64,000 nt of DNA from NCBI GenBank assembly GCA_007126095.1, contig SLBZ01000003.1:16345-80344 (forward strand). Reading direction: 5' to 3'. The DNA is from Aquisalimonas sp. (GTDB lineage Bacteria; Pseudomonadota; Gammaproteobacteria; Nitrococcales; Aquisalimonadaceae). Under the pieces are notes generated by a model. The model did not search any database and was not told the origin of the DNA. It saw nothing but the letters and a program-made list of their open reading frames with translations. This document shows, one piece after another, positions 1 to 64,000 of this stretch. Position numbers and translations under genes: made by a program. Within the stretch, counting starts at the first letter, position 1, and each line of letters starts with the position of its first letter.

Positions 1-2
1 AG

Positions 3-815
3 CTGAAGAAGCTGGAGCAGTATCTGGGTGTCCAGTTGGTGGAGCGCTCGAGCAAGCAGATCATGCTCACCACCATCGGCGACGACGTCGCCCGCCGCGC
101 ACGAAGTATGCTTAATCTTGCCGATGACATCGTGGAGGTGGCCCGCGCGGCCAGCGACCCGTTCGCCGGCGACCTGCGTCTGGGCATTATTCCCACGGTG
201 GCCCCGTATCTGCTGCCCTATCTGATGCCGGCCTTCGAGCGCGAGCTTCCCCGCCTGCGCCCGTTGCTCCGCGAGGAGCAGACCGCGGCCTGTCTGGAGA
301 AGCTGCGCAATGGCGTCATCGACGTCGCGGTCATTGCCGTGCCCTTCGAGGGGGCCGACACGTTCGCGCAGGCGACCCTCTACAATGAACCCTTCGTCCT
401 GGCCGCCCCCGCCGGGCACCCGTTGGCGGAGCGCCGAGACGTTACTCTGGCCGACCTTGTCGACGCCCGGGTGCTGCTGCTGGAAGAAGGGCACTGCCTG
501 CGGGACCAGGCACTGAGCGTGTGCCAGACCGTCGGCGCGCGCGAGGCGCGGGAATTCCGTGCCACGAGCCTGGAGACCTTGCGACAGATGGCCGCCGCGG
601 GAGCCGGCATCACCCTGCTGCCGCGGATGGCGGCCGCGGCGGACGCCACCGCGGTGGGCCATGGCCGGCTGGTCTTGCGCCGGTTCAAGGCGCCGCAACC
701 GCACCGCCAGGTCGCCATTCTCTGGCGCAAGGGGTCGGCCCGGGAGCCGACGGTGCAGGCAATCGCGGATGTCATCCGCGCTCTGCCGGAGGTGCGCGCA
801 CTCGGTGAAGGTTAG
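3..815 (+). CDS. oxyR: OxyR, hydrogen-peroxide-sensing LysR regulator (5' end missing)
   Basis: The frame is open from the window edge, so the start and most of the helix-turn-helix lie outside; the visible protein begins in the last part of the DNA-binding domain (LEQYLGVQLVERSSKQ). The rest is the LysR substrate-binding domain. It carries the OxyR signature GHCLRDQ, with one cysteine at 495-497 and a second at 522-524. They are nine residues apart, the same spacing as the E. coli redox pair Cys199/Cys208. The stretches GDLRLGIIPTVAPYLLP and FRATSLETLRQMAAAG are also typical of OxyR. In the known family, peroxide forms a disulfide between these cysteines and the protein then activates catalase and peroxidase genes; none of these targets is in the window. 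uvrD follows 40 bp downstream. Confidence 0.93.
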   Translation: MKKLEQYLGVQLVERSSKQIMLTTIGDDVARRARSMLNLADDIVEVARAASDPFAGDLRLGIIPTVAPYLLPYLMPAFERELPRLRPLLREEQTAACLEKLRNGVIDVAVIAVPFEGADTFAQATLYNEPFVLAAPAGHPLAERRDVTLADLVDARVLLLEEGHCLRDQALSVCQTVGAREAREFRATSLETLRQMAAAGAGITLLPRMAAAADATAVGHGRLVLRRFKAPQPHRQVAILWRKGSAREPTVQAIADVIRALPEVRALGEG

Positions 816-838
816 TCACTGCTCTCCGCCGCCGCACT

Positions 839-847
839 TGCTACACT
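839..847 (+). promoter_or_regulatory. Extended -10 element for uvrD, possibly leaderless
   Basis: TG-c-TACACT is an extended -10 hexamer ending 8 bp before the uvrD ATG at 856. No good -35 is visible and there is no Shine-Dalgarno sequence before the ATG. Transcription starting about 7 bp downstream of the hexamer would give an mRNA with almost no leader. This is inference from sequence alone. Confidence 0.35.
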
Positions 848-855
848 GCGCCCCC

Positions 856-3012
<2,157 letters not shown>

Positions 3013-3027
<15 letters not shown>

Positions 3028-3125
3028 GGTAGACCTTCAGGTCTACCAAAAAGGCCAGGGTGCATCACCGGAGCCCGCCATGGTGGATCTGAAGATCCAC
3101 CCTACGGTTTCTGGAGAGTGCGTAG
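3013..3125. repeat. Inverted pair of palindromic repeats bracketed by 15-bp direct repeats at the uvrD 3' end
   Basis: The 15-mer CTGGAGAGTGCGTAG, which ends the uvrD coding sequence including its stop codon, occurs at 3013-3027 and again, perfectly, at 3111-3125. Between the copies are two copies of a 20-bp palindrome in opposite orientation: GGTAGACC-TTCA-GGTCTACC at 3028-3047 and GGTGGATC-TGAA-GATCCACC at 3082-3101, the latter followed by CTAC. With the flanking GTAG/CTAC the unit spans about 3024-3105. The layout resembles a REPIN-type doublet, and the direct repeats look like a target-site duplication. Confidence 0.8.
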
Positions 3126-3132
3126 TGCGTGC

Positions 3133-3156
3133 GTAGCGTGGACCTTCAGGTCCACC
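3133..3156 (+). repeat. Third copy of the palindromic repeat, before the LOG-family gene end
   Basis: GTAGC is followed by GTGGACC-TTCA-GGTCCAC and a final C, the same element as at 3024-3047, 32642-32665 and 44379-44402. It lies between the uvrD and LOG gene ends, which converge here. A stem of about 8 bp with a TTCA loop could act as a bidirectional terminator or mRNA-stabilising hairpin. Confidence 0.8.
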
Positions 3157-3163
3157 ATCATGT

Positions 3164-3883
3164 CTAAAGATCCAGCAGAATCTCCCGCTCCCGCGCCGAG
3201 GGCTCGAAGCCGCGCTCCTCGTAATGGTCGAAGATGGCATCCACCACCTGCTTCGGCTCCTCCACTACGTGAAAGAGATCCATGTCCTCGGCGTTGATGG
3301 TGCCCTGGGCCACCAGCACGTCCTGAAACCACCGCACCAGCCCGCGCCAGAACTCCTCGTTCACCAGAATGATGGGAATGCGCCGGGTCTTGCCCGTCTG
3401 CACCAGGGTGAGAATCTCCGCCAGCTCGTCCAGGGTGCCGAAGCCGCCGGGCAGCACCACGTAGGCGGAGGCGTACTTCACGAACATCACCTTGCGCGAG
3501 AAGAAGTGGCGGAAGTTCAGGCTGATGTCCTGATACGGATTGCCCCCCTGCTCCATGGGCAGCTGGATGTTCAGGCCGATGCTGGGGGCCTTGCCGCGGT
3601 AGGCGCCCTTGTTGGCCGCCTCCATGATGCCGGGGCCGCCGCCGCTGACCACGGAGAATCCCGCCTCCGAGAGCTGGTAGGCCGTGTCCTCCGCCAGCGC
3701 GTACCAGGGGTGATCCGGCGGTGTGCGGGCCGAGCCGAACAGGCTCGCCGACGGCTTGATCTGCGCCAGGCGCTCGAACCCCTCCACGAACTCCGCCATG
3801 ACCTGGAAGATCTTCCAGGACTCCCGGGTCATCAGCGAGTCATTGATCGGGGCGCGCCCCGCGAACTTGTCGGGTGTGATCAT
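3164..3883 (-). CDS. LOG-family protein (nucleotide 5'-monophosphate phosphoribohydrolase)
   Basis: A 239-residue Rossmann-like protein of the TIGR00730/LOG family. The family signatures GGGPGIMEAAN (residues 81-91) and PGGFGTLDE (145-153) are both present; these bind the phosphoribosyl group in LOG and PpnN enzymes, which split the N-glycosidic bond of nucleoside monophosphates (cytokinin ribotides in plants, general purine or pyrimidine nucleotides in bacteria). It is too short for full-length PpnN, which has an extra N-terminal domain of about 200 residues. ATG at 3883 (MITPDK) is preferred; the frame stays open upstream but that extension reads like non-coding sequence. It converges with uvrD. 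The exact substrate cannot be told from sequence. Confidence 0.88.
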   Translation of the reverse strand: MITPDKFAGRAPINDSLMTRESWKIFQVMAEFVEGFERLAQIKPSASLFGSARTPPDHPWYALAEDTAYQLSEAGFSVVSGGGPGIMEAANKGAYRGKAPSIGLNIQLPMEQGGNPYQDISLNFRHFFSRKVMFVKYASAYVVLPGGFGTLDELAEILTLVQTGKTRRIPIILVNEEFWRGLVRWFQDVLVAQGTINAEDMDLFHVVEEPKQVVDAIFDHYEERGFEPSAREREILLDL

Positions 3884-4052
3884 GCTGCTCCAGTGGCTTG
3901 TGCCGTTGTTGCGAATCGATGCGATGCGGTCGCGAACCGTGAGCCGTGCACGGCGAGGCCGCAGCCCCATTATGTAACATGGCACCGCCTGCGTGGCATC
4001 CGGCGCGGCGTGGATGCCGGCAATCAACAAGAAACGCTCCATGGGAGGGCAT

Positions 4053-4796
4053 ATGCGATTTGTGCAACAGGGTGTGTTGGTGGCGGTGCTGATGGCGCTG
4101 CCCCTGTCCGCCACGGCGGGGCTGACCGGTGCCAGTGTCGGCGTTGGTGTGTGGAACCAGGGCCCGAGCGGTCATGTGGAAGCCGACGGTAATCGCGCCG
4201 ATCTGGAAGACGACCTGGATACGGATTCCGAGGTGGGCTACTTCGTCTGGGCGGACCTGCGCCACCCGATTCCGCTGCTGCCCCGGCTCAAGCTCAAGCA
4301 CACGCCGGTGACTCTCGAAGGCGAGGGAGATAGCAGCTTCTCGTTCGGCGACGAGTCATTCACGGGAGAGAACGAATCGGAGATCACCCTGGACCAGACC
4401 GACTTCATCATCTACTGGTCGCCGTGGAGCCTGTTCGTGGATCTCGATATCGGCCTGAATGTGAAGTACATCGACGGTGAGATCGACGTTGAGAGCGAGG
4501 GCGAGCGCGAGCGCGTCAGCTTCGACGGCCCCCTGCCGCTGGTCTACGCCCGCACCGAGGCGCGCCTGCCCGGAACGGGTCTGTTCGGCGGCGGTGAAGT
4601 CAGCTATCTCAGCTTCGACGGCAACCGCATAGTCGACATGACCCTCTCGGCCGGCTACCGTACCGGCATCGGTCTGGCCTCGATCGCCATCGAAGGCGGA
4701 TACAAGTACCAGAATATCCGTCTCGACAGCTTCGACGATCTGGACGCGGACCTGACCATCGATGGACCCTACATGGGGGTCTCCGCCCGCTTCTGA
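4053..4796 (+). CDS. Outer-membrane beta-barrel protein (TIGR04219-like)
   Basis: A 247-residue exported protein. Residues 1-22 are a signal peptide ending at SATAG. The rest is acidic with alternating polar and hydrophobic strands and ends in ...MGVSARF, with the C-terminal phenylalanine that BAM recognises. The pattern (GVGVWNQGPSGHV at the start of the mature part, GYFVWADLRHPIPLLP after it) fits the TIGR04219 outer-membrane family of gammaproteobacteria, whose function is unknown. ATG 4053 is chosen because GGGAGG (4043-4048) lies just upstream; an in-frame ATG at 4041 would add only four residues. polA starts 13 bp after the stop, so they may share a transcript. Confidence 0.8.
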   Translation: MRFVQQGVLVAVLMALPLSATAGLTGASVGVGVWNQGPSGHVEADGNRADLEDDLDTDSEVGYFVWADLRHPIPLLPRLKLKHTPVTLEGEGDSSFSFGDESFTGENESEITLDQTDFIIYWSPWSLFVDLDIGLNVKYIDGEIDVESEGERERVSFDGPLPLVYARTEARLPGTGLFGGGEVSYLSFDGNRIVDMTLSAGYRTGIGLASIAIEGGYKYQNIRLDSFDDLDADLTIDGPYMGVSARF

Positions 4797-4809
4797 ACGG
4801 ACGAACGAC

Positions 4810-7509
4810 ATGGCAGAGCGCAGCACAAGGCAGCCGCTGATCCTGGTAGACGGCTCCTCGTACCTGTTCCGGGCCTTCCACGCTCTGCCACCCCTGACCA
4901 ACTCCGCAGGCGACCCCACCGGGGCCGTCTACGGGGTGGTCAACATGCTGCGCAAGCTGCTGGCGGAATACGAGCCCACCCACATCGGTGTGGTGTTCGA
5001 CGCGCCGGGGCGCACCTTCCGCGATGACCTCTTCGAGCAGTACAAGGCCAACCGGCCCGGCATGCCCGAGGATCTGCGTCCGCAGATCGAACCCCTGAAG
5101 CAGATCGTCCGCGCCATGGGGCTGCCCCTGGTGGAAGTGAGCGGCGTCGAAGCGGACGACGTCATCGGCACCCTGGCCCGGCAGGCCGCCGCCGGCAGCG
5201 ACGTGATCATCTCCACCGGCGACAAGGACATGGCCCAGCTGGTCACCGACCGGGTGACCCTGCTCAACACCATGAGCGGCACGTCTCTGGACGTGGACGG
5301 CGTGCGCGAGAAGTTCGGCGTGCCGCCGGAGCGCATCATCGACTACCTGGCCCTGGTGGGTGATACGTCCGACAACATCCCCGGCATTCCCAAGGTGGGG
5401 CCCAAGACCGCCGTGAAGTGGCTGAACGCCTACGGCGACCTGGACGGCGTGGTGGCCAATGCCGGCGCCATCAAGGGCAAGGTGGGCGAGAGCCTGCGCG
5501 AGCACCTGGACGACCTGCCCCTGTCGCGGGATCTGGCCACCATCCGCTGCGAACTGGACCTGGACCAGAGCCCGGATGATCTGCAGCGCGGCGAACCGGA
5601 CACCGCCACCCTGCGCGAACTCTACCGCCAGCAGGAGTTCTCCGGCTGGCTGTCCCAGCTCGGTGATGACCGCGGCGATGCGGGTGAGGGTGACGCACCC
5701 GGCGGCGACTACAGCATGGTGACCGAGCAGGCGGAGTTCGACGCCTGGCTGGCGCGGCTGCGGGATGCGGAGCTGTTCGCCTTCGATCTGGAGACGGACA
5801 GCCTCAACTACATGGAAGCCAACATCGTCGGGCTGTCGTTCGCCATCGAGCCCGGCGAGGCCATTTACATCCCCGTGGCCCACGACGGCCCGGGCGCGCC
5901 CGATCAGCTCGACCGCCAGCAGGTGCTGGACGCCCTCAGGCCGCTGCTGGAGGCCGAGGACCACCTCAAGGTCGGCCAGAACCTGAAGTACGACATGAGT
6001 GTGCTGGCCCGCTACGGCATCGATCTGCAGGGTGTGCGCCACGACACCATGCTGCAGTCCTATGTGCTGGACTCCACCGCCACCCGTCACGACATGGACT
6101 CCCTGGCGCTCAAGTACCTGGGGCGCGGCACCACCAAGTACGAGCACGTGGCCGGCAAGGGTGCCAAGCAGATCACCTTCAACCAGGTGGGTGTGGACGA
6201 GGCGACCGACTACGCCTGCGAGGACGCCGACGTGACCCTGCAGCTGCACCGGACCCTGTGGCCGCGGGTGCAGGCCATCCCGTCCCTGCAGGCGGTCTAC
6301 GAGGCGATCGAGGTGCCGCTGTTGCCGGTGCTCTCGCGCATGGAGCGACACGGCGTGCTGGTGGACCGCGAGCTGCTGCGCAAGCAGAGCAGTGAACTGG
6401 CGAAGAGCATGCAGCAGCTGGAGAAGGCCGCTCACGACGCCGCCGGTGGCCCCTTCAACCTGAGTTCGCCCAAGCAGATTCAGGAGATCCTGTTCGATCG
6501 CCAGGGGCTGCCGGTGCTGCAGAAGACCCCCAAGGGCCAGCCCTCCACCGCGGAGTCCGTGCTGCAGGAGCTGGCGGCGGACTACGAGCTGCCGCGGCTC
6601 ATCATCGAGCACCGCGGTCTGTCCAAGCTCAAGTCCACCTACACCGACAAGCTGCCGCAGATGATCAACCCGCACACCGGCCGGGTGCACACGTCCTACC
6701 ACCAGGCCGTGGCGGCCACCGGCCGGCTCTCTTCCAGCGACCCGAACCTGCAGAACATCCCGGTGCGCAGCGAGGAGGGCCGACGCATCCGCAAGGCCTT
6801 CATTGCCACCCCCGGTTACCGCCTCATGGCGGCGGACTACTCCCAGGTGGAGCTGCGCATCATGGCGCACCTCTCCGGCGACGCGACCCTCAGGCGCGCC
6901 TTCGCCGAGGGTCAGGACATCCACCGTGCCACCGCCGCAGAGGTCTTTGGCGCCGCACCGGAGCAGATCACCGACGAGCAGCGCCGCGCCGCCAAGGCCA
7001 TCAACTTCGGGCTAATCTACGGAATGTCCGCCTGGGGCCTGGCGCGGCAGATCGGTGTGGAGCGCGGTGAGGCGCAGCAGTATGTGGATCTCTACTTCGA
7101 CCGCTTCCAGGGCGTGAAGGCGTACATGGACGGCACCCGGGCCAGCGCCCGGGAGCAGGGCTTCGTGGAGACGGTCTACGGCCGCCGGCTGTATCTGCCG
7201 GAGATCAACGCCAGCAACCAGCAGCGGCGGCAGTACGCCGAGCGCACCGCCATCAACGCACCCATGCAGGGGACGGCGGCGGATATCATCAAGCGCGCCA
7301 TGATCCGTGTGGATGAGTGGCTGCGTGCCGACGAGCCGGATGTGCTCATGGTCATGCAGGTCCACGACGAACTGGTGTTCGAAGTCCCCGAGAGCGAGGT
7401 GGATACCGTGGCGACGCATGTGCGGGGGCTCATGGTCGAGGCGGCCACCCTGGATGTGCCGCTGGAGGTGGACATCGGCGTCGGACAGAACTGGGAAGAA
7501 GCGCACTGA
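4810..7509 (+). CDS. polA: PolA, DNA polymerase I
   Basis: An 899-residue family A polymerase with all three activities. Residues 1-295 are the 5'-3' flap nuclease (ILVDGSSYLFRAFH; VEADDVIGTLA). Residues about 315-490 are the 3'-5' proofreading exonuclease, and its DxE motif is intact (FAFDLETDS near 322), so proofreading should be active. Residues about 520-899 are the polymerase: motif A DYSQVELRIMAHLSGD near 675, O-helix KAINFGLIYGMS near 728, motif C QVHDELVFEV near 850. It removes RNA primers and fills repair gaps. ATG 4810 gives the usual N-terminus. Its place just before engB is conserved in many gammaproteobacteria. Confidence 0.98.
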   Translation: MAERSTRQPLILVDGSSYLFRAFHALPPLTNSAGDPTGAVYGVVNMLRKLLAEYEPTHIGVVFDAPGRTFRDDLFEQYKANRPGMPEDLRPQIEPLKQIVRAMGLPLVEVSGVEADDVIGTLARQAAAGSDVIISTGDKDMAQLVTDRVTLLNTMSGTSLDVDGVREKFGVPPERIIDYLALVGDTSDNIPGIPKVGPKTAVKWLNAYGDLDGVVANAGAIKGKVGESLREHLDDLPLSRDLATIRCELDLDQSPDDLQRGEPDTATLRELYRQQEFSGWLSQLGDDRGDAGEGDAPGGDYSMVTEQAEFDAWLARLRDAELFAFDLETDSLNYMEANIVGLSFAIEPGEAIYIPVAHDGPGAPDQLDRQQVLDALRPLLEAEDHLKVGQNLKYDMSVLARYGIDLQGVRHDTMLQSYVLDSTATRHDMDSLALKYLGRGTTKYEHVAGKGAKQITFNQVGVDEATDYACEDADVTLQLHRTLWPRVQAIPSLQAVYEAIEVPLLPVLSRMERHGVLVDRELLRKQSSELAKSMQQLEKAAHDAAGGPFNLSSPKQIQEILFDRQGLPVLQKTPKGQPSTAESVLQELAADYELPRLIIEHRGLSKLKSTYTDKLPQMINPHTGRVHTSYHQAVAATGRLSSSDPNLQNIPVRSEEGRRIRKAFIATPGYRLMAADYSQVELRIMAHLSGDATLRRAFAEGQDIHRATAAEVFGAAPEQITDEQRRAAKAINFGLIYGMSAWGLARQIGVERGEAQQYVDLYFDRFQGVKAYMDGTRASAREQGFVETVYGRRLYLPEINASNQQRRQYAERTAINAPMQGTAADIIKRAMIRVDEWLRADEPDVLMVMQVHDELVFEVPESEVDTVATHVRGLMVEAATLDVPLEVDIGVGQNWEEAH

Positions 7510-7544
7510 ATCGGCGGCAGGGGCCGGGCTATCGTGGGTCGGAA

Positions 7545-7665
7545 AAGAAAAGGTCCCGGCTCTCGGGGGGAAAGACCGGGACCAACGTGCGACCCTGGGG
7601 AGAGTCGCGACAGCCCGCTCAGCATACAGGGGGGTGAGCGGGCGGCGCCGGGCACTGGCGCACTG
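7545..7665 (+). ncRNA. Candidate structured small RNA between polA and engB
   Basis: This gap holds four consecutive inverted repeats: GGTCCCGG 7552-7559 with CCGGGACC 7576-7583; GCGAC 7589-7593 with GTCGC 7604-7608; CCCGCTCA 7614-7621 with TGAGCGGG 7635-7642; GCGCC 7645-7649 with GGCGC 7657-7661. They are separated by purine-rich, probably single-stranded stretches. The interval between polA and engB (yihA) is where Spot 42 lies in enterobacteria and a Spot 42-like RNA (ErsA) in Pseudomonas. I see no clear promoter or U-tract, so the ends and even the strand are uncertain. Alternatives are a polA terminator or degenerate repeats. Confidence 0.4.
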
Positions 7666-7728
7666 TATGAGACCGTTTCATGTATCGGAAGTTCCCCTTT
7701 CATGAAGGGAATCGGGGCGCGTGCGGGA

Positions 7729-8334
7729 TCAGTGCGGGTCCGTCGCGAACCACGCATCCAGCACATCCCGCGCCTCCTCCACGCCGGTGGCCCGCAGGGC
7801 GGAGAACAACTGGACAGATGTCTCCGGGAACTCCGCCTCCAACTCGCGGCGAACCGCCATCAGCGCGGATGCCGCCGCGCCGCGTTTGAGCTTGTCGGCC
7901 TTGTTCAGCAGCACATGCACGCGCAGCCCGGCGTGGTCGCACCAGGCGAGCATCTGGCGGTCGAAGTCCTTGAGCGGGTGGCGGATGTCCATGATCAGCA
8001 TCAGACCGCGCAGCGCCTGCCGACGATCCAGGTACTGCGGCAGCACCCGGTCCCAGTGGTGTTTGATGGCCGCCGGCACCTTGGCGTAGCCGTAGCCCGG
8101 CAGATCGATGAGTGCCCGCTCCTCGTCGACCGGGAAGATGTTGATCAGCTGCGTTCGGCCGGGCGTCTTGCTGATCCGGGCCAGGCGCTTCTGCCCGGTC
8201 AGCGCGTTCAGGGCGCTCGACTTGCCGGCATTGGAGCGTCCGGCGAAGGCCACCTCGAGCCCGGTATCCGGGGGCAGCTGCGAGAGCTCGTTGGCGCTCT
8301 TGAGGAACCGGGTCTGGGTGTAGCGGTCTGACAT
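7729..8334 (-). CDS. yihA: EngB/YihA ribosome-biogenesis GTPase
   Basis: A 201-residue TRAFAC GTPase needed for assembly of the large ribosomal subunit and for normal division in homologues. G1 GRSNAGKSS is at residues 32-40, the G2 threonine lies in TPGRTQ (58-62), G3 DLPGYG at 77-82 and G4 NKADK at 144-148. Length and spacing match the family. ATG at 8334 is preceded by AAGGTCAC; upstream in-frame sequence is not family-like. It is transcribed toward polA, and diverges from the cytochrome c4 gene. Confidence 0.96.
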
Positions 8335-8429
8335 GGTGTGACCTTCTTCCGGATTTGCGGGATGGCGGTTGGGGTATGCTACCCGTTGCGCGGCCCGGGT
8401 ATCCATTCGGCACGGTCCGGTGGCCTAAA

Positions 8430-8458
8430 TTGACCGTGTCCGGGGTGGCTGGTATAAC
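8430..8458 (+). promoter_or_regulatory. Sigma-70 type promoter for the cytochrome c4 gene
   Basis: TTGACC (8430-8435) and TATAAC (8453-8458) are separated by exactly 17 bp. This is close to consensus and the best promoter match in the window. Start would be near 8465, leaving a leader of about 127 nt before the ATG at 8592. Confidence 0.6.
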
Positions 8459-8591
8459 TTCGGGTCGCTTTGCTGACAGCGTCGGGTGCCGCAGACACGT
8501 CAGGGTGCCTTGCCCTCGAGGGATGGGCAGCGACCCGGCACCAGAGACTCTCATACCCAGAGATTCCGCTTCGCCAGGAGTAATCAATTCC

Positions 8592-9215
8592 ATGAACAAC
8601 TGGATCAAGGTTGTTATCGCCGGTTCGGCGCTGATCGCCACCCCGTTCCTTCAGGCCGGCGACGTGTCCCGCGGAGAAGACCTCTCCGGTGAGTGCATGG
8701 CCTGCCACGCTGCCGAGGGCAACACGGACAACCCGGACTGGCCGATCATCCACGGGCAGGGCAAGCGCTACCTGTATGAGCAGCTGCAGGCGTACAAGAG
8801 CGGTGACCGCGAGAACGCCGTGATGCAGAGTCAGGTCGCCGACCTGGATGATCAGGACCTGCGGGATCTGGCGGCCTACTTCGCCTCGCAGGAAGGCGGC
8901 ATCTCCGGTGGCGTGGACCCGGACCTCAAGGACCTGGGCGAATCGATCTATCGCGGCGGTCTGCCTGATGAAGGCGTCGCTGCCTGCATGGCCTGTCACG
9001 GTCCGGCCGGCGAAGGCATGCCCGGCGCCGGGTACCCCCGCCTGAGCGGTCAGCTCGCGGAGTACACGGCGGATCAATTGCGAAAGTACAGAGATGGTGA
9101 GCGCTCCACCGACCGCAACCGCATGATGCGGGACATCGCCGAGCGGATGTCCGATGAGGAGATTGAAGCCGTTTCCTCCTACATTTCCGGCCTGCACAAG
9201 CGGGAATCGGAGTAA
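8592..9215 (+). CDS. Diheme cytochrome c4
   Basis: A 207-residue periplasmic protein. Residues 1-22 form a signal peptide. Two class I cytochrome domains follow, each with a CMACH haem-binding motif (residues 35-39 and 132-136). Candidate axial methionines lie in the segments around VMQSQ and RNRMMRD. Two similar halves of about 90 residues are the mark of cytochrome c4, which carries electrons to terminal oxidases such as cbb3. The ATG follows AGGAG (8576-8580) with a somewhat long spacer. Its neighbours are the haem-attachment proteins ResB and CcsB, so the cluster makes both a c-type cytochrome and part of its maturation machine. Confidence 0.93.
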   Translation: MNNWIKVVIAGSALIATPFLQAGDVSRGEDLSGECMACHAAEGNTDNPDWPIIHGQGKRYLYEQLQAYKSGDRENAVMQSQVADLDDQDLRDLAAYFASQEGGISGGVDPDLKDLGESIYRGGLPDEGVAACMACHGPAGEGMPGAGYPRLSGQLAEYTADQLRKYRDGERSTDRNRMMRDIAERMSDEEIEAVSSYISGLHKRESE

Positions 9216-9223
9216 GCGTCTTC

Positions 9224-9253
9224 CCCGGGTGCCCGTCGCGACGAGCACCCGGG
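9224..9253 (+). terminator. GC-rich hairpin after the cytochrome c4 gene
   Basis: CCCGGGTGC (9224-9232) pairs perfectly with GCACCCGGG (9245-9253); the loop itself contains a GTCGCGAC palindrome. There is no U-tract, so it may stabilise or partly terminate the c4 message before resB. Confidence 0.45.
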
Positions 9254-9355
9254 CTCAGCACGCCGGCCTTCCGGGGGCGGTCAACCATCTTGCAGCCGCC
9301 ACTCTGGCGGGCGCGTCTCAGGGGCCGGCTCCACGGCACCGGGTGATCCTAAGGT

Positions 9356-11398
9356 ATGGCGACAGCCGCTGACAGCACGAAGCGAGGTGGACGGCAGCGC
9401 AAGAGCACGGCGTCCATCCTGCTGAATTTCCTCGGTTCCATGAACCTGGCGATCACCCTGCTGGTAGCGGTGGCGATAGCCTCGGTGATCGGCACGGTCC
9501 TGCACCAGAACGAGCCTTACCAGGACTACCTCATCAAGTTCGGGCCGTTCTGGTTCGAGGTCTACGAACGCCTGGCGCTCTACGACGTCTACAGTGCCCC
9601 GTGGTTTCTGTTCATGCTGGCGTTCCTGGTGGTCTCCACATCGGTCTGCCTGACGCGGCATACGCCGGTGATGTGGAAGGAGATGACCCGCTTCCGCGAC
9701 CACCAGCAGGAGCGTTCGCTGCGGGCATTCAGCCACAAGCGGGAGTGGTTCGTGGCGATGTCGCCGGACGAGGCCGCGGCGGCGGCCGACGCCACGCTCC
9801 GTCGCAATGGCTACCGTACACGCCACAAGAGCAAGCCGGAGGCCCGCCTGGTCTCCGCCATGCGGGGCACCAGCAACCGGCTGGGTTACATCTTCACGCA
9901 CCTGGCGATTGTCGTCATCTGTGTCGGCGGACTGATCGACGGGAACCTGCTGATGCAGTGGAAGTACTGGACCGGTGATCTGGTGGTGGAGACCCGCAAC
10001 ATCCCCGTCTCCCAGATCGATGACAGCAGCAAACTGCCACCACGGCAGACGGCGTTCCGCGGGAACGTGACGATTCCCGAGCAGGGGCGGGCGAGCGTGG
10101 TGTTCCTGCAGCTCGGTGAGGGGTACGTGGTGCAGGAGCTGCCGTTCCGCATCGAAGTGGAGGACTTCCGGATTGAGCACTATGATACCGGGGAGCCCCG
10201 TTCCTACGAGAGTGACCTGGTGCTGCACGACCCCGAGCTGGATGAGCCCATCCGCCAGACCATCCGGGTGAACGAGCCGCTCATCCACAACGGCCATGCC
10301 ATCTACCAGGCCAGCTTCGGGGATGGTGGCTCACGCCTCGGCCTGCGCGCCTGGCCACTGGACGGTGGCGATCCCGAGGGGCTCGAGACCCGGGTCAACG
10401 AGGAACTGGAGATCGACGGCGCCCGGGGCGCCCGGCGTGTGGAAATCACCGGCTTCGAGGTGTTCAACATCCACCCCGAGCCGGAGGCGACGGACCGCCG
10501 ACAGGTGCGCAACGTCGGCCCCAGTTTCACGTTCCTGCTGCGCCGTCCAACGGGTGAAGCGCTGGAGTACGAGAACTACATGCTCCCCGTCGAGATGGAT
10601 GGCGGCCGGTATTTTCTCAGCGGCGTACGCCGGTCTGCCGCCGAGGAATTCCGTTACCTCTACATCCCGGCGGATCCCGACGGCGGACTGGATCGCTTCA
10701 TGGCGCTGTTGCAGCAGTTGCGGCAGCCGGACGGGGTCGCCGCCGCCTCCGACCGCGCACTCGATGGCATCGGCGTCGAGGACCCGCAGGTGCGTGGCCG
10801 GATTGCAGCCGAGGCCCACGACATGGTTGATACGCTGCTGGAGTCCGGTTTCGACGCGGTCATGGCGGAACAGCAGGCCCGCGCCGAGGAGCGTGGCGGC
10901 CAGGCGCCGGAGCGGCTGATGGACTTCTACCGGCTGGTCATCGAGCGCACCCTCTGGGAGGGCTATGCGCAGGTGCTGCGTGATGAAGGGATCGACCCCG
11001 GGGAACCTGCCGAGGAGGATCTGGTCTTTTACCGTGACGCCATCTCGGCCATGACCGCGCTGGCGGATTACGACGCGCCGGTCTTCCTGGAGTTGACCGA
11101 CTACGATCACCGTCAGGCCACCGGGTTGCAGATTGCGCGGGCACCGGGGCAGAACATCGTCTATTTCGGCTCACTGCTGCTGACCATCGGCCTGTTACTG
11201 TTGTTCTACGTATCGCACCGGCGCGCGTGGTGCCTGATACGGCCGGAAGGTGGCGGGACACGGGTGCTGCTGGCGGGCAACAGTCAGCGTGACCCGCTGG
11301 GTTTTGCCAAGGCGTTCGACAGCCTTGGCGCCGAGCTGGATCACCGCCTCGGCGGAGATGGCCAGCCACCGGCTGACACGAATGGAGAAAGGTCATGA
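9356..11398 (+). CDS. resB: ResB/Ccs1 cytochrome c biogenesis protein
   Basis: A 680-residue membrane protein of System II cytochrome c maturation. With its CcsB partner it moves haem to the periplasmic side and attaches it to apocytochromes. Membrane segments are visible at about residues 26-46, 81-103 and 178-200, then a large periplasmic domain from about 205 to 595, and a last membrane segment near 600-622 before a short cytoplasmic tail. The topology matches ResB. The periplasmic domain is longer than in Bacillus ResB, with an acidic insertion around residues 440-560. The stop overlaps the ccsB start by four bases (ATGA), which suggests coupled translation of the two subunits. Confidence 0.92.
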   Translation: MATAADSTKRGGRQRKSTASILLNFLGSMNLAITLLVAVAIASVIGTVLHQNEPYQDYLIKFGPFWFEVYERLALYDVYSAPWFLFMLAFLVVSTSVCLTRHTPVMWKEMTRFRDHQQERSLRAFSHKREWFVAMSPDEAAAAADATLRRNGYRTRHKSKPEARLVSAMRGTSNRLGYIFTHLAIVVICVGGLIDGNLLMQWKYWTGDLVVETRNIPVSQIDDSSKLPPRQTAFRGNVTIPEQGRASVVFLQLGEGYVVQELPFRIEVEDFRIEHYDTGEPRSYESDLVLHDPELDEPIRQTIRVNEPLIHNGHAIYQASFGDGGSRLGLRAWPLDGGDPEGLETRVNEELEIDGARGARRVEITGFEVFNIHPEPEATDRRQVRNVGPSFTFLLRRPTGEALEYENYMLPVEMDGGRYFLSGVRRSAAEEFRYLYIPADPDGGLDRFMALLQQLRQPDGVAAASDRALDGIGVEDPQVRGRIAAEAHDMVDTLLESGFDAVMAEQQARAEERGGQAPERLMDFYRLVIERTLWEGYAQVLRDEGIDPGEPAEEDLVFYRDAISAMTALADYDAPVFLELTDYDHRQATGLQIARAPGQNIVYFGSLLLTIGLLLLFYVSHRRAWCLIRPEGGGTRVLLAGNSQRDPLGFAKAFDSLGAELDHRLGGDGQPPADTNGERS

Positions 11399-12558
11399 GC
11401 ACACAACAGATCCTGGGCCGGGAGACCTTCGACGATCGCGGCTTCTTCGCGCGCCTGTCCTGGTTCGACTGGCTGTGGGCGGCCGCGCTGCTGGTGGGAA
11501 GCGTTTACGCCAGCTACCACTTTGCCCCGTGGATGGACCGCTACGAGCACGGCATTCTGTATCTGACGTGGGCGTCGACGGTGGCTATTGGCTGGATGTG
11601 GAAGCCGGCGCGGGCGTTCACGATCGCGGTGGCGGTGGTCTCCCTGTTTGCGGTGATGCGCTACCCGGATCTGGCCGCTGCGGAGAGCGACTTCTTCCTG
11701 AACTATCTGTTCTCCAGCCAGGCCGCCATCATGTGGATGTGCGCCCTGTTCCTGGCGGCGACGCCGGTCTACTTTGCCGGTTTGCTGCTGCGCTCGGAGT
11801 TTCTGAACAAGCTCGGCACGGCGCTGACCTGGCTGGCCAGTGGCGCCGGCCTTGTCGGCCTGCTGGTGCGCTGGTGGGAGTCCTACCTCATGGGGCCGGA
11901 CATCGGGCGGATCCCGGTGACCAACCTCTACGAGGTGTTCGTTCTGTTCGCCTTCACTACGGGCCTGATCTACCTGTACTACGAGTACCGCTATCAGACC
12001 CGCGCCATGGGCGGTTTCGTGGGCCTCATCATCAGTGCCTCCATCGGCTTCCTGCTGTGGTACCACTTCGCCCAGGGGGCGTACGAGATCGACCCGCTGA
12101 TCCCGGCCCTGCAGAGCTGGTGGATGAAGATCCACGTGCCCACCAACTTCGTCGCCTATGGCGCCTTCGCCATTGCAGCCATGATCGGCGTCGCCTACCT
12201 GATACAGGCGCGCAATCCCGAAGGGTGGGCACGGCGCGGACTGCCGTCGGCGGAGGTCATGGACGACCTGATGTACAAGAACATTGCCCTGGGCTTCGCC
12301 TTTTTCACCCTTGCCACCATTCTCGGTGCCCTGTGGGCGGCGGAGGCCTGGGGCGGCTACTGGAGCTGGGACCCGAAAGAGACATGGTCGCTGATCACCT
12401 GGCTCAATTACGCGGCCTGGCTGCACCTGCGCTTCACCAAGGGGTGGCGTGGTACGCCCATGGCGTGGTGGGCCGTGGCGGGTCTGTTCGTGGTGACGTT
12501 CACCTTCCTCGGCGTGAACATCTTCCTGAGCGGATTGCACTCGTACGGCGAACTTTGA
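11395..12558 (+). CDS. ccsB: CcsB (also called CcsA/ResC), cytochrome c haem lyase subunit
   Basis: A 387-residue multi-pass protein with about eight membrane helices. The tryptophan-rich WWD signature WGGYWSWDPKETW lies near residues 320-332 and binds haem on the periplasmic side. Conserved histidines occur in KIHVPTNF, in LHLRFTK and near the C-terminus (GLHSYGEL). It forms the System II synthetase with ResB, whose gene it overlaps by 4 bp. Public annotations call this component CcsB, whereas the biochemical literature often uses CcsA. Confidence 0.94.
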   Translation: MSTQQILGRETFDDRGFFARLSWFDWLWAAALLVGSVYASYHFAPWMDRYEHGILYLTWASTVAIGWMWKPARAFTIAVAVVSLFAVMRYPDLAAAESDFFLNYLFSSQAAIMWMCALFLAATPVYFAGLLLRSEFLNKLGTALTWLASGAGLVGLLVRWWESYLMGPDIGRIPVTNLYEVFVLFAFTTGLIYLYYEYRYQTRAMGGFVGLIISASIGFLLWYHFAQGAYEIDPLIPALQSWWMKIHVPTNFVAYGAFAIAAMIGVAYLIQARNPEGWARRGLPSAEVMDDLMYKNIALGFAFFTLATILGALWAAEAWGGYWSWDPKETWSLITWLNYAAWLHLRFTKGWRGTPMAWWAVAGLFVVTFTFLGVNIFLSGLHSYGEL

Positions 12559-12566
12559 GGTGACCG

Positions 12567-12586
12567 CCGGAACGTCCGCGTTCCGG
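12567..12586 (+). terminator. Short hairpin between ccsB and dsbA
   Basis: CCGGAAC (12567-12573) and GTTCCGG (12580-12586) form a 7-bp perfect stem with a six-base loop. No U-tract follows, so it is only a weak terminator candidate. Confidence 0.3.
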
Positions 12587-12643
12587 TGCGGTCTGACCCT
12601 GTGGCGCCACGGGGCGCCGGTTGAGACAGAGAGGAGCAACTGC

Positions 12644-13273
12644 ATGACCGCGATTCGGGCGCTGTTGGCCGGGCTGTTGATGGTTCCGGCACTGGTGATG
12701 GGCCAGTCCTTCGAAGCAGGCGAGCACTATCAGGTTCTCGACGAGCCCCTGCCCACGAACGTGGCCGACGGCAAGGTCGAGGTGCGCGAGTTCTTCTCCT
12801 ACGCGTGCCCGCACTGCCACACGTTCAGCCCGCTCATCCAGTCCCTGATGGCGGATCTGGACGAGCAGGCCGAGCTTGTCCACACCCCGGTGGTGTTCAA
12901 CCGCAGCTGGGAGCCTTTGGCGCGCGCGTACTACACCAGCCGTGTGCTCGATGTTACCGATGACACCCACAGCGCGGTATTCAATGCACTGCATCAGGAC
13001 AACCGGCGTATTAGCGGGATCGACGAGATTGCCGAGGTCATGGGCGAGCAGGGCGTCGACGAGGACGCCGTTCGTGATGCCTGGGAGTCGTTCTCCGTTG
13101 ACTCGGCCATGCGGCAGGGGGATCGCATTGCCAGCGCTTACGGCGTGCGCAGCACGCCCACCGTGGCCGTGGCCGGCAAGTACCTGATTGATGTCCGCGA
13201 TGCGGGCGGGCAGGAGCGCATGATCCAGGTCATCCGTTACCTGGTCGAGAAGGAATACGAACAAGTCCAGTGA
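12644..13273 (+). CDS. dsbA: DsbA-family thiol:disulfide oxidoreductase
   Basis: A 209-residue periplasmic protein. Residues 1-20 are a signal peptide (ALVMG), followed by a thioredoxin fold with an inserted helical domain. The active site is CPHC at residues 55-58, the classic DsbA dipeptide, and the cis-proline loop is in RSTPTVAV near 171. It introduces disulfides into exported proteins. GAGGAG lies upstream of the ATG. Position after cytochrome c4 and haem-attachment genes fits the need to manage the CxxCH thiols of apocytochromes. Confidence 0.95.
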   Translation: MTAIRALLAGLLMVPALVMGQSFEAGEHYQVLDEPLPTNVADGKVEVREFFSYACPHCHTFSPLIQSLMADLDEQAELVHTPVVFNRSWEPLARAYYTSRVLDVTDDTHSAVFNALHQDNRRISGIDEIAEVMGEQGVDEDAVRDAWESFSVDSAMRQGDRIASAYGVRSTPTVAVAGKYLIDVRDAGGQERMIQVIRYLVEKEYEQVQ

Positions 13274-13280
13274 TCTATAA

Positions 13281-14099
13281 GTGAACGATAGAAGCGTCGA
13301 ACTGGAGCCTCGGGAAGCGCCGCAGCTGGATGAGGACCGACCGGATCTGCTGCGGCTGCTGACCTATAATGTCCAGACCGGCATTCAGAGCAGCCATTAC
13401 GGGCATTACTTCACTCGCAGTTGGCAGCACCTGTTTCCCCACGCCGAACGGCCCCGGACGCTGCGTCGCATCGCGCGGCTCACCCGTCGATACGACCTCG
13501 TCGGCCTGCAGGAAGTGGATGGTGGCAGCCTGCGCAGCGGCTTCATGAACCAGACGGAGTTCGTCAGCCGCGCCGGCGGCTTTCCGTACTGGCACGACCA
13601 GACCAACCGCAACATCGGCCGCCTCGCACGGCACAGCAGTGGTATTCTCAGCCGCTTCCGGCCGCTGGAGATCCGCGAGCACGCCCTTCCGGGCTTGATT
13701 CCGGGGCGCGGGGCACTGCACATGACCTTCGGCGGCCCCGGTGAGTCCCTCCACGTGATTCTGCTGCACCTGGCCCTGGGCGGCCGCACGCGGATGCGCC
13801 AGCTCGCCTACGTGGGTAACCTCATCGAGCGTCTGGACCACGTGGTGGTGATGGGGGATCTGAACTGTGCCGTGGATAGCCCCGAATTCCAGGCCCTGCT
13901 GGCGAATACCAATCTCACGGAGCCGGAGCTACTCCTGCCAACCTATCCCAGCTGGCGGCCACTCCACCACCTGGACCATATCCTGGTGTCGTCGTCGCTC
14001 ACCGTAGAGGGCGCCGAAGTCCTCGATTACGCCGTCTCCGACCACCTTCCGGTGGCCATGGACGTGCGCCTGCCCGAGTCGGTCATTCTGTTGCCCTGA
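13281..14099 (+). CDS. Endonuclease/exonuclease/phosphatase (EEP) family hydrolase
   Basis: A 272-residue EEP-fold protein. Family motifs are visible: LLTYNVQTG near the start (metal-binding Asn), LVGLQEVD (catalytic Glu), MGDLNCAVDS (Asp/Asn pair) and a C-terminal SDHLPV (catalytic His). The fold includes AP endonucleases, DNase I and inositol phosphatases, so the substrate is open. A gene of this type beside dsbA is also found in Pseudomonas. A GTG start at 13281, eight bp after dsbA, is inferred. The 3' end overlaps the convergent gene by 17 bp. Confidence 0.85.
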   Translation: MNDRSVELEPREAPQLDEDRPDLLRLLTYNVQTGIQSSHYGHYFTRSWQHLFPHAERPRTLRRIARLTRRYDLVGLQEVDGGSLRSGFMNQTEFVSRAGGFPYWHDQTNRNIGRLARHSSGILSRFRPLEIREHALPGLIPGRGALHMTFGGPGESLHVILLHLALGGRTRMRQLAYVGNLIERLDHVVVMGDLNCAVDSPEFQALLANTNLTEPELLLPTYPSWRPLHHLDHILVSSSLTVEGAEVLDYAVSDHLPVAMDVRLPESVILLP

Positions 14100-14973
14100 G
14101 AGGTCCCGGCCCGGCGCGCTCGAGCAACCAGTCGGTGACCAGTGGCCAGATCTCGGCCTGCGCCGGCTTGCTGACCACGACACCCGGGTGCGTGTAGTCC
14201 TCGCGGAAGCCGGTTGCACGGCCTGCGGCAATAAACCGGCGGTCTTCGCTGCCGAAGTGCGCGATCAGTTTTTCGCAGCCCGTGGGCGGATCAACCGTAT
14301 CGCCGAGCCCCGCAATGGCCAGTGTCGGTGCCCGGATGCGTCCGAGGGTCGACCGCAGCCACGGTTCCCGCCGGCCGCGGGTGACCAGCGCCATGGCGTC
14401 GCGCATGGCCGCCCCGGGTTCGTCATTGGGCCCCATCCCCAGCAAGGGAGCGGGAAAGCGCCGGCGCAATCGCAGGAAACCCGCCAGTAGCAGATTCCCG
14501 GGCCAATCCAGCATGCGCTTGCCATCCTCGAACTGGGCGGCGAACAGGACCAGTCCGGCCAGATCCTCGGGTTCCAGCAGTTGCGCGGCGGCCCGGCTGG
14601 CAATCACCCCGCCGAATGAATGTCCGATCCAGAATGCGGGCTGGCCCCAGTGGCTGCGGACCCAGTCCCTCACCAGGGGCAGATCGCACTGCAAGTGCTC
14701 CTCCAGCCCAGGTCGTCCCGGCCCGTTCCGGCGGCGTTGCACGATCAGCCCGGGAAAGCCGTGTCCGGCCAGGTGGGCCGCAAGGCCGATGCCGCGGTCC
14801 GACAGCCAGAACCCGCGACCGCTGAACATGCCGGGCAGAAAGACGATCGGCGGACGTTGCAGCGCGGAGGCGGCGGGTACCAGGGTGACCTCGAAGCAAC
14901 CGCCGTCGGCGGCTGTGAGCGTGCGTGTCTCCGCTGTTGGTTGCGGCTGAGGGGCTGTCGCTGCTGGTTGCAT
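14083..14973 (-). CDS. Alpha/beta-hydrolase fold protein
   Basis: A 296-residue alpha/beta hydrolase. The oxyanion region is FLPGMFSGRGFW (about 45-56), the nucleophile elbow is GHSFGG with Ser119, and a late aspartate (GLGDTVDPP) and a histidine (DYTHPGVV) can complete the triad. No signal peptide is seen, so it is probably cytoplasmic. It resembles serine hydrolases annotated as lipases or esterases, but the substrate is unknown. ATG 14973 was chosen because upstream in-frame sequence is low-complexity and overlaps the divergent promoter region. Confidence 0.8.
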   Translation of the reverse strand: MQPAATAPQPQPTAETRTLTAADGGCFEVTLVPAASALQRPPIVFLPGMFSGRGFWLSDRGIGLAAHLAGHGFPGLIVQRRRNGPGRPGLEEHLQCDLPLVRDWVRSHWGQPAFWIGHSFGGVIASRAAAQLLEPEDLAGLVLFAAQFEDGKRMLDWPGNLLLAGFLRLRRRFPAPLLGMGPNDEPGAAMRDAMALVTRGRREPWLRSTLGRIRAPTLAIAGLGDTVDPPTGCEKLIAHFGSEDRRFIAAGRATGFREDYTHPGVVVSKPAQAEIWPLVTDWLLERAGPGPLRATE

Positions 14974-15064
14974 CGATTGTGGATTCCCGGCTGCCTTTCT
15001 CTGCCGCCTGTGGCAATTGAGGGTTATGCTCAGGGCAGGCCCATCGCTCAGGGAGTTCATTGGC

Positions 15065-16369
15065 ATGACTGATATCAGGCACATTTTCGTGATCGGCCTC
15101 GACGACTTCAACCTCAGCGAGCTGAAGACGGTTCGCAATGCCGGGGACTACACGTTCCACGGTCTTGTGGACTACGACACCATGGTCAACCCGCCCAGCT
15201 ACCCGATGGACGCCATCATGGCGGAGGCGCGCCAGACCCTGGCCGCCGCCCCGGCCGTGGACGGCATCATCGGCCACTGGGATTTTCCCACCACCTCCAT
15301 GCTGCCGATCCTGCGGCGCGAGTGGGGGCTGCCAACGCCGACGCTGGAGAGTGTGCTGTACTGCGAGAACAAGTACTGGAACCGGCTGGCCGGGGAAGAG
15401 GCCCTGCCCGAATGCACGCCGGACTTCCAGGGGCTGGATCCATACTCCGATGACCCGCTGGGTGATCTGGACATGGACTACCCTTTCTGGCTGAAGCCGT
15501 CGGTGGCGTTTTCCTCCTATCTGGGTTTTCGCATCGAGAACGAGCAGCAGTACCTGCAGGCCATGCAGACTATCCGCGAACGCATCCACGTGTTCGCGGA
15601 GCCGTTCGATTACATCATGCGCTCCTGCGAGAACCCCGGGGTGCTGCCCGGCCGTGGCAGCGGGGCCACCTGCATTGCCGAGGGGCTCATCAGCGGGCGC
15701 CTGTGCACGCTGGAAGGGTATGTCTACGACGGCGAGGTGGTGGTCTACGCGGTGGTGGATTCGCTGCGCGCCTCCAACCAGGTCAGCTTCTACAGCTACC
15801 AGTATCCGTCACACCTGCCGCCGGGGGTGCAGAACCGCATGATCGCCCATGCCGGGCGGATCCTGGATCATATCGGCATGGACCACACGCCGTTCAACAT
15901 GGAGTTCTTCTGGGAGGAGGCCACGGACAAGCTCTGGCTGCTGGAGATCAATCCGCGCATCTCGAAGTCCCACTGCCCGATCTTTCAGATCGCCACGGGG
16001 TCCTCGCACCACGAGGTAGCCATCGATATCGCGCTGGGCCGCAGACCGGATTTTCCGCGCGCCGAGGGGCGTTTCCCCATGGCCGGCAAGTTCATGCCAC
16101 GGGTGTTCGGCGATACCGTGGTCACGCGGGTGCCGTCGGCGGACGACATCGCCATGCTACAGAAGCAGCACCCGGAGGTGATCGTCCACGTCGGCGTGGA
16201 CGAGGGGATGCGTCTGTCGGAGCTGGTCGCGCAGGACAGCTACAGTTTCGAGATCGCCGACGTGTTCCTGGGCGCGGACAACGAGGAGGCGCTGCACGAG
16301 AAATTCCGTTACGTCATGGAGGTGCTCGACTTCCAGTTCGCGGACGTGGTGCCCACCAACTACAGCTGA
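15065..16369 (+). CDS. ATP-grasp family ligase (carboxylate-amine type)
   Basis: A 434-residue protein with an N-terminal Rossmann-like domain (IRHIFVIGLDDFN) and an ATP-grasp domain from about residue 100 to 330. The ATP/metal site is visible as FWLKPSVAFSSYLGF (lysine), YIMRSCENPG and LLEINPRISKSHCP near residue 291, which has the Glu-x-Asn metal ligands. The C-terminal 90 residues resemble the final domain of biotin carboxylase-like proteins. Such enzymes activate a carboxylate as acyl phosphate and join it to an amine or thiol. The start MTDIRH is chosen over an upstream in-frame ATG because it begins the first beta strand. It lies on the same strand as the M20 peptidase and CocE-like hydrolase, and converges with the GNAT gene with a 10-bp overlap. 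Substrates unknown. Confidence 0.85.
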   Translation: MTDIRHIFVIGLDDFNLSELKTVRNAGDYTFHGLVDYDTMVNPPSYPMDAIMAEARQTLAAAPAVDGIIGHWDFPTTSMLPILRREWGLPTPTLESVLYCENKYWNRLAGEEALPECTPDFQGLDPYSDDPLGDLDMDYPFWLKPSVAFSSYLGFRIENEQQYLQAMQTIRERIHVFAEPFDYIMRSCENPGVLPGRGSGATCIAEGLISGRLCTLEGYVYDGEVVVYAVVDSLRASNQVSFYSYQYPSHLPPGVQNRMIAHAGRILDHIGMDHTPFNMEFFWEEATDKLWLLEINPRISKSHCPIFQIATGSSHHEVAIDIALGRRPDFPRAEGRFPMAGKFMPRVFGDTVVTRVPSADDIAMLQKQHPEVIVHVGVDEGMRLSELVAQDSYSFEIADVFLGADNEEALHEKFRYVMEVLDFQFADVVPTNYS

Positions 16370-16908
16370 TGGGCCGCCCGGTACTCCCGGTCGAGCATGG
16401 AGAGCACATGCATGGAGAGGAAGCGGTCGCCCTTGCGCACGCTCTCGCGGGCGACGCCCTCCTCCACGAAGCCGAGACGACGGTAGAGATTGAAGGCGCG
16501 CCGGTTGTCACGGGCGACGTTCAGCCAAAGCCGGTGACACCCCAGCACTTCGAAGCAGTCGTGCGCCGCGAGCAGCACCGCGTTGCGGCCATGGCCGCGC
16601 CCCTTGCTGATGATGGCAATGCGCCGCAACAGCACGCTGCCGTTGGGGTCGTCCGTGTCTTCGAGTACCACGTAGCCGATCGGCGTACCGCGGTGCTCGA
16701 TGATCCAGTGCCGGGTCCCCGGCAGCGTCAGCGCGGCGCGGTGCTGGGCCTCGCTCCACTGCTCCACGTGCCGGGCGTTGTCCGGGTGGCGCTCCACTTC
16801 CACGACAAAGGAGCAGTCGTCCGGGGTGGTCGCCCGCAGGGTCATGCCGCCGCGCCGGATCGGGGCCCGGGCGTCCGCGGGGCGGTTTTCGGCATCTGCT
16901 CTGCTCAT
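16360..16908 (-). CDS. GNAT-family N-acetyltransferase
   Basis: A 182-residue acetyltransferase. Motif A is LRRIAIISKGRGHGRNAV, with the acetyl-CoA pyrophosphate loop KGRGHGR at 102-108, and the C-terminal part (LNVARDNRRAFNLYRRLGF) is typical of the RimI/RimJ branch that acetylates N-terminal or side-chain amines. It sits on the minus strand between two plus-strand genes of the ATP-grasp/peptidase group. Overlap with the ATP-grasp gene end and a short divergent gap to the M20 gene suggest it belongs to the same functional set, but this is inference. Confidence 0.85.
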   Translation of the reverse strand: MSRADAENRPADARAPIRRGGMTLRATTPDDCSFVVEVERHPDNARHVEQWSEAQHRAALTLPGTRHWIIEHRGTPIGYVVLEDTDDPNGSVLLRRIAIISKGRGHGRNAVLLAAHDCFEVLGCHRLWLNVARDNRRAFNLYRRLGFVEEGVARESVRKGDRFLSMHVLSMLDREYRAAHQL

Positions 16909-16942
16909 GGCGTCAGGATATCACCGTGAGGTCCTGTGGAAA

Positions 16943-16972
16943 TTGACCGTTGCGCGAAGGTGGGCCAATACT
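16943..16972 (+). promoter_or_regulatory. Possible promoter for the M20 peptidase gene
   Basis: TTGACC (16943-16948) and AATACT (16967-16972) with an 18-bp spacer lie in the divergent gap between the GNAT and M20 genes. The -35 is good and the -10 matches four of six positions. Confidence 0.35.
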
Positions 16973-17003
16973 AGCTCAAAGACGGCGATAGGATGGCGCA
17001 GCC

Positions 17004-18305
17004 ATGGCGAGACGAAGCTCCTACGTTGATATCGACAGGATTCGCGACCGCCTGGTATCGCTGATCCGCATCCCCTCGATTACCGGCGAGGAAGACGCCG
17101 CAGTCTCCCATATTGCCAACTGGCTGCAGCAGTTCGACGCCGAGATCGATTACTGGAACGACGGCATCGCCTCCCTCCAGCGTGATCCGCGCTATCCGGG
17201 CCACGAAGTGGAGCGCGCCTGGGCGCCGGTGGTGGTGGGGGTGCTGCGAGGCGAGCAGCCCGGGCCGAGTGTGTTGCTCACCGGACACGTGGATGTGGTG
17301 CCACCCGGTGACTACACGCGCTGGCAGGATGAGCCCTTCTCCGGTGTCACCCGCGGCGACCGCGTTTTCGGCTGTGGCGCTTCCGACATGAAGTCCGGGC
17401 TGGTGGCCGCCATGGCCTGTTTCGAAGCCTTTGCCGAGAGCGGCCGCAACTTCCCGGGGCGCATCATCTTCGCTGCCGTGCCGGCGGAGGAGGACAGCGG
17501 ACTGGGCACCCTGGCCGCCATCCGCGGCGGTTGGCAGGCCGATGCCTGCATCATCCCCGAGCCCACTAACGGCGCCAGCGGAGTACCCGAGCTGGTGATC
17601 GCCCATGCCGGCGCCATGTCGCTCCGAATCCGGGTGCCGGGAAAATCTGCTCATGCGAGCAAACGCCTGCAGGGTGAGAGCGCGCTGGATCACTTCTTCA
17701 CCATCTACCAGGCCATGCGCGAGGACGAGCGGCGGCTCAATGAGCGCGAGCAGCATCCCTTGATGGCCGTCCACCCGCTACCCTACGCCACCAACGTGGG
17801 CACCATTCAGGGTGGTCTGTGGTCGTCCAGCGTCATGGATCACCTCGAGGCGCACGTGCGCGTGGGGGTCGCCTTGGGGGAGACCATCGATGAGGCCGAG
17901 GCGCGCGTCCGAGACACCATCATGGAGCAGATCAAGAACGACCCCTGGCTGCGGGAGAATCCGCCACGCATCACCCGTCTGGCGTCCGGATTCGGCTCCG
18001 CCCAGACCCGCCGTGATCATCCGCTGGTGGAGGCGCTGGCGGAATCGGCCGAAGAGGAGTTCCGCCGCACGCCCGAAGTGGCCGCCGTTCCTTACGGCTG
18101 CGACATGTCGGGCTGGGTGCGGCTTGCGGGTGTGCCCACGGTGATCTATGGGCCGGGCGAGATCGACCTGGCGCATGCCCCCAACGAGTCCGTCTCCCTT
18201 GAGGCCACCTACAAGGTCGCCCGCACTCTGGTCAAGACCACCGAACGCCTGCTGGAGATGGACCCGGCGAGCATGCAGCTCATTCCCGACGACCCGGTCC
18301 CTTAG
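17004..18305 (+). CDS. M20-family metallopeptidase (ArgE/DapE/carboxypeptidase type)
   Basis: A 433-residue zinc hydrolase. The first metal site is GHVDVVP (His95), the bridging aspartate is in GASDMKSG (Asp128), and AEEDSG (162-163) carries the catalytic glutamate and a metal ligand. The dimerisation domain is in the middle (GKSAHASKRLQGESA). Family members remove N-acyl groups from amino acids or cut dipeptides and C-terminal residues. No signal peptide is seen. Neighbouring ATP-grasp enzymes make amide bonds, so this protein could trim or recycle their product. The CocE-like gene follows 41 bp downstream. Confidence 0.9.
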   Translation: MARRSSYVDIDRIRDRLVSLIRIPSITGEEDAAVSHIANWLQQFDAEIDYWNDGIASLQRDPRYPGHEVERAWAPVVVGVLRGEQPGPSVLLTGHVDVVPPGDYTRWQDEPFSGVTRGDRVFGCGASDMKSGLVAAMACFEAFAESGRNFPGRIIFAAVPAEEDSGLGTLAAIRGGWQADACIIPEPTNGASGVPELVIAHAGAMSLRIRVPGKSAHASKRLQGESALDHFFTIYQAMREDERRLNEREQHPLMAVHPLPYATNVGTIQGGLWSSSVMDHLEAHVRVGVALGETIDEAEARVRDTIMEQIKNDPWLRENPPRITRLASGFGSAQTRRDHPLVEALAESAEEEFRRTPEVAAVPYGCDMSGWVRLAGVPTVIYGPGEIDLAHAPNESVSLEATYKVARTLVKTTERLLEMDPASMQLIPDDPVP

Positions 18306-18346
18306 GGGAGGGCGGCGCGGCGGGTCATTGCTACAGGAGACGCGTC

Positions 18347-20380
18347 ATGAAGGTGGTTGAATCCTTCCCGGAAGGGGTGAAGGTGGTCGAGAACGTCTGG
18401 ATCCCCATGCGCGATGGCGTGCACCTCGCCGCTCGCCTGTGGATGCCGGAGGACGCCGAACAAACCCCGGTGCCGGCCATTCTCGAGTACATGCCCTACC
18501 GCAAGCGCGATTTCACCCGCCTGCGCGACGAACCGCTGCACCACTACTTCGCCGGCCATGGCTACGTCGGCGTGCGCCTGGATGTGCGCGGAACCGGCGA
18601 CTCGGAAGGTATTCTCCGCGACGAGTACCTGGAGCAGGAACAGGATGACGCCGTTGACGCCATCGCCTGGCTCACCTGCCAGCCTTGGTGTGACGGCAGC
18701 GTCGGCATGATCGGGCTGTCCTGGAGCGGCTTCAACTCGCTGCAGGTGGCCGCGCGGCGGCCTCCGGCGCTAAAGGCGATCATTACCATGTGCTCCACCG
18801 ATGACCGCTACGCCGACGACGCTCACTACAAGGGGGGCTGCCTGCTCAACGAGAATTTTGTCTGGGGCTCCGCCTTCTTCTCCCTGAACGCGTGCCCACC
18901 CGACCCGTTGATCAGTGGCGATCGCTGGCGGGATCAGTGGCTGGAGCGGCTGCAGAAGAACCGGCTTTTCCCGGCACTGTGGATGCAGCACCCCCATCGC
19001 GACGACTACTGGAAGCACGGCTCCGTGTGCGAGGACTACGGCGCCATACAGTGTGCCGTCTACGCCGTGGGCGGATGGGCGGACGGCTACGCGAATGCCA
19101 TCCCGCGGCTGATGAAGGGGCTGAGCGCACCGAAGAAAGCATTGATCGGACCCTGGCCGCACGCCTTCCCCCACGCCGCCGAGCCGGGGCCGCAGATCGG
19201 CTTCTTTCAGGAGGCGGTGCGCTGGTGGGACTACTGGCTCAAGGGGATTGATACGGGGATCATGGACGAGCCCATGGTGCGTGCCTGGATGGAGAGCTGG
19301 ATTCAGCCCGCGCCCTATCACGCCGAGCGGCCCGGGCGCTGGGTGGCGGAGGATACATGGCCGTCGCCGCGTATCAGCGCGCGTCGCTGGTTCCTGAACG
19401 TGCTGTCTCTGGGCGACGCTGCCGCCGACGCGGACGCGGTGCGGGTCCGCGCCCCGCAGACCACGGGGCTGCGCGGCGGGGACTTCTACGGTTACGGCGC
19501 CGACGGCGACGCCCCCCTGGACCAGCGGGCCGACGACGGCAAGTCGCTGGTGTTCGATTCCGATCCCCTGGCCGAGCCGGTGGAGATCCTCGGCGCGCCG
19601 GTGGTCACCCTCGACCTCGCCGCGGATAAGCCGGTGGCCTTCGTCATCGTACGCCTCAACGACGTGGCCCCGGACGGCGGTTCCAGCCGGGTGAGCTACG
19701 GTGTGCTCAATCTCACCCACCGCGACAGCCACGAGCACCCGGAGCCGCTGGTTCCCGGCGAGCGCTACCGCGTGCCCATCCGGTTGAACGACATCGGTTA
19801 CTCGTTTGCGCCCGGCCACACCATCCGCGTGGCCGTGTCCACCACCTACTGGCCCATGCTGTGGCCGGCGCCGGAGCCGGTGGAGCTGACCGTATTCACC
19901 GGTGCCAGCACCCTGGAGCTGCCAGTGCGCCCGCCGCGCGCCGAGGACGAGATGCTGCGCCCGTTCGACGCACCCGAACGCGGCCCGGTCTCCGACCATA
20001 CGCCGCTGGAGTGGGCCCAGGCACAGCGGATGGTGGAGCTGGACCTGGCCACGGACGAGACGGTCTACACCACCTTCGGCGACGGCGGCGATTTCGGTGG
20101 CGCCGCGCTGGCGCGCATCGAGGATATCGACCTCACCATCGGCTACACGATCCGCCGCACCTTCCGCATCGGCGAACACGATCCGCTGTCTGCTCGCGCC
20201 GAAGTGGAGCAGAAGACCATCCTGCGACGGGGCGCGTGGTCGGTGCGCATTGCGTGCCGGACCACGCTCACCGCAGACGCCTGCAGCTTCCGCGTGAAGG
20301 CGACCCAGGATGCGTTCGAATCGGGCGAGCGCATCTCCAGCCGCGAATGGGACGAGACAATACCGCGCCGTTTGCTCTGA
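18347..20380 (+). CDS. CocE/NonD family hydrolase (S15 X-Pro dipeptidyl-peptidase type)
   Basis: A 677-residue protein. The N-terminal alpha/beta-hydrolase domain has the nucleophile elbow GLSWSGF (Ser near 126), an aspartate in GGWADGY and a histidine in GPWPHA. The C-terminal half is the jelly-roll domain seen in cocaine esterase and X-prolyl dipeptidyl peptidases. The start is supported by AGGAGA (18335-18340). It has no signal peptide. With the M20 gene it forms a likely bicistronic hydrolase pair. Peptide, amide and ester substrates are all possible. Confidence 0.88.
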   Translation: MKVVESFPEGVKVVENVWIPMRDGVHLAARLWMPEDAEQTPVPAILEYMPYRKRDFTRLRDEPLHHYFAGHGYVGVRLDVRGTGDSEGILRDEYLEQEQDDAVDAIAWLTCQPWCDGSVGMIGLSWSGFNSLQVAARRPPALKAIITMCSTDDRYADDAHYKGGCLLNENFVWGSAFFSLNACPPDPLISGDRWRDQWLERLQKNRLFPALWMQHPHRDDYWKHGSVCEDYGAIQCAVYAVGGWADGYANAIPRLMKGLSAPKKALIGPWPHAFPHAAEPGPQIGFFQEAVRWWDYWLKGIDTGIMDEPMVRAWMESWIQPAPYHAERPGRWVAEDTWPSPRISARRWFLNVLSLGDAAADADAVRVRAPQTTGLRGGDFYGYGADGDAPLDQRADDGKSLVFDSDPLAEPVEILGAPVVTLDLAADKPVAFVIVRLNDVAPDGGSSRVSYGVLNLTHRDSHEHPEPLVPGERYRVPIRLNDIGYSFAPGHTIRVAVSTTYWPMLWPAPEPVELTVFTGASTLELPVRPPRAEDEMLRPFDAPERGPVSDHTPLEWAQAQRMVELDLATDETVYTTFGDGGDFGGAALARIEDIDLTIGYTIRRTFRIGEHDPLSARAEVEQKTILRRGAWSVRIACRTTLTADACSFRVKATQDAFESGERISSREWDETIPRRLL

Positions 20381-20421
20381 CCCCGGACATGCCGCGTCGT
20401 GCCGGGCCGGACCATCGCGCG

Positions 20422-21450
20422 CTACAGGCCGTAGCGGCGGCGTGCCGCCTCCAGGATCATGCGCAGTAGATCGCCGTAGCTGTGGCCGCCCCAGCCGGCC
20501 ATGATCGCCAGCTTGCCGTCGGGATTCCAGCTGGGGTTGAAGTTGGCGTCCAGCAGCCGGGGCACGCCGTCGGCGCCGGCGCGGAAGTCGATCCGCGCGT
20601 AGTCGCGGAGACCCAGGCGTTCGAATAGCCAGATGGCCTGCTCCACCATGGCCGCTTCCGTGCCGGCATCCAGCTCTGCGCGCCGGAACCGCAGTGCCTG
20701 CCAGTAGGGGGAGTCGGGGTCGCATTTGGAGCCGTAGGAGAGTATCGGCGGCAGGGACGGATCCAGCCGGCTGTAGTCGATCTCCAGGAGCGGCAGCACG
20801 GTCAGGCCCGTGCCCGGGTTACCCACCAGGCCCAGGGTGTATTCCGTGCCGGTCAGGAAGTCCTGGATCAGCGCCCGTGGCCTGGGGGTGGTGGCCTCGC
20901 CCGCCAGATGGTGCAGGCACGCCAGGGCCTCGGCCGCGTCATGCACCACGGACCGCGGTGACACGCCCAGGCTGCCGCAGCCGTCGTTGGGCTTGATCAT
21001 CGCCGGGTAGAGTGCCGGCAGCGCCAGCGGATCGGCATGCAGGTCCACCACCGTCTCGTTGGGCACCGGAATCCCGTGACTGGCGGCCAGCAGCCGCACC
21101 AGGGCCTTGTCGGCGCATACGGCCATGCTGCCCGACGGCGCGCCGGTGTACGGGATCTCCAGCAGTTCCAGAAGTGCCGGCACGTTGGGTTCGTGGTGCA
21201 GCAGGTTGCGGTAACCGGTATCGCAGAAGTTGAGGGCCAGATCCGGCGGGACCCGCCGCAGCGTGTCCAGTAGCGCCGAGTGGTTGTTGAGTGCCACGGC
21301 GCTGTAGCCGTCCAGCGCATTCACCGTGGTGACGGCGGTCTCCGCGGCGACACGGTCCTCCTGGCTGAAACGGCCGTCCACACCGTAGCTGTAGGGCAGC
21401 TCCGGATCGCCGCTGAGAACGCCGACGGTCAGTGCGCGCGCTGCAGTCAT
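20422..21450 (-). CDS. ATP-grasp ligase, D-alanine-D-alanine ligase-like
   Basis: A 342-residue ATP-grasp protein resembling D-Ala-D-Ala ligase in layout: an N-terminal domain ending near NFCDTGYRN, PNVPALLELLEIPYTGAP, the ATP-binding lysine in MIKPNDGCGSLGV and a C-terminal site LLDANFNPSWNP that supplies the metal-binding Asp/Asn. It is not a housekeeping Ddl: the Ddl N-terminal loop is absent, and its ATG overlaps the stop of the transglutaminase gene by four bases. It is the last gene of the five-gene minus-strand operon. It probably joins an amino acid or similar amine to a carboxylate; which one is unknown. Confidence 0.85.
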   Translation of the reverse strand: MTAARALTVGVLSGDPELPYSYGVDGRFSQEDRVAAETAVTTVNALDGYSAVALNNHSALLDTLRRVPPDLALNFCDTGYRNLLHHEPNVPALLELLEIPYTGAPSGSMAVCADKALVRLLAASHGIPVPNETVVDLHADPLALPALYPAMIKPNDGCGSLGVSPRSVVHDAAEALACLHHLAGEATTPRPRALIQDFLTGTEYTLGLVGNPGTGLTVLPLLEIDYSRLDPSLPPILSYGSKCDPDSPYWQALRFRRAELDAGTEAAMVEQAIWLFERLGLRDYARIDFRAGADGVPRLLDANFNPSWNPDGKLAIMAGWGGHSYGDLLRMILEAARRRYGL

Positions 21451-22343
21451 GGGCTGTCCTCGCTGTCGAGTCGTTGCACGTGCACCGCCACTTGGCTGCG
21501 CTGGCCCTGGCTGCCGCCGAAGATCACGCCCTTGAGTGGTGATACGTCGCCGTAGTCGCGCCCCCAGGCCGTGGTGATGTGCTGCTGCGCTGGCATGCGG
21601 TTGTTGGTGGGGTCGAAAGCGATCCAGCCCAGTGACGGATCATAGGCGGCGAACCACGCGTGGGAGGCGTCGGCGCCGATCAGGCGGGCCCCGCCGCCCT
21701 CCGGGGCGGTCTCCACGTAACCCGAGACGTAGCGGGCGGCGATGCCCAGGCCGCGGAGGCAGGCGATGGCCAGGTGGGCGAAGTCCTGACAGACGCCGCG
21801 CCGTTCCCGGAAGACCCGCTCCAGCGGCGTGCTGATGGTGGTGGCCGCGGGGTCGTAGGCGAAATCCCCGTGTATCCGGCCCATGAGGTCATGGACCGCC
21901 TCGGGCAGGCGCCGGCTGGGGACGAACGATGTCCTGGCGTAGTCCGCCAGGGCCGGTCTCGTTTCCACCAGTGGCGAGTCCAGCAGGAACTCTCGCGCCC
22001 CCAGTGCCGCCGCCGAGGTGCCTCCTCGCGTTTCCGCCATGGCCTGCTCCCATGGCAGCCCCTGCTTGCCGGCAACCGGATCGGCCGGCACCTCCAGGGA
22101 GACGTCCGTGGTTGCCGTGACCGCGAGCTGGTCGTGGGGCCGTTGGATGGTGAAGTGGGTGACGTGGTTGCCGTAGTAGTCCACGCGCTCGGAGCTGTAG
22201 TCGGGCCGCGGCGCGATGGTGAGATCGTGGGCGAGAATCTGCTGGGTCGGCGTGGGCCGGGGCGCGAGATGTGTTTCGTTGTAGCTGCGGCTGATGGCCT
22301 GGGGGTAGTGGTACTCGGTACGGTGCGTGATCCGGTATCTCAT
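21447..22343 (-). CDS. Transglutaminase-like cysteine protease
   Basis: A 298-residue protein with the bacterial transglutaminase N-terminal beta domain (RYRITHRTEYHY) and a papain-like core. The catalytic triad is complete: Cys185 in RRGVCQDFAH, His228 in ADASHAWF and Asp244 in FDPTNN. Such proteins may act as proteases or amide-exchanging enzymes. No signal peptide is seen. It overlaps the upstream fusion gene and the downstream ATP-grasp gene by 4 bp each, so the three should be made in similar amounts. Genes of this family commonly lie beside circularly permuted ATP-grasp and alpha-E genes, whose joint function is not established. Confidence 0.9.
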   Translation of the reverse strand: MRYRITHRTEYHYPQAISRSYNETHLAPRPTPTQQILAHDLTIAPRPDYSSERVDYYGNHVTHFTIQRPHDQLAVTATTDVSLEVPADPVAGKQGLPWEQAMAETRGGTSAAALGAREFLLDSPLVETRPALADYARTSFVPSRRLPEAVHDLMGRIHGDFAYDPAATTISTPLERVFRERRGVCQDFAHLAIACLRGLGIAARYVSGYVETAPEGGGARLIGADASHAWFAAYDPSLGWIAFDPTNNRMPAQQHITTAWGRDYGDVSPLKGVIFGGSQGQRSQVAVHVQRLDSEDSP

Positions 22344-24880
22344 GTCTGTTCACCCCCGCGGTCACCAACCGGGTCCAGCTGCCGCGGACCCTGTGGATCC
22401 GTGAAGTAAGCGGCGGCCAGGGCACGCGCCGCCTGACCGAGCCGGTCCGCCGTCCGCCGGAGCAGGGAGTCCAGGGCATCGCGCCGCCCACCGTCTCCCG
22501 GAAGAAGGGCCTCGGGGTCACTCAGGCGCAGGCTGGTGCGGGCGTCCAGCACCGGACGCTGATGGGCGCTCAGCCGGTCAGGTGCTCCGGCCGCCGGCAG
22601 CGAGGCGAGGCGGGACTCCAGGCGGGCGAGCTGAAAGCCCACCGCACGGGGATTGGTCTCGCTCGACAGCACCAGCTGCAGCACGGTCTCCGGCCGGGGT
22701 TGCCGGTGGTGTTCCCGGTGGTAGGCGTTGAGGCTCTCCAGGTGCTCGAGCACGGCATCCAGCAGGCGCGGCTCGTCGGGTGTGTCCAGTGGTGTCACCA
22801 TGACGGCGCGCAGGAACGCGCTGGTCAGCAGGCCGCGCTCGAGGCAGCGGCCCGTCTCCAGGAAGCTCCAGGAGCGGCTGTGCACCATGGTGTCCTCCTG
22901 CAGGCCCCGGAATGCCGCCAGCAGGGTGATGAGCTCGTCCAGGATCGCCGGGAGATCGTCCACCGGTAACGGCGACGGCAGCTCCGCGAGACGGCGACGG
23001 ATGGTGCCGATGACCCGCCAGGTGTCGGGCGCGAGCCGGTCGCGCACGGCGTGCGAGGCGGCCATCATGGCGTTGAAGTTGAACGCCACGGTGCCGGTCC
23101 GGCTGTCGTCCTGAAGCAGCGCCACCAGCGCGTCGTCAGCCGGGTCGCGCCGGAGCGTGTCACCGGCCTGTCCGCTGATCGCCGCCAGTCCGGCCAGGAG
23201 CTGCCGCAGCGGGGCTCCGGTTCCGGCGCCCACGTCGCTGGCCCGCAGCCGCAGGATGATCCGCAGCAGGCGCAGGCTCTGTTCCGCACGTTCGGCGTAG
23301 CGCGCCATCCAGAACAGGTTCTCCGTGGCGGCGGGCGGCAGGGCCGCTGAGCGGTCGGTGGGCCCGTCTTCCGTGACCTCCGGTGTCAGCAGCGCCGCTT
23401 CGCGCACCGGCTCGGAGGCGATGACCCAGGTGTCCTTGGACAGTCCACCGGCCTGGTTGGACACGCTGGCGTCGTTCGGGTGGCCGGTGACCCGGGTGAG
23501 CCCACCGGGCATGACGGCGTAGCCGTCGGGGCGGCCTACAAGAAAGGTGCGCAGCACCGCGAGCCGGGGCTCGAGGCCGGGCTCGCCGAGCGTGGGCACG
23601 GACGAGAAGCGGCCCTGCTCCTGGCCCACGTAGCGGTGGGGAGCCTGGCGGATGCGGGCGATGAGCGCATCGCGACCGGCGGCGTCCAGCGTGCCCGGGA
23701 ACACCGCCGGTTCTCCGGCACGCCGGTCGATGGGCTTGATCACCAGGGTCTCAAGTCGCGCCAGCACCTGTTCGCATGACTCCGGATCGCCACACCACCA
23801 CGTCGGCAGGCCGGGCAGCGCCAGCTCCTGTCCCAGCAGGTGCCGGGCAATGCCCGGCAGAAAGGCGTGCAGTGCGGGATTCTCCAGGATGCCGGCGCCG
23901 AGCGGGTTGGCGATGGCAACCCGACCCCGGCGGGCGACTTCGGTCAACCCGGGGACGCCCAGCAGGGAGTCGGGCCGGAGCTCCAGGGCGTCGCAGTAGT
24001 CGTCGTCGAGGCGGCGAAGGATGACGTCCACCGGCTCCAGGCGGCCCATGGAGCGCAGCCAGACGCGGCCGTCGCGCACGGTGAGGTCGCCCCCTTCCAC
24101 CAGGGTGTAGCCCAGGTAGCTGGCGAGGAACGCATGCTCGAAGTAGGTCTCGTTGAGCGGCCCGGGTGTGAGCACGACCACATGCGGGTCGTCCCGGTCG
24201 CGCCCGGGCGCCAGGCCGGACAGCGTGGCGCGCAGATTCTGGAAGAACAGCGCCAGCCGGTGCACGTGGGACTCCCGGAACAGGCTGGGCAGCGTCCGCG
24301 CCATGACGACCCGGTTCTCCAGCGCGTACCCGGCGCCGGAGGGCGACTGGGTGCGGTCGCCGATGACGCGCACCGTCCCGTCGGGGCCGCGGGCCAGATC
24401 GGCGGCGTACAGGGTCAGGGGGTGCGCCAGATCGGTGCGATAGGGATGGCAGGGGCGCAGAAAGCCGTCGTGCCCGTGAACCAGCTCCGCCGGCAGCAGG
24501 CCGCGGGTCAGCAGTTCCTGGTCGCCGTAGAGGTCCTGGAGGACGCGGTTGAGGAGCTCCGCACGCTGTTGCAAGCCGTGTTCCACCCTGCCCCATTCCG
24601 CGCTGTCGATGAGGACCGGTACCGGGTCCAGATCCCACGTGCGCTGCAGGCCGTGCGGGTCACCGTAGACGTTGTAGGTGACCCCCCGCTCGCGGAGGAT
24701 GCGGCGCACCTGCTCCCGCCGTTGCCGGAGCGCGTCCGGGCCGAGTGCATCCAGGGCATCCGCCAGGTAGCGCCAGCTGCCGGTCACGCCGCCACCCGCG
24801 TCGACCATCTCATCGTGGTGCCCCTGCAGGGGGCGGTAACCGGACAGAAGCGTGGAGGATGGTGTTGCAGACATGGGCAT
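22340..24880 (-). CDS. Fusion of circularly permuted ATP-grasp and alpha-E domains
   Basis: An 846-residue two-domain protein. Residues 1 to about 500 are a type 2 circularly permuted ATP-grasp (VTYNVYGDPHGLQRTW, VVLTPGPLNETYFEHAFLA, SKDTWVI). Residues about 520-846 are an alpha-E helical domain starting at NLFWMARYAERAEQSLRL. It is paralogous to the separate ATP-grasp and alpha-E proteins encoded just upstream. Two sites differ from that paralogue: GDRTQSPSGAGYALENR replaces EDNLRVPSGVSYMMENR, and the lysine-containing loop reads VIKPIDRRAGEPAV rather than VVKPANESGGYGM. It could therefore have another substrate or reduced catalysis. An alternative start lies two codons downstream. Confidence 0.88.
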   Translation of the reverse strand: MPMSATPSSTLLSGYRPLQGHHDEMVDAGGGVTGSWRYLADALDALGPDALRQRREQVRRILRERGVTYNVYGDPHGLQRTWDLDPVPVLIDSAEWGRVEHGLQQRAELLNRVLQDLYGDQELLTRGLLPAELVHGHDGFLRPCHPYRTDLAHPLTLYAADLARGPDGTVRVIGDRTQSPSGAGYALENRVVMARTLPSLFRESHVHRLALFFQNLRATLSGLAPGRDRDDPHVVVLTPGPLNETYFEHAFLASYLGYTLVEGGDLTVRDGRVWLRSMGRLEPVDVILRRLDDDYCDALELRPDSLLGVPGLTEVARRGRVAIANPLGAGILENPALHAFLPGIARHLLGQELALPGLPTWWCGDPESCEQVLARLETLVIKPIDRRAGEPAVFPGTLDAAGRDALIARIRQAPHRYVGQEQGRFSSVPTLGEPGLEPRLAVLRTFLVGRPDGYAVMPGGLTRVTGHPNDASVSNQAGGLSKDTWVIASEPVREAALLTPEVTEDGPTDRSAALPPAATENLFWMARYAERAEQSLRLLRIILRLRASDVGAGTGAPLRQLLAGLAAISGQAGDTLRRDPADDALVALLQDDSRTGTVAFNFNAMMAASHAVRDRLAPDTWRVIGTIRRRLAELPSPLPVDDLPAILDELITLLAAFRGLQEDTMVHSRSWSFLETGRCLERGLLTSAFLRAVMVTPLDTPDEPRLLDAVLEHLESLNAYHREHHRQPRPETVLQLVLSSETNPRAVGFQLARLESRLASLPAAGAPDRLSAHQRPVLDARTSLRLSDPEALLPGDGGRRDALDSLLRRTADRLGQAARALAAAYFTDPQGPRQLDPVGDRGGEQT

Positions 24881-24941
24881 GGTGGCCGTGCGGCGGTGAT
24901 GCCGTCAGCATAACCCGGTTGGGGCGGGCCTGTGCTACCCG

Positions 24942-25892
24942 TCAGCCGTCCACGGGCACCGCGTCCGGGTCCAGATGGAACCAGGTGCTGGTGAGCTGTT
25001 CGTGGATCTCGCCGATGCCCGCCTGGAGCACGTCGATGTAGGCGTGCAGGTCATCCATGCTCATGTCCCGTGGTTCGGCCTCGTTGATGCGCCGCTGCAG
25101 CCGGCCGACGCGGCGCAGGGTGGCCTCGTTGCGGGGCAGGGCCTGGATGCACGCCTCGGCGACCGTGATGTTGTGGTCCACGGAGCGGGGAAAGGGGGTG
25201 TCCTGCAGGAGAAAGCGCACCACGTCGTGGCTGACCACCCGCGGGTGCACGTGCTGACGGTACATCTGGTAGGCGGACAGGGACTTCAGCACGTGGACCC
25301 AGAGCACGTTGGCGTACTCCTCCGGGATATCCTCCCGGGGCATGAGCACGGCCACGGCACTGTCGACGATGCGGGTAGTCATGTCCGCCCGCTCCAGGCT
25401 CTGGCCGAGTCGCACGAAATCGTACGCCGAGTCGTGGCTCATGGTGCCCGCCAGGGCCCCACTGATCTGCTGGCAGCGGAAGATCACCGTGTGCAGGAAT
25501 TCGAATCGGTGACGCCTGGCCAGGGAGCGCTGGACGTGATCGCGCACGTACAGATAGAGGCGGTTCATGTCCTCCCACGCTTCCGTGGGCAGGAGCTCGC
25601 GGGTGGTGCGCACGTTCTCGCGGGCGGCGCGCACGGAGGTTAGCACCGAGCCGGGATTGAACGTGTCGGCGAGCAGGAACTTCACCACGTTGCGCTCGTC
25701 GTAGTTCTTGTAATGACCGGCGAAGGCGTCGCGCGCACCGGTGATGTCCGCCAGTTCCTCCCAGCCGCCGCGCATGCTCACCGGCAGGTCCATGACCTCG
25801 TTGCTGTGGGCGCCCACCAGCCGCGCCATGCTCTCGGCGCGCTCCAGGTAGCGCCCCATCCAGTAAACCCGTTCCGCGACTCTCGACAGCAT
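24942..25892 (-). CDS. Alpha-E domain protein
   Basis: A 316-residue all-helical protein of the alpha-E family (formerly DUF403). It opens with MLSRVAERVYWMGRYLERAESMARL, in which the conserved arginine and glutamate pattern is clear. A second similar segment (FVRLGQSLERADMTTRIVD) sits near residues 160-180. No enzymatic activity is known for this family; it almost always accompanies circularly permuted ATP-grasp proteins and is thought to assist them. It begins three bases after the stop of the ATP-grasp gene and is followed 61 bp later by the fusion gene. Confidence 0.88.
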   Translation of the reverse strand: MLSRVAERVYWMGRYLERAESMARLVGAHSNEVMDLPVSMRGGWEELADITGARDAFAGHYKNYDERNVVKFLLADTFNPGSVLTSVRAARENVRTTRELLPTEAWEDMNRLYLYVRDHVQRSLARRHRFEFLHTVIFRCQQISGALAGTMSHDSAYDFVRLGQSLERADMTTRIVDSAVAVLMPREDIPEEYANVLWVHVLKSLSAYQMYRQHVHPRVVSHDVVRFLLQDTPFPRSVDHNITVAEACIQALPRNEATLRRVGRLQRRINEAEPRDMSMDDLHAYIDVLQAGIGEIHEQLTSTWFHLDPDAVPVDG

Positions 25893-25895
25893 GGC

Positions 25896-27347
25896 TCAGG
25901 CGTCTCCGTTATCCACGATCCAGGTGTCCTTGCTGCCGCCACCCTGGGAGGAGTTCACCACGGTGGAACCCTTGCGCAGCGCCACGCGGGTCAGGCCGCC
26001 GGGGGTGACGTACATGTCGTCGCCCTGGAGGATGAATGGCCGCAGATCCACGTGCCGCGGCTCGACGCTGCCGTCCACCACCGTGGGCACCGTGGACAGG
26101 CGGATCAGCGGCTGTGCGATGTAGTTGCGCGGCTCGTTGCGGATCAGCCGTGCGAAGTGCTTGCGGTCCTTCTTGGTGGCCGTGGGCCCGATCAGCATGC
26201 CGTAGCCGCCGGACTCGTTGGCCGGTTTCACCACCAGCTCGTCCAGGTGGTCGAGCACGTACTGCCGCTCGTCGTCCAGGTAGCAGCGATAGGTGGGCAC
26301 GTTCGGCAGGATCGGCTCCTCGTTGAGATAGTAGCGGATGAAATCCGGCACGAAGGCATAGACCACCTTGTCATCGGCAACACCGGCCCCCGGCGCGTTG
26401 GCCAGGCCCACGTTGCCCTTGCGCCAGGCGCGCATGAGCCCGGGGACGCCCAGCACGGAATCCTTGCGGAACGCTTCAGGGTCCAGGAACAGGTCATCGA
26501 TGCGGCGGTAGATCACATCCACCCGCCGCGGTCCGTCGATGGTCCGCATGTAGACGCAGTCGTCGCTGCCCACCACCAGATCCGAACCTTCCACCACCTC
26601 GGCGCCCATGTGCTGGGCCAGGAACGAATGCTCGAAATAGGCGGAGTTGTAGATGCCCGGGGTCAGCACCACCACCTCGGGGTAGTCCATGGGCCGGGGC
26701 GACAGGGCCGCGAGCATGTCGAACAGTTTGGTAGGGTAATCGCCCACGGGCTGGATGCTGGTGTTCTCGAACAGTTCGCCGAACACCCGCTTGGTGAGCA
26801 CCCGGTTCTCCATCATGTAGGACACGCCGGAGGGCACCCGCAGGTTGTCCTCCAGCACCATGAAACGGCCCTCATGGTCGCGGATCAGGTCCGAGCCGCA
26901 GATGTGGGCCCACACGTCCTGGGGCGGCCGCACGCCCACGCACTCCTTGCGGAAGTTCGCGGAATTGTCCAGCAGGGTGCGCGGGAACACGCCGTCGTGG
27001 ATCACCGCCTGTTCGCCGTAGATATCGGCGATGAACAGGTTCAGCGCTTTCACCCGTTGCCGGAGCCCGGCGTCCACACTGCGCCATGTGGCGGCGTCGA
27101 TGATCCGCGGGATGATGTCGTAGGGCCATGCGCGGTCGATGTTCTCGCCTTCGGAATAGACGGTGAACGTGATGCCCATCTCCAGGATGGCCAGTTCCGC
27201 GGCGTGCTGGCGCTCGTGGATCTCGTCGGTGCTGAGGGAGTCGAGGTAGGTGAGGAGTTCCCGCGCGGGAGGCCGGACCTGGCCGCCGGAATCGATGAGT
27301 TCGTCGTGAAACCCGGGATTCTCGTACGCCTGCCAGTTGATGGCCAT
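25896..27347 (-). CDS. Circularly permuted ATP-grasp ligase
   Basis: A 483-residue protein, first gene of the minus-strand operon. Family motifs are intact: TFTVYSEGENIDRAWPYD, MVLEDNLRVPSG (Glu and Asn metal ligands), VVLTPGIYNSAYFEHSFLA, VVKPANESGGYGM (ATP-binding lysine and glycine loop) and the C-terminal SKDTWIV. Relatives are predicted to be peptide-bond or amide-forming ligases that work with alpha-E and transglutaminase-like proteins. The substrate is unknown. The gap upstream (27348-27494, 147 bp) must hold the operon promoter; no strong consensus is obvious there. Confidence 0.9.
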   Translation of the reverse strand: MAINWQAYENPGFHDELIDSGGQVRPPARELLTYLDSLSTDEIHERQHAAELAILEMGITFTVYSEGENIDRAWPYDIIPRIIDAATWRSVDAGLRQRVKALNLFIADIYGEQAVIHDGVFPRTLLDNSANFRKECVGVRPPQDVWAHICGSDLIRDHEGRFMVLEDNLRVPSGVSYMMENRVLTKRVFGELFENTSIQPVGDYPTKLFDMLAALSPRPMDYPEVVVLTPGIYNSAYFEHSFLAQHMGAEVVEGSDLVVGSDDCVYMRTIDGPRRVDVIYRRIDDLFLDPEAFRKDSVLGVPGLMRAWRKGNVGLANAPGAGVADDKVVYAFVPDFIRYYLNEEPILPNVPTYRCYLDDERQYVLDHLDELVVKPANESGGYGMLIGPTATKKDRKHFARLIRNEPRNYIAQPLIRLSTVPTVVDGSVEPRHVDLRPFILQGDDMYVTPGGLTRVALRKGSTVVNSSQGGGSKDTWIVDNGDA

Positions 27348-27494
27348 TCGCTCCCCCGGTGATCGCCTGTGGGTGGTTACCTGCGGATCCTACCCATTTG
27401 AGAGTACACGCGCCCGGTAAGGCCGCCAAGCCGTGCCCGCCGCCCCGAACCAGGCAGGGCGGGCCCCGGCCGATCGCCGGAGCCCGCCATTCGG

Positions 27495-29129
<1,635 letters not shown>

Positions 29130-29264
29130 TGTTTCCTCCTCCGTTGCTGACGGATCGTTGTTCTGTCACGCACTGCGCCTCGTCCTGCGCAGGTATGACG
29201 CCTTTGCCCGAGCAGTCTGACATCTTGGCCGGTCCGATAACTCCCCGGACGCGTTAATGCAGTA

Positions 29265-29280
29265 TCAATGGAAGTATTGA
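29265..29280. promoter_or_regulatory. Inverted repeat in the divergent acyl-CoA control region
   Basis: TCAAT-N6-ATTGA is a perfect inverted repeat in the 245-bp gap between the ligase and dehydrogenase genes. It could be an operator for a TetR- or GntR-type regulator controlling both directions; no regulator gene is adjacent. Confidence 0.3.
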
Positions 29281-29374
29281 CCGAATCCGCGAAAGTGTCT
29301 TGTCGGTGAGGGGGTTCGCGAACCGGTCTCGCCGTGGCATGCTCCGGCGTGGACCAATGAAGGAGAACATCGGC

Positions 29375-30553
29375 ATGACGGATCTTGAGACCTTCCGCCG
29401 CGAGACGCGGGAGTGGCTGGACGCGAACTGTCCCGAGAGCATGCGCACCCCCATGCAGAGCGATGATGACGCCTGCTGGGGCGGGCGCAAGTGGACGTTC
29501 CAGAGCGAGGACCAGCGCCTGTGGCTGGAGCGCATGGCCGCGCGCGGCTGGACCGCCCCGGACTGGCCGACGGAGTACGGCGGTGGCGGGCTGAACAAGG
29601 ACGAGCACAAGATCCTGCGTCAGGAGATGGCGCGGATTCAGGCGCGTTCGCCGTTGAACAGCTTCGGGGTGTGGATGATCGGCCCGGCCATTCTGAAGTT
29701 CGGCTCCGAGGCGCTGAAACGCCAGCACCTGCCGCCCATCGTCCGTGGCGAGATCCGCTGGTGCCAGGGGTACAGCGAGCCCGGCGCCGGTTCCGACCTG
29801 GCCGGCTTGCAGACGAAGGCGGAGGACAAGGGCGATCACTTCATCGTCAACGGCCAGAAGATCTGGACCTCCTACGCCGACAAGGCGGACTGGATGTTCT
29901 GCCTGGTGCGCACCAACCCGGATGCCAAGAAGCAGGCGGGCATCAGCCTGGTGCTGTTCGACATGGAAACTCCGGGCGTGAGCACCCGGCCGATCACCCT
30001 CATCTCCGGCAGCTCGCCGTTCTGCGAGACGTTCCTGGACAACGTCCGCGTGGAGAAAGATCAGGTGGTCGGCGAGGTGGACCAGGGCTGGACCATCGCC
30101 AAGTACCTGCTCACCCACGAGCGCGAGATGATCGGTGGCTTCGGCCGCACGGCCGCCGGCAGCAAGACGCTGGCCGAGCAGGCCGTGGACGCCATCGGCC
30201 TGGACAACGGCCGGCTGGCCGACGACATGCTGCGCGCCGAGGTGGCCCAGTGGGATCTCGACGCCCGTGCCTTCGAGCTAACCGCCGAACGGGTGAGCGC
30301 CCAGGCCAAGGCCGGCCAGGGCGTTGGTGCGGCGTCCGCCATGCTCAAGTACTACGGCACCGAGCTGAACAAGCGCCGGCAGGAGCTGCTGATGGCGCTG
30401 AACGGCACCGACGCCCTGTACTGGGAAGGCAAGGGCGGCTTTGACGGGTCCATGCCGCGGCACTGGCTGCGGTCCAAGGGCAATTCCATCGAGGGCGGCA
30501 CGTCGGAGATCCAGCTCAACGTGATCGCAAAGAACATCCTGGAGCTTGGCTGA
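29375..30553 (+). CDS. Acyl-CoA dehydrogenase, large-subunit type
   Basis: A 392-residue flavoprotein. It shows GWTAPDWPTEYGGGG, the FAD/substrate loop WCQGYSEPGAGSDLAGL, WTSYADKADWMFCLVRT and the C-terminal SIEGGTSEIQLNVIAKNIL. Pairing with a second, more divergent dehydrogenase gene 1 bp downstream matches heteromeric dehydrogenases such as those acting on pimeloyl-CoA or steroid side chains. It introduces an alpha-beta double bond into an acyl-CoA. ATG 29375 has AAGGAG upstream; an earlier in-frame ATG at 29357 is less likely. Confidence 0.9.
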   Translation: MTDLETFRRETREWLDANCPESMRTPMQSDDDACWGGRKWTFQSEDQRLWLERMAARGWTAPDWPTEYGGGGLNKDEHKILRQEMARIQARSPLNSFGVWMIGPAILKFGSEALKRQHLPPIVRGEIRWCQGYSEPGAGSDLAGLQTKAEDKGDHFIVNGQKIWTSYADKADWMFCLVRTNPDAKKQAGISLVLFDMETPGVSTRPITLISGSSPFCETFLDNVRVEKDQVVGEVDQGWTIAKYLLTHEREMIGGFGRTAAGSKTLAEQAVDAIGLDNGRLADDMLRAEVAQWDLDARAFELTAERVSAQAKAGQGVGAASAMLKYYGTELNKRRQELLMALNGTDALYWEGKGGFDGSMPRHWLRSKGNSIEGGTSEIQLNVIAKNILELG

Positions 30554-30554
30554 C

Positions 30555-31697
30555 ATGGCGACGCTGGTACTCAATGAAGAACAACAGATGCTCAAGGACG
30601 CGGCGCGCGGATTCCTGCAGGAGCGGGCGCCGATTGCCGAATTCCGTCGCCTGCGGGATACGCGCGATGCCACCGGGTTCTCCCGCGATGTCTGGGCCGC
30701 CATGGTTGAACAGGGCTTTGCGGGCACGCTGATACCCGAGGCCCACGGCGGTTTCGCCTTCGGCCACGTGGGCATGGGGCAGATCATGGAAGAGAGCGGG
30801 CGGACGCTGGCACTGTCACCCCTGCTGAGTTCGGCCGTGCTGGGTGTCTCCGCCCTCACCCTGGCCGGGTCCGAGGCGCAACAGGCGGATCTCCTGCCGG
30901 CGGTGGGCCAGGGCGAGCTGCTGCTGGCCCTGGCCGTGGACGAGTCCGGCCGGCATGATCCCGAGTGCATCCGCACCCGCGCCGAACACAATGGCAGCGG
31001 TTACACCCTGAACGGCTGCAAGACGTTCGTGCTCGACGGCCACGTTGCGGACCGGCTGATTGTGGCCGCGCGCACGTCCGGTGATGCGCGCGCCACCGAT
31101 GGCGTGACCCTGTTCCTCGTGAATCCGGACACGGCGGGCGTCGAGGTGGAGCGCACGATCATGGTGGACGCCCGCAATGCCGCCGAGGTGCGCTTCAATG
31201 ATGCGGAAGTGCCGGCGGACGCGGTGCTCGGGCGGGTCGATGAGGGGCTGCCGGTCCTGGAACAGTTGCTGGATATCGGCAACGCGCATCTGGCCGCGGA
31301 GCTGCTCGGTCTCACCCAGGAGGTGTTCGAGCGCACGGTGCAGTATCTCAAGGAGCGCAAGCAGTTCGGCGTGGCCATCGGCTCGTTCCAGGCGCTGCAG
31401 CACCGGGCGGCGGACCTGTTCAGTGAGATCGAACTGCTGAAATCCGCGGTGGTCGCGGCGCTGTCGGCCCTGGACGAGGGCGACGACCATGCGGATCAGC
31501 TCTGCAGTCTCGCCAAGGCCCGGGCATCGAAGGTGGCGGAGCTCGCCACCAACGAGGGCGTGCAGATGCATGGCGGCATGGGCATGACCGACGAGTTCGA
31601 CGTGGGTCTGTTCCTCAAGCGCGCCCGCGCGGCTCAGCAGACCTTCGGCGATCAGCGGTACCACGCCCGGCGTTTCGCGCGTCTGCGCGGTTACTGA
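30555..31697 (+). CDS. Acyl-CoA dehydrogenase, small-subunit type
   Basis: A 380-residue acyl-CoA dehydrogenase fold protein with weaker motifs than its neighbour: the FAD loop reads ALAVDESGRHDPECI, but the C-terminal helices (YLKERKQFGVAIGSFQALQH; QMHGGMGMTDEFDVGLFLKRA) are well kept. In heteromeric pairs such a subunit often contributes only part of the active site, so the two products probably work as a complex. The ATG begins 1 bp after the upstream stop. The crotonase gene follows 22 bp later. Confidence 0.87.
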   Translation: MATLVLNEEQQMLKDAARGFLQERAPIAEFRRLRDTRDATGFSRDVWAAMVEQGFAGTLIPEAHGGFAFGHVGMGQIMEESGRTLALSPLLSSAVLGVSALTLAGSEAQQADLLPAVGQGELLLALAVDESGRHDPECIRTRAEHNGSGYTLNGCKTFVLDGHVADRLIVAARTSGDARATDGVTLFLVNPDTAGVEVERTIMVDARNAAEVRFNDAEVPADAVLGRVDEGLPVLEQLLDIGNAHLAAELLGLTQEVFERTVQYLKERKQFGVAIGSFQALQHRAADLFSEIELLKSAVVAALSALDEGDDHADQLCSLAKARASKVAELATNEGVQMHGGMGMTDEFDVGLFLKRARAAQQTFGDQRYHARRFARLRGY

Positions 31698-31719
31698 AGT
31701 CCTGCAAGGGAGACGGCAC

Positions 31720-32571
31720 ATGAGCCACGAGTGCTTCGAGGTGACCATCGAGGGCGGCGTCGCCCATCTGGTGCTCAACCGCCCGGAAAAACGCAACAGC
31801 ATGATCCCGGCGTTCTGGACCGAACTACCGGCGATCATCCGCGATATCGACCACAACGCCCGTGCCCGGGTGATCGTGATCTCGTCCACCGGGCCGCACT
31901 TCACGGCCGGGCTGGACATCAAGGCGTTCGAGGCCATCGCCGACGGGGGTGACGACCCCATGGCGGGCCGGCAGGCGGGCCTGCGATTCCAGCACACGGT
32001 CCGCGCCATGCAGGACACCTTCTCCTGCCTGGAGCAGTGCCGTGTGCCGGTGCTGGCAGCCATCCAGGGCGGCTGCATCGGCGGCGGCGTGGACCTGATT
32101 ACCGCCTGCGACATGCGCTACGCCACGGCGGATGCCTTCATCACCATCCACGAGATCAACATCGGCATGACCGCCGACGTGGGCACGTTCCCGCGCATCT
32201 TCAAGCTGATCCCGGAAGGCGTGGCCCGGGAGCTGGCATACACCGGCCGGCGCATGCCCTCGGAGGAGGCGCAGGCCGTGGGCCTGGTCAACCGCGTCTT
32301 CCCGGACCAGGACAGTCTGCTGGACGGTGTCATGGGCATCGCCCGGGAGATCGCCACCAAGCCGCCGCTGGCCATTCACGGCACCAAGCGCATGGCCAAC
32401 TACGCCCGGGACCACTCAGTGGCGGACAGCCTGGACTACATCGGTGTGTGGAACGCCAGCATGCTCCAGCACGCCGAGATCCGCGAGGCCATGCAGGCCA
32501 ACGCCGAGCAGCGGCCCGGCGAGTTCGCCGACCTCCCGCCGGTTCGGCCGCCGTTGCAGGATCCGGAGTAG
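31720..32571 (+). CDS. Enoyl-CoA hydratase/isomerase (dienoyl-CoA isomerase-like)
   Basis: A 283-residue crotonase-fold protein. The oxyanion loops FTAGLDIKAF and GGCIGGGVDL are present. The later segment EINIGMTADVGTFPRIFKLI closely follows that of delta3,5-delta2,4-dienoyl-CoA isomerases, where the aspartate in ADVGT is catalytic, rather than the Glu of simple hydratases. This suggests a double-bond shift in a polyunsaturated or branched acyl-CoA. It is the third gene of the plus-strand acyl-CoA operon. Two palindromic repeats follow its stop. Confidence 0.87.
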   Translation: MSHECFEVTIEGGVAHLVLNRPEKRNSMIPAFWTELPAIIRDIDHNARARVIVISSTGPHFTAGLDIKAFEAIADGGDDPMAGRQAGLRFQHTVRAMQDTFSCLEQCRVPVLAAIQGGCIGGGVDLITACDMRYATADAFITIHEINIGMTADVGTFPRIFKLIPEGVARELAYTGRRMPSEEAQAVGLVNRVFPDQDSLLDGVMGIAREIATKPPLAIHGTKRMANYARDHSVADSLDYIGVWNASMLQHAEIREAMQANAEQRPGEFADLPPVRPPLQDPE

Positions 32572-32586
32572 GTTCGGGTTCCGGTT

Positions 32587-32665
32587 GGTGGACCTGAAGG
32601 TCCACCCTACGCCCATAAGTCCCGGCTGCGGGCACAGTCTAGTAGGGTGGACCTTCAGGTCCACC
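32587..32665. repeat. Inverted pair of palindromic repeats after the crotonase gene
   Basis: GGTGGACC-TGAA-GGTCCACC plus CTAC lies at 32587-32610 and the reverse orientation, GTAG plus GGTGGACC-TTCA-GGTCCACC, at 32642-32665. A 31-bp spacer separates them. They match the elements near uvrD and cobK. The pair forms two strong hairpins and may end or protect the acyl-CoA operon transcript. Confidence 0.85.
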
Positions 32666-32711
32666 GAACCGGCCCGTCCCGGGATATACCCGCTGAGCGC
32701 AGGAGCCCATC

Positions 32712-33491
32712 ATGCAGTTTCTGGAACACGACAACGGCGTCATCCACTATACCCTCGAAGGGCCGGACGATGCCCCGGTGGTGATGTTCGCAAACTCCCT
32801 GGGCACCGACTTCCGCATGTGGGATGGCGTCGCCGACCGGCTGCGGGGCCGCTACCGCCTGCTGCGCTATGACATGCGCGGCCACGGGCTGACCTCTGTG
32901 CCGGCCGGCCCGTACACCATTGCCGGACTGGCGGAGGACTGCGTGGCGCTCATGGACGGGCTGGGGTTAGACCGGGTGCATTTCTGCGGGCTCTCCATCG
33001 GCGGCATGATCGGCCAGCAGCTGGCCGGCAGCCACGGCGAGCGGCTGCACAGCGTGATTCTGTGCGACACCACCATGCGTATGCCGGAGCCGTCCATGTG
33101 GGCCGAGCGCGCCGCCCAGGTGCGGGCCGACGGGCTGGACGGCCTGGTGAACGGCGCCATGGAGCGCTGGTTCACCCCCGCTTTCCTCGGCTCCAGCACC
33201 GTGGCCGGCATCCGCAACATGTTCCTGCGCACGCCGCCGGAGGGTTACGCCGGGTGCTGCGAGGCGATCGGCAGCATGGACCTGGAGCCGCAGGTGGAGG
33301 CCATCGATGTGCCGACGCTGGTGGTGGTCGGTGAGGACGATCCGGGTACGCCGGTGGCGGCTTCCGAGGCCATCGCCGAACGCATTGACGGCGCCCGGCT
33401 GGAGATCATCCCCGCCGCGGCGCATCTGCCACCGGTGGAGCAGCCGGAGGCAATGGTCACCGCCCTCGCCCGGTTTCTGGACGCCCGTTAG
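32712..33491 (+). CDS. 3-oxoadipate enol-lactonase-like alpha/beta hydrolase
   Basis: A 259-residue alpha/beta hydrolase with the PcaD pattern: MFANSLGTDFRMWD, RYDMRGHGLTSVPAGPYTI, the nucleophile elbow GLSIGG (Ser95), VVGEDDPGTP (Asp) and AAHLPPVEQPEA (His). PcaD opens 3-oxoadipate enol-lactone in the protocatechuate and catechol pathways. No other beta-ketoadipate genes are in the window, so this may be a paralogue acting on another lactone or ester. It follows the acyl-CoA operon but is set apart by the palindromic pair. Confidence 0.8.
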   Translation: MQFLEHDNGVIHYTLEGPDDAPVVMFANSLGTDFRMWDGVADRLRGRYRLLRYDMRGHGLTSVPAGPYTIAGLAEDCVALMDGLGLDRVHFCGLSIGGMIGQQLAGSHGERLHSVILCDTTMRMPEPSMWAERAAQVRADGLDGLVNGAMERWFTPAFLGSSTVAGIRNMFLRTPPEGYAGCCEAIGSMDLEPQVEAIDVPTLVVVGEDDPGTPVAASEAIAERIDGARLEIIPAAAHLPPVEQPEAMVTALARFLDAR

Positions 33492-33523
33492 CCTTCGCGC
33501 AATGACCAGCACCGCCGGTTGCG

Positions 33524-33544
33524 CCCGGCGGCATCGCCGCCGGG
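33524..33544 (+). terminator. Strong GC hairpin after the PcaD-like gene
   Basis: CCCGGCGGC (33524-33532) pairs perfectly with GCCGCCGGG (33536-33544) around a three-base loop. There is no U-tract, so it may be a stabilising or Rho-assisted end signal. Confidence 0.4.
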
Positions 33545-33596
33545 GCCGAACCCCGGTAGACTCCGGCGCTTCGTTGGCTGAATCCAGGGAGCAAGG

Positions 33597-34322
33597 GTGG
33601 AGTTACCACTGAGCCTTGGTGAGTGGGCGCTGGCCAGCGCCGTGATTCTGGCCGGGTCGCTGCTGCAGGGCGCAATCGGTTTCGGGCTCGGAATGGTCGG
33701 CGCGCCACTGCTGTATCTGATCCAGCCGGCACTGATCCCCGGGGCCATGGTGGTGGCGGGGATGTGCCTGCCGGTGCTGATACTCATGCGGGACTGGCGC
33801 GCCGTGCATTTCCCCGACGCCGGCTGGGCGGTGGTCGGCCAGGTACCCGGCGCCGCCCTTGGCGGTCTGGTCCTTGGTGTCATCGCGCAGGACATGCTGG
33901 GGCTGGTGTTCGGGTCGCTGGTGCTGCTGGCCGTGGTCCTGAGCCTGGCCGGCGGGGTCGCCAGCCCGCGTCCGCCGCACCTGTTCGGGGCCGGGGGGCT
34001 TGCCGGGCTGATGGCGACCACCACATCCATAGGTGGCCCGCCCCTGGCCCTGGCGTTTCAGCACTTCTCCGGTGCGCGGCTGCGCGGCACGCTGTCTGCG
34101 GTGTTCGTCCCCGGTGGCTTGATCGTGCTCACCGCCCTGGCCCTGGCCGGCCACTTCGGGCTCGCGGAGCTGGTCATGGGGATCAGCCTGCTGCCAGCCA
34201 TTGCGCTCGGCTTTCTGGGCTCCGGCCGCGTTGCGCGCTGGCTCGATCGCGACTGGCTGCGCCCGGCGCTGCTGGGCGTCTCGGCCGCGGCCGCCGTTGG
34301 CGCCATCATCAGCGCGCTGTGA
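33597..34322 (+). CDS. TSUP (TauE/SafE-family) membrane permease
   Basis: A 241-residue hydrophobic protein with about eight membrane helices. The repeated family motif is visible in each half (LLQGAIGFGLGMVGAPLLYL and LMATTTSIGGPPLALAFQH). TSUP proteins move sulfite, sulfonates, organic acids or similar anions. The start is GTG at 33597, with a weak upstream AGGGAG. It ends one base before the convergent MFS gene. Substrate unknown. Confidence 0.87.
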   Translation: MELPLSLGEWALASAVILAGSLLQGAIGFGLGMVGAPLLYLIQPALIPGAMVVAGMCLPVLILMRDWRAVHFPDAGWAVVGQVPGAALGGLVLGVIAQDMLGLVFGSLVLLAVVLSLAGGVASPRPPHLFGAGGLAGLMATTTSIGGPPLALAFQHFSGARLRGTLSAVFVPGGLIVLTALALAGHFGLAELVMGISLLPAIALGFLGSGRVARWLDRDWLRPALLGVSAAAAVGAIISAL

Positions 34323-35603
34323 TCAGCCGTCTCGGGCCGTCGATGCCTCGCTCTGCGGTGGGCCGCCCACGGCCAGTTCGCGGGGGAAGCGGCGGATCCA
34401 TGCGGTCAGGATGCAACCCACGATCAACCCGGCCGTGGTGAACAGGAACGCGGCGCGGAAATCGCCCGTGGTCTCGATCAGCCACCCGGCAATGGCCGGC
34501 CCCACGAACTGGCCGGCGGCGAACACCAGGGTCGAGAAGCTGAAGGCGATGGGGATGTACCGGGGCGCCACCTGATCGGTACTGCTTGCCTGGATCAGGG
34601 CGAACGAGCCGTTCACGGCGCAGCCCATGATCAGGTAATGGAGAAAGAACATGAGCAGGGTCTGGTCGATGAGCGGCAGCATGGTGGCGATGGTCACCAG
34701 GACCATGGCCGTCAGCAGCGCGTTGCCGCGGCCCCAGTGGTCCGAGAGCATGCCCCAGGCGGGCCCTGCGGCCACCGACAGCAGCCCCATCATCGCGAGC
34801 AGCTGGCCGGCGGTCCGTTCCGGGTGGCCCGATTCCACCACGAAGCTGACCATGAAGACCGCCTGCACGATGTAGGTCAGTCCGATCAGCCCGTAGACGC
34901 TGCCGACGATGAGCATGCGCGGGTGGCGGTAGATCAGCCACTTCTCCGCGGAGGGCGGCCGTTCCCCGGCCGCGATGCGTGACCCCGGTGGATCCCGCAC
35001 CACGATGATGACCAGGGTGGCCACGGCGGCGGCCGCCGCCGCGAACAGCCCCCAGCTCACCCGCCAGGCGGCGTCGCCGAAGAGTGTCTGCAGCCAGGGC
35101 ACCAGAAAGCCGATCAGCAGTGTCCCAACGCCGATGCCCGCCGACATGCAGCCGATGACGAAGCCGCGCTTCTCCGGATACCATGCGGCCAGCAGTGAGA
35201 CCATGGGGGCGAAACTGAAGGCGGTGCCAAAGCCGAGCAGCGCCTTGAGTGCGAGCAATGCCGGGTAGGCCGTGGCAACGCTGAGCCCCGCAAAACCGAT
35301 CCCCACCGTGATCAGGCCGAACACCACGGCCCGGCGCGGCCCCCAGCGAGCGGCGGCGGCGCCGCCAGCGAGCACGAACAGCAGGTAACCCAGCGCGGTG
35401 ACCGTGCCGAGCGTGCCTGCCTGCTGGTAGGTGAGCCCCAGGTCGGCACGCATGGGCGGCAGCAGCACGCCAAAGGCCAGGCGGGCGAAGACGATCACGA
35501 CCAGTCCCGTGAACGCGCCGCACAGTACGGTAAGCACGGCGTTGGGGCGGGTAGTGGTGTCCACGGCAGGCGGCCTCTTCGTTGTTATTGGTGAGCCGAC
35601 CAT
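34323..35603 (-). CDS. Major facilitator superfamily transporter
   Basis: A 426-residue protein with 12 predicted membrane helices and a hydrophilic loop near the middle (RDPPGSRIAAGERPPSAEKW). The first half carries FARLAFGVLLPPMRADLGLTYQQAGTL and AARWGPRRAV, a variant of the loop 2-3 motif; the second half has SDHWGRGNALL. This resembles the YbfB/YjiJ and oxalate/formate antiporter-like branches of MFS. Substrate not determinable. Convergent with the TSUP gene. Confidence 0.88.
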   Translation of the reverse strand: MVGSPITTKRPPAVDTTTRPNAVLTVLCGAFTGLVVIVFARLAFGVLLPPMRADLGLTYQQAGTLGTVTALGYLLFVLAGGAAAARWGPRRAVVFGLITVGIGFAGLSVATAYPALLALKALLGFGTAFSFAPMVSLLAAWYPEKRGFVIGCMSAGIGVGTLLIGFLVPWLQTLFGDAAWRVSWGLFAAAAAAVATLVIIVVRDPPGSRIAAGERPPSAEKWLIYRHPRMLIVGSVYGLIGLTYIVQAVFMVSFVVESGHPERTAGQLLAMMGLLSVAAGPAWGMLSDHWGRGNALLTAMVLVTIATMLPLIDQTLLMFFLHYLIMGCAVNGSFALIQASSTDQVAPRYIPIAFSFSTLVFAAGQFVGPAIAGWLIETTGDFRAAFLFTTAGLIVGCILTAWIRRFPRELAVGGPPQSEASTARDG

Positions 35604-35691
35604 ATCAGGAAATCTGAACGCGCGGACACGGGAGCGGTCAGTGGGCTATTGATGGCAGGTCCTGATGTGCCTTATCCGGAAGGAGCGTGAA

Positions 35692-35982
35692 ATGAGAGCA
35701 GGTCGACCGAGGCCCGGCCTGGGCCCATTGGTGGTGGCAGCAGCGGGGTTATCGCTCGCCGTGGCGGTAATGGCCGCGGACGATGTCCGCTTCGAGACCG
35801 CGGACGGAGAGCCCCTTCCGGACGCTGAGCAGGAGGTTGCCGAATCCGTGCTGGATGCCGAGGTGCTGCAGCCCGGCGTCTATCGGCTGGATGTGGATGT
35901 GGACGGCCGCCAGGCGCGCATCATCGAAGCGCGCCCCGAGGCCGACGCCTCGGAGTCGGGGCACAGGACCGAGGGCCGGTGA
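35692..35982 (+). CDS. Small exported protein of unknown function
   Basis: A 96-residue protein: residues 1-28 are a signal peptide (GLSLAVAVMAA), then an acidic segment with a short predicted strand-turn-strand (VYRLDVDVDGRQARIIEARPE), distantly like a PepSY-type half-domain. AAGGAG lies 7 bp before the ATG at 35692, which supports translation. It ends one base before the convergent SDR gene. I do not recognise a named family. Confidence 0.65.
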   Translation: MRAGRPRPGLGPLVVAAAGLSLAVAVMAADDVRFETADGEPLPDAEQEVAESVLDAEVLQPGVYRLDVDVDGRQARIIEARPEADASESGHRTEGR

Positions 35983-35983
35983 A

Positions 35984-36754
35984 CTAGTCCGCGTATTGCA
36001 TCCGCCGTGTCATGCCGCCGTCGACGACCATGTTCTCGCCGGTGATGAACCCGGCTGCGCTCGATAGCAGGAAGGTGCAGAGGTTCGCGACGTCCTCCGG
36101 GCGGCCCACGCGACCGGCGGGGTGCTGGGCGTGGTCGGCTGCCGTGAGGGTCGAGGGTTCGCGCAGGCCCGGCTTGCGGTGATCCTCAACCGCAATCCAT
36201 CCCGGGCTGACGGCGTTGACGCGAACCCGTCCGGACAGGCTCACCGCCAGCGCGTGGGTGAGCGCCAGCACACCCCCCTTGCTCGCGGCATAGGCCTCGC
36301 TGTCGGGCTCAGACTGCAGCGCCCGGGTGGAGGCGATGTTGACGATGGCACCCCGGCGCGCCGCCAGGTGCGGCGTGCAGTGCTTGCTGAACAGGAAGGT
36401 GCCGGTCAGGTTGACGTCCAGCCAGCGCTGCCAGTCCTTCAGGGCCAGCGCCTCAACCGGTCCGCTCAGCGGGTCGGCGACACCGGCGTTGTTCACCAGA
36501 CCGTCGAGTTGGCCATAGTGCACCAGCGTGGCATCCACGGCGCTTTCCACGGCCGCCTCGTCGGCGACGTCCGCCTGCACCGTGAACAGCCGCTGGTCGT
36601 CCCGGCACTCATCGTCCAGTGCCGCCAGCGCCTCGCCGTCCAGATCGATGACCGACACGCGCCACCCCGACGACAGCAGTTTGCGCGACACGCCAAGGCC
36701 GATGCCCTGGGCCCCTCCCGTTACCAGGGCGACGGGCTGTGGCTCGTCACTCAT
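35984..36754 (-). CDS. SDR-family oxidoreductase
   Basis: A 256-residue short-chain dehydrogenase. The cofactor loop TGGAQGIG is at 12-19, NNAG at 88-91 and the catalytic YxxxK at Tyr155/Lys159. An aspartate after the second strand (VIDLDG) suggests NAD(H) rather than NADP(H). The C-terminal part, GENMVVDGGMTRRMQY, resembles 3-oxoacyl-ACP reductase-like SDRs. It is translationally coupled to ubiG (4-bp overlap). Substrate unknown. Confidence 0.87.
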   Translation of the reverse strand: MSDEPQPVALVTGGAQGIGLGVSRKLLSSGWRVSVIDLDGEALAALDDECRDDQRLFTVQADVADEAAVESAVDATLVHYGQLDGLVNNAGVADPLSGPVEALALKDWQRWLDVNLTGTFLFSKHCTPHLAARRGAIVNIASTRALQSEPDSEAYAASKGGVLALTHALAVSLSGRVRVNAVSPGWIAVEDHRKPGLREPSTLTAADHAQHPAGRVGRPEDVANLCTFLLSSAAGFITGENMVVDGGMTRRMQYAD

Positions 36755-37515
36755 GTCTCCCCCTCTCCTTGGCGCCTGGCCAGCAGCATGTAGTTGACGC
36801 TCTCCGAGGGTGACAGCCACATGCGCCGCGTCAATGGATTGACCTTGACGCCGGTACGCTGAATCGTCGTGATGCCGTCCCGTTCCATGAGTGTCTCGAT
36901 TTCGGCGGGGGTGGGAAACCGGGACCACTGGTGCGTGCCTTTTGGAAGCAGCCGGAAGATGTACTCCGCGCCCACGATGGCCACGACAAAGGAGATCGCA
37001 TTGCGGTTGATGGTGGCCACGAAGGTGTGGCCGCCCGGCGCCACCAGACGGTTCACGGCGGCCATGAACGCCGGCAGGTCGGCCACGTGCTCTACCACCT
37101 CCATGTTCAGCACCACGTCGTAGCGGGCGCCGCGCCCGGCCAGCGCCTCGGCCGTGGCAGTCTCGTACGTGATGTCCAGACCCTGTTCGCGGGCGTGCAG
37201 GCGGGCGACCCGGATGTTGCTGTCGGACACGTCCACCCCGTGAACCGTGGCCCCGAGCCTGGCCATGGCCTCGCTGAGCAGCCCGCCGCCGCAGCCGATG
37301 TCGAGCATGCGCAGACCGGCGAGTGGTGCCGGCTCGGCCGGGTCACGATCATACTGCTCCGCCAGCCGGTCACGGATGTAGCCGGTTCGCAGCGTGTTCA
37401 GCACATGGAGGGGCCACAGCTTGCCATCGGACTGCCACCACATCGCCGCCAGCGCGCGATAGCGCGCCAGTTCGTCCGGATCCACCGTCCGGTCCTGTGC
37501 GTCGTTCCCGGTCAT
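36751..37515 (-). CDS. ubiG: UbiG, ubiquinone O-methyltransferase
   Basis: A 254-residue class I SAM-dependent methyltransferase. The N-terminal FAALA-type segment (RYRALAAMWWQSDGKLWPLHVLN) and motif I LDIGCGGG (71-78) are UbiG hallmarks, with the post-I acid in VHGVDVS and a C-terminal NPLTRRMWLSPSESVNYML. It catalyses both O-methylation steps of ubiquinone synthesis on membrane-bound intermediates. It is the first gene of a two-gene operon with the SDR. The gap to the riboswitch side is shared with the cobalamin promoter. Confidence 0.93.
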   Translation of the reverse strand: MTGNDAQDRTVDPDELARYRALAAMWWQSDGKLWPLHVLNTLRTGYIRDRLAEQYDRDPAEPAPLAGLRMLDIGCGGGLLSEAMARLGATVHGVDVSDSNIRVARLHAREQGLDITYETATAEALAGRGARYDVVLNMEVVEHVADLPAFMAAVNRLVAPGGHTFVATINRNAISFVVAIVGAEYIFRLLPKGTHQWSRFPTPAEIETLMERDGITTIQRTGVKVNPLTRRMWLSPSESVNYMLLARRQGEGET

Positions 37516-37632
37516 GTCATCCTACCCGTAGGCTCATTGATGATGGTTAGGTGTTGCATAGAGTCTGTATCAATTCAGTTCATTTGTCTCCGGTTGACCA
37601 CCCCAAGGGGGTCCCATAAGGTACAGCCAGCT

Positions 37633-37824
37633 TCAGGTGCCCCGCGTGCAATTGGGGATAATCGGGAAGCCGGTGCGCACGCGTCGCGTGCAAGGCCGGC
37701 GCTGCCCCCGCAACGGTAAGTGGTGACGACCGGATCACAGGCCACTGACGACGCCCGCACGGGTGCGTCGGGAAGGCGATCCGCCGGGGAAGGACCCTAC
37801 ACCACCAGCCCGGAGACCGGCCTG
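37633..37824 (+). promoter_or_regulatory. Cobalamin (AdoCbl) riboswitch
   Basis: The consensus blocks occur in the right order: GGTGCC (37636 onward), GGGAAGCCGGTG (37664-37675), GCTGCCCCCGCAACGGTAA (37701-37719), the B12 box core GCCACTG (37741-37747), CGGGAAGGC (37769-37777) and AGCCCGGAGACCGGCC (37807-37822). After the aptamer a GCCGC/GCGGC hairpin (37836-37850) may be part of the expression platform. A weak promoter candidate is TTGACC at 37594-37599; the rest of 37516-37632 shows nothing else I can support. Cobalamin binding should reduce expression of cbiD and the genes after it. Confidence 0.95.
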
Positions 37825-37940
37825 AATTCCCTGGTGCCGCGGGGTGCGGCGGAACCGGGTGGTGAACACCTGTCCCGCTGATCGGTACCCACCCAGCCTC
37901 TGCACCCGTCGCGCGATCATCTGACGAGGGACCGCGAGAC

Positions 37941-39089
37941 GTGACCGACACGCAGCAGCCACAATCAGCCACCGGCGCGCCCTCCATGCGCCCGGAAAGC
38001 CGTGACGGCGGCGGTCCCTTGCGCACCGGTCTCACCACCGGGGTGTGCGCGACGGCCGCGGCGACCGCGGCCGCCCGTCTGGCGCTGGGGGATCACGTGG
38101 GCGAGCGCCAGACAGTCGTCCTGCCCAAGGGCAAGCGCGTCGAGCTGGTCCTGAATGATCTCCGGCGCACCGGGGATGGCGCGGAGGCGGGGGTCATCAA
38201 GGACGGGGGGGATGATCCCGATGCCACCCACGGAGCCCGGGTGTGGGCGCATGCCGAGCCGCGCAGGGAGGCGGGGCTCACGTTCCATGCCGGCGCTGGC
38301 GTGGGGGTTGTCACCCGCTCCGGTCTGCCCGTCGCGGTGGGCGAGCCGGCCATCAACCCGGTGCCCCGGCGCATGATGACCGATCATCTCCTCGAGTGTG
38401 CCGCCGCCCTCGATTACCGGGGCGGATTCTCGGTCTTCGTGGGTGTCGACAATGGCGAGCGCATCGCCGAGCGCACCATGAACGGACGTCTCGGCATTCA
38501 GGGCGGGCTGTCGATCCTGGGCACCACCGGAATCGTGCGACCGTTCTCGTGCGCTGCCTATATCGCCTCCATTCACCAGTCCATCGACGTGGCCCGCGCC
38601 AACGGCATCACCCACATCGCCTGCTGTACCGGTGGCTCCAGCGAGGCCATGGCTCGTGCCCGCTACCGCCTTGGTGACATGGCGCTGATCGAGATGGGCG
38701 ACCTGATCGGTGGCGTGCTCAAGTACATCAAACGCCATCCGGTGCCACGGGTCACCCTGGCCGGCGGCTTCGGCAAGCTCAGCAAGTTCGCCGCCGGCCA
38801 CGCCGATACCCACAGCCGCAAGTGCGCCATCGACCTTGACCGCCTCGCCGGCGAAGCGGCCGCTCTGGGCGCCGATACCCACCTGCGCATGCGCATGACC
38901 GCCTGCAATACCAGCATCGAGGCCCTGTCCCTGTGCCAGAGCGCAGGGATTCCCCTGGCGGACCGCATCTGTGCCCGCGCCTATGATCAGGCCCGGCGCA
39001 CGCTGCCCGATGCCGTCATGCTGGACGTCTGCGCGGTGGATCGGGGCGGTCGTCTGGTGGGTACGGCGACCACGGGGGTGGCGGCATGA
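37941..39089 (+). CDS. cbiD: CbiD, (cobalt-)precorrin-5B C1-methyltransferase
   Basis: A 382-residue SAM-dependent enzyme of corrin ring synthesis. The family opening LRTGLTTGVCATAAATAA and the motifs GEPAINPVPRRMM, GRLGIQGGLSILGTTGIV and CCTGGSSE are all present. The start is GTG at 37941, with GAGGGA about nine bases upstream. It is the first gene after the B12 riboswitch. CbiD replaces CobF in some bacteria that otherwise use the CobG route, as seen in Pseudomonas. The stop overlaps the ABC ATPase start by four bases. Confidence 0.95.
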   Translation: MTDTQQPQSATGAPSMRPESRDGGGPLRTGLTTGVCATAAATAAARLALGDHVGERQTVVLPKGKRVELVLNDLRRTGDGAEAGVIKDGGDDPDATHGARVWAHAEPRREAGLTFHAGAGVGVVTRSGLPVAVGEPAINPVPRRMMTDHLLECAAALDYRGGFSVFVGVDNGERIAERTMNGRLGIQGGLSILGTTGIVRPFSCAAYIASIHQSIDVARANGITHIACCTGGSSEAMARARYRLGDMALIEMGDLIGGVLKYIKRHPVPRVTLAGGFGKLSKFAAGHADTHSRKCAIDLDRLAGEAAALGADTHLRMRMTACNTSIEALSLCQSAGIPLADRICARAYDQARRTLPDAVMLDVCAVDRGGRLVGTATTGVAA

Positions 39090-40018
39090 GCGCGCCGGCA
39101 ATCGCGCTGGAAGGCCTGACCAAACACTACGCCAGCGGTCGCACCGGTCTCGCGGGCGTGGATCTCACGGTGGATGCTGGCTGTTTCTTTGGCCTGCTCG
39201 GCCCCAACGGGGCCGGCAAGACCACGCTGATCGGCCTGCTGACCTCGCTGGTGCGGCTGGAACAGGGCACGGTGCGCGTGTTCGGCCACGATCTGGCACG
39301 GGAGCCGGTTGCCGCGCGGCGGCTCATCGGCCTGGTCCCCCAGGAGGTGAACTTCAACAGCTTTGAACCGGTGGCCGAGATCGTCGCCACCCAGGCGGCC
39401 TACTACGGGTTGTCGCCGCGCCGCGCACGGCAGCGCACCGATGCCGTCCTGTCCCTGATGGGGCTGGCCGATCGCGCACGGCAGACCGCCTGGGGGCTGT
39501 CCGGCGGCCTCAAGCGGCGGCTCATGATCGCCCGTGCCCTGGCGCACGAGCCGCGGCTGCTGGTGCTGGACGAGCCCACCGCCGGTGTGGATGTTGCGGC
39601 TCGCCACGACCTCTGGGCCGTGCTGCAGCGGCTGAACGCCGCCGGCACCACGGTGCTGCTGACCACACACTACCTGGAGGAGGCGGAGCAGCTTTGCGAC
39701 GATCTCGCCTTCATCGACGACGGTCGCCTCATCGCCCGCGGCGGCCCCGGAGCCCTGTTGCAGGGGATGGACCACGACACCCTGGTACTGGATCTGGCCG
39801 TCGATTGCCCGGAACCGCTCCGTCTCGATGGCGTCACGGTCCGCGCCGTGGATGCGCGCACCCTGGAGGTGGACGTGCCCAGAGGCCGGCATCTCAACAC
39901 CCTGTTCGCGTCGCTCACCGAAGCGGGGGTGCAGGTGACCAGTCTGCGTAACAAGAGCAATCGGCTGGAGCAGCTGTTCCTGGAGCGCCTGCGCGGACGG
40001 CAGGAGGCACCGGCATGA
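39086..40018 (+). CDS. ABC-2 type transporter ATP-binding protein (YadG-like)
   Basis: A 310-residue ATPase. Walker A GPNGAGKTT is at 39-47, the signature LSGG at 138-141, Walker B LVLDEP at 159-164 and the switch histidine in LTTHYLEEAE. The C-terminal 80 residues are a DrrA-type extension. It is closest to YadG/CcmA-like ATPases that power ABC-2 exporters. It overlaps cbiD and its own permease by 4 bp each, so it is made from the riboswitch-controlled message. Confidence 0.92.
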   Translation: MSAPAIALEGLTKHYASGRTGLAGVDLTVDAGCFFGLLGPNGAGKTTLIGLLTSLVRLEQGTVRVFGHDLAREPVAARRLIGLVPQEVNFNSFEPVAEIVATQAAYYGLSPRRARQRTDAVLSLMGLADRARQTAWGLSGGLKRRLMIARALAHEPRLLVLDEPTAGVDVAARHDLWAVLQRLNAAGTTVLLTTHYLEEAEQLCDDLAFIDDGRLIARGGPGALLQGMDHDTLVLDLAVDCPEPLRLDGVTVRAVDARTLEVDVPRGRHLNTLFASLTEAGVQVTSLRNKSNRLEQLFLERLRGRQEAPA

Positions 40019-40788
40019 CAGCGGCGCTCTACTGGAATGCCTATCGCGGCATGGTCGTGAAGCAGCTTCGCCGCGTTGTGCGCACCTGGATCCAGACACT
40101 GTTGCCTTCGGTGGTGAACGCGGCCCTGTTTCTCGTGGTGCTTGGCCAGCTCGTGGGGCGGGAGATCGGCACCTTCGGCGGCGTGGGCTACACGGAGTTC
40201 CTGATGCCCGGTCTGGTGATGCTGGCAGTGGTCACCAACGCCTACAGCAACGTGACCCTGGCGGTTTTCGGCGCCAAGCTTCAGCGTCACATTGAGGAGG
40301 TCCTGGTGGCGCCCATGCCACCGTGGCTGATCGTTGCCGGTTTCGTCACCGGCGGCGTACTGCGCGGACTGCTGGTGGGGCTGCTGGTGGCCGCGCTGGC
40401 GCTGCCACTGACCGGGCTGCAGTTCCACCACCCGGCGGCCATTGCCGGCATGGCGGTGCTCGCCGCGCTGCTGTTCTCCTTCGCCGGGCTCATCAACGGC
40501 ATCTATGCACGCACCTTTGACCACACCTCAGTGGTCACCACCTTCGTGCTGACACCGCTGATCTACCTGGGCGGGCTGTTCTATCCCGTCAGCCGCCTGG
40601 ACGAGCCGTGGCAGAGCCTGTCACTGGCCAACCCCATGTACTACCTGATCGAGGGCTTCCGCCACGGCCTGCTCGGCACCAGTGCGGTGCCCTGGTGGGC
40701 CACGTTTGCCATGCTCGGTGTGGCCACCGCCATCGTTGGCACCGTGGCCCTGACGCTGGTGGCCCGGGGCACACGGGTGAAACCATGA
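40015..40788 (+). CDS. ABC-2 type transporter permease (YadH-like)
   Basis: A 257-residue membrane protein with six predicted helices and the ABC-2 motif near the last periplasmic loop (FYPVSRLDEPWQSLSLANPMYYLIEGFRHG, positions about 184-213). It pairs with the upstream ATPase; such transporters usually export polysaccharides, drugs or other small molecules, and are not the BtuCD-type importers known for cobalamin. Its stop overlaps the cobG start by four bases. Its presence inside a cob operon is unusual. Confidence 0.9.
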   Translation: MTAALYWNAYRGMVVKQLRRVVRTWIQTLLPSVVNAALFLVVLGQLVGREIGTFGGVGYTEFLMPGLVMLAVVTNAYSNVTLAVFGAKLQRHIEEVLVAPMPPWLIVAGFVTGGVLRGLLVGLLVAALALPLTGLQFHHPAAIAGMAVLAALLFSFAGLINGIYARTFDHTSVVTTFVLTPLIYLGGLFYPVSRLDEPWQSLSLANPMYYLIEGFRHGLLGTSAVPWWATFAMLGVATAIVGTVALTLVARGTRVKP

Positions 40789-42176
40789 GTGGGGCGCGCG
40801 CCAACCATAACGGCGCCGTGCGCGGTGTATGCCCGGGGGTGGCCGCGCCCATGGCCAGTGGCGACGGGCTGCTGCTGCGCCTGCGCCATCCCATCGGTGG
40901 CTGGACGCCAGCGCAGGTGGGCGCCGTGGCGCAGGTGGCCGAGGAACACGGCAATCGCGCACTGGAACTCACCGTCCGTGGCAACCTGCAGCTGCGTGGG
41001 GTGCGCCCCGCAACCCTGATGGGCGCCCAAACCGCCCTCGTGGCGGCCGGCGTCGCCGACAGTGACCCCGACCGTGAGGCGGTACGCAACGTGCTGTCCG
41101 CCCCCGCGACCGACCTGGACCCGGATGCCGTCGCGGATATCACGCCGGTGGCGCGGGCCGTGGCCGATGCCATTGCCGCCGACACCGCACTTCACCGCCT
41201 GCCGGCCAAGACCGGCGTGGTCGTGGATGGGGGTGGCGCGGCGGGGATCGCCGGTGTCCATGCCGACCTGCGCCTGGACGCCGTGACCTGTGATCACGGT
41301 GGCGTGCGCTATCTGCTGAGCATTGGCGGCCGAGCGGCGGACGCGGTGCCGCTGGGACGGGTTGCTCCGGAGCAGGCCGCCGTTGCGGCCCGGCGCGTGC
41401 TGGCGCGACTGCTGGACGACAACCCGCCGCGGCGGATGGCTGCGGCCCTGGCCGAGCGCGGCGCCGCGCCGTTCCAGGATGCGCTGGCTGAGCTGGCCGA
41501 GCCCGCCGGCACGGTGCCCGTGCCCGCGGTGGGGCCTCCGGCACCGGGAGTTGCGCCGCACGGGGTCTGGGTACACGCAGCGTTCCCGTTCGGTGCGCTC
41601 AATGCAGCGCAGCTGCGGCAGCTGGCAGTGGTGGCGGAGCTGCACGCGGCGGCAAGCGGCACACCCACGCTGCGGCTGACGCCCTGGCGCAGTGTTCTGC
41701 TCGCGGGGGTCAGCGCCGCCGCGCTGGAGCCCCTGGCTGCATTGGGTGCCATCACCGAACCGGCCGATGCCCGCCTCGGGCTCGGTGCCTGCGTCGGCGC
41801 GCCAGGCTGTGCGTCCGGTACCACCGCGACCCGGAACGATGCCCTGGCTCTGGAGGCGGCCATGCCGACACTGCTGGCTGCCGGCGAGCGGCTGCACGTC
41901 TCCGGCTGTGGCAAGGGCTGCGGTGCGCCGGTGCGGGCGGCCGCCATGCTGGTGGCGGACGGAGAGCGCTACGCCCTGACGCTGTCAGGCGGCGTCGGCG
42001 CCATGCCGGACTGGCCTGCGATGCCACTGGCGGGCGTGCATCGCCGCCTGATGGCGCTGGATGCGGTGTATGCCGGGGAGCGGCGCACACCCCGGGAATC
42101 CCTGAACGACGTGATCAACCGGCTGGGCCGCAATGATGTGGTCCGGCGCGTGGAGGAGGAGAGCAGTCATGCCTGA
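40785..42176 (+). CDS. cobG: CobG, precorrin-3B synthase
   Basis: A 463-residue nitrite/sulfite reductase-like enzyme. Two ferredoxin-like repeats are followed by the [4Fe-4S] ligands CVGAPGC and CGKGC, the CX5C...CX3C pattern of this superfamily. CobG hydroxylates precorrin-3A with oxygen, the entry to ring contraction in the aerobic pathway. It overlaps the permease gene by 4 bp and cobH by 8 bp. Alanine-rich, with several Pro/Ala linkers near residues 245-260. Confidence 0.92.
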
Positions 42177-42810
42177 CAGCGTGCAGCACGACTACATCAA
42201 GGACGGCCCGGCCATCTATCGGGAATCGTTCGCCATCATTCAGGCCGAGGCCGACCTGACGCGATTCCCGGAGCGCGTGGTGCCGGCGGTGGTGCGCATG
42301 ATTCACGCCTGCGGTATGACCGATCTGGCCGCCGATGTGGGCTTCTCGCCCGGTGTGGCGACGGCCGCACGGAACGCCCTGGATGCCGGTGCGCCCATTC
42401 TGTGCGACAGCCAGATGGTCGCCCACGGTATCACCCGTGCGCGGCTTCCGGCGGACAATCCGGTGGTCTGCACCCTTCGGGACGAACGGGTGCCGGCGCT
42501 GGCCGAGCGCATCGGCAATACCCGCTCGGCGGCGGCCATGGAGCTTTGGTGGGATCAGCTCGACGGCGCCGTGGTGGCCATCGGCAATGCGCCGACGGCG
42601 CTGTTTCGCCTGCTGGAGATGCTCGACGCCGGCGCACCGCGACCCGCGGCCGTGCTTGGCATTCCCGTGGGCTTTGTCGGCGCGATCGAGAGCAAGGAGG
42701 CGCTGGCGGCCCGCGCGCCGTATATCGAATACCTGACGGTGTTCGGTCGCCGGGGAGGCAGTGCCATGGCGGCCGCGGCGGTGAACGCGCTGGCAACGGA
42801 TCGGTGGTGA
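42169..42810 (+). CDS. cobH: CobH, precorrin-8X methylmutase
   Basis: A 213-residue enzyme that moves the C11 methyl group to C12 to form hydrogenobyrinate. The catalytic histidine lies in [10 protein letters not shown] (His46). The segments [15 protein letters not shown] and [12 protein letters not shown] are diagnostic. The start at 42169 lies inside the end of cobG, so translation is probably coupled. Confidence 0.95.
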
Positions 42811-42814
42811 ACGC

Positions 42815-43561
42815 ATGACAACCCTGAACAGTATTGAAGGTGGCCGGTTCTACGGCATCGGTACGGGGCCGGGTGACCCGGAGCTCATGACCCTGAAAGC
42901 CGCGCGGCTGATCGCCTCGGCGGACGTGGTGGCCTATTTCTGCAAGCGCGGCAAACGGGGCAACGCGCGCGACATCGCCGACGCCCACATCCATGACCAG
43001 CAGCGCGAGGAGCCTATGGTCTATCCGGTGACCACGGAGTTGCCGCATACCTCGCAGGCCTACCGGGACCGCATCGAGGCGTTCTTCGATGCCTCCGCCG
43101 ACATGCTGGCCGGGCATCTTGCCGCGGGCCGCTCGGTGGTCGTCCTCAACGAGGGCGACCCGTTCTTCTACGGCTCCTTCATGCACGTCTACCTGCGCCT
43201 CAAGGACCGCTTCCCCTCCACGATCATCCCGGGCGTCCCGTCGATCATGAGCAGTGCTGCGCTCTTGCCCACCCCCCTGACCATGCGTGACGACGTGCTT
43301 TCGGTGGTCCCCGGTACGCTCCCGGACGATGCGCTCCATGAACGCCTCTCCAGCGTTGATGCCGCGGTGATCATGAAGGTGGGCAGCAATCTCGACCGCA
43401 TCGTGGCCGTGCTCGAGCGCTTGGGCATGTGCCAGCGCGCCTGGTACGTGGAGCGCTCCAGCATGGCGGCCGAGTACTGCTGCCGGCTTCCGGAGGCCAG
43501 CGTGGACAAGGCGCCCTATTTCTCCATGATCGTGGTGCCCGGCATGGGGGAGCGGCGATGA
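42815..43561 (+). CDS. cobI: CobI, precorrin-2 C20-methyltransferase
   Basis: A 248-residue tetrapyrrole methylase. GIGTGPGDPEL near residues 14-24 and NEGDPFFYGSFM are the family SAM-binding loops; the MVYPVTTELP segment is typical of CobI/CbiL. It adds the C20 methyl group to precorrin-2. cobJ overlaps its stop by four bases. Confidence 0.94.
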   Translation: MTTLNSIEGGRFYGIGTGPGDPELMTLKAARLIASADVVAYFCKRGKRGNARDIADAHIHDQQREEPMVYPVTTELPHTSQAYRDRIEAFFDASADMLAGHLAAGRSVVVLNEGDPFFYGSFMHVYLRLKDRFPSTIIPGVPSIMSSAALLPTPLTMRDDVLSVVPGTLPDDALHERLSSVDAAVIMKVGSNLDRIVAVLERLGMCQRAWYVERSSMAAEYCCRLPEASVDKAPYFSMIVVPGMGERR

Positions 43562-44325
43562 GTGAGGGCTGGTTGCGGGTGGTGGGTGTCGGCCCGGCGG
43601 GGCCGGAGTGGCTCACTCCGGAGACGGCGCACACGCTGCAGGACGCGACGGACCTGGTCGGTTACGGGCCTTACGTGGACCGGGTGGGCACCGCCGCAGC
43701 CCGTCGGCACGTCTCCGACAACCGCGAGGAGCTGGACCGTGCCCGGCACGCCCTGGATCTGGCCCGTGAAGGCGGCCGGGTGGCGGTGGTCTCGGGTGGT
43801 GACCCCGGGGTGTTCGCCATGGCTGCGGCGGTGATGGAAGCTCTGGATGCCGACCGCGACGGCCGGTGGTCCGCGGTGGAGATCACCGTCGAACCCGGCG
43901 TCTCCGCCATGCAGGCGGCCGCGGCCAGGCTTGGCGCGCCCTTGGGCAACGACTTCTGTGTGCTGTCCCTGTCGGACAATCTCAAGCCGTGGTCGCTGGT
44001 GGAGCGGCGCATCCGCCTCGCAGCGGAGGGTGACTTCGCCATGGCCTTCTACAACCCGATCTCGAAGGCACGACCCTGGCAGCTGGGCGCCGCGCTGGAT
44101 GTGCTGCGGTCGGTGCATGCGCCGGACACGCCGGTGGTGCTGGCGACGGCGGTCGGTCGGGGCGAGAGCGAGCGCGTGCACCTGACCACGCTTGCCGACG
44201 TCAACCCGGCCGATGCGGACATGCGCACCCTGGTGCTGGTGGGAGCGTCCACAACGCGCGTGATCGACCGCGGCGGCCGGCGTTACGTGTATACGTCGCG
44301 GTACTATCCGGAGGAGCGCACATGA
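43558..44325 (+). CDS. cobJ: CobJ, precorrin-3B C17-methyltransferase
   Basis: A 255-residue tetrapyrrole methylase that methylates C17 and contracts the ring. Motifs: VVGVGPAGPEWLTPE, VVSGGDPGVFAMA, VEPGVSAMQAAAARLGAPLGNDF (in part) and AFYNPISKAR. The stop TGA overlaps an ATG (44322) that has a good upstream GGAGG but opens only an implausible frame, as if a coupled downstream gene has been lost or moved. Confidence 0.94.
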   Translation: MSEGWLRVVGVGPAGPEWLTPETAHTLQDATDLVGYGPYVDRVGTAAARRHVSDNREELDRARHALDLAREGGRVAVVSGGDPGVFAMAAAVMEALDADRDGRWSAVEITVEPGVSAMQAAAARLGAPLGNDFCVLSLSDNLKPWSLVERRIRLAAEGDFAMAFYNPISKARPWQLGAALDVLRSVHAPDTPVVLATAVGRGESERVHLTTLADVNPADADMRTLVLVGASTTRVIDRGGRRYVYTSRYYPEERT

Positions 44326-44357
44326 CGACACCCCGCCCAGCGCACCCCCCGTGGTAT

Positions 44358-44426
44358 CCGGCGGGGCCGTTAGGACCCGTAGGGTGGACCTTCAGGTCCA
44401 CCAACCGCGGCCCGGCGGGGCCGTTA
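44358..44426. repeat. Palindromic repeat between 15-bp direct repeats at the cobK stop
   Basis: The 15-mer CCGGCGGGGCCGTTA is present at 44358-44372 and 44412-44426. Its last three bases in the second copy are the complement of the cobK stop codon (TAA). The 39 bp between the copies contain the palindrome GGTGGACC-TTCA-GGTCCACC within 44379-44402. As at uvrD, this looks like an insertion with a 15-bp target duplication at a gene end. Confidence 0.8.
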
Positions 44427-45167
44427 CCGACGCAGTCCCTCCAGCCAGCGGACAACGTCTGCGGCGTCGGTGAATGCCGGCACGCCGACGGGCTCCGGTG
44501 GTCGCTCTACCATCACCACCGGGATGCCCAGCGCCCTTGCGGCGCCGAGCTTGGCGCAGGTGGCATCGCCGCCGCTTGCCTTGGACACCAGCACGTCGAT
44601 GCCGTGCCCGGCCATCAGTGTCTGCTCGTCCGCCAGCCGGAACGGGCCGCGCGCCTGCAGGTAGACGGCGTCGGGCAGAGTCGGTGGCGGCTCGGGCGGA
44701 TCGATGGTGCGGATGACGTAGTGTTTCTCCGGCGTGCGTTCGAAGGCCGCGAGTTCCTGCCGGCCGGTGGTGACAAGCACCCGGTGACCGAGGTCCTGCA
44801 GGGCGTCGGCGGCGGTGCCGAGATCCGGCACCGGCAGCCAGTGATCGCCCGGGCCGGGCGTCCACGGTGGCCGTCGCAGGATGGCCAGGGGAATGCCCGT
44901 CTGCCGCGCGGCCGCGGCGGCGTTGGCCGTGATGCCACTGGCGAAGGGGTGGGTTGCATCCACCAGCGCATCGATGCCGTCAGCGCGCAGGTGGGTTGCG
45001 AGGCCCTCGGCACCGCCGAATCCGCCGACGCGGTGGGACACCGGCAGGTTGCCGGGTGTGCGCGTGCGGCCGGCCAGCGATGCCTGTGCCCGGATCACCG
45101 GGTGCCCGGCCAGCGCCGTTGCCAGGGCATTGCCGTCGCTGGTGCCGGCAAGGATGAGGACCTGCAT
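44424..45167 (-). CDS. cobK: CobK/CbiJ, precorrin-6A reductase
   Basis: A 247-residue NADPH-dependent reductase of corrin synthesis. The opening VLILAGTSDGNALATAL, DATHPFASGI, VLVTTGRQEL and VSKASGGDATCAKL match the family. It is on the minus strand between cobJ and cobL, although all other cob genes here run the other way. Palindromic repeats lie on both sides. Its promoter must lie in 45168-45313, shared with cobL. Confidence 0.93.
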   Translation of the reverse strand: MQVLILAGTSDGNALATALAGHPVIRAQASLAGRTRTPGNLPVSHRVGGFGGAEGLATHLRADGIDALVDATHPFASGITANAAAAARQTGIPLAILRRPPWTPGPGDHWLPVPDLGTAADALQDLGHRVLVTTGRQELAAFERTPEKHYVIRTIDPPEPPPTLPDAVYLQARGPFRLADEQTLMAGHGIDVLVSKASGGDATCAKLGAARALGIPVVMVERPPEPVGVPAFTDAADVVRWLEGLRR

Positions 45168-45212
45168 GATAGTGCTCCCGCGCTGGGCCTGGGTTGCAAA
45201 CGTCTCGACCGG

Positions 45213-45286
45213 CCCGTAGGAGCGGCACAAGCCGCGACCGAAGGTATTATCCCCAATCAGGTCGCGGCTTGCGCCGCTCCTACGGG
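45213..45286. repeat. REPIN-like inverted repeat between cobK and cobL
   Basis: Two 27-bp arms (45213-45239 and 45260-45286) are inverted copies with a single mismatch, separated by 20 bp. The core is GTAGGAGCGGC...GCCGCGACC, the type of REP sequence common in Pseudomonas and Xanthomonas relatives. It is unrelated to the GTAGGGTGGACC element family elsewhere in the window. It occupies half of the divergent intergenic region. Confidence 0.85.
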
Positions 45287-45313
45287 GCTGGGTGGTGTGT
45301 CGGGGAGGCTGTC

Positions 45314-46537
45314 GTGACTGGCCCAGTTCACACCCCCTGGCTCACCATTATCGGCATCGGCGAGGACGGCGTCGACGGTCTAGCGCCGGCCGCCCGGGAA
45401 GCGCTGTCCGGGGCGGACTCTCTGTTCGGCGGCCAGCGCCATCTGGATCTGGTCCCGGCCCGTGAGGGGCAGGCGCGCATCGCCTGGCCATCGCCCCTGA
45501 GCGATGCCCTGCCGTGGATCCGGGACCGTCGCGGTCGCCCCGTGTGTGTGCTCGCAACCGGGGACCCCTTCTGGTACGGCATCGGCGCCACCCTGGCGCA
45601 CGAGGTGCCGGCGGCGGAGATGACGGTTCACCCGGTGCCGTCCGCCTTCAGCCTCGCGGCGGCACGCATGGGCTGGCCGCTGCAGATAACCCGCTGCCTG
45701 TCCGCACATGGTCGTGCCCTGGACCGGGTGCGACCGTGGCTGCAGCCCGGTGCGCGCCTGCTGGTGCTGAGCTGGGATGGCACCACCGCAGCGGCGCTGG
45801 CCGAGCTGCTGCGCACCAACGGCTTCGGGGCGTCCACGCTGACCGTGCTGGAGCACCTCGGCGGCGAGGTGGAGCAGCGCGTCGAGGCCACGGCGGCGGC
45901 CTGGAGCCAGACGCGTACGGCGGATCTCAACACCATCGCCATTGCCTGCGAGTCGGCCCCCGATGCGCGGGTGTTGCCGGCGACGGCGGGGCGGCCGGAC
46001 GCGCTGTTCGAGCACGACGGCCAGATCACGAAGCGTGAGGTGCGTGCCGTGACCCTGGCGCAACTGGCCCCACGCCGCGGCGAGACGCTTTGGGATGTGG
46101 GTGCCGGCTCCGGCGCCATCGGCATCGAGTGGATGCTGGTGGACGCGCACAACCACGCCGTCGCGGTCGAGCCGGATCCGGATCGTGCGCAGCGCGTTCA
46201 GGCCAATGCCCGGGCCTGCGGTGTGCCCGATCTTGCCTGCGTCAATGGCCGGGCGCCTGAAGCGCTGGCCGGGTTGCCGCGGCCTGATGCGGTATTCGTG
46301 GGCGGCGGCCTGACCACGGTCGGCCTGCTGACCGCCTGCCACGAGGCGCTGCCGTCCGGGGGCCGTCTGGTGGCCAACAGCGTGACCGTGGAGGGAGATG
46401 CCGTGCTCGCGGATGCGGTTGCGCGCTGGGGTGGCGAGCTGACTCGCCTCGCGGTGAGCCGCAGCGAGCCCCTGGGCGGATTCCACGGGTGGCGGCCCCT
46501 GCGGCCGGTGACCATCTGGACGCTGGTGCGGCCGTGA
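45314..46537 (+). CDS. cobL: CobL, precorrin-6Y C5,15-methyltransferase (decarboxylating)
   Basis: A 407-residue fusion of CbiE and CbiT. Residues 1 to about 215 are the tetrapyrrole methylase (TIIGIGEDGVDGL, LATGDPFWYGIG), and residues about 220-407 are a Rossmann methyltransferase with LWDVGAGSGAIGIEW near 259. It methylates C5 and C15 and removes the C12 acetate carboxyl group. GTG start at 45314 has GGAGG five bases upstream. cobE overlaps its end by 4 bp. Confidence 0.94.
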   Translation: MTGPVHTPWLTIIGIGEDGVDGLAPAAREALSGADSLFGGQRHLDLVPAREGQARIAWPSPLSDALPWIRDRRGRPVCVLATGDPFWYGIGATLAHEVPAAEMTVHPVPSAFSLAAARMGWPLQITRCLSAHGRALDRVRPWLQPGARLLVLSWDGTTAAALAELLRTNGFGASTLTVLEHLGGEVEQRVEATAAAWSQTRTADLNTIAIACESAPDARVLPATAGRPDALFEHDGQITKREVRAVTLAQLAPRRGETLWDVGAGSGAIGIEWMLVDAHNHAVAVEPDPDRAQRVQANARACGVPDLACVNGRAPEALAGLPRPDAVFVGGGLTTVGLLTACHEALPSGGRLVANSVTVEGDAVLADAVARWGGELTRLAVSRSEPLGGFHGWRPLRPVTIWTLVRP

Positions 46538-46947
46538 TTGCCCTGGGGGTCGGGTTCGCCAGCCGCTGCACCGGGAACGAGCTCGCCGCCGTGGTGACGG
46601 CCGTTCTGGCCGAAGTGCCCGGGTTGCTGGACGCCCATGCGGGTGCCGGTCGCCTGGCGGCGCCGGCGCACAAGCGACACGCCGGGCTGTTGGAGCCAGT
46701 GGCCCGGGATCTCGGGCTGACGCCGGTTTATGTCACTCGGGACCAGCTCTCGGTGTGGCAGCCCGCGACGGTCACCCGTTCGCGACTCGCCGAAGCGGCG
46801 GTGGGCCTGCCCGCCGTGGCTGAAGCGGCGGCGCTGGCCGCCGCCGGCCCAGGGGCAAGGCTGTGCGTCCCTCGCCGTACGGCCGGCCCGGCCACCTGCG
46901 CTCTGGCGCTGACTGATGCCGAAAACCCGATAACGGAGACGCCATGA
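46534..46947 (+). CDS. cobE: CobE / CbiG C-terminal domain protein
   Basis: A 137-residue protein of the CbiG C-terminal/CobE family ([53 protein letters not shown]). In the anaerobic pathway this domain is part of CbiG; in organisms with CobG it is free-standing and its exact role in the aerobic route is not settled. GTG start overlaps the cobL stop and its own stop overlaps the cobM ATG, so translation is coupled on both sides. Confidence 0.85.
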
Positions 46948-47702
46948 CCGTTCACTTCATCGGCGCCGGCCCCGGCGCCCCGGACCTGCTCACCCTGCGC
47001 GGGCGCGACCGCATCGCCGCCTGCCCGGTGTGTCTGTATGCCGGCTCGCTGGTGCCCGAAGAGATCCTCGCTCATGCGCCAGTGGATGCGCGGCTGGTCA
47101 ACACCGCACCCATGACCCTGGACGGCATCATGACGGAGTTCACCGATGCCCACGCCAGGGGGCTCGACGTGGCGCGGCTGCACTCCGGGGATCTGTCGGT
47201 CTACAGCGCCGTGGCCGAGCAGTTGCGCCGGCTCGACGCCGCCGGAATCGACTACACGCTCACGCCCGGCGTGCCCGCGTTCAGTGCTGCCGCCGCGGCG
47301 CTGCAGCGAGAACTGACCGTGCCGGAGGTGGCCCAGTCCGTGGTGCTGACCCGCACCCAGGGGCGGGCGTCCTCCATGCCGCCGAACGAGACCCTGGAGG
47401 CCTACGCCGCCACCGGGGCCACCCTGGCACTGCACCTGTCGCTGCACGCCTTGGAGGACGTGGTGACCCGGCTGACGCCCTTCTACGGCGCTGACTGCCC
47501 GGCCGCGGTGGCACTGCGGGTAACGTGGCCGGACGAAACCGTGGTGCGGGCGCCCCTGGGCGAGCTGCCCGCGGCCACGGCGGACTGGACCCTGCGCCGC
47601 AGCGCCCTGATTCTGGTGGGGCCGGCCCTGGGGCCGGGACTGTTCCGCGACAGCGCGCTCTACGACCCGGCGCACGTGCGGCGTTACCGGGGTCAGGACT
47701 GA
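46944..47702 (+). CDS. cobM: CobM, precorrin-4 C11-methyltransferase
   Basis: A 252-residue tetrapyrrole methylase: [46 protein letters not shown] and [18 protein letters not shown] are diagnostic. It methylates C11 before C1 methylation/deacylation. Last gene of the cob group; the genes for cobalt insertion, adenosylation and loop assembly are not in the window. Confidence 0.95.
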
Positions 47703-47781
47703 GCGGCCCCGGTGTCTGTTATCCTGCGAATACGGGAAGCACCAGTGCGGTGCATGTTTGATTCATTTCCGGTACATGTCT

Positions 47782-47796
47782 GTGTCACACTGACAC
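47782..47796 (+). promoter_or_regulatory. Small palindrome upstream of moaA
   Basis: GTGTCA-CAC-TGACAC is a perfect 6-bp inverted repeat in the 182-bp gap before moaA. It could be an operator or a leader hairpin. No molybdenum-cofactor riboswitch consensus is recognisable here. Confidence 0.3.
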
Positions 47797-47884
47797 GAAC
47801 AGGTGACGGATCGCCGGCTCAAGGGTGCAGGGAGCGCGGCTTATCGGTTCAGCACGGCGGTGCGCCGTGTCGGGAGGCGGCTTC

Positions 47885-48913
47885 ATGGCCACGCAGGACG
47901 TCTACGAACGCCCACTGCAGGATCTGCGCATATCGGTGACGGATCGCTGCAATTTCCGTTGCGTCTACTGCATGCCGAAGGAGATCTTCGGCTCGGACTA
48001 CCCCTTTCTTGCGCGCAGGGAGCTTCTCAGTTTCGAGGAGATCGTCCGGTTGACGCGCGTCTTCGCCGAACAGGGTGTCCGCAAGCTGCGCATCACCGGC
48101 GGCGAGCCGCTGGTGCGGAAAGACCTCCCGGAGCTGATCGAGATGCTGGCGAATATCGACGGCATCGACGACATCACGCTCACCACCAACGCCACGCTGC
48201 TGCCCCAGCACGCCCAGTCGCTGGTGGACGCCGGCCTGAACCGGGTGACGGTCAGCCTTGATGCCATCGACGACGACGTGTTCAAGGCCATCAACGACGT
48301 GAACTATCCGGTGCAGCCGGTGCTGGACGGCATTGCGGCGGCCTCGGAGGTAGGGCTCAACCCGATCAAGGTCAACATGGTGGTCAAGCGAGGCATGAAC
48401 GACGGCCAGATCGTGCCCATGGCAGCGCATTTCCGGAACACACCGCACATCCTGCGCTATATCGAGTTCATGGACGTGGGCAACAGCAACGGCTGGCGCC
48501 TCGACGACGTCATTACCGCCGCGCAGATCCGTGACACCATCAACGCTGAATGGCCCATCGCGCCGCTGGACCCGAACTACACCGGCGAAGTGGCGAGCCG
48601 GTATCGCTATGCCGACGGCGGCGGCGAGATCGGTATCATCTCCTCCGTGAGCGAGCCCTTCTGCAGCACCTGTACCCGCGCCCGCCTCGCCTCCCAGGGG
48701 CAGCTTTTCACCTGCCTGTTCGCGGGTAAGGGGCACGATCTGCGCACACCCCTCCGCGACCCGTCCGTGGACGATGCCCAGCTCGCGGCGATCATCCGTG
48801 ACATCTGGGGCAACCGCCGCGACCGCTACTCCGAGATGCGCACCAACAACACCGCACCCGTCGAAGCCACCGCGCTGCAGTGGAAGGTGGAGATGTCCCA
48901 CGTGGGCGGCTGA
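47885..48913 (+). CDS. moaA: MoaA, GTP 3',8-cyclase
   Basis: A 342-residue radical SAM enzyme, first step of molybdenum cofactor synthesis. The SAM cluster motif CNFRCVYC gives Cys22, Cys26 and Cys29; the second cluster uses CSTC (259-262) and a cysteine near 276 (QLFTC). The C-terminus ends in Gly-Gly, as needed for catalysis in the family. ITGGEPLVRKDL is intact. GGGAGG precedes the ATG at 47885. moaC and the other Moco genes are not next to it. Confidence 0.96.
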   Translation: MATQDVYERPLQDLRISVTDRCNFRCVYCMPKEIFGSDYPFLARRELLSFEEIVRLTRVFAEQGVRKLRITGGEPLVRKDLPELIEMLANIDGIDDITLTTNATLLPQHAQSLVDAGLNRVTVSLDAIDDDVFKAINDVNYPVQPVLDGIAAASEVGLNPIKVNMVVKRGMNDGQIVPMAAHFRNTPHILRYIEFMDVGNSNGWRLDDVITAAQIRDTINAEWPIAPLDPNYTGEVASRYRYADGGGEIGIISSVSEPFCSTCTRARLASQGQLFTCLFAGKGHDLRTPLRDPSVDDAQLAAIIRDIWGNRRDRYSEMRTNNTAPVEATALQWKVEMSHVGG

Positions 48914-48930
48914 GCCTCTGGTGTTCCGTC

Positions 48931-50295
48931 TCAGGCGGGCACCGGCATGGCCTTCGCCTGTCGGGTCAGCCGCTGCACCTCCTTCGAGCAGGCGACCCGG
49001 CCTTCCGTGGCGTACGCCTCGTGATTCCGCTCGATGTCATCGAGGCGGTAGAGGTAGTTCACCATCATGCCGAAACTCTGTTGAATCCCGTTGGCGGAGG
49101 CATCCCCCAGCCAGTTGACCCGATGGACCTCCGCGCCGTTGCCCAGGTGGAACCGACTCACCGGGTTCAGCGGCAGCCCGTGCCGGTTCTTCTCCAGCAC
49201 CAGGTAGCGCGTGGCCAGTTGCATCAGGGGCTTGCGCAGGACAGGGGCGCTGCCGTCGAGGGTCGCGGCCGGATCGCCGTGGACCAGTGCCGTGATGGCT
49301 TCCTGCTCCGCGGCGTCGAACCCGTCCAGCGAGGCCGGTGGCAGTGCGCGGACCCAGTCGGCGAAACCCGGCATCGGCGACAGCGTCACGAAATGCGTCA
49401 GCCCGGGCAGCTCCTTGCGCAGCTCTTCGACCACCTGCTTGATCAGGAAGTTGCCGAACGAGATGCCGCGCAGCCCTGACTGACAGTTGCTGATGCTGAA
49501 AAACGTCGCCGTGTCCGCGCCGGCGGCGGGTGTGTCGGCAGTGTCCTCCGCCGCGGGGCCGTTCAGCAGGGGCTGAACGCGATCCGGTATCCCGCGCGTG
49601 AGCGCCACCTGTACGAAGATCAGTGGCTCATCACCCGTTGCCGGGTGGAAGAATCCGAAACACCGGCGGTTGTCCGGGCCGACGCGCTGCCGCAGGTCGT
49701 CCCAGGTGTGGATGGCGTGCACCGCTTCGTAGGCAATGATCTTCTCAAGCACGTGCGCCGGCGTGGTCCAGTCGATCCGGCGCATCACCAGAAAGCCGCG
49801 GTTGAACCATGAACGAAACAGCTCCATGAAATCGGTGTCCACGGACTGCAGCTCCGGCGCCTCGCGCAGGTAGCGCTGCAGGTCGGCGCGCATGCGTACT
49901 AGGCCGAACGTGTGGCCGGGAGGCGTGTTAAGGCGGCGCAGCAGTTCGGGGCGCGCCGAGCGCGCGGCCACGCTGAGCGCCTGGGCATTGCTGCTGTCGG
50001 GGTTGTCCGTGTAGCGGGCGTAGGCGGCGGCCACGGCCTCCGGCGCCGGGGCGTAGCGTGTGGCGAGGCCGCGGAAGAACGCCAGCTTGCCCGCGTCGTC
50101 CATGGCGTCGTAGGTGGTCAGGGCCGTGCGTGCACGGCCCAGGCCGGAGACCTCGCCGTCGCTCGCCAGGAGGTCGTCGCACTGTTCCAGCAGGGCGTCG
50201 GAGCCCTGCCCGGCGCGATCCGCCCGGCTCCGGAAGCGCCCGGCATACCGCTGGGTTACACTGGTGAGCAGGTCATTCAGAAACGTACTGTTCAT
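48931..50295 (-). CDS. Malonyl-CoA decarboxylase
   Basis: A 454-residue protein of the MCD family: helical N-terminal domain (1 to about 180) and a GNAT-like catalytic domain. The motif FFSISNCQSGLRGISFGNFLIKQV is split between the catalytic Ser and substrate pocket, and HRVNWLGDAS supplies the conserved His. It converts malonyl-CoA to acetyl-CoA and CO2, preventing build-up of malonyl-CoA or using malonate. It has no matABC partners here. Convergent with moaA. Confidence 0.92.
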   Translation of the reverse strand: MNSTFLNDLLTSVTQRYAGRFRSRADRAGQGSDALLEQCDDLLASDGEVSGLGRARTALTTYDAMDDAGKLAFFRGLATRYAPAPEAVAAAYARYTDNPDSSNAQALSVAARSARPELLRRLNTPPGHTFGLVRMRADLQRYLREAPELQSVDTDFMELFRSWFNRGFLVMRRIDWTTPAHVLEKIIAYEAVHAIHTWDDLRQRVGPDNRRCFGFFHPATGDEPLIFVQVALTRGIPDRVQPLLNGPAAEDTADTPAAGADTATFFSISNCQSGLRGISFGNFLIKQVVEELRKELPGLTHFVTLSPMPGFADWVRALPPASLDGFDAAEQEAITALVHGDPAATLDGSAPVLRKPLMQLATRYLVLEKNRHGLPLNPVSRFHLGNGAEVHRVNWLGDASANGIQQSFGMMVNYLYRLDDIERNHEAYATEGRVACSKEVQRLTRQAKAMPVPA

Positions 50296-50330
50296 TCTGC
50301 CATCCTCCGCCCCGGGTGGTGATATCCGAT

Positions 50331-50348
50331 CCTCGACTATAATCGAGG
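50331..50348. promoter_or_regulatory. Palindrome overlapping -10 hexamers in the MCD/DUF3581 divergent region
   Basis: CCTCGA-N6-TCGAGG is a perfect inverted repeat. Its centre holds TATAAT (50338-50343) on the plus strand and TATAGT on the minus strand, so a bound regulator would affect promoters in both directions. No good -35 is seen. Confidence 0.4.
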
Positions 50349-50483
50349 CGGCCCGGATTTGGCATTCCGGCGTTGTGACTGACCGATTGGCCGGTTATTT
50401 TTCCGAGCCATTGCCGGGCGGGGCCGTGCGCTCGTCCTCGCTTGACCCTCATCCCCACCTCGACCAGGGAGTTGGCCTTGACC

Positions 50484-51194
50484 ATGTTTCTCGATGCTTA
50501 CCACGCGCTCCAGGACGGTGTGGTGCGGATCTCCGCCAACCAGGCGAGCCGCTTCGCCAAGGAAGTCGCCGGCGATTTCAACCCGATTCACGACGCCGAT
50601 GCGCGACGGTTCTGCGTTCCGGGGGATCTGCTGTTCGCCCTGGTACTCGGCTACTACGGCGTGTCGGAGCGGATGGCGTTCCGCTTTCGCGGCATGGTGG
50701 GCGACGACGTGCCGCTGGTGTTCCCGGAGGCCATGGATGGTGGGCCGCTGACCATTGCGGACCTGGATGGCAAGGTCTACCTGGAGGTGGAGCGCAGTGG
50801 TGCGGTGGTTCGGAACGCCGACGTGGTGGAGGCGTTCGTGCGCCGGTACTCGGCCTTCTCGGGGCGCAACTTCCCGGAATTCCTCGAGCCACTGATGCGG
50901 CAGCGGGAGATGATGTTCAACCCCGACCGCCCCCTCGTGCTCTACGACAGCATGGCGTTCGAGCTGAAGGGCGCTGTCACGGCGGGCCTCGACATGGTGC
51001 TGGAGACCGCCAGCCTGGATGTAAACGGCAAGCGCGGCGAAGAGTGGCTGCGCTTCCAGGTGGTCGATGGTGACCAGGTCGTGGGCGAAGGCTCCAAGAA
51101 GGTGGTGATCAGCGGTCTGCAGCCCTGGGATGAATCCCGTATGGGCCCCTTCGTGGACGACTACACCGCACGACGTGACCACTTCCACCCCTGA
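50484..51194 (+). CDS. DUF3581-family protein with hotdog-type dehydratase motif
   Basis: A 236-residue protein of a family found mainly in gammaproteobacteria (DUF3581). [19 protein letters not shown] near residues 24-42 matches the active-site pattern of MaoC-type (R)-hydratases (GDxNPIH). A second similar fold seems to follow, so it may be a double hotdog. Function is not known; a role in acyl-CoA or acyl-ACP handling is inference. ATG 50484 is chosen, but a TTG six bases earlier has better spacing to AGGGAG (50466-50471). Confidence 0.75.
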
Positions 51195-51236
51195 CCGGCG
51201 CCGTCCGGCCCTGCGCCGGCAACCATCGCGCAGTAT

Positions 51237-51250
51237 TGTTATAATGTAAC
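51237..51250 (+). promoter_or_regulatory. Zur-box-like operator on an extended -10 promoter
   Basis: GTTATAATGTAAC (51238-51250) differs by one base from the Zur box core GTTATAATATAAC. It overlaps an extended -10, TG-t-TATAAT (51237-51245), in front of a COG0523 GTPase gene. A bound Zur repressor would cover the promoter, so the gene should be off when zinc is plentiful. Position and match are observed; zinc regulation is inferred. Confidence 0.7.
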
Positions 51251-51271
51251 TTTTCCGCTGGAGGTGGACAG

Positions 51272-52303
51272 GTGGCTGCGCTGACCCCCGTGACCGTGCT
51301 GACCGGCTTTCTCGGTGCCGGCAAGACCACGCTGCTCAACCACCTGCTGTCGCACCCCGATCTGGCCGACTCTGCGGTGATCGTCAACGAGTTCGGTGCG
51401 ACCGAGCTGGATCACTGGCTCATCCAGGGCGGCGAGGAAGAGATCATCACCCTCGATCAGGGCTGCATCTGCTGCAGTCTGCGCGGCGATCTGGTGGGAA
51501 CTCTGCGGCGCCTGTTTCAGCGTGCCGCGGCGGGTGAGATTCCCCGTTTCCGCCGCGTTCTCGTGGAGACCACGGGGCTGGCGGACCCGGCGCCGGTGGC
51601 GCAGATCCTCATGCAGGACCCGATGCTCGCCATGGAGGCCCGGCTCGACGGCATTGTCACCATGGTAGACGCCGTCCATGGAGGCACGACGCTGCGGGAG
51701 CACCCGGAAGCCGTGCGCCAGGCGGCGATGGCCGATCGCATCGTGCTCACCAAGACGGACCTGGCCGACGACAGTGATGTGGACGCGCTGGAGCAGCAGC
51801 TGCGGCACGCCGGCGCGGGGGCGCCGGTCATCCGGGCCCGGCATGGCGCCGTTGATCCGACCGCGTTGCTGGAGACGGGCCCGGCAACCGGAGATGGGCG
51901 CCATCTCCGCAAGTGGCTGCAGCTCGGCGCTTTTCAGCCGCTGGACGATGCCCGCTCACCGTCGCCCGCGCCCGCCGATGGCGATGACAGTGCCCACGGC
52001 CGGATCTTCAGCCACGTTCTGCACCACGATGGTGCGATACCGCTGCGAGACCTCGACGCATTCCTGGATACCGTCTGCGAGCTCCACGGCCGTCGCCTGC
52101 TGCGGCTGAAGGGTATTGTGCGCGTCACCGACGAGCCGGAGCGCCCGGCGGTGGTCCACGCGGTCCGCGCCCTGCGCCACCCGGTCGGCCGCCTGTCCGC
52201 CTGGCCCGGCGGCGTCAGTGATACGGCCATCGTGTGCATCGGCGAGGCCCTGCCCGTGGCGTCACTGGACGGCCTCTGGAAGTACGCCATCAGCCGCCCG
52301 TGA
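51272..52303 (+). CDS. COG0523-family GTPase metallochaperone (CobW/ZigA-like)
   Basis: A 343-residue G3E GTPase. Walker [10 protein letters not shown] is at 12-20, the metal-binding CICC at 65-68 (CxCC, hallmark of the family), [11 protein letters not shown] is the switch region and TKTD is the guanine-specificity motif. The C-terminal CobW_C domain begins near residue 245. With a Zur-like operator it probably delivers zinc to essential enzymes under zinc shortage, although CobW itself serves cobalamin synthesis. GTG start with GGAGG upstream. Confidence 0.9.
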
Positions 52304-52328
52304 TGCGCTGGACTGCCCCCACGTCACG

Positions 52329-52526
52329 ATGCGACCCGGGACAAGGATGTCCTGATGCCCGATCAACACCATCGCTCCATCCTGCGCCCCCGGTTCCGCC
52401 CTGAGCCTGGCGGCGACGGTCTGGTTGTCGAACGCCCTGCGCGGGAGGAACGCCAGCGGCCGCGTTCTGGAGGAAGTGGCACAGGCCCAGGGCAAGCCCA
52501 TCGACGAGGCCGATGTGCACCCGTGA
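52329..52526 (+). pseudogene. Frame-disrupted mini-gene between the COG0523 and NiCoT genes
   Basis: The 304-bp gap 52304-52607 contains a frame (52356-52526) with clearly coding codon use: nearly all third positions are G or C, and it reads CPINTIAPSCAPGSALSLAA, then a hydrophobic and a charged part ending GKPIDEADVHP-stop. It has no start of its own: the codon before it (52353-52355) is TGA. An ATG at 52355 is in the wrong frame by one base; removing one G would give MPINTIAPSC. An in-frame ATG at 52329 (or 52347) would need read-through of TGA. It could be a pseudogene, a sequencing error or recoding. No family recognised. Confidence 0.5.
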
Positions 52527-52607
52527 GGGGGCATTGCCCATGCTACTCTCCCGGAAGCCGCCCGGGCGTCCGGCGCAATCGGGCACTGGAGATGCACAGG
52601 TGAGGCA

Positions 52608-53282
52608 ATGACCCTTGGGCTGATCGCGGCCGTTATCGGTATCGGGCTGATCCACGGCGTGCTCCCGGACCACGGCTGGCCCATCGCCGCTACGTATGCC
52701 CTGCGTCGGAAACGCCGCTACGTCGCGGGGGCGGTGGCGGCGCTGATCATCGGGGTCGGGCACCTGCTGAGCAGTATCGCCCTGGTCGTGATCTTTCTGC
52801 TGCTGGCCGGGGCCTACGATCTCCATGAGGCGCGCTGGCTATCGGTCGCGGCCGGCTGCATGCTGGTGCTGCTTGGCATCTGGCAGTACCTGCAGGCCCG
52901 GCAGGGGCACGGCCACAACCATCATGGTCATGCCCATCACGGCCACGGCCCCCTGGCGCGCCTGCAGGCCTCGGCCCAGGCGCGGCTGGGCGACCCGGAT
53001 CAGCGTGGCCTGGGGCAGCTCGCGATCGTCGCCATACTGCTCGGCCTTGCCCACGAGGAACCGGTCCAGATCCTCGCCATCTGTGCCGGCACGGCCCACT
53101 GCCTCACGCTGATGGCGGTGTACTCTCTGGCGGTGATCGTCGCGATTCTGGTGCCCACGCTGCTACTTGTGCTCGGTTACCAGCGGCACCGGCAGCTGGT
53201 GGAGCAGTATCTGCCGCACTTGTCCTATCTCACCGCTGCCATCCTGGTTGGCATGGGTGCCTGGTTCATTCTGGTGCATTGA
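52608..53282 (+). CDS. Nickel/cobalt-type metal transporter (NicO/NiCoT-like)
   Basis: A 224-residue membrane protein with about six helices. The first helix carries HGVLPDH (residues 16-22), which is the HX4DH signature of nickel/cobalt transporters. A histidine-rich loop at 101-114 (HGHNHHGHAHHGHG) should bind metal. Later LGLAHEEPVQIL holds a second conserved His/Glu set. It may import or export Ni, Co or Zn; proximity to a Zur-controlled GTPase suggests zinc or a zinc substitute. A direct role in the cobalamin pathway is possible but the genes are 5 kb apart. Confidence 0.85.
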   Translation: MTLGLIAAVIGIGLIHGVLPDHGWPIAATYALRRKRRYVAGAVAALIIGVGHLLSSIALVVIFLLLAGAYDLHEARWLSVAAGCMLVLLGIWQYLQARQGHGHNHHGHAHHGHGPLARLQASAQARLGDPDQRGLGQLAIVAILLGLAHEEPVQILAICAGTAHCLTLMAVYSLAVIVAILVPTLLLVLGYQRHRQLVEQYLPHLSYLTAAILVGMGAWFILVH

Positions 53283-53334
53283 TGGACGGCCTCCCGCGGC
53301 GTTACGTCCGGGCCGCCTTTTGCGTTATAAGGGT

Positions 53335-53353
53335 GGGGCTGCCCCGTGTTTTT
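53335..53353 (+). terminator. Weak Rho-independent terminator after the transporter gene
   Basis: GGGG-CTG-CCCC is followed by GTG and TTTTT. The stem is only four pairs, so the call is tentative. Confidence 0.35.
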
Positions 53354-53391
53354 CTCCGCCGGCTAACTGACAGGTGAGACCGTTCCCAGCA

Positions 53392-53925
53392 ATGTCATAC
53401 CGCACCCTCTATCTCGGATCGACCAACCCCGCCAAGCTCGATGCCGTTCAGGCCGTTTTCACCCCCGATCAGGGGTTCACCGTGGTGGCCAGAAGCGCGC
53501 CGTCGGGCGTGGCCGACCAGCCGCGCAGCGATGATGAGACCCGCACCGGCGCCGTGAACCGGGCCCATTGGCTGGTGCGCCAGCCGGGTGTCGAGCTCGG
53601 GATCGGCCTGGAAGGCGGGCTGGTGGATCACGCCGGTGACATGTGGCTGTGCAACTGGGGCGCTCTGGCCACCTCGCGCGGACACCTGCTGGTTGCCAGT
53701 GGCGCCCGTATCCCCCTGCCGCGGGAGCTGGCGCAGTCCCTGCGCAAGGGGGGTGAGCTCGGTGATGTGGTGGATTCCTGGTCCGGCCGTGAGGGGGTGC
53801 GGCATCGCGAAGGGGCCATCGGCATTCTCACCGAGGGTGAAGTCTCGCGCGCCGATCTGCTCGGGCATATTGTCCGCCTGCTGTTCGGGCAGTGGCGCTA
53901 CCTCGGCGAATCCCGGGTGTCATAG
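53392..53925 (+). CDS. yjjX: Inosine/xanthosine triphosphatase (YjjX, DUF84)
   Basis: A 177-residue NTPase with the house-cleaning pyrophosphatase-like fold. LGSTNPAKLDAVQAVF at the start and GIGLEGGLVDH match YjjX, as do REGAIGILTEGEVSR and the C-terminal segment. It hydrolyses non-canonical ITP and XTP under oxidative stress. ATG 53392 is preferred over a GTG at 53374 because it begins the first beta strand. A cytochrome gene starts directly after its stop. Confidence 0.88.
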   Translation: MSYRTLYLGSTNPAKLDAVQAVFTPDQGFTVVARSAPSGVADQPRSDDETRTGAVNRAHWLVRQPGVELGIGLEGGLVDHAGDMWLCNWGALATSRGHLLVASGARIPLPRELAQSLRKGGELGDVVDSWSGREGVRHREGAIGILTEGEVSRADLLGHIVRLLFGQWRYLGESRVS

Positions 53926-54390
53926 ATGCTGGCGCGCCGCTCGACAACCGCGCTGCTGCTCGGCGCAGCGATCGTCGCCGGTTGCTCGGACCCCGCCGAC
54001 GACCGGTGGTATACCGAGGAGCAGGTCCGGATTGGTGAGGCCGTGTTCGAGGCGGAATGTGCTGTCTGTCATGGTGACCGGGCGCAGGGTGCGGAGAACT
54101 GGCGGCAGCGGGACGACGATGGTTACTTTCCGCCGCCGCCCCTGAACGGCACGGCCCACGCCTGGCATCATCCGAAGGATGAACTGCGGATGTTCATCCG
54201 CGATGGCTTCAATCGCATGCCGGGGTTCGGTGATCGCCTGGACGATGACGAGATCGACGCCGCCATCGCCTGGTTTCAGTCCCACTGGAGCGACGCGGTC
54301 TACGACGCCTGGCTCGACTACGACGAACGCGGTGAGTCGGGGCATGACGCCGGGGCGGATACTCAACGTGGTAACCCCGGTGTAGAGTAG
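53926..54390 (+). CDS. Lipoprotein monohaem cytochrome c
   Basis: A 154-residue exported cytochrome. The signal sequence ends in a lipobox IVAGC (Cys20), so it is probably anchored to a membrane. One CAVCH motif lies at 45-49, and the sixth ligand is probably the methionine in FNRMPGFGD. An acidic stretch (DDDEIDAA) and a C-terminal low-complexity tail follow. It starts on the base after the YjjX stop. The redox partner is unknown; the cytochrome maturation genes are about 42 kb upstream. Confidence 0.85.
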   Translation: MLARRSTTALLLGAAIVAGCSDPADDRWYTEEQVRIGEAVFEAECAVCHGDRAQGAENWRQRDDDGYFPPPPLNGTAHAWHHPKDELRMFIRDGFNRMPGFGDRLDDDEIDAAIAWFQSHWSDAVYDAWLDYDERGESGHDAGADTQRGNPGVE

Positions 54391-54496
54391 GAGCATTCCA
54401 CACAAGAACAGCGGCGTCCGCACCCGGACGGGCGCGGGCGACGGGCAGGGTGGCTTTATCAGCGAGCAGATAGACAGCGACAGCACCGCGCTTCTG

Positions 54497-55951
54497 GTGC
54501 TTGTGCTGGAGCGCCGCTTTGGTGCGCTGACTCCGGCACAGCAGGCGATGGTGGCCGGCGCCGACCTGGCGACCAAGGCCGTCTGGCTGGAGGTGCTGCC
54601 CACGGCCCGCGGCCTCGATGACCTGTTCGCAGCCCGGGGCTTCGAATCGGGTGAGCTGGCCAGTTCACCCGCAGCACTCTCCGACCTGATCGATGCCTCG
54701 CCCGTGCCCATGGTCATCACCGAAGGTACCGGCGACCTCGAGCGGATCGTGTTCCTCAACCGGGAGTTCCGGGAGCGCATCGGCTACAGCGAGTCGGATA
54801 TTCCGGACGTGCGTTACTGGTGGCCTCTGGCGTACCCCGACCCCGCCTACCGTCAGGCCATCGCCAGTGCCTGGAAGGCCCGCATGGCCCGGGCGGCGCG
54901 GGATCGCGACCGGATCGAGCCCATGGAGGTGCGTATCCGCTGCGGCGATGGCGCCATGCGCGTCTTCCAGGCCCATGCCACCTCCATCGGTTCCTGGAAT
55001 CTGGGGGTATTCGTGGAGATCACGGCGCTGCGCGAAGCCCAGGAGGAACTGGCGCTGAGTAAGGAGTGGCTGGAAGAGGCGCAGCGCATCGCGCGCCTGG
55101 GGCACTGGATTGCGCGTCCGGAGGATAATGATCCGGGACAGGGGGAGCTGTGGTGGTCACGGGTGACCTATGACATCTTCAGTTGTGACCCGGCCGACGG
55201 CGCGCCAACCATTGAGCAGTACCGGGAAATCATCCATCCGCGGGATCGTGAACGGCTGCAGAGGCTGGTCGCGGAGTGCGGGGATGATGGTCAGTACGAG
55301 GTCGAATACCGCGTCGTGCGCGACGGTGGCCAGCCCGTCTGGGTGCGCGAACTGGGCCGGGTGCTGCGTGATGATTCCGGCCGCGTCGAGCGGGTGATCG
55401 GCACCATCCTCGACATCACGCGCCAGCGGGCCCTGCAGCAGGAGCTGGAGTACCGGGCCTCTCATGATGCGCTTACCGGTTTGTACAACCGTGCCAAACT
55501 GCAGCAGTTACTCCGGGAGATGGAACTGGGCTACCGTGATGCCAGGGAGCCGTTTTCGGTGGTGCTGCTGGACGTTGATCACTTCAAGACGGTCAATGAC
55601 CGGTTCGGGCACGCCATCGGCGATGAAGTGCTGCAGGAGCTGAGCTGGCGCATCGCCAGCGTCCTCGAGTCGGAGCAACATGCCGGTCGGTGGGGTGGCG
55701 AGGAGTTCATGGTGCTGCTGCCCCGCACGGACGAACGGGCCGCTGCCGCCGTGGCCGGGCGCATCGCCGATGCCGTGACGCGCCATGAGGTGGCCTGTGC
55801 CGGGTACGTCACCGCCAGCCTTGGTGTGGCGGAGATGCGGCCCGGGCTCTCCGGCGGTGCCCTGGAGAACCAGGCTGACCGAGCCCTCTACGCCGCCAAG
55901 GGCGACGGGAGAAACTGCATCAGGCGCGCATCCGAACTGCCGCCGGGCTGA
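54497..55951 (+). CDS. PAS-PAS-GGDEF diguanylate cyclase
   Basis: A 484-residue signalling protein. After a 60-residue N-terminal segment come two PAS/PAC-like domains (about 65-190 and 195-325), then a GGDEF domain with RASHDALTGLYNR, VVLLDVDHFKTVND and the active-site GGEEF near 400, so it should make c-di-GMP. A standard RxxD inhibitory site is not obvious. It has no membrane segment. The GTG start is uncertain: the same frame stays open back to 54386 and reads acceptably as protein, but no ATG is found there. Confidence 0.85.
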   Translation: MLVLERRFGALTPAQQAMVAGADLATKAVWLEVLPTARGLDDLFAARGFESGELASSPAALSDLIDASPVPMVITEGTGDLERIVFLNREFRERIGYSESDIPDVRYWWPLAYPDPAYRQAIASAWKARMARAARDRDRIEPMEVRIRCGDGAMRVFQAHATSIGSWNLGVFVEITALREAQEELALSKEWLEEAQRIARLGHWIARPEDNDPGQGELWWSRVTYDIFSCDPADGAPTIEQYREIIHPRDRERLQRLVAECGDDGQYEVEYRVVRDGGQPVWVRELGRVLRDDSGRVERVIGTILDITRQRALQQELEYRASHDALTGLYNRAKLQQLLREMELGYRDAREPFSVVLLDVDHFKTVNDRFGHAIGDEVLQELSWRIASVLESEQHAGRWGGEEFMVLLPRTDERAAAAVAGRIADAVTRHEVACAGYVTASLGVAEMRPGLSGGALENQADRALYAAKGDGRNCIRRASELPPG

Positions 55952-55973
55952 CGTGATCACAGGAGGGGGAGCG

Positions 55974-56972
55974 ATGCGTATCCGGTTCTTCAGTGCCCAG
56001 AGGTACGATCGTGAGTTCTTCGAGCGGTCGAACGCCGCCTTCGGCTTCGATCTGGAGTTCTCCGAGTCCTCCCTGGATGCTGACACTGCGCGGCTGGCCA
56101 GCGATGATGATGCCGTTTGCGCCTTCGTCAATGACACCCTGGATGCCGCCTGTCTGCAGGAGCTGCAGCGCCAGGGCGTGCACACCGTGGCCATGCGCTG
56201 CGCCGGGTTCAACAACGTGGATCTGCAGGAGGCCAAGCGGCTTGGGCTGCAGGTGGTGCGGGTGCCGGCCTACTCCCCGGAAGCCGTGGCCGAGCACACC
56301 ATGGCGCTGATTCTCACCCTCAACCGCAACACCCACCGCGCCTACGCCCGTGTGCGGGAGAGCAACTTCAACCTCAACGGGCTGCTCGGTTTCAACCTCC
56401 ACGGCCGCACCGTCGGCTTGATCGGCACCGGTCGCATCGGCGTCGCCACGGCGAAGGTGATGTCCGGGTTCGGCGTGCGCATTCTCGGCTACGACGTCTT
56501 CGAGAATCCGGCGTTCAAGGAACTGGGCGGCGAGTACGTGGACCTGGACACCCTGTACGCTACCGCGCATCTGATCAGCCTGCACTGCCCGCTGACCAAG
56601 GATAATCACCACCTGATCAACGCCGATAGCCTCGCGAAGATGAAAGATGGCGTCATGATCGTCAATACCAGCCGGGGTGGCCTGATCGACACGCGGGCCG
56701 TGGTGACCGCGCTGAAGTCCGGCAAGGTCGGGCATCTGGCGCTGGATGTCTACGAGCAGGAGGGCGACGTGTTCTTCCGCGACCTCTCCGACGAGATCCT
56801 CGCCGATGATGTTCTCTCGCGCCTGCTGACCTTCCCCAACGTGCTGATCACCGGCCACCAGGGGTTTTTCACCGGTGAGGCCATGACGCAGATCGCCGAG
56901 GTGACCCTCAGCAACCTGGACGCCGTGAACCGTGGCGAGGCGTGCGACAACGAGATCACGGCGCAGGTCTAG
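55974..56972 (+). CDS. ldhA: D-lactate dehydrogenase-like 2-hydroxyacid dehydrogenase
   Basis: A 332-residue NAD-dependent enzyme. GLIGTGRIG near 148 binds the cofactor, NTSRGG holds the catalytic arginine, and HQGFFTGEAM near 296 holds the catalytic histidine. The opening (MRIRFFSAQRYDREFFE) and overall pattern match fermentative LdhA, which reduces pyruvate to D-lactate. AGGAGGGGG lies directly before the ATG at 55974, a very strong ribosome binding site. A related 2-hydroxyacid substrate cannot be excluded. Confidence 0.92.
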   Translation: MRIRFFSAQRYDREFFERSNAAFGFDLEFSESSLDADTARLASDDDAVCAFVNDTLDAACLQELQRQGVHTVAMRCAGFNNVDLQEAKRLGLQVVRVPAYSPEAVAEHTMALILTLNRNTHRAYARVRESNFNLNGLLGFNLHGRTVGLIGTGRIGVATAKVMSGFGVRILGYDVFENPAFKELGGEYVDLDTLYATAHLISLHCPLTKDNHHLINADSLAKMKDGVMIVNTSRGGLIDTRAVVTALKSGKVGHLALDVYEQEGDVFFRDLSDEILADDVLSRLLTFPNVLITGHQGFFTGEAMTQIAEVTLSNLDAVNRGEACDNEITAQV

Positions 56973-56978
56973 CGGCTG

Positions 56979-57785
56979 TCAGCTGCCGGCCGTGCCCATG
57001 GCGATGGTCGCCTGCAGCACCCGGCCCACGGGGCCATCGCCGTCGAACAGCGTCGTCTCCACCAGGCCCATGCCGTTGTCCTGCATACGACCGGTGGCTT
57101 CCAGGCCCAGCCACTCGCCCCTGGGCGCGCGATGAAGGTAGAGCGTCACGTCGGCATTGATGCTGCCCTGGTTCTCGCCCAGGTGGAGCTGGCCGACCCC
57201 GTTGCCGAAATCGCACAGGGTGGCGGCGGTCACCAGCGGGTCGGTGGTTTCACCGGCAATCAGCGGCAGGGGCAGTCGCATCCAGACCTGTCCATGGCCG
57301 TTCCCCCGGGTGCCCTTCAGCACCACCGCCTGTGCGGTCGTGTGAAAGCCCACGGGGCTGTAGCGCGTGCCCCAGCCCGCCGCCTCGGCAAGGCTGCGCG
57401 GGTTGTCCTCCTGAGGGGGTGTCAGGCCGGTCGGTGGGAACCGGCCGTGCTCCGGAACCGATGGCGAACCGGTCTCCAGGAACAGCGCCGATGCCCGCGT
57501 GACCTCGTTGCCGTCCGCCAGCAGCCGCCCCTCCAGAATCTGCAGCCGCTTGCCCGGGCGGACCACCTGCGTTTCCACGGTCAGGGGCTGTTTGGGCACC
57601 GGGCGCAGCAGATCCACGGTCAGGCGCGCCAGCCGCAGATCGGGCCGGGCCGCCGCCTCCTGCAGGGTGTGAGCCATCAGCCCGACCACCGGCCCGCCGT
57701 GCAGAAAGTCGGGGTTCCAGGGCCCGCGGCTCTGGTCCGAGGGGATGAACGCCTCGCCGTCACGGCGGAACACGCCTTCGTTCAT
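56979..57785 (-). CDS. Acyl-CoA thioesterase family protein (double hotdog)
   Basis: A 268-residue TesB-like protein: two hotdog halves, the first with HGGPVVGLMAHTLQEAA and LTVDLLRPVP, the second with ADVTLYLHRAPRGEWLGLEA. It most likely hydrolyses acyl-CoA thioesters. It is encoded downstream of the AidB-like gene in the same direction (65-bp gap), so they may be co-transcribed. Substrate chain length unknown. Confidence 0.82.
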   Translation of the reverse strand: MNEGVFRRDGEAFIPSDQSRGPWNPDFLHGGPVVGLMAHTLQEAAARPDLRLARLTVDLLRPVPKQPLTVETQVVRPGKRLQILEGRLLADGNEVTRASALFLETGSPSVPEHGRFPPTGLTPPQEDNPRSLAEAAGWGTRYSPVGFHTTAQAVVLKGTRGNGHGQVWMRLPLPLIAGETTDPLVTAATLCDFGNGVGQLHLGENQGSINADVTLYLHRAPRGEWLGLEATGRMQDNGMGLVETTLFDGDGPVGRVLQATIAMGTAGS

Positions 57786-57850
57786 GAACGGATTCCTTCA
57801 GTGGCTGAAAGCGGATGATGATCGCATGAACGAAGGCGATGGCGACACGA

Positions 57851-59545
57851 TCACGTCCGCAGTGTCGCCCGACGGATGATTGTCCCGGTGTCGGCGTGTT
57901 CGGGCAGTGTGCCAAAGCCGCGCCCCCAGTCGCCGCCCAGCCGGCTGGTGATGAAGGCGTCGGCCACCGCTTCGGGCGCGTGCCGGCGCAGCAGGCTGGC
58001 CTGCAACACGTAGGCCAGCAGCTCCACCGTGCGGCGCGCCTCCCCCGGGTGGTCGGGCAGCCGCCGCAGGCGGTCTTCCAACTCGTCGGCGCGGTCAGAC
58101 AGGATTCGGTCGTCGCCCGTGCCGAGGCGGATTTCCGCCATCGCAGCATCCACGCACTCCGGTTCGCGCTCAATGGCGCGCACCACATCCAGACAGATGA
58201 CGTTGCCCACGCCCTCCCAGATGCCGTTCAGCGGGGCCTCCCGGTACAGCCGCGCCATCAGGTGATTCTCGATGAAGCCGTTACCACCGTGGCATTCCAG
58301 CGCCTCCACCACGAACGCCGGTGCCTGCTTGCAGGCCCAGTACTTGGCCATGGGCGTGGCGATTCGGGACAGCAGGCGTTCGTGTTCGTCATTGTCCTGA
58401 TGATCCAGCGTGCTGGCGAGGCGCATGCTCAGCCACAGAAACGCCTCCGATTCCACCGCCAGGTCGGCGGCGACGTTGGCCATGATTGGCTGCTCGATGA
58501 TCGGCTTGCCAAAGCTGGTGCGGTTGCCGGCGTGGTGCAAAGCCTGGCTCAGCGCCTGGCGCATCAGCCCCGACGAGCCCACGGCGAAGTCGAGCCGGGT
58601 CAGGTGTGCCATCTCGATGCTGTTACGGATGCCGCGGCCTTCCTCGCCCACCATGACCCCGTAAAGATCCTGGAACTCCACCTCGGACGACGCGTTGGAG
58701 CGATTACCACACTTGTCCTTGAGTCGCTGGATGCGGAGGTTGTTGCGGCGGCCGTCCGGGAGCCAGCCCGGCACCAGAAAGCAGGAGACGCCGCCCTCGG
58801 TCTGGGCCAGCGTGAGAAAGAGGTCGCTCATGGGCACGGAGAAAAACCACTTGTGCCCGGTAATCAGGTATTCCGCGCCGGAACCCCGTGCCGCTCCCAG
58901 CGGGCGCGCCGTGGTCTGGGTCTGCCGTAGGTCCGAGCCGCCCTGCTTCTCGGTCATGGCCATGCCCACGGTGATGGCCGACTTCTCCCGCGCATGAATG
59001 GGTCGGGCGTCGTAGCCCGGGCGCATGATCAGCGGCTCCCATTCGGCGGCCAGGGCCGGGTCGTGCCGCAGGGCCGCCACCGAAGCGAAGGTCATGCCCA
59101 TGGGGCAGCAGATGCCGTTCTCGCCCTGGTTCCACAGGTAGCTCAGGGCGGCCCGCGCCACGTGCGCGCCGGGCTGCGGGTGGGTCCACGCCAGGGAGTG
59201 GGTCTCGCAGGAGAAGATCAGCTCCATGAGCTCGTGGTAGGCGGGGTGGAACTCGATGGTGTCGGTCCGGTTACCGAAGCGGTCGTGGGTATGCAGCTCC
59301 GGCTCGTAGCGGTTGGCCGAGCGGGCCAGTTGCTGGACGTGCTCCGACCCCACCAGTGCACCGGCGCGGTCGAGCCGGTCGCGCGCCCAGTTGCCGCCGT
59401 AGGCACGCACCGCCTCCACCAGCGCCTGATCGCCGGTGTAAGCATTGTAGTTCACCAGGTCGCCCGGCTGGTTGAGCACCGCGTGGGTGCGGTGGTCCGG
59501 GATGTCAGGAGCGGCGGACGGGATATCCGTGGGCTGACTGCTCAT
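57851..59545 (-). CDS. AidB-like acyl-CoA dehydrogenase
   Basis: A 564-residue protein of the AidB group. The N-terminal extension (VLNQPGDLVNYNAYTGDQALVEAV) is specific to AidB-like proteins, followed by an acyl-CoA dehydrogenase core with GMAMTEKQGGSDLRQTQT, RLKDKCGNRSNASSEVEF and a C-terminal ECHGGNGFIENHLMARLYREAPLNGIWEG. E. coli AidB binds DNA and FAD and belongs to the alkylation-damage response. Here it may equally serve in acyl-CoA catabolism. ATG 59545 is chosen over an in-frame upstream start. Confidence 0.88.
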   Translation of the reverse strand: MSSQPTDIPSAAPDIPDHRTHAVLNQPGDLVNYNAYTGDQALVEAVRAYGGNWARDRLDRAGALVGSEHVQQLARSANRYEPELHTHDRFGNRTDTIEFHPAYHELMELIFSCETHSLAWTHPQPGAHVARAALSYLWNQGENGICCPMGMTFASVAALRHDPALAAEWEPLIMRPGYDARPIHAREKSAITVGMAMTEKQGGSDLRQTQTTARPLGAARGSGAEYLITGHKWFFSVPMSDLFLTLAQTEGGVSCFLVPGWLPDGRRNNLRIQRLKDKCGNRSNASSEVEFQDLYGVMVGEEGRGIRNSIEMAHLTRLDFAVGSSGLMRQALSQALHHAGNRTSFGKPIIEQPIMANVAADLAVESEAFLWLSMRLASTLDHQDNDEHERLLSRIATPMAKYWACKQAPAFVVEALECHGGNGFIENHLMARLYREAPLNGIWEGVGNVICLDVVRAIEREPECVDAAMAEIRLGTGDDRILSDRADELEDRLRRLPDHPGEARRTVELLAYVLQASLLRRHAPEAVADAFITSRLGGDWGRGFGTLPEHADTGTIIRRATLRT

Positions 59546-59602
59546 GTGGCCACCTCGCAATGCGCTGCCGTGCGCTCGAATCGTGCATCGCCTATTCTCG
59601 TA

Positions 59603-59618
59603 ACACTGTTTTCAGTGT
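59603..59618. promoter_or_regulatory. Palindrome in the AidB/TonB-receptor divergent region
   Basis: ACACTG-TTTT-CAGTGT is a perfect 16-bp palindrome between two divergent genes. It could be a regulator binding site. It does not resemble a Fur box. Confidence 0.35.
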
Positions 59619-59701
59619 AGCCCGGGAAAACTTCCCATGTCACACCGGGCGGCCAGCGCCAATACTCGGAAGCAGAACAACGACAAATCGGGAGGGTGAC
59701 C

Positions 59702-61828
59702 ATGACCGCCACCACGCGAATGGCTTGTCTGTGCGCACGGGGTGCCAGCCTGCTGCTGGCGAGCACGTTCACCGTCGCCGCGGATTCCGGGAGTGATGTG
59801 CCCCAGCGTCTGCAGGCGCTGGAAGTCCACGCGTTGCTGCTGGACGACATCACGGAAACGCCGGGAGCGGCCGCGGTCCTGAGCGATCACGACATCGAGG
59901 CGTATCGCCCGCAGACCCTCCACGACGCGCTGGACTTCGTCTCGGGTGTGCGCACCATCGACGACGACGCCCTGGGCCGCCGGTCCGGCATCGGGATTCG
60001 TGGGGCGCCGCCCCGGCGCTCGCGCAAGACCCTGCTGCTGGAGGATGGAACGCCGATTAGTGCCAGCAACTACCTGGATTCCGGTGCCCATTACACGCCG
60101 CCGGTGCAGCGGCTGGAGCGCATCGAGGTCCTCAAGGGTGCGGGCCAGATCGTGCACGGGCCGCTGAACAACCACGGCATCGTCAACTTCCGCAACAAGC
60201 AGCCCACGCCGATCCCTGAAACCACGGTCGAACTGGCAGGAGGCAACCGCAACACCTTTCAGCGCCATCTCATGCACCGGCGCACTGACGGCGATGTCGG
60301 CACGGTATTCGCGTACACGGGCAAGAACGCCGACGGTGTCTTCGACGTCGAAGAGCACCAGTACGACGACTTCTTCGGCAGTGTCCGCTGGGACGTGAAC
60401 GACCGCCACGACCTGGGCGCGTCGGTGACCCATTTCAGGGAGCGCTCGGACGGCTACGACGAGAACAACCTCAGCCCGGAGCAGTTCGACGAGAATCCGC
60501 GCGGCAAGCGCCGCCTCAACGAGGGCCGCGAAGACAACAACATCTCGGTGGATTACTGGAAGGTGGACCTGGGCCACGACTTCCAGGCAACGGAGCGTCT
60601 GAGTTTTTCCAGCAAGGCGTTCTACACCAATGTCGATCGCCCCCGCTTCCGGACCAGCGGCGAGCCGCTGGACGACGGTGGCTTCATGCAGGGCCGTGAC
60701 CGCCGTTACGAGACGTTCGGCCTCGAGACCCGTGCCGCGCTAGCCGGCGTGCAGACCGGTGCCGTGGCGCACACCTTCGAGGGAGGGCTGCGGTTCGAGC
60801 GGCATGATTTCGATGATCGCCGGCCGGTGGGGCTCGAGGGCGAGAAACTGGACGCCGGCAACCGCGGGCGTCTGCGCGCCGTCGAAGGCGAGGACGGCTA
60901 CCCGGCGGACGGACGCCTGATCACGTACAAGGCCGAGGCCTACTCCGGTTTTGTGCAGGACCGCATGCGCGCGGGCGACTGGACCATTACTCCGGGCCTG
61001 CGAGTGGAGACCTACCGACAGGAAGCGCACACCCGGTTCCGACCCGGACACGAGGACGAAGGCGCCCGGGAGAGTGAGTGGAACACCCTGTATCTCCCCG
61101 GTATCAGTGCTCTCTACCAGGGTTTCGATGCCACGGAAGTCTACGCCGGTGTCCACCGCGGTTACGCGCCGGCACCGGCGCGCTCCGAGGACTTCCCGTT
61201 GACTCCCGAGACGGGCATCAATGCGCAGCTCGGGATGCGTGGCGACGTGTTCGGCGGGGTGAGTTATGACGTTGCCGCCTTTTACAATCGCATCAGCGAC
61301 ACCCTGATCCGCGATGACGTGGACGCGTTCGGTGACGCACTGTTCGTCAATTCGGCGGACTCGAACGTTTACGGTGTCGACGTGCAGGGGCGTGTCGATT
61401 CCGCGGCGTATATCCCGTCCCCCTACAACGTGTTCGCGGAGCTTGCCTGGAACTACACTGAGGCGGAGTTCCGTACCGGCCCCCTGGATGGCAACCGCGT
61501 CCCGGAGATTCCCCGCCACGCCGGCAGTTTCACCCTTGGCGTGGACCACCTCAGTGGCTGGGAGCTGAGCGCCACGGCCAGCCATTTCGGCGCGTTCTAC
61601 TCCGACATCGAAAACACCCGCACCATCGACGCGGACTCGGGGCGGGTGCCGAGCCGCACGCTTCTGTCCGCTCGCGCCAGCTACCGCACCGCGCTGCAGG
61701 GCGTGGACACAACGCTCTGGGTTCAGGGACGCAACCTCACTGACAAGCTCTACATCAGCGATGTTCAGGACGGGCTGCGGCCCGGCGTCGGGCGCACGGT
61801 GATGGTAGGTGTCACCGCCCGTTTCTGA
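59702..61828 (+). CDS. TonB-dependent outer-membrane receptor, FecA-like
   Basis: A 708-residue receptor. A signal peptide (about 1-26) is followed at once by the plug domain (DALDFVSGVRTIDDD, SGIGIRGAPPRRSRKTLLLEDGTPIS in part, VEVLKGAG-type motif IEVLKGAGQIVHGP) and a beta barrel ending in MVGVTARF. The plug is closest to that of FecA, so a ferric siderophore or ferric citrate is likely. The N-terminal signalling domain of FecA is absent, so no FecIR-type control is expected. GGAGGG precedes the ATG. Its 3' end overlaps the convergent histidine kinase gene by 64 bp. Confidence 0.87.
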   Translation: MTATTRMACLCARGASLLLASTFTVAADSGSDVPQRLQALEVHALLLDDITETPGAAAVLSDHDIEAYRPQTLHDALDFVSGVRTIDDDALGRRSGIGIRGAPPRRSRKTLLLEDGTPISASNYLDSGAHYTPPVQRLERIEVLKGAGQIVHGPLNNHGIVNFRNKQPTPIPETTVELAGGNRNTFQRHLMHRRTDGDVGTVFAYTGKNADGVFDVEEHQYDDFFGSVRWDVNDRHDLGASVTHFRERSDGYDENNLSPEQFDENPRGKRRLNEGREDNNISVDYWKVDLGHDFQATERLSFSSKAFYTNVDRPRFRTSGEPLDDGGFMQGRDRRYETFGLETRAALAGVQTGAVAHTFEGGLRFERHDFDDRRPVGLEGEKLDAGNRGRLRAVEGEDGYPADGRLITYKAEAYSGFVQDRMRAGDWTITPGLRVETYRQEAHTRFRPGHEDEGARESEWNTLYLPGISALYQGFDATEVYAGVHRGYAPAPARSEDFPLTPETGINAQLGMRGDVFGGVSYDVAAFYNRISDTLIRDDVDAFGDALFVNSADSNVYGVDVQGRVDSAAYIPSPYNVFAELAWNYTEAEFRTGPLDGNRVPEIPRHAGSFTLGVDHLSGWELSATASHFGAFYSDIENTRTIDADSGRVPSRTLLSARASYRTALQGVDTTLWVQGRNLTDKLYISDVQDGLRPGVGRTVMVGVTARF

Positions 61829-63171
61829 CAGTCGGGCACCGCGGCGGGGACGCAGGCGCCGGGGAACCTGAAGACCAGCACGGTGCCGGCGCCGGGGCGG
61901 CTGTGTACGCGCATGCGCCCGCCCAGGCTGCGCACGCGTTCGCGCATCCCGGCCAGGCCGAGTCCGCCCGTGGGCGTCGTCGCGTCAAAACCACGACCGT
62001 TATCGGCGATGCCCAGTTGCAATGTCCCGGCGCACTCGCGCAGCCGAACCCGCGCCCGCTCCGCGCCCCCATGGCGTTTGGCGTTGCTCAGGGCCTCCTG
62101 CACCAGCCGGTAGAGATGGATGTCCCGCGCCGTATCCTCGGTGGCGTGCGGGGGCAGGGCCGCTATGTCGAGGCGGACCTGCAGATGCCGGCCCTGCCAG
62201 TCCTCGGCCAGAGATCGGAGTGCGGGGCCGAGACCGAGGGTGTCCAGATCGGCCGGATGCAGGCGGCGCATGAGGTTACGCGCCAGTCCGTGGATGTGAT
62301 GGGCGGTGCTGCGGATTGCCTCGGCCCCGTCCCGGATGCGTGCCGGCAGTGGTGCGCGGTCATCCCGGATGGCGACCGCCTCGGCCTGCAGCGCGCTGGT
62401 GCATTGCCCCATCTCGTCGTGGAGTTCCCGGGCCAGGTGCCGCCGTTCGTGCTCCTGGGCGTCCATCAGCGCGCGGTTGAGCAGGCGGTTCCGTTCCCGG
62501 GTGCGGGCCAGTGCCGCAGCCAGGGCGTTGAACTGGTCGGCCAGGCGGTCCAGCTCCCGTGTGCCGGTCGTGGCCAGCCGACGGGTGTAATCGCCACGTT
62601 CCAGGGCGCCGAGGCCGCCACTGAGCTGCTGCAGCGGAGCAAGCGTACGCCGCAGCAACCACTGAATGAGAACGGCGGCCACAGCACCGAATCCCACCAG
62701 CAGCGCCAGCAGGCCGCGCGCCCCCTGCCACGCCTCGGCGATCTCGTCGCCGGGCTCCGCCCGGATCAGCAGCGCCGTTCCGGCGCCGTCGTTGAGCGTA
62801 ATCGTGCGTGTATGGGCGGCGGCCTCGAATCCCACCAGCCACGCGAACCAGGCCGGAGCCGTGGCACCCCGGTCTGGCGCGGCCGCTGTCAGTGGCCGGT
62901 GCGCGTCTTCACGGACCTTTTCAAGTCGCACATGCCGCTGCGGTGTGACGGTCTCGAGCCGGTCCACCAAGTCGTCGGTGCCGCTGGCCGGGGCGTTCCC
63001 GTTGGTGTCCGCCACGGCGCTGCGGACCAGTGCCGTGGTCAGGTCCACCGCCGAGGTCAGTTCAGCGTGAACGGCCGTGCGGGCGTGGTGGATGACCAGC
63101 GTGAGTCCGGCGACGAGAAACCCGAGGGTGAGCACGGCGAACAGTAGTTGCAGCCGCGTGACCAGCGTCAT
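61765..63171 (-). CDS. NarX/UhpB-type sensor histidine kinase
   Basis: A 468-residue membrane kinase. Membrane helices lie at about 10-30 and 150-172, enclosing a periplasmic sensor region of about 120 residues. A HAMP domain follows (173-225), then the dimerisation helix with the phospho-acceptor in RELHDEMGQ (His251) and a HATPase_c domain with EALSNAKRHG and DNGRGFD. The last 30 or so residues extend past the usual end and are encoded antisense to the TonB receptor. The cognate regulator gene ends two bases before its start. The signal is unknown. Confidence 0.9.
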   Translation of the reverse strand: MTLVTRLQLLFAVLTLGFLVAGLTLVIHHARTAVHAELTSAVDLTTALVRSAVADTNGNAPASGTDDLVDRLETVTPQRHVRLEKVREDAHRPLTAAAPDRGATAPAWFAWLVGFEAAAHTRTITLNDGAGTALLIRAEPGDEIAEAWQGARGLLALLVGFGAVAAVLIQWLLRRTLAPLQQLSGGLGALERGDYTRRLATTGTRELDRLADQFNALAAALARTRERNRLLNRALMDAQEHERRHLARELHDEMGQCTSALQAEAVAIRDDRAPLPARIRDGAEAIRSTAHHIHGLARNLMRRLHPADLDTLGLGPALRSLAEDWQGRHLQVRLDIAALPPHATEDTARDIHLYRLVQEALSNAKRHGGAERARVRLRECAGTLQLGIADNGRGFDATTPTGGLGLAGMRERVRSLGGRMRVHSRPGAGTVLVFRFPGACVPAAVPDCQKRAVTPTITVRPTPGRSPS

Positions 63172-63173
63172 CG

Positions 63174-63821
63174 TCAGACCTCCATGACGCCGGCCCGGAT
63201 TGCCAGCCGGGCGAGATCCGCCGGCCCGGACACCGCCAGCTTCCGGCGAATCCGGGTGCTGCAGTTCGCCGCGGTCTTGTAGCTGATGGACAGCGTCTCG
63301 GCGATCTGCGACACGCGCTTGCCGGCGGCAAGCATCCGGAAGATCTCGAACTCCCGGGGAGACAGCACCGCCAGGCCGGAGGGCGCGTTGTCCCCGCCAA
63401 TGCCTGGCGGCAGATCCGGGCCCAGGAACCGGCGCCCTTCCATCGCCCGACTCACGGCGGTGGTCAGCGTCTCCGGTGCGCTGGCCTTGGTCACATAACC
63501 GGTTGCCCCCGCGCTTAGCGCCTGCTCAACGAAGGCCCGCTGGTCGTGCATGCTCATGACCAGAACCCGTTGATCCGGATGGCGGGCGCGGAGGCGGCGC
63601 AGTGTCTCCAGGCCGCTCAGCCCGGGCAGGGCCAGGTCCAGCACCACCAGCGAGAACGCCCGTTCGGCGCAGCGCACGCAGGCCGCTTCGCCGCTCTCCG
63701 CCTCCTCCACCTGCCATTGGCCGCCGGACTGCTCCAGCAGCCGACGATAGCCGGCACGTACCACGGCGTGGTCGTCCACCAAAAGCAGGCTGCGGGCATG
63801 ATCGGGTACCAGTGACGGCAC
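63174..63821 (-). CDS. LuxR-type (NarL family) response regulator
   Basis: A 215-residue regulator. The receiver domain has the acidic pair in LLVDDH, the phosphorylation site in VVLDLALPG (Asp62) and the conserved lysine in GYVTKAS (Lys112). The C-terminal helix-turn-helix is LSPREFEIFRMLAAGKRVSQIAETLS and the following recognition helix. It partners the kinase encoded next to it. The GTG at 63821 is chosen because it gives the usual short lead before the receiver; a GTG at 63881 would add 20 residues. Beyond that, 63882-64000 shows no gene that I can support. Confidence 0.87.
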   Translation of the reverse strand: MPSLVPDHARSLLLVDDHAVVRAGYRRLLEQSGGQWQVEEAESGEAACVRCAERAFSLVVLDLALPGLSGLETLRRLRARHPDQRVLVMSMHDQRAFVEQALSAGATGYVTKASAPETLTTAVSRAMEGRRFLGPDLPPGIGGDNAPSGLAVLSPREFEIFRMLAAGKRVSQIAETLSISYKTAANCSTRIRRKLAVSGPADLARLAIRAGVMEV

Positions 63822-64000
63822 GGCGGGGCCCCCGTGATCGCCGGGCGCTGTCCGGACGCACTTGGCCTGGATTGCACCCACAGGTCCGCGTCAAGTCGCG
63901 GATTCGTCACAGGGGAGTATAGGACACGGATGGATTGCGACTCGGTGAAGTCCCGATAGAGAGGTTCCGCAGAGGTAGATGGCGCGCCCGGCAGGATTAC

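Follow-up and report, generated by a model that had tools for sequence, protein, structure and literature searches.

Clusters in which ATP-grasp ligases are encoded beside peptidases are a known kind, and their products are mostly unknown. In the cluster for N-acetylglutaminylglutamine amide (NAGGN), GNAT, ATP-grasp and peptidase activities lead to a peptide-type compatible solute; the GNAT and ATP-grasp domains form one protein, accompanied by an asparagine-synthase-type amidotransferase and an M42 peptidase. Mycosporine clusters combine the ATP-grasp MysC with the Ddl-like MysD, and MysA and MysB lie beside these ligases. A further kind, reportedly described by Iyer et al. in 2009, brings together DUF2126, circularly permuted (CP) ATP-grasp, alpha-E and transglutaminase genes.

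The locus studied here lies at positions 15065–27347 of the window, the whole 64,000-nt stretch of DNA that was analysed. The nine open reading frames of the original prediction are all present, and each of the nine gene labels is backed by a Pfam match; Pfam also confirms that four of the proteins are ATP-grasps and that there are two alpha-E domains. The nine genes constitute two adjoining systems, and the border between these differs from the strand border. System 1 consists of A434, GNAT, M20, CocE/S15 and the minus-strand A342; system 2 consists of a CP-ATP-grasp, an alpha-E protein, a CP-ATP-grasp/alpha-E fusion and a transglutaminase.

15065..16369, plus strand: A434, ATP-grasp protein, 434 aa, system 1 (Pfam ATP-grasp_4, 8.9e-11)
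16360..16908, minus strand: GNAT acetyltransferase, 182 aa, system 1 (Pfam GNAT, 3.5e-13)
17004..18305, plus strand: M20 ArgE/DapE-type deacylase or peptidase, 433 aa, system 1 (Peptidase_M20, 1.9e-35; TIGR01910)
18347..20380, plus strand: CocE/NonD (S15) hydrolase, 677 aa, system 1 (Peptidase_S15, 7.8e-66, and PepX_C; TIGR00976)
20422..21450, minus strand: A342, D-Ala-ligase-like ATP-grasp, 342 aa, system 1 (Dala_Dala_lig_C, PF07478, 9.4e-10)
21447..22343, minus strand: transglutaminase-like protein, 298 aa, system 2 (Bact_transglu_N, PF08379, and Transglut_core, PF01841)
22340..24880, minus strand: CP-ATP-grasp/alpha-E fusion, 846 aa, system 2 (CP_ATPgrasp_2, PF14403, 1.7e-149, and Alpha-E, PF04168, 2.8e-61)
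24942..25892, minus strand: stand-alone alpha-E protein, 316 aa, system 2 (Alpha-E, PF04168, 6.9e-85)
25896..27347, minus strand: CP-ATP-grasp, 483 aa, system 2, first gene of the minus-strand run (CP_ATPgrasp_2, PF14403, 1.4e-165)

The longest frame of A434 starts with TTG at 15017; the ATG at 15065 agrees with homologues. Five minus-strand genes form a single tight run, with gaps of 3 and 61 bp followed by two 4-bp overlaps. Spacing throughout the locus is at most 95 bp and, judged from these gaps, leaves scant room for a hidden precursor gene. The term "island" does not imply a break in composition, as the G+C content along the locus (0.66–0.71) stays inside the range of the window (0.64–0.72).

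System 1 recurs as a unit in relatives. Among 59 genomes, the source genome included, 17 hold both ligases, 4 have only A342, 2 have only A434 and 36 have neither (Fisher p = 3e-9, kinship ignored), where presence was defined by a best match of at least 50% identity for A342 and at least 60% for A434. The two genes lie at most 12 kb apart in 11 of the 17 genomes and far apart in G036 and G038; of A434 in G037, only the end is on the contig. A434 orthologues in relatives share 62–88% identity. All five genes occur together next to alpha-E in the window, G001 and G004, and together without alpha-E in G022, G005, G045, G019 and G025, with an M1 peptidase gene inserted in G004 and G045. Complete systems lacking alpha-E are found in relatives from three families; Halomonas, Halospina and further taxa have subsets of the genes. 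GNAT adjoins A434 in G001, G004, G022, G005, G045, G031, G019 and G025, the proximity of M20 to A434 is conserved across loci, and CocE is convergent with A342 in many loci. This recurrence supports the earlier grouping of the two extra ATP-grasps with the GNAT and the two hydrolases. No description of the A434-M20-CocE-A342 set appeared among the open-licence literature matches listed.

A434 is predicted to have an L-amino-acid-ligase fold. Its AlphaFold model (pLDDT 90.5) has the L-amino acid ligase 3vot among its best Foldseek matches (TM 0.71–0.73), and the overall fold is common to the ligases RizA, BL00235 and BacD (TM 0.63–0.73). However, identity to these enzymes over the structural match is only 13–16%, by E-value the matches to phosphoribosylglycinamide synthetase and biotin carboxylases are about as good, and a sequence search against solved chains gave no match at E 0.01.

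The model of A342 (pLDDT 93.6) likewise indicates a D-Ala-D-Ala ligase fold, with TM of 0.67–0.77 among the best 50 Foldseek matches. The PF07478 score is above the Pfam cut-off and identity to D-alanine-D-alanine ligases is 18–24%, but the scores of A342 fall far under the curated NCBIfam cut-offs shown (83.2 vs 243 bits and 62.7 vs 245.65). A342 differs from those ligases also in lying near hydrolases or, in relatives, in being fused to a methyltransferase. Across named loci L103–L182 (80 kept from 169 candidates; L103, L104 and L135 are G004, G002 and G001, respectively), CocE shares the locus with A342 in 38 and a methyltransferase domain precedes A342 in another 38, while no locus has both. 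As a candidate glycine methyltransferase, this domain aligns in pairwise comparison with GSMT at 28% over 104 residues (E 3e-7), against E 0.12 with SDMT. A 318-aa neighbour, c22, is at best a weak candidate for a third ATP-grasp, given its comparisons with A342 (E 0.013 over 50 columns) and A434 (E 0.54).

Both hydrolases exceed the cut-offs of their NCBIfam models. M20 scores 258 bits against TIGR01910 (cut-off 217.6), with 3pfo as its nearest solved chain; CocE scores 266.6 bits against TIGR00976 (cut-off 66.3), and its solved relatives include cocaine esterase and alpha-amino-acid ester hydrolase. In Halospina, Vreelandella and Halovibrio, CocE adjoins a gene of 1,850 aa that was considered as a synthetase and rejected, since the protein scanned (in L121) is UvrA-like.

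The set probably both forms and cleaves small molecules of the amide or peptide type that help the cell cope with salt. We give about an even chance to the fuller reading, in which the two systems stand side by side and the two carboxylate-amine ligases and matching hydrolases of system 1 alternately make and break down a soluble small amide or a short peptide, the product most likely being a compatible solute or its conjugate. A434 would activate a carboxylate as an acyl phosphate and join it to an amine, A342 would add a second residue and GNAT would acetylate a free amine. In the opposite direction, M20 could take off the acyl group and CocE/S15 could cleave an amide or ester; hydrolases and ligases together may raise or drain the pool as salinity changes.

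GNAT, ATP-grasp and peptidase types are common to this locus and the NAGGN cluster as it is generally known, but here the GNAT is a protein distinct from the ATP-grasps, and the peptidases are of the M20 and S15 types. TIGR03103, which we take to be the model of the NAGGN GNAT-ATP-grasp fusion, does not appear in the listed NCBIfam matches of A434 and GNAT or in the best 25 of 28 of A342, and the phrase N-acetylglutaminylglutamine amide is absent among the literature matches listed. By Pfam label, none of the nine genes belongs to the MysA or MysB families.

Paralogues of A434, not the window's own orthologues, suggest that the family is tied to salt adaptation. At 12 loci, an ectoine-synthase-like (EctC) domain is fused to the N-terminus of an A434 paralogue; the three such domains that were scanned match PF06339 with E-values between 1e-38 and 1e-44. 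The 12 fusions form one clade (support 98/90) in a tree that left out 16 named loci duplicating A434-bearing genomes, as well as any match that was shorter than 380 residues or contained a stop. M20 is a partner at 10 of these loci, CocE at 9 and A342 at 5; the remaining two, L099 and L248, have none of the three. The iron ligands Glu-57 and Tyr-84 are kept in all 12 fused domains, whereas His-92 is replaced by Tyr, Ile or Val in every one; all three ligands are kept in each of the five stand-alone EctC proteins compared, a sample from the 53 genomes with an EctC match. Replacement of His-92 by Ala in a genuine ectoine synthase leaves 12.7% of the activity (PMC6344544). Given that the fused domains uniformly lack this ligand, ordinary ectoine synthesis by them appears unlikely. 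EctC-type proteins that stand alone and have no clear role have been described (PMC5924519); the domain discussed here differs in being fused to a ligase. This EctC-A434 fusion seems to be undescribed within the open-licence literature searched, where no paper names both ectoine synthase and ATP-grasp.

A second connection comes from a single genome, G105, in which an A434-CocE pair follows genes for glycine-betaine synthesis and uptake. The run opens with a glycine/sarcosine methyltransferase (505 bits against a cut-off of 350) and a sarcosine/dimethylglycine-type methyltransferase (413 bits, under its cut-off of 550). A ProV-type ATPase, a permease and the betaine-binding protein OpuAC come next, and then A434 and CocE. 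No A434 was found at E 1e-60 in 75 further genomes compared with G105, 12 of them from its family. In the tree, the EctC fusions and the betaine neighbourhood sit on A434 branches other than that of the window's protein. The window contains no EctC or betaine-synthesis genes, and the sole EctC match of the source genome is at C36.

The taxonomic distribution points the same way. Named loci with both A342 and CocE belong mainly to Halomonas and its kin, Aquisalimonas, Nitrococcus, Halorhodospira, Thiohalobacter and like taxa, and the five-gene set is seen mostly in salt-loving bacteria, with salt preference taken from the names of the organisms. Since the order is mostly halophilic (53 of the 59 genomes have an EctC match), shared descent could explain this range. 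Among 321 genomes of the class, A434 occurs in 16 and EctC in 44, with both in 7 (p = 0.0025); 9 of the 16 A434 genomes are without EctC. We tentatively entertain, as possible though rather doubtful, a new class of compatible solutes whose synthesis depends on peptide-bond ligases. The product of A434 and A342 would be either a short peptide, which may be N-acetylated, or an ectoine- or betaine-type acid in conjugated form; some lineages would modify it by the ligase-fused EctC domain with its altered iron site, and M20 and CocE would drain the pool at falling salinity.

The presence of 3vot, RizA and BacD among the best structural matches of A434 also fits a system 1 that would make a bioactive or signalling di- or tripeptide unrelated to salt. 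By a bacilysin-like logic, an L-amino-acid ligase would act with a second ligase, and the hydrolases would serve self-protection or recycling. A siderophore-type IucA/IucC gene directly upstream of the EctC-A434 gene of G330, on the same strand, fits this too, but this gene occurs in no other genome among loci L063–L253, and a siderophore cluster was rejected on this ground. Moreover, no exporter was seen among the selection of neighbours annotated, and such a product would predict neither the ectoine-synthase link nor the betaine link; we regard it as unlikely.

Less likely still is a role in salvage or detoxification, in which M20, CocE, M1 and C26 hydrolases would break down peptides that are imported or damaged, while the ATP-grasps would form gamma-glutamyl or other amine conjugates, as in polyamine use. 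It is favoured by the solved relatives of GNAT, which are aminoglycoside, spermidine and diamine acetyltransferases, by an M1 aminopeptidase gene inserted into three clusters, and by a second, paralogous cluster in the source genome that contains A342', A434', CocE' and a homologue of a gene in L081 (Pfam Peptidase_C26, a family that includes gamma-glutamyl hydrolases). However, two ligases per cluster and the ectoine-synthase fusions suit synthesis better, and no amine oxidase or aminotransferase was found among the neighbours annotated, which are a minority.

System 2, in which CP-ATP-grasp, alpha-E and transglutaminase families occur in one run, is a reduced version of an established kind of cluster, CP-ATP-grasp/alpha-E/TG-DUF2126. 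This kind and the Anbu operon (PMC6376114, PMC5666114), which share these families with it, are its closest known relatives. The gene order of system 2 is that of the clusters in G003, G006 and G011. In G003, a genome of the same genus, the orthologue of the CP-ATP-grasp/alpha-E fusion is 66% identical, and an orthologue of the transglutaminase (63%) closes the cluster. Two TG-DUF2126 genes of that cluster are missing from system 2: the window contains nothing of DUF2126 beyond the shared transglutaminase part, and DUF2126 (PF09899) has no match in the source genome, which is 95.5% complete. The stand-alone alpha-E gene is one of two alpha-E places in this genome. No Anbu gene lies within the window; PF00227 has one place in the source genome (C37, 1.2e-25, presumed HslV), in a search that overlooked Anbu genes of G012, G026 and G048 recovered by tblastn, so an unlinked Anbu gene may be present.

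The DUF2126 comparison and the gene order are the reason for separating the two systems, and co-occurrence agrees. Alpha-E and A342 are both present in 9 of the 59 genomes, and their association is not significant (p = 0.15). The systems adjoin in 4 of these 9 (the window, G001, G002 and G004), all of one genus. Outside it, adjacency is seen in none of five genomes with both sets: G019, G022 and G038 have long contigs, and the sets are on separate contigs in G025 and G009, the latter being a genome in which adjacency could not show. Alpha-E genes are sited elsewhere in G019, G022, G025 and G038. The fusion gene adjoins A342 in 3 of the 80 named loci, all Aquisalimonas, and G003, a single-contig genome, carries system 2 but, by the A342/A434 search, no system 1. 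The expected co-occurrence of plus- and minus-strand genes thus held for A342 and failed for the alpha-E, CP-ATP-grasp and transglutaminase genes. A single nine-gene pathway, with four ATP-grasps, two alpha-E domains, transglutaminase, GNAT and hydrolases building or editing one conjugated peptide or protein tag, gains from the adjacency in one genus and from the position of A342 at the end of the minus-strand run, overlapping the transglutaminase gene by 4 bp, but is very improbable and was rejected on this co-occurrence evidence. The overlap makes some joint expression of A342 with system 2 likely in the genus. The peptide tag originally proposed is without direct support, and the paralogue context suggests compatible-solute chemistry instead.

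These comparisons correct a misleading picture, as the neighbouring alpha-E cluster is a separate system. The EctC fusion and the betaine neighbourhood give one ATP-grasp/peptidase family a testable role, in salt adaptation, and this link directs the search for its product to isolated halophiles.

The nine genes of the island, which the original prediction read as one pathway, are borne out with their strands and labels by the ORF listing and Pfam. Below, G denotes compared genomes, L extracted loci, C contigs and f families; statements on neighbouring genes rest on a selection of annotated neighbours. The first system comprises A434 (a 434-residue ATP-grasp protein whose ATG start at 15065 agrees with its homologues), GNAT, M20, CocE (S15) and A342, a 342-residue D-Ala-ligase-like ATP-grasp protein. 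Next to A342 on the minus strand lies the second, with CP-ATP-grasp, alpha-E, CP-ATP-grasp/alpha-E fusion and transglutaminase (TG) genes. The minus-strand genes are tightly packed, with 3 bp from CP-ATP-grasp to alpha-E, 61 bp ahead of the fusion and then two overlaps of 4 bp each. Contig C31, which carries the window, belongs to a draft genome of 3.3 Mb, whose two detected alpha-E places are both in the window.

A342 and A434 were searched in 59 genomes (own included), 40 regions were taken and the window genes were mapped there by tblastn. The A434-GNAT-M20-CocE-A342 block is found again in members of three families (f1, f4, f5). The five genes are together in the window, G001, G004, G022, G005, G045, G019 and G025; the blocks of G004 and G045 carry an inserted M1 peptidase gene, and the A434, M20 and CocE copies of G045 are interrupted. 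With the window genes as tblastn queries, GNAT was not found in the system-1 region of G033, nor CocE in that of G031. In three clusters (L064, L068 and L089; Pfam on the L089 copy), M20 and GNAT are separated by an inserted M1 aminopeptidase gene.

With best-match thresholds of at least 50% identity for A342 and at least 60% for A434, both are present in 17 of the 59 genomes, A342 alone in 4, A434 alone in 2 and neither in 36 (Fisher p 3e-9, counted by hand, kinship ignored). They lie at most 12 kb apart on one contig in 11 of the 17 (the G037 contig holds just the A434 end). This link is strong, but not obligatory, since the two are far apart on a shared contig in G036 and G038 and on different contigs of the draft genomes G009, G035, G039 and G042; fragmentation of drafts hides some linkages. 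A434, GNAT, M20 and CocE remain together in G038 despite the distant A342.

Alpha-E genes above the Pfam cut-off occur in 18 of the 59 genomes, and A342 in 9 of these, not significantly more than expected by chance (p 0.15, Fisher, kinship ignored). Among these nine, adjacency of the two systems is confined to a single genus (the window, G001, G002 and G004); they are far apart in G019, G022 and G038, and on separate contigs in G025 and G009. Conservation of the nine-gene neighbourhood thus extends across three families for the five system-1 genes, and the alpha-E set stands beside them in one genus only. The island is better described as two adjacent systems, an outcome that the original prediction had allowed for with a border between plus- and minus-strand genes. 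That border cuts wrongly: the block recurs without alpha-E and, because of co-occurrence and gene order, A342 is grouped with the plus-strand genes.

No A434 or A342 orthologue was found, in the search of 59 genomes, in G003, a one-contig genome of the window's genus. Its system 2 and the window's border on the same acyl-CoA ligase gene; in G003 the order is CP-ATP-grasp, alpha-E, TG-DUF2126 (1099 residues), TG-DUF2126, CP-ATP-grasp/alpha-E fusion, TG. A HTH_38/rve transposase-like gene (L183:16294-17319) directly follows the G003 alpha-E cluster, approximately where system 1 lies in sister genomes. By tblastn, G006 and G011 share the G003 layout (CP-ATP-grasp, alpha-E, two TG-bearing genes, fusion, TG). 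The window's system 2 is a G003-type cluster minus the two TG-DUF2126 genes; DUF2126 was not found anywhere in its own draft genome. The acyl-CoA ligase gene (window 27495-29129) scores 825.5 against the NCBIfam 3-(methylthio)propionyl-CoA ligase cut-off of 822, and acyl-CoA dehydrogenase and enoyl-CoA hydratase genes diverge from it at 29300-32571; these genes possibly serve DMSP breakdown.

A shorter type, with CP-ATP-grasp and alpha-E next to Anbu, occurs in G007, G012, G019, G022, G025, G026, G038 and G048. For clusters of these kinds, the Anbu papers cite Iyer et al. 2009. No Anbu gene was found within the window. A PF00227 search of its genome gave one strong place, presumed to be HslV, and the same search missed 3 of the 8 Anbu genes of the Anbu-type genomes. 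Weak second proteasome-family matches in G001 (C1:1512712-1513257, E 4e-6) and G003 (C1:3476432-3476974, E 2e-6), both of the window's genus, lie far from alpha-E genes and are possibly unlinked Anbu genes; the window's genome may also have one.

AlphaFold models were made from window and named-locus proteins; those of A434 and A342 are confident (pLDDT 90.5 and 93.6). The best matches of the A434 model include three L-amino acid ligases, 3vot (TM 0.71-0.73), RizA and BacD, together with a phosphoribosylglycinamide synthetase and biotin carboxylases. The A342 model matches D-Ala-D-Ala ligases, yet the protein falls far below the curated NCBIfam cut-offs for these enzymes. Residues K144, E294 and N296 of A434 and K115, K153, D288 and N303 of A342 are invariant in the alignments; we take these to be nucleotide- and metal-binding positions.

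Named genomes were scanned with the A342 alignment. Among the best 80 of 169 loci, 38 have CocE, 38 have a methyltransferase domain ahead of A342, 4 have neither and none has both; 16 of the loci include A434, 13 M20, 5 GNAT and 3 the alpha-E fusion gene. In many Halomonas loci, system 1 is represented by no more than a subset, A342 plus one or two copies of CocE. Named isolates that have both A342 and CocE, which are presumably halophilic or marine, are for the most part Halomonas and kin, Nitrococcus, Halospina, Halovibrio, Ferruginivarius, Thiohalobacter, Thiohalophilus and Aquisalimonas; the methyltransferase-fused form occurs in Alphaproteobacteria, Planctomycetes and others. These SAM methyltransferase-A342 fusions, of about 650 residues, are seen in L138, L139, L140 (all three checked by Pfam), L160 and elsewhere in the range L134-L182. 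Next to the methyltransferase-A342 gene of L160 lies a gene for a GNAT-histone-deacetylase-like fusion, relatives of which occur in L166 and L182. A conserved 300-318-residue protein is encoded near A342 in L109 (13171-14124), L131, L143, L147, L149 and L153, and five of these loci also have CocE; the protein occurs in 3 of the 59 relatives, all of one genus. The L109 copy has no Pfam match, and the KP-motif region is faintly similar to A342 (E 0.013 over 50 columns). A PF05618 gene directly follows the second CocE in Halomonas L114, L116, L118 and L120 (L114 copy scanned); PMC12239564 ties the related Rlo peptidases to osmotic stress in Pseudomonas.

Some A434 paralogues are fused to an ectoine synthase (EctC) domain. 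Halospina, Halovibrio, Vreelandella utahensis (two strains) and a Halomonas MAG have the order [EctC-A434 fusion]-CocE-M20-CocE-A434 facing A342-CocE. Pfam Ectoine_synth matches one fusion of this type (1.5e-44) and those of G330 (9.6e-39) and G053 (9.5e-40). Further fusions were found by tblastn in G034 and in G383, G396, G392 and G393, the last four via long EctC frames among 146 relatives of G330. The total is 12 loci, of which two are strains of one species and two nearly identical; 10 have M20, 9 CocE and 5 A342 in the same locus, with none of these partners found at the loci of G034 and G053. Since the fusions form one clade (98/90) in the 67-row A434 tree, a single fusion event would be the simplest reading; the window's A434 is in another clade. 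The iron ligands of ectoine synthase are Glu-57, Tyr-84 and His-92, according to PMC6344544. Glu-57 and Tyr-84 are kept in all 12 fused domains. The His-92 position, conserved in 5 of 5 stand-alone EctC proteins compared, is Tyr (5), Ile (4) or Val (3) in the fusions and, with this ligand replaced in 12 of 12, the fused domain is probably something other than an ordinary ectoine synthase. In one genome only among the loci searched, an IucA/IucC siderophore-type synthetase gene (L238:13833-15659) lies directly upstream of a fusion.

Other neighbourhoods also touch on salt. In G105, A434 and CocE follow genes for a glycine/sarcosine methyltransferase, a sarcosine/dimethylglycine-type methyltransferase, a ProV-type ATPase, a permease and an OpuAC protein, the last ending 2 bp before A434; these genes look like a set for making and importing glycine betaine. 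This neighbourhood is that of one genome: a comparison with 75 others, 12 of the G105 family included, found A434 at E 1e-60 in none. In a sample of 321 class genomes, the window's own among them, A434 (E 1e-30) was detected in 16, EctC (E 1e-10) in 44 and the two together in 7 (p 0.0025, kinship ignored); EctC is absent from 9 of the 16. An MscS-type channel gene adjoins A342 in two Nitrococcus-genus genomes and lies some 2 kb away from an A434 in G038, a weak support for a salt link. It is the context of A434 paralogues, not that of the window's own orthologues, which suggests compatible solutes.

Because two amide ligases occur with an acetyltransferase, an ArgE/DapE-type deacylase and an S15/CocE hydrolase, the simplest reading of system 1 would be a build-and-drain cycle for a small amide or peptide. 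A second, paralogous set on contig C97 of the same genome (L083:2136-7516) contains CocE', A434', A342' and a gene homologous to one in L081, where the Pfam scan identified Peptidase_C26. With this set, the organism might have two cycles of this type, each acting on its own substrates.
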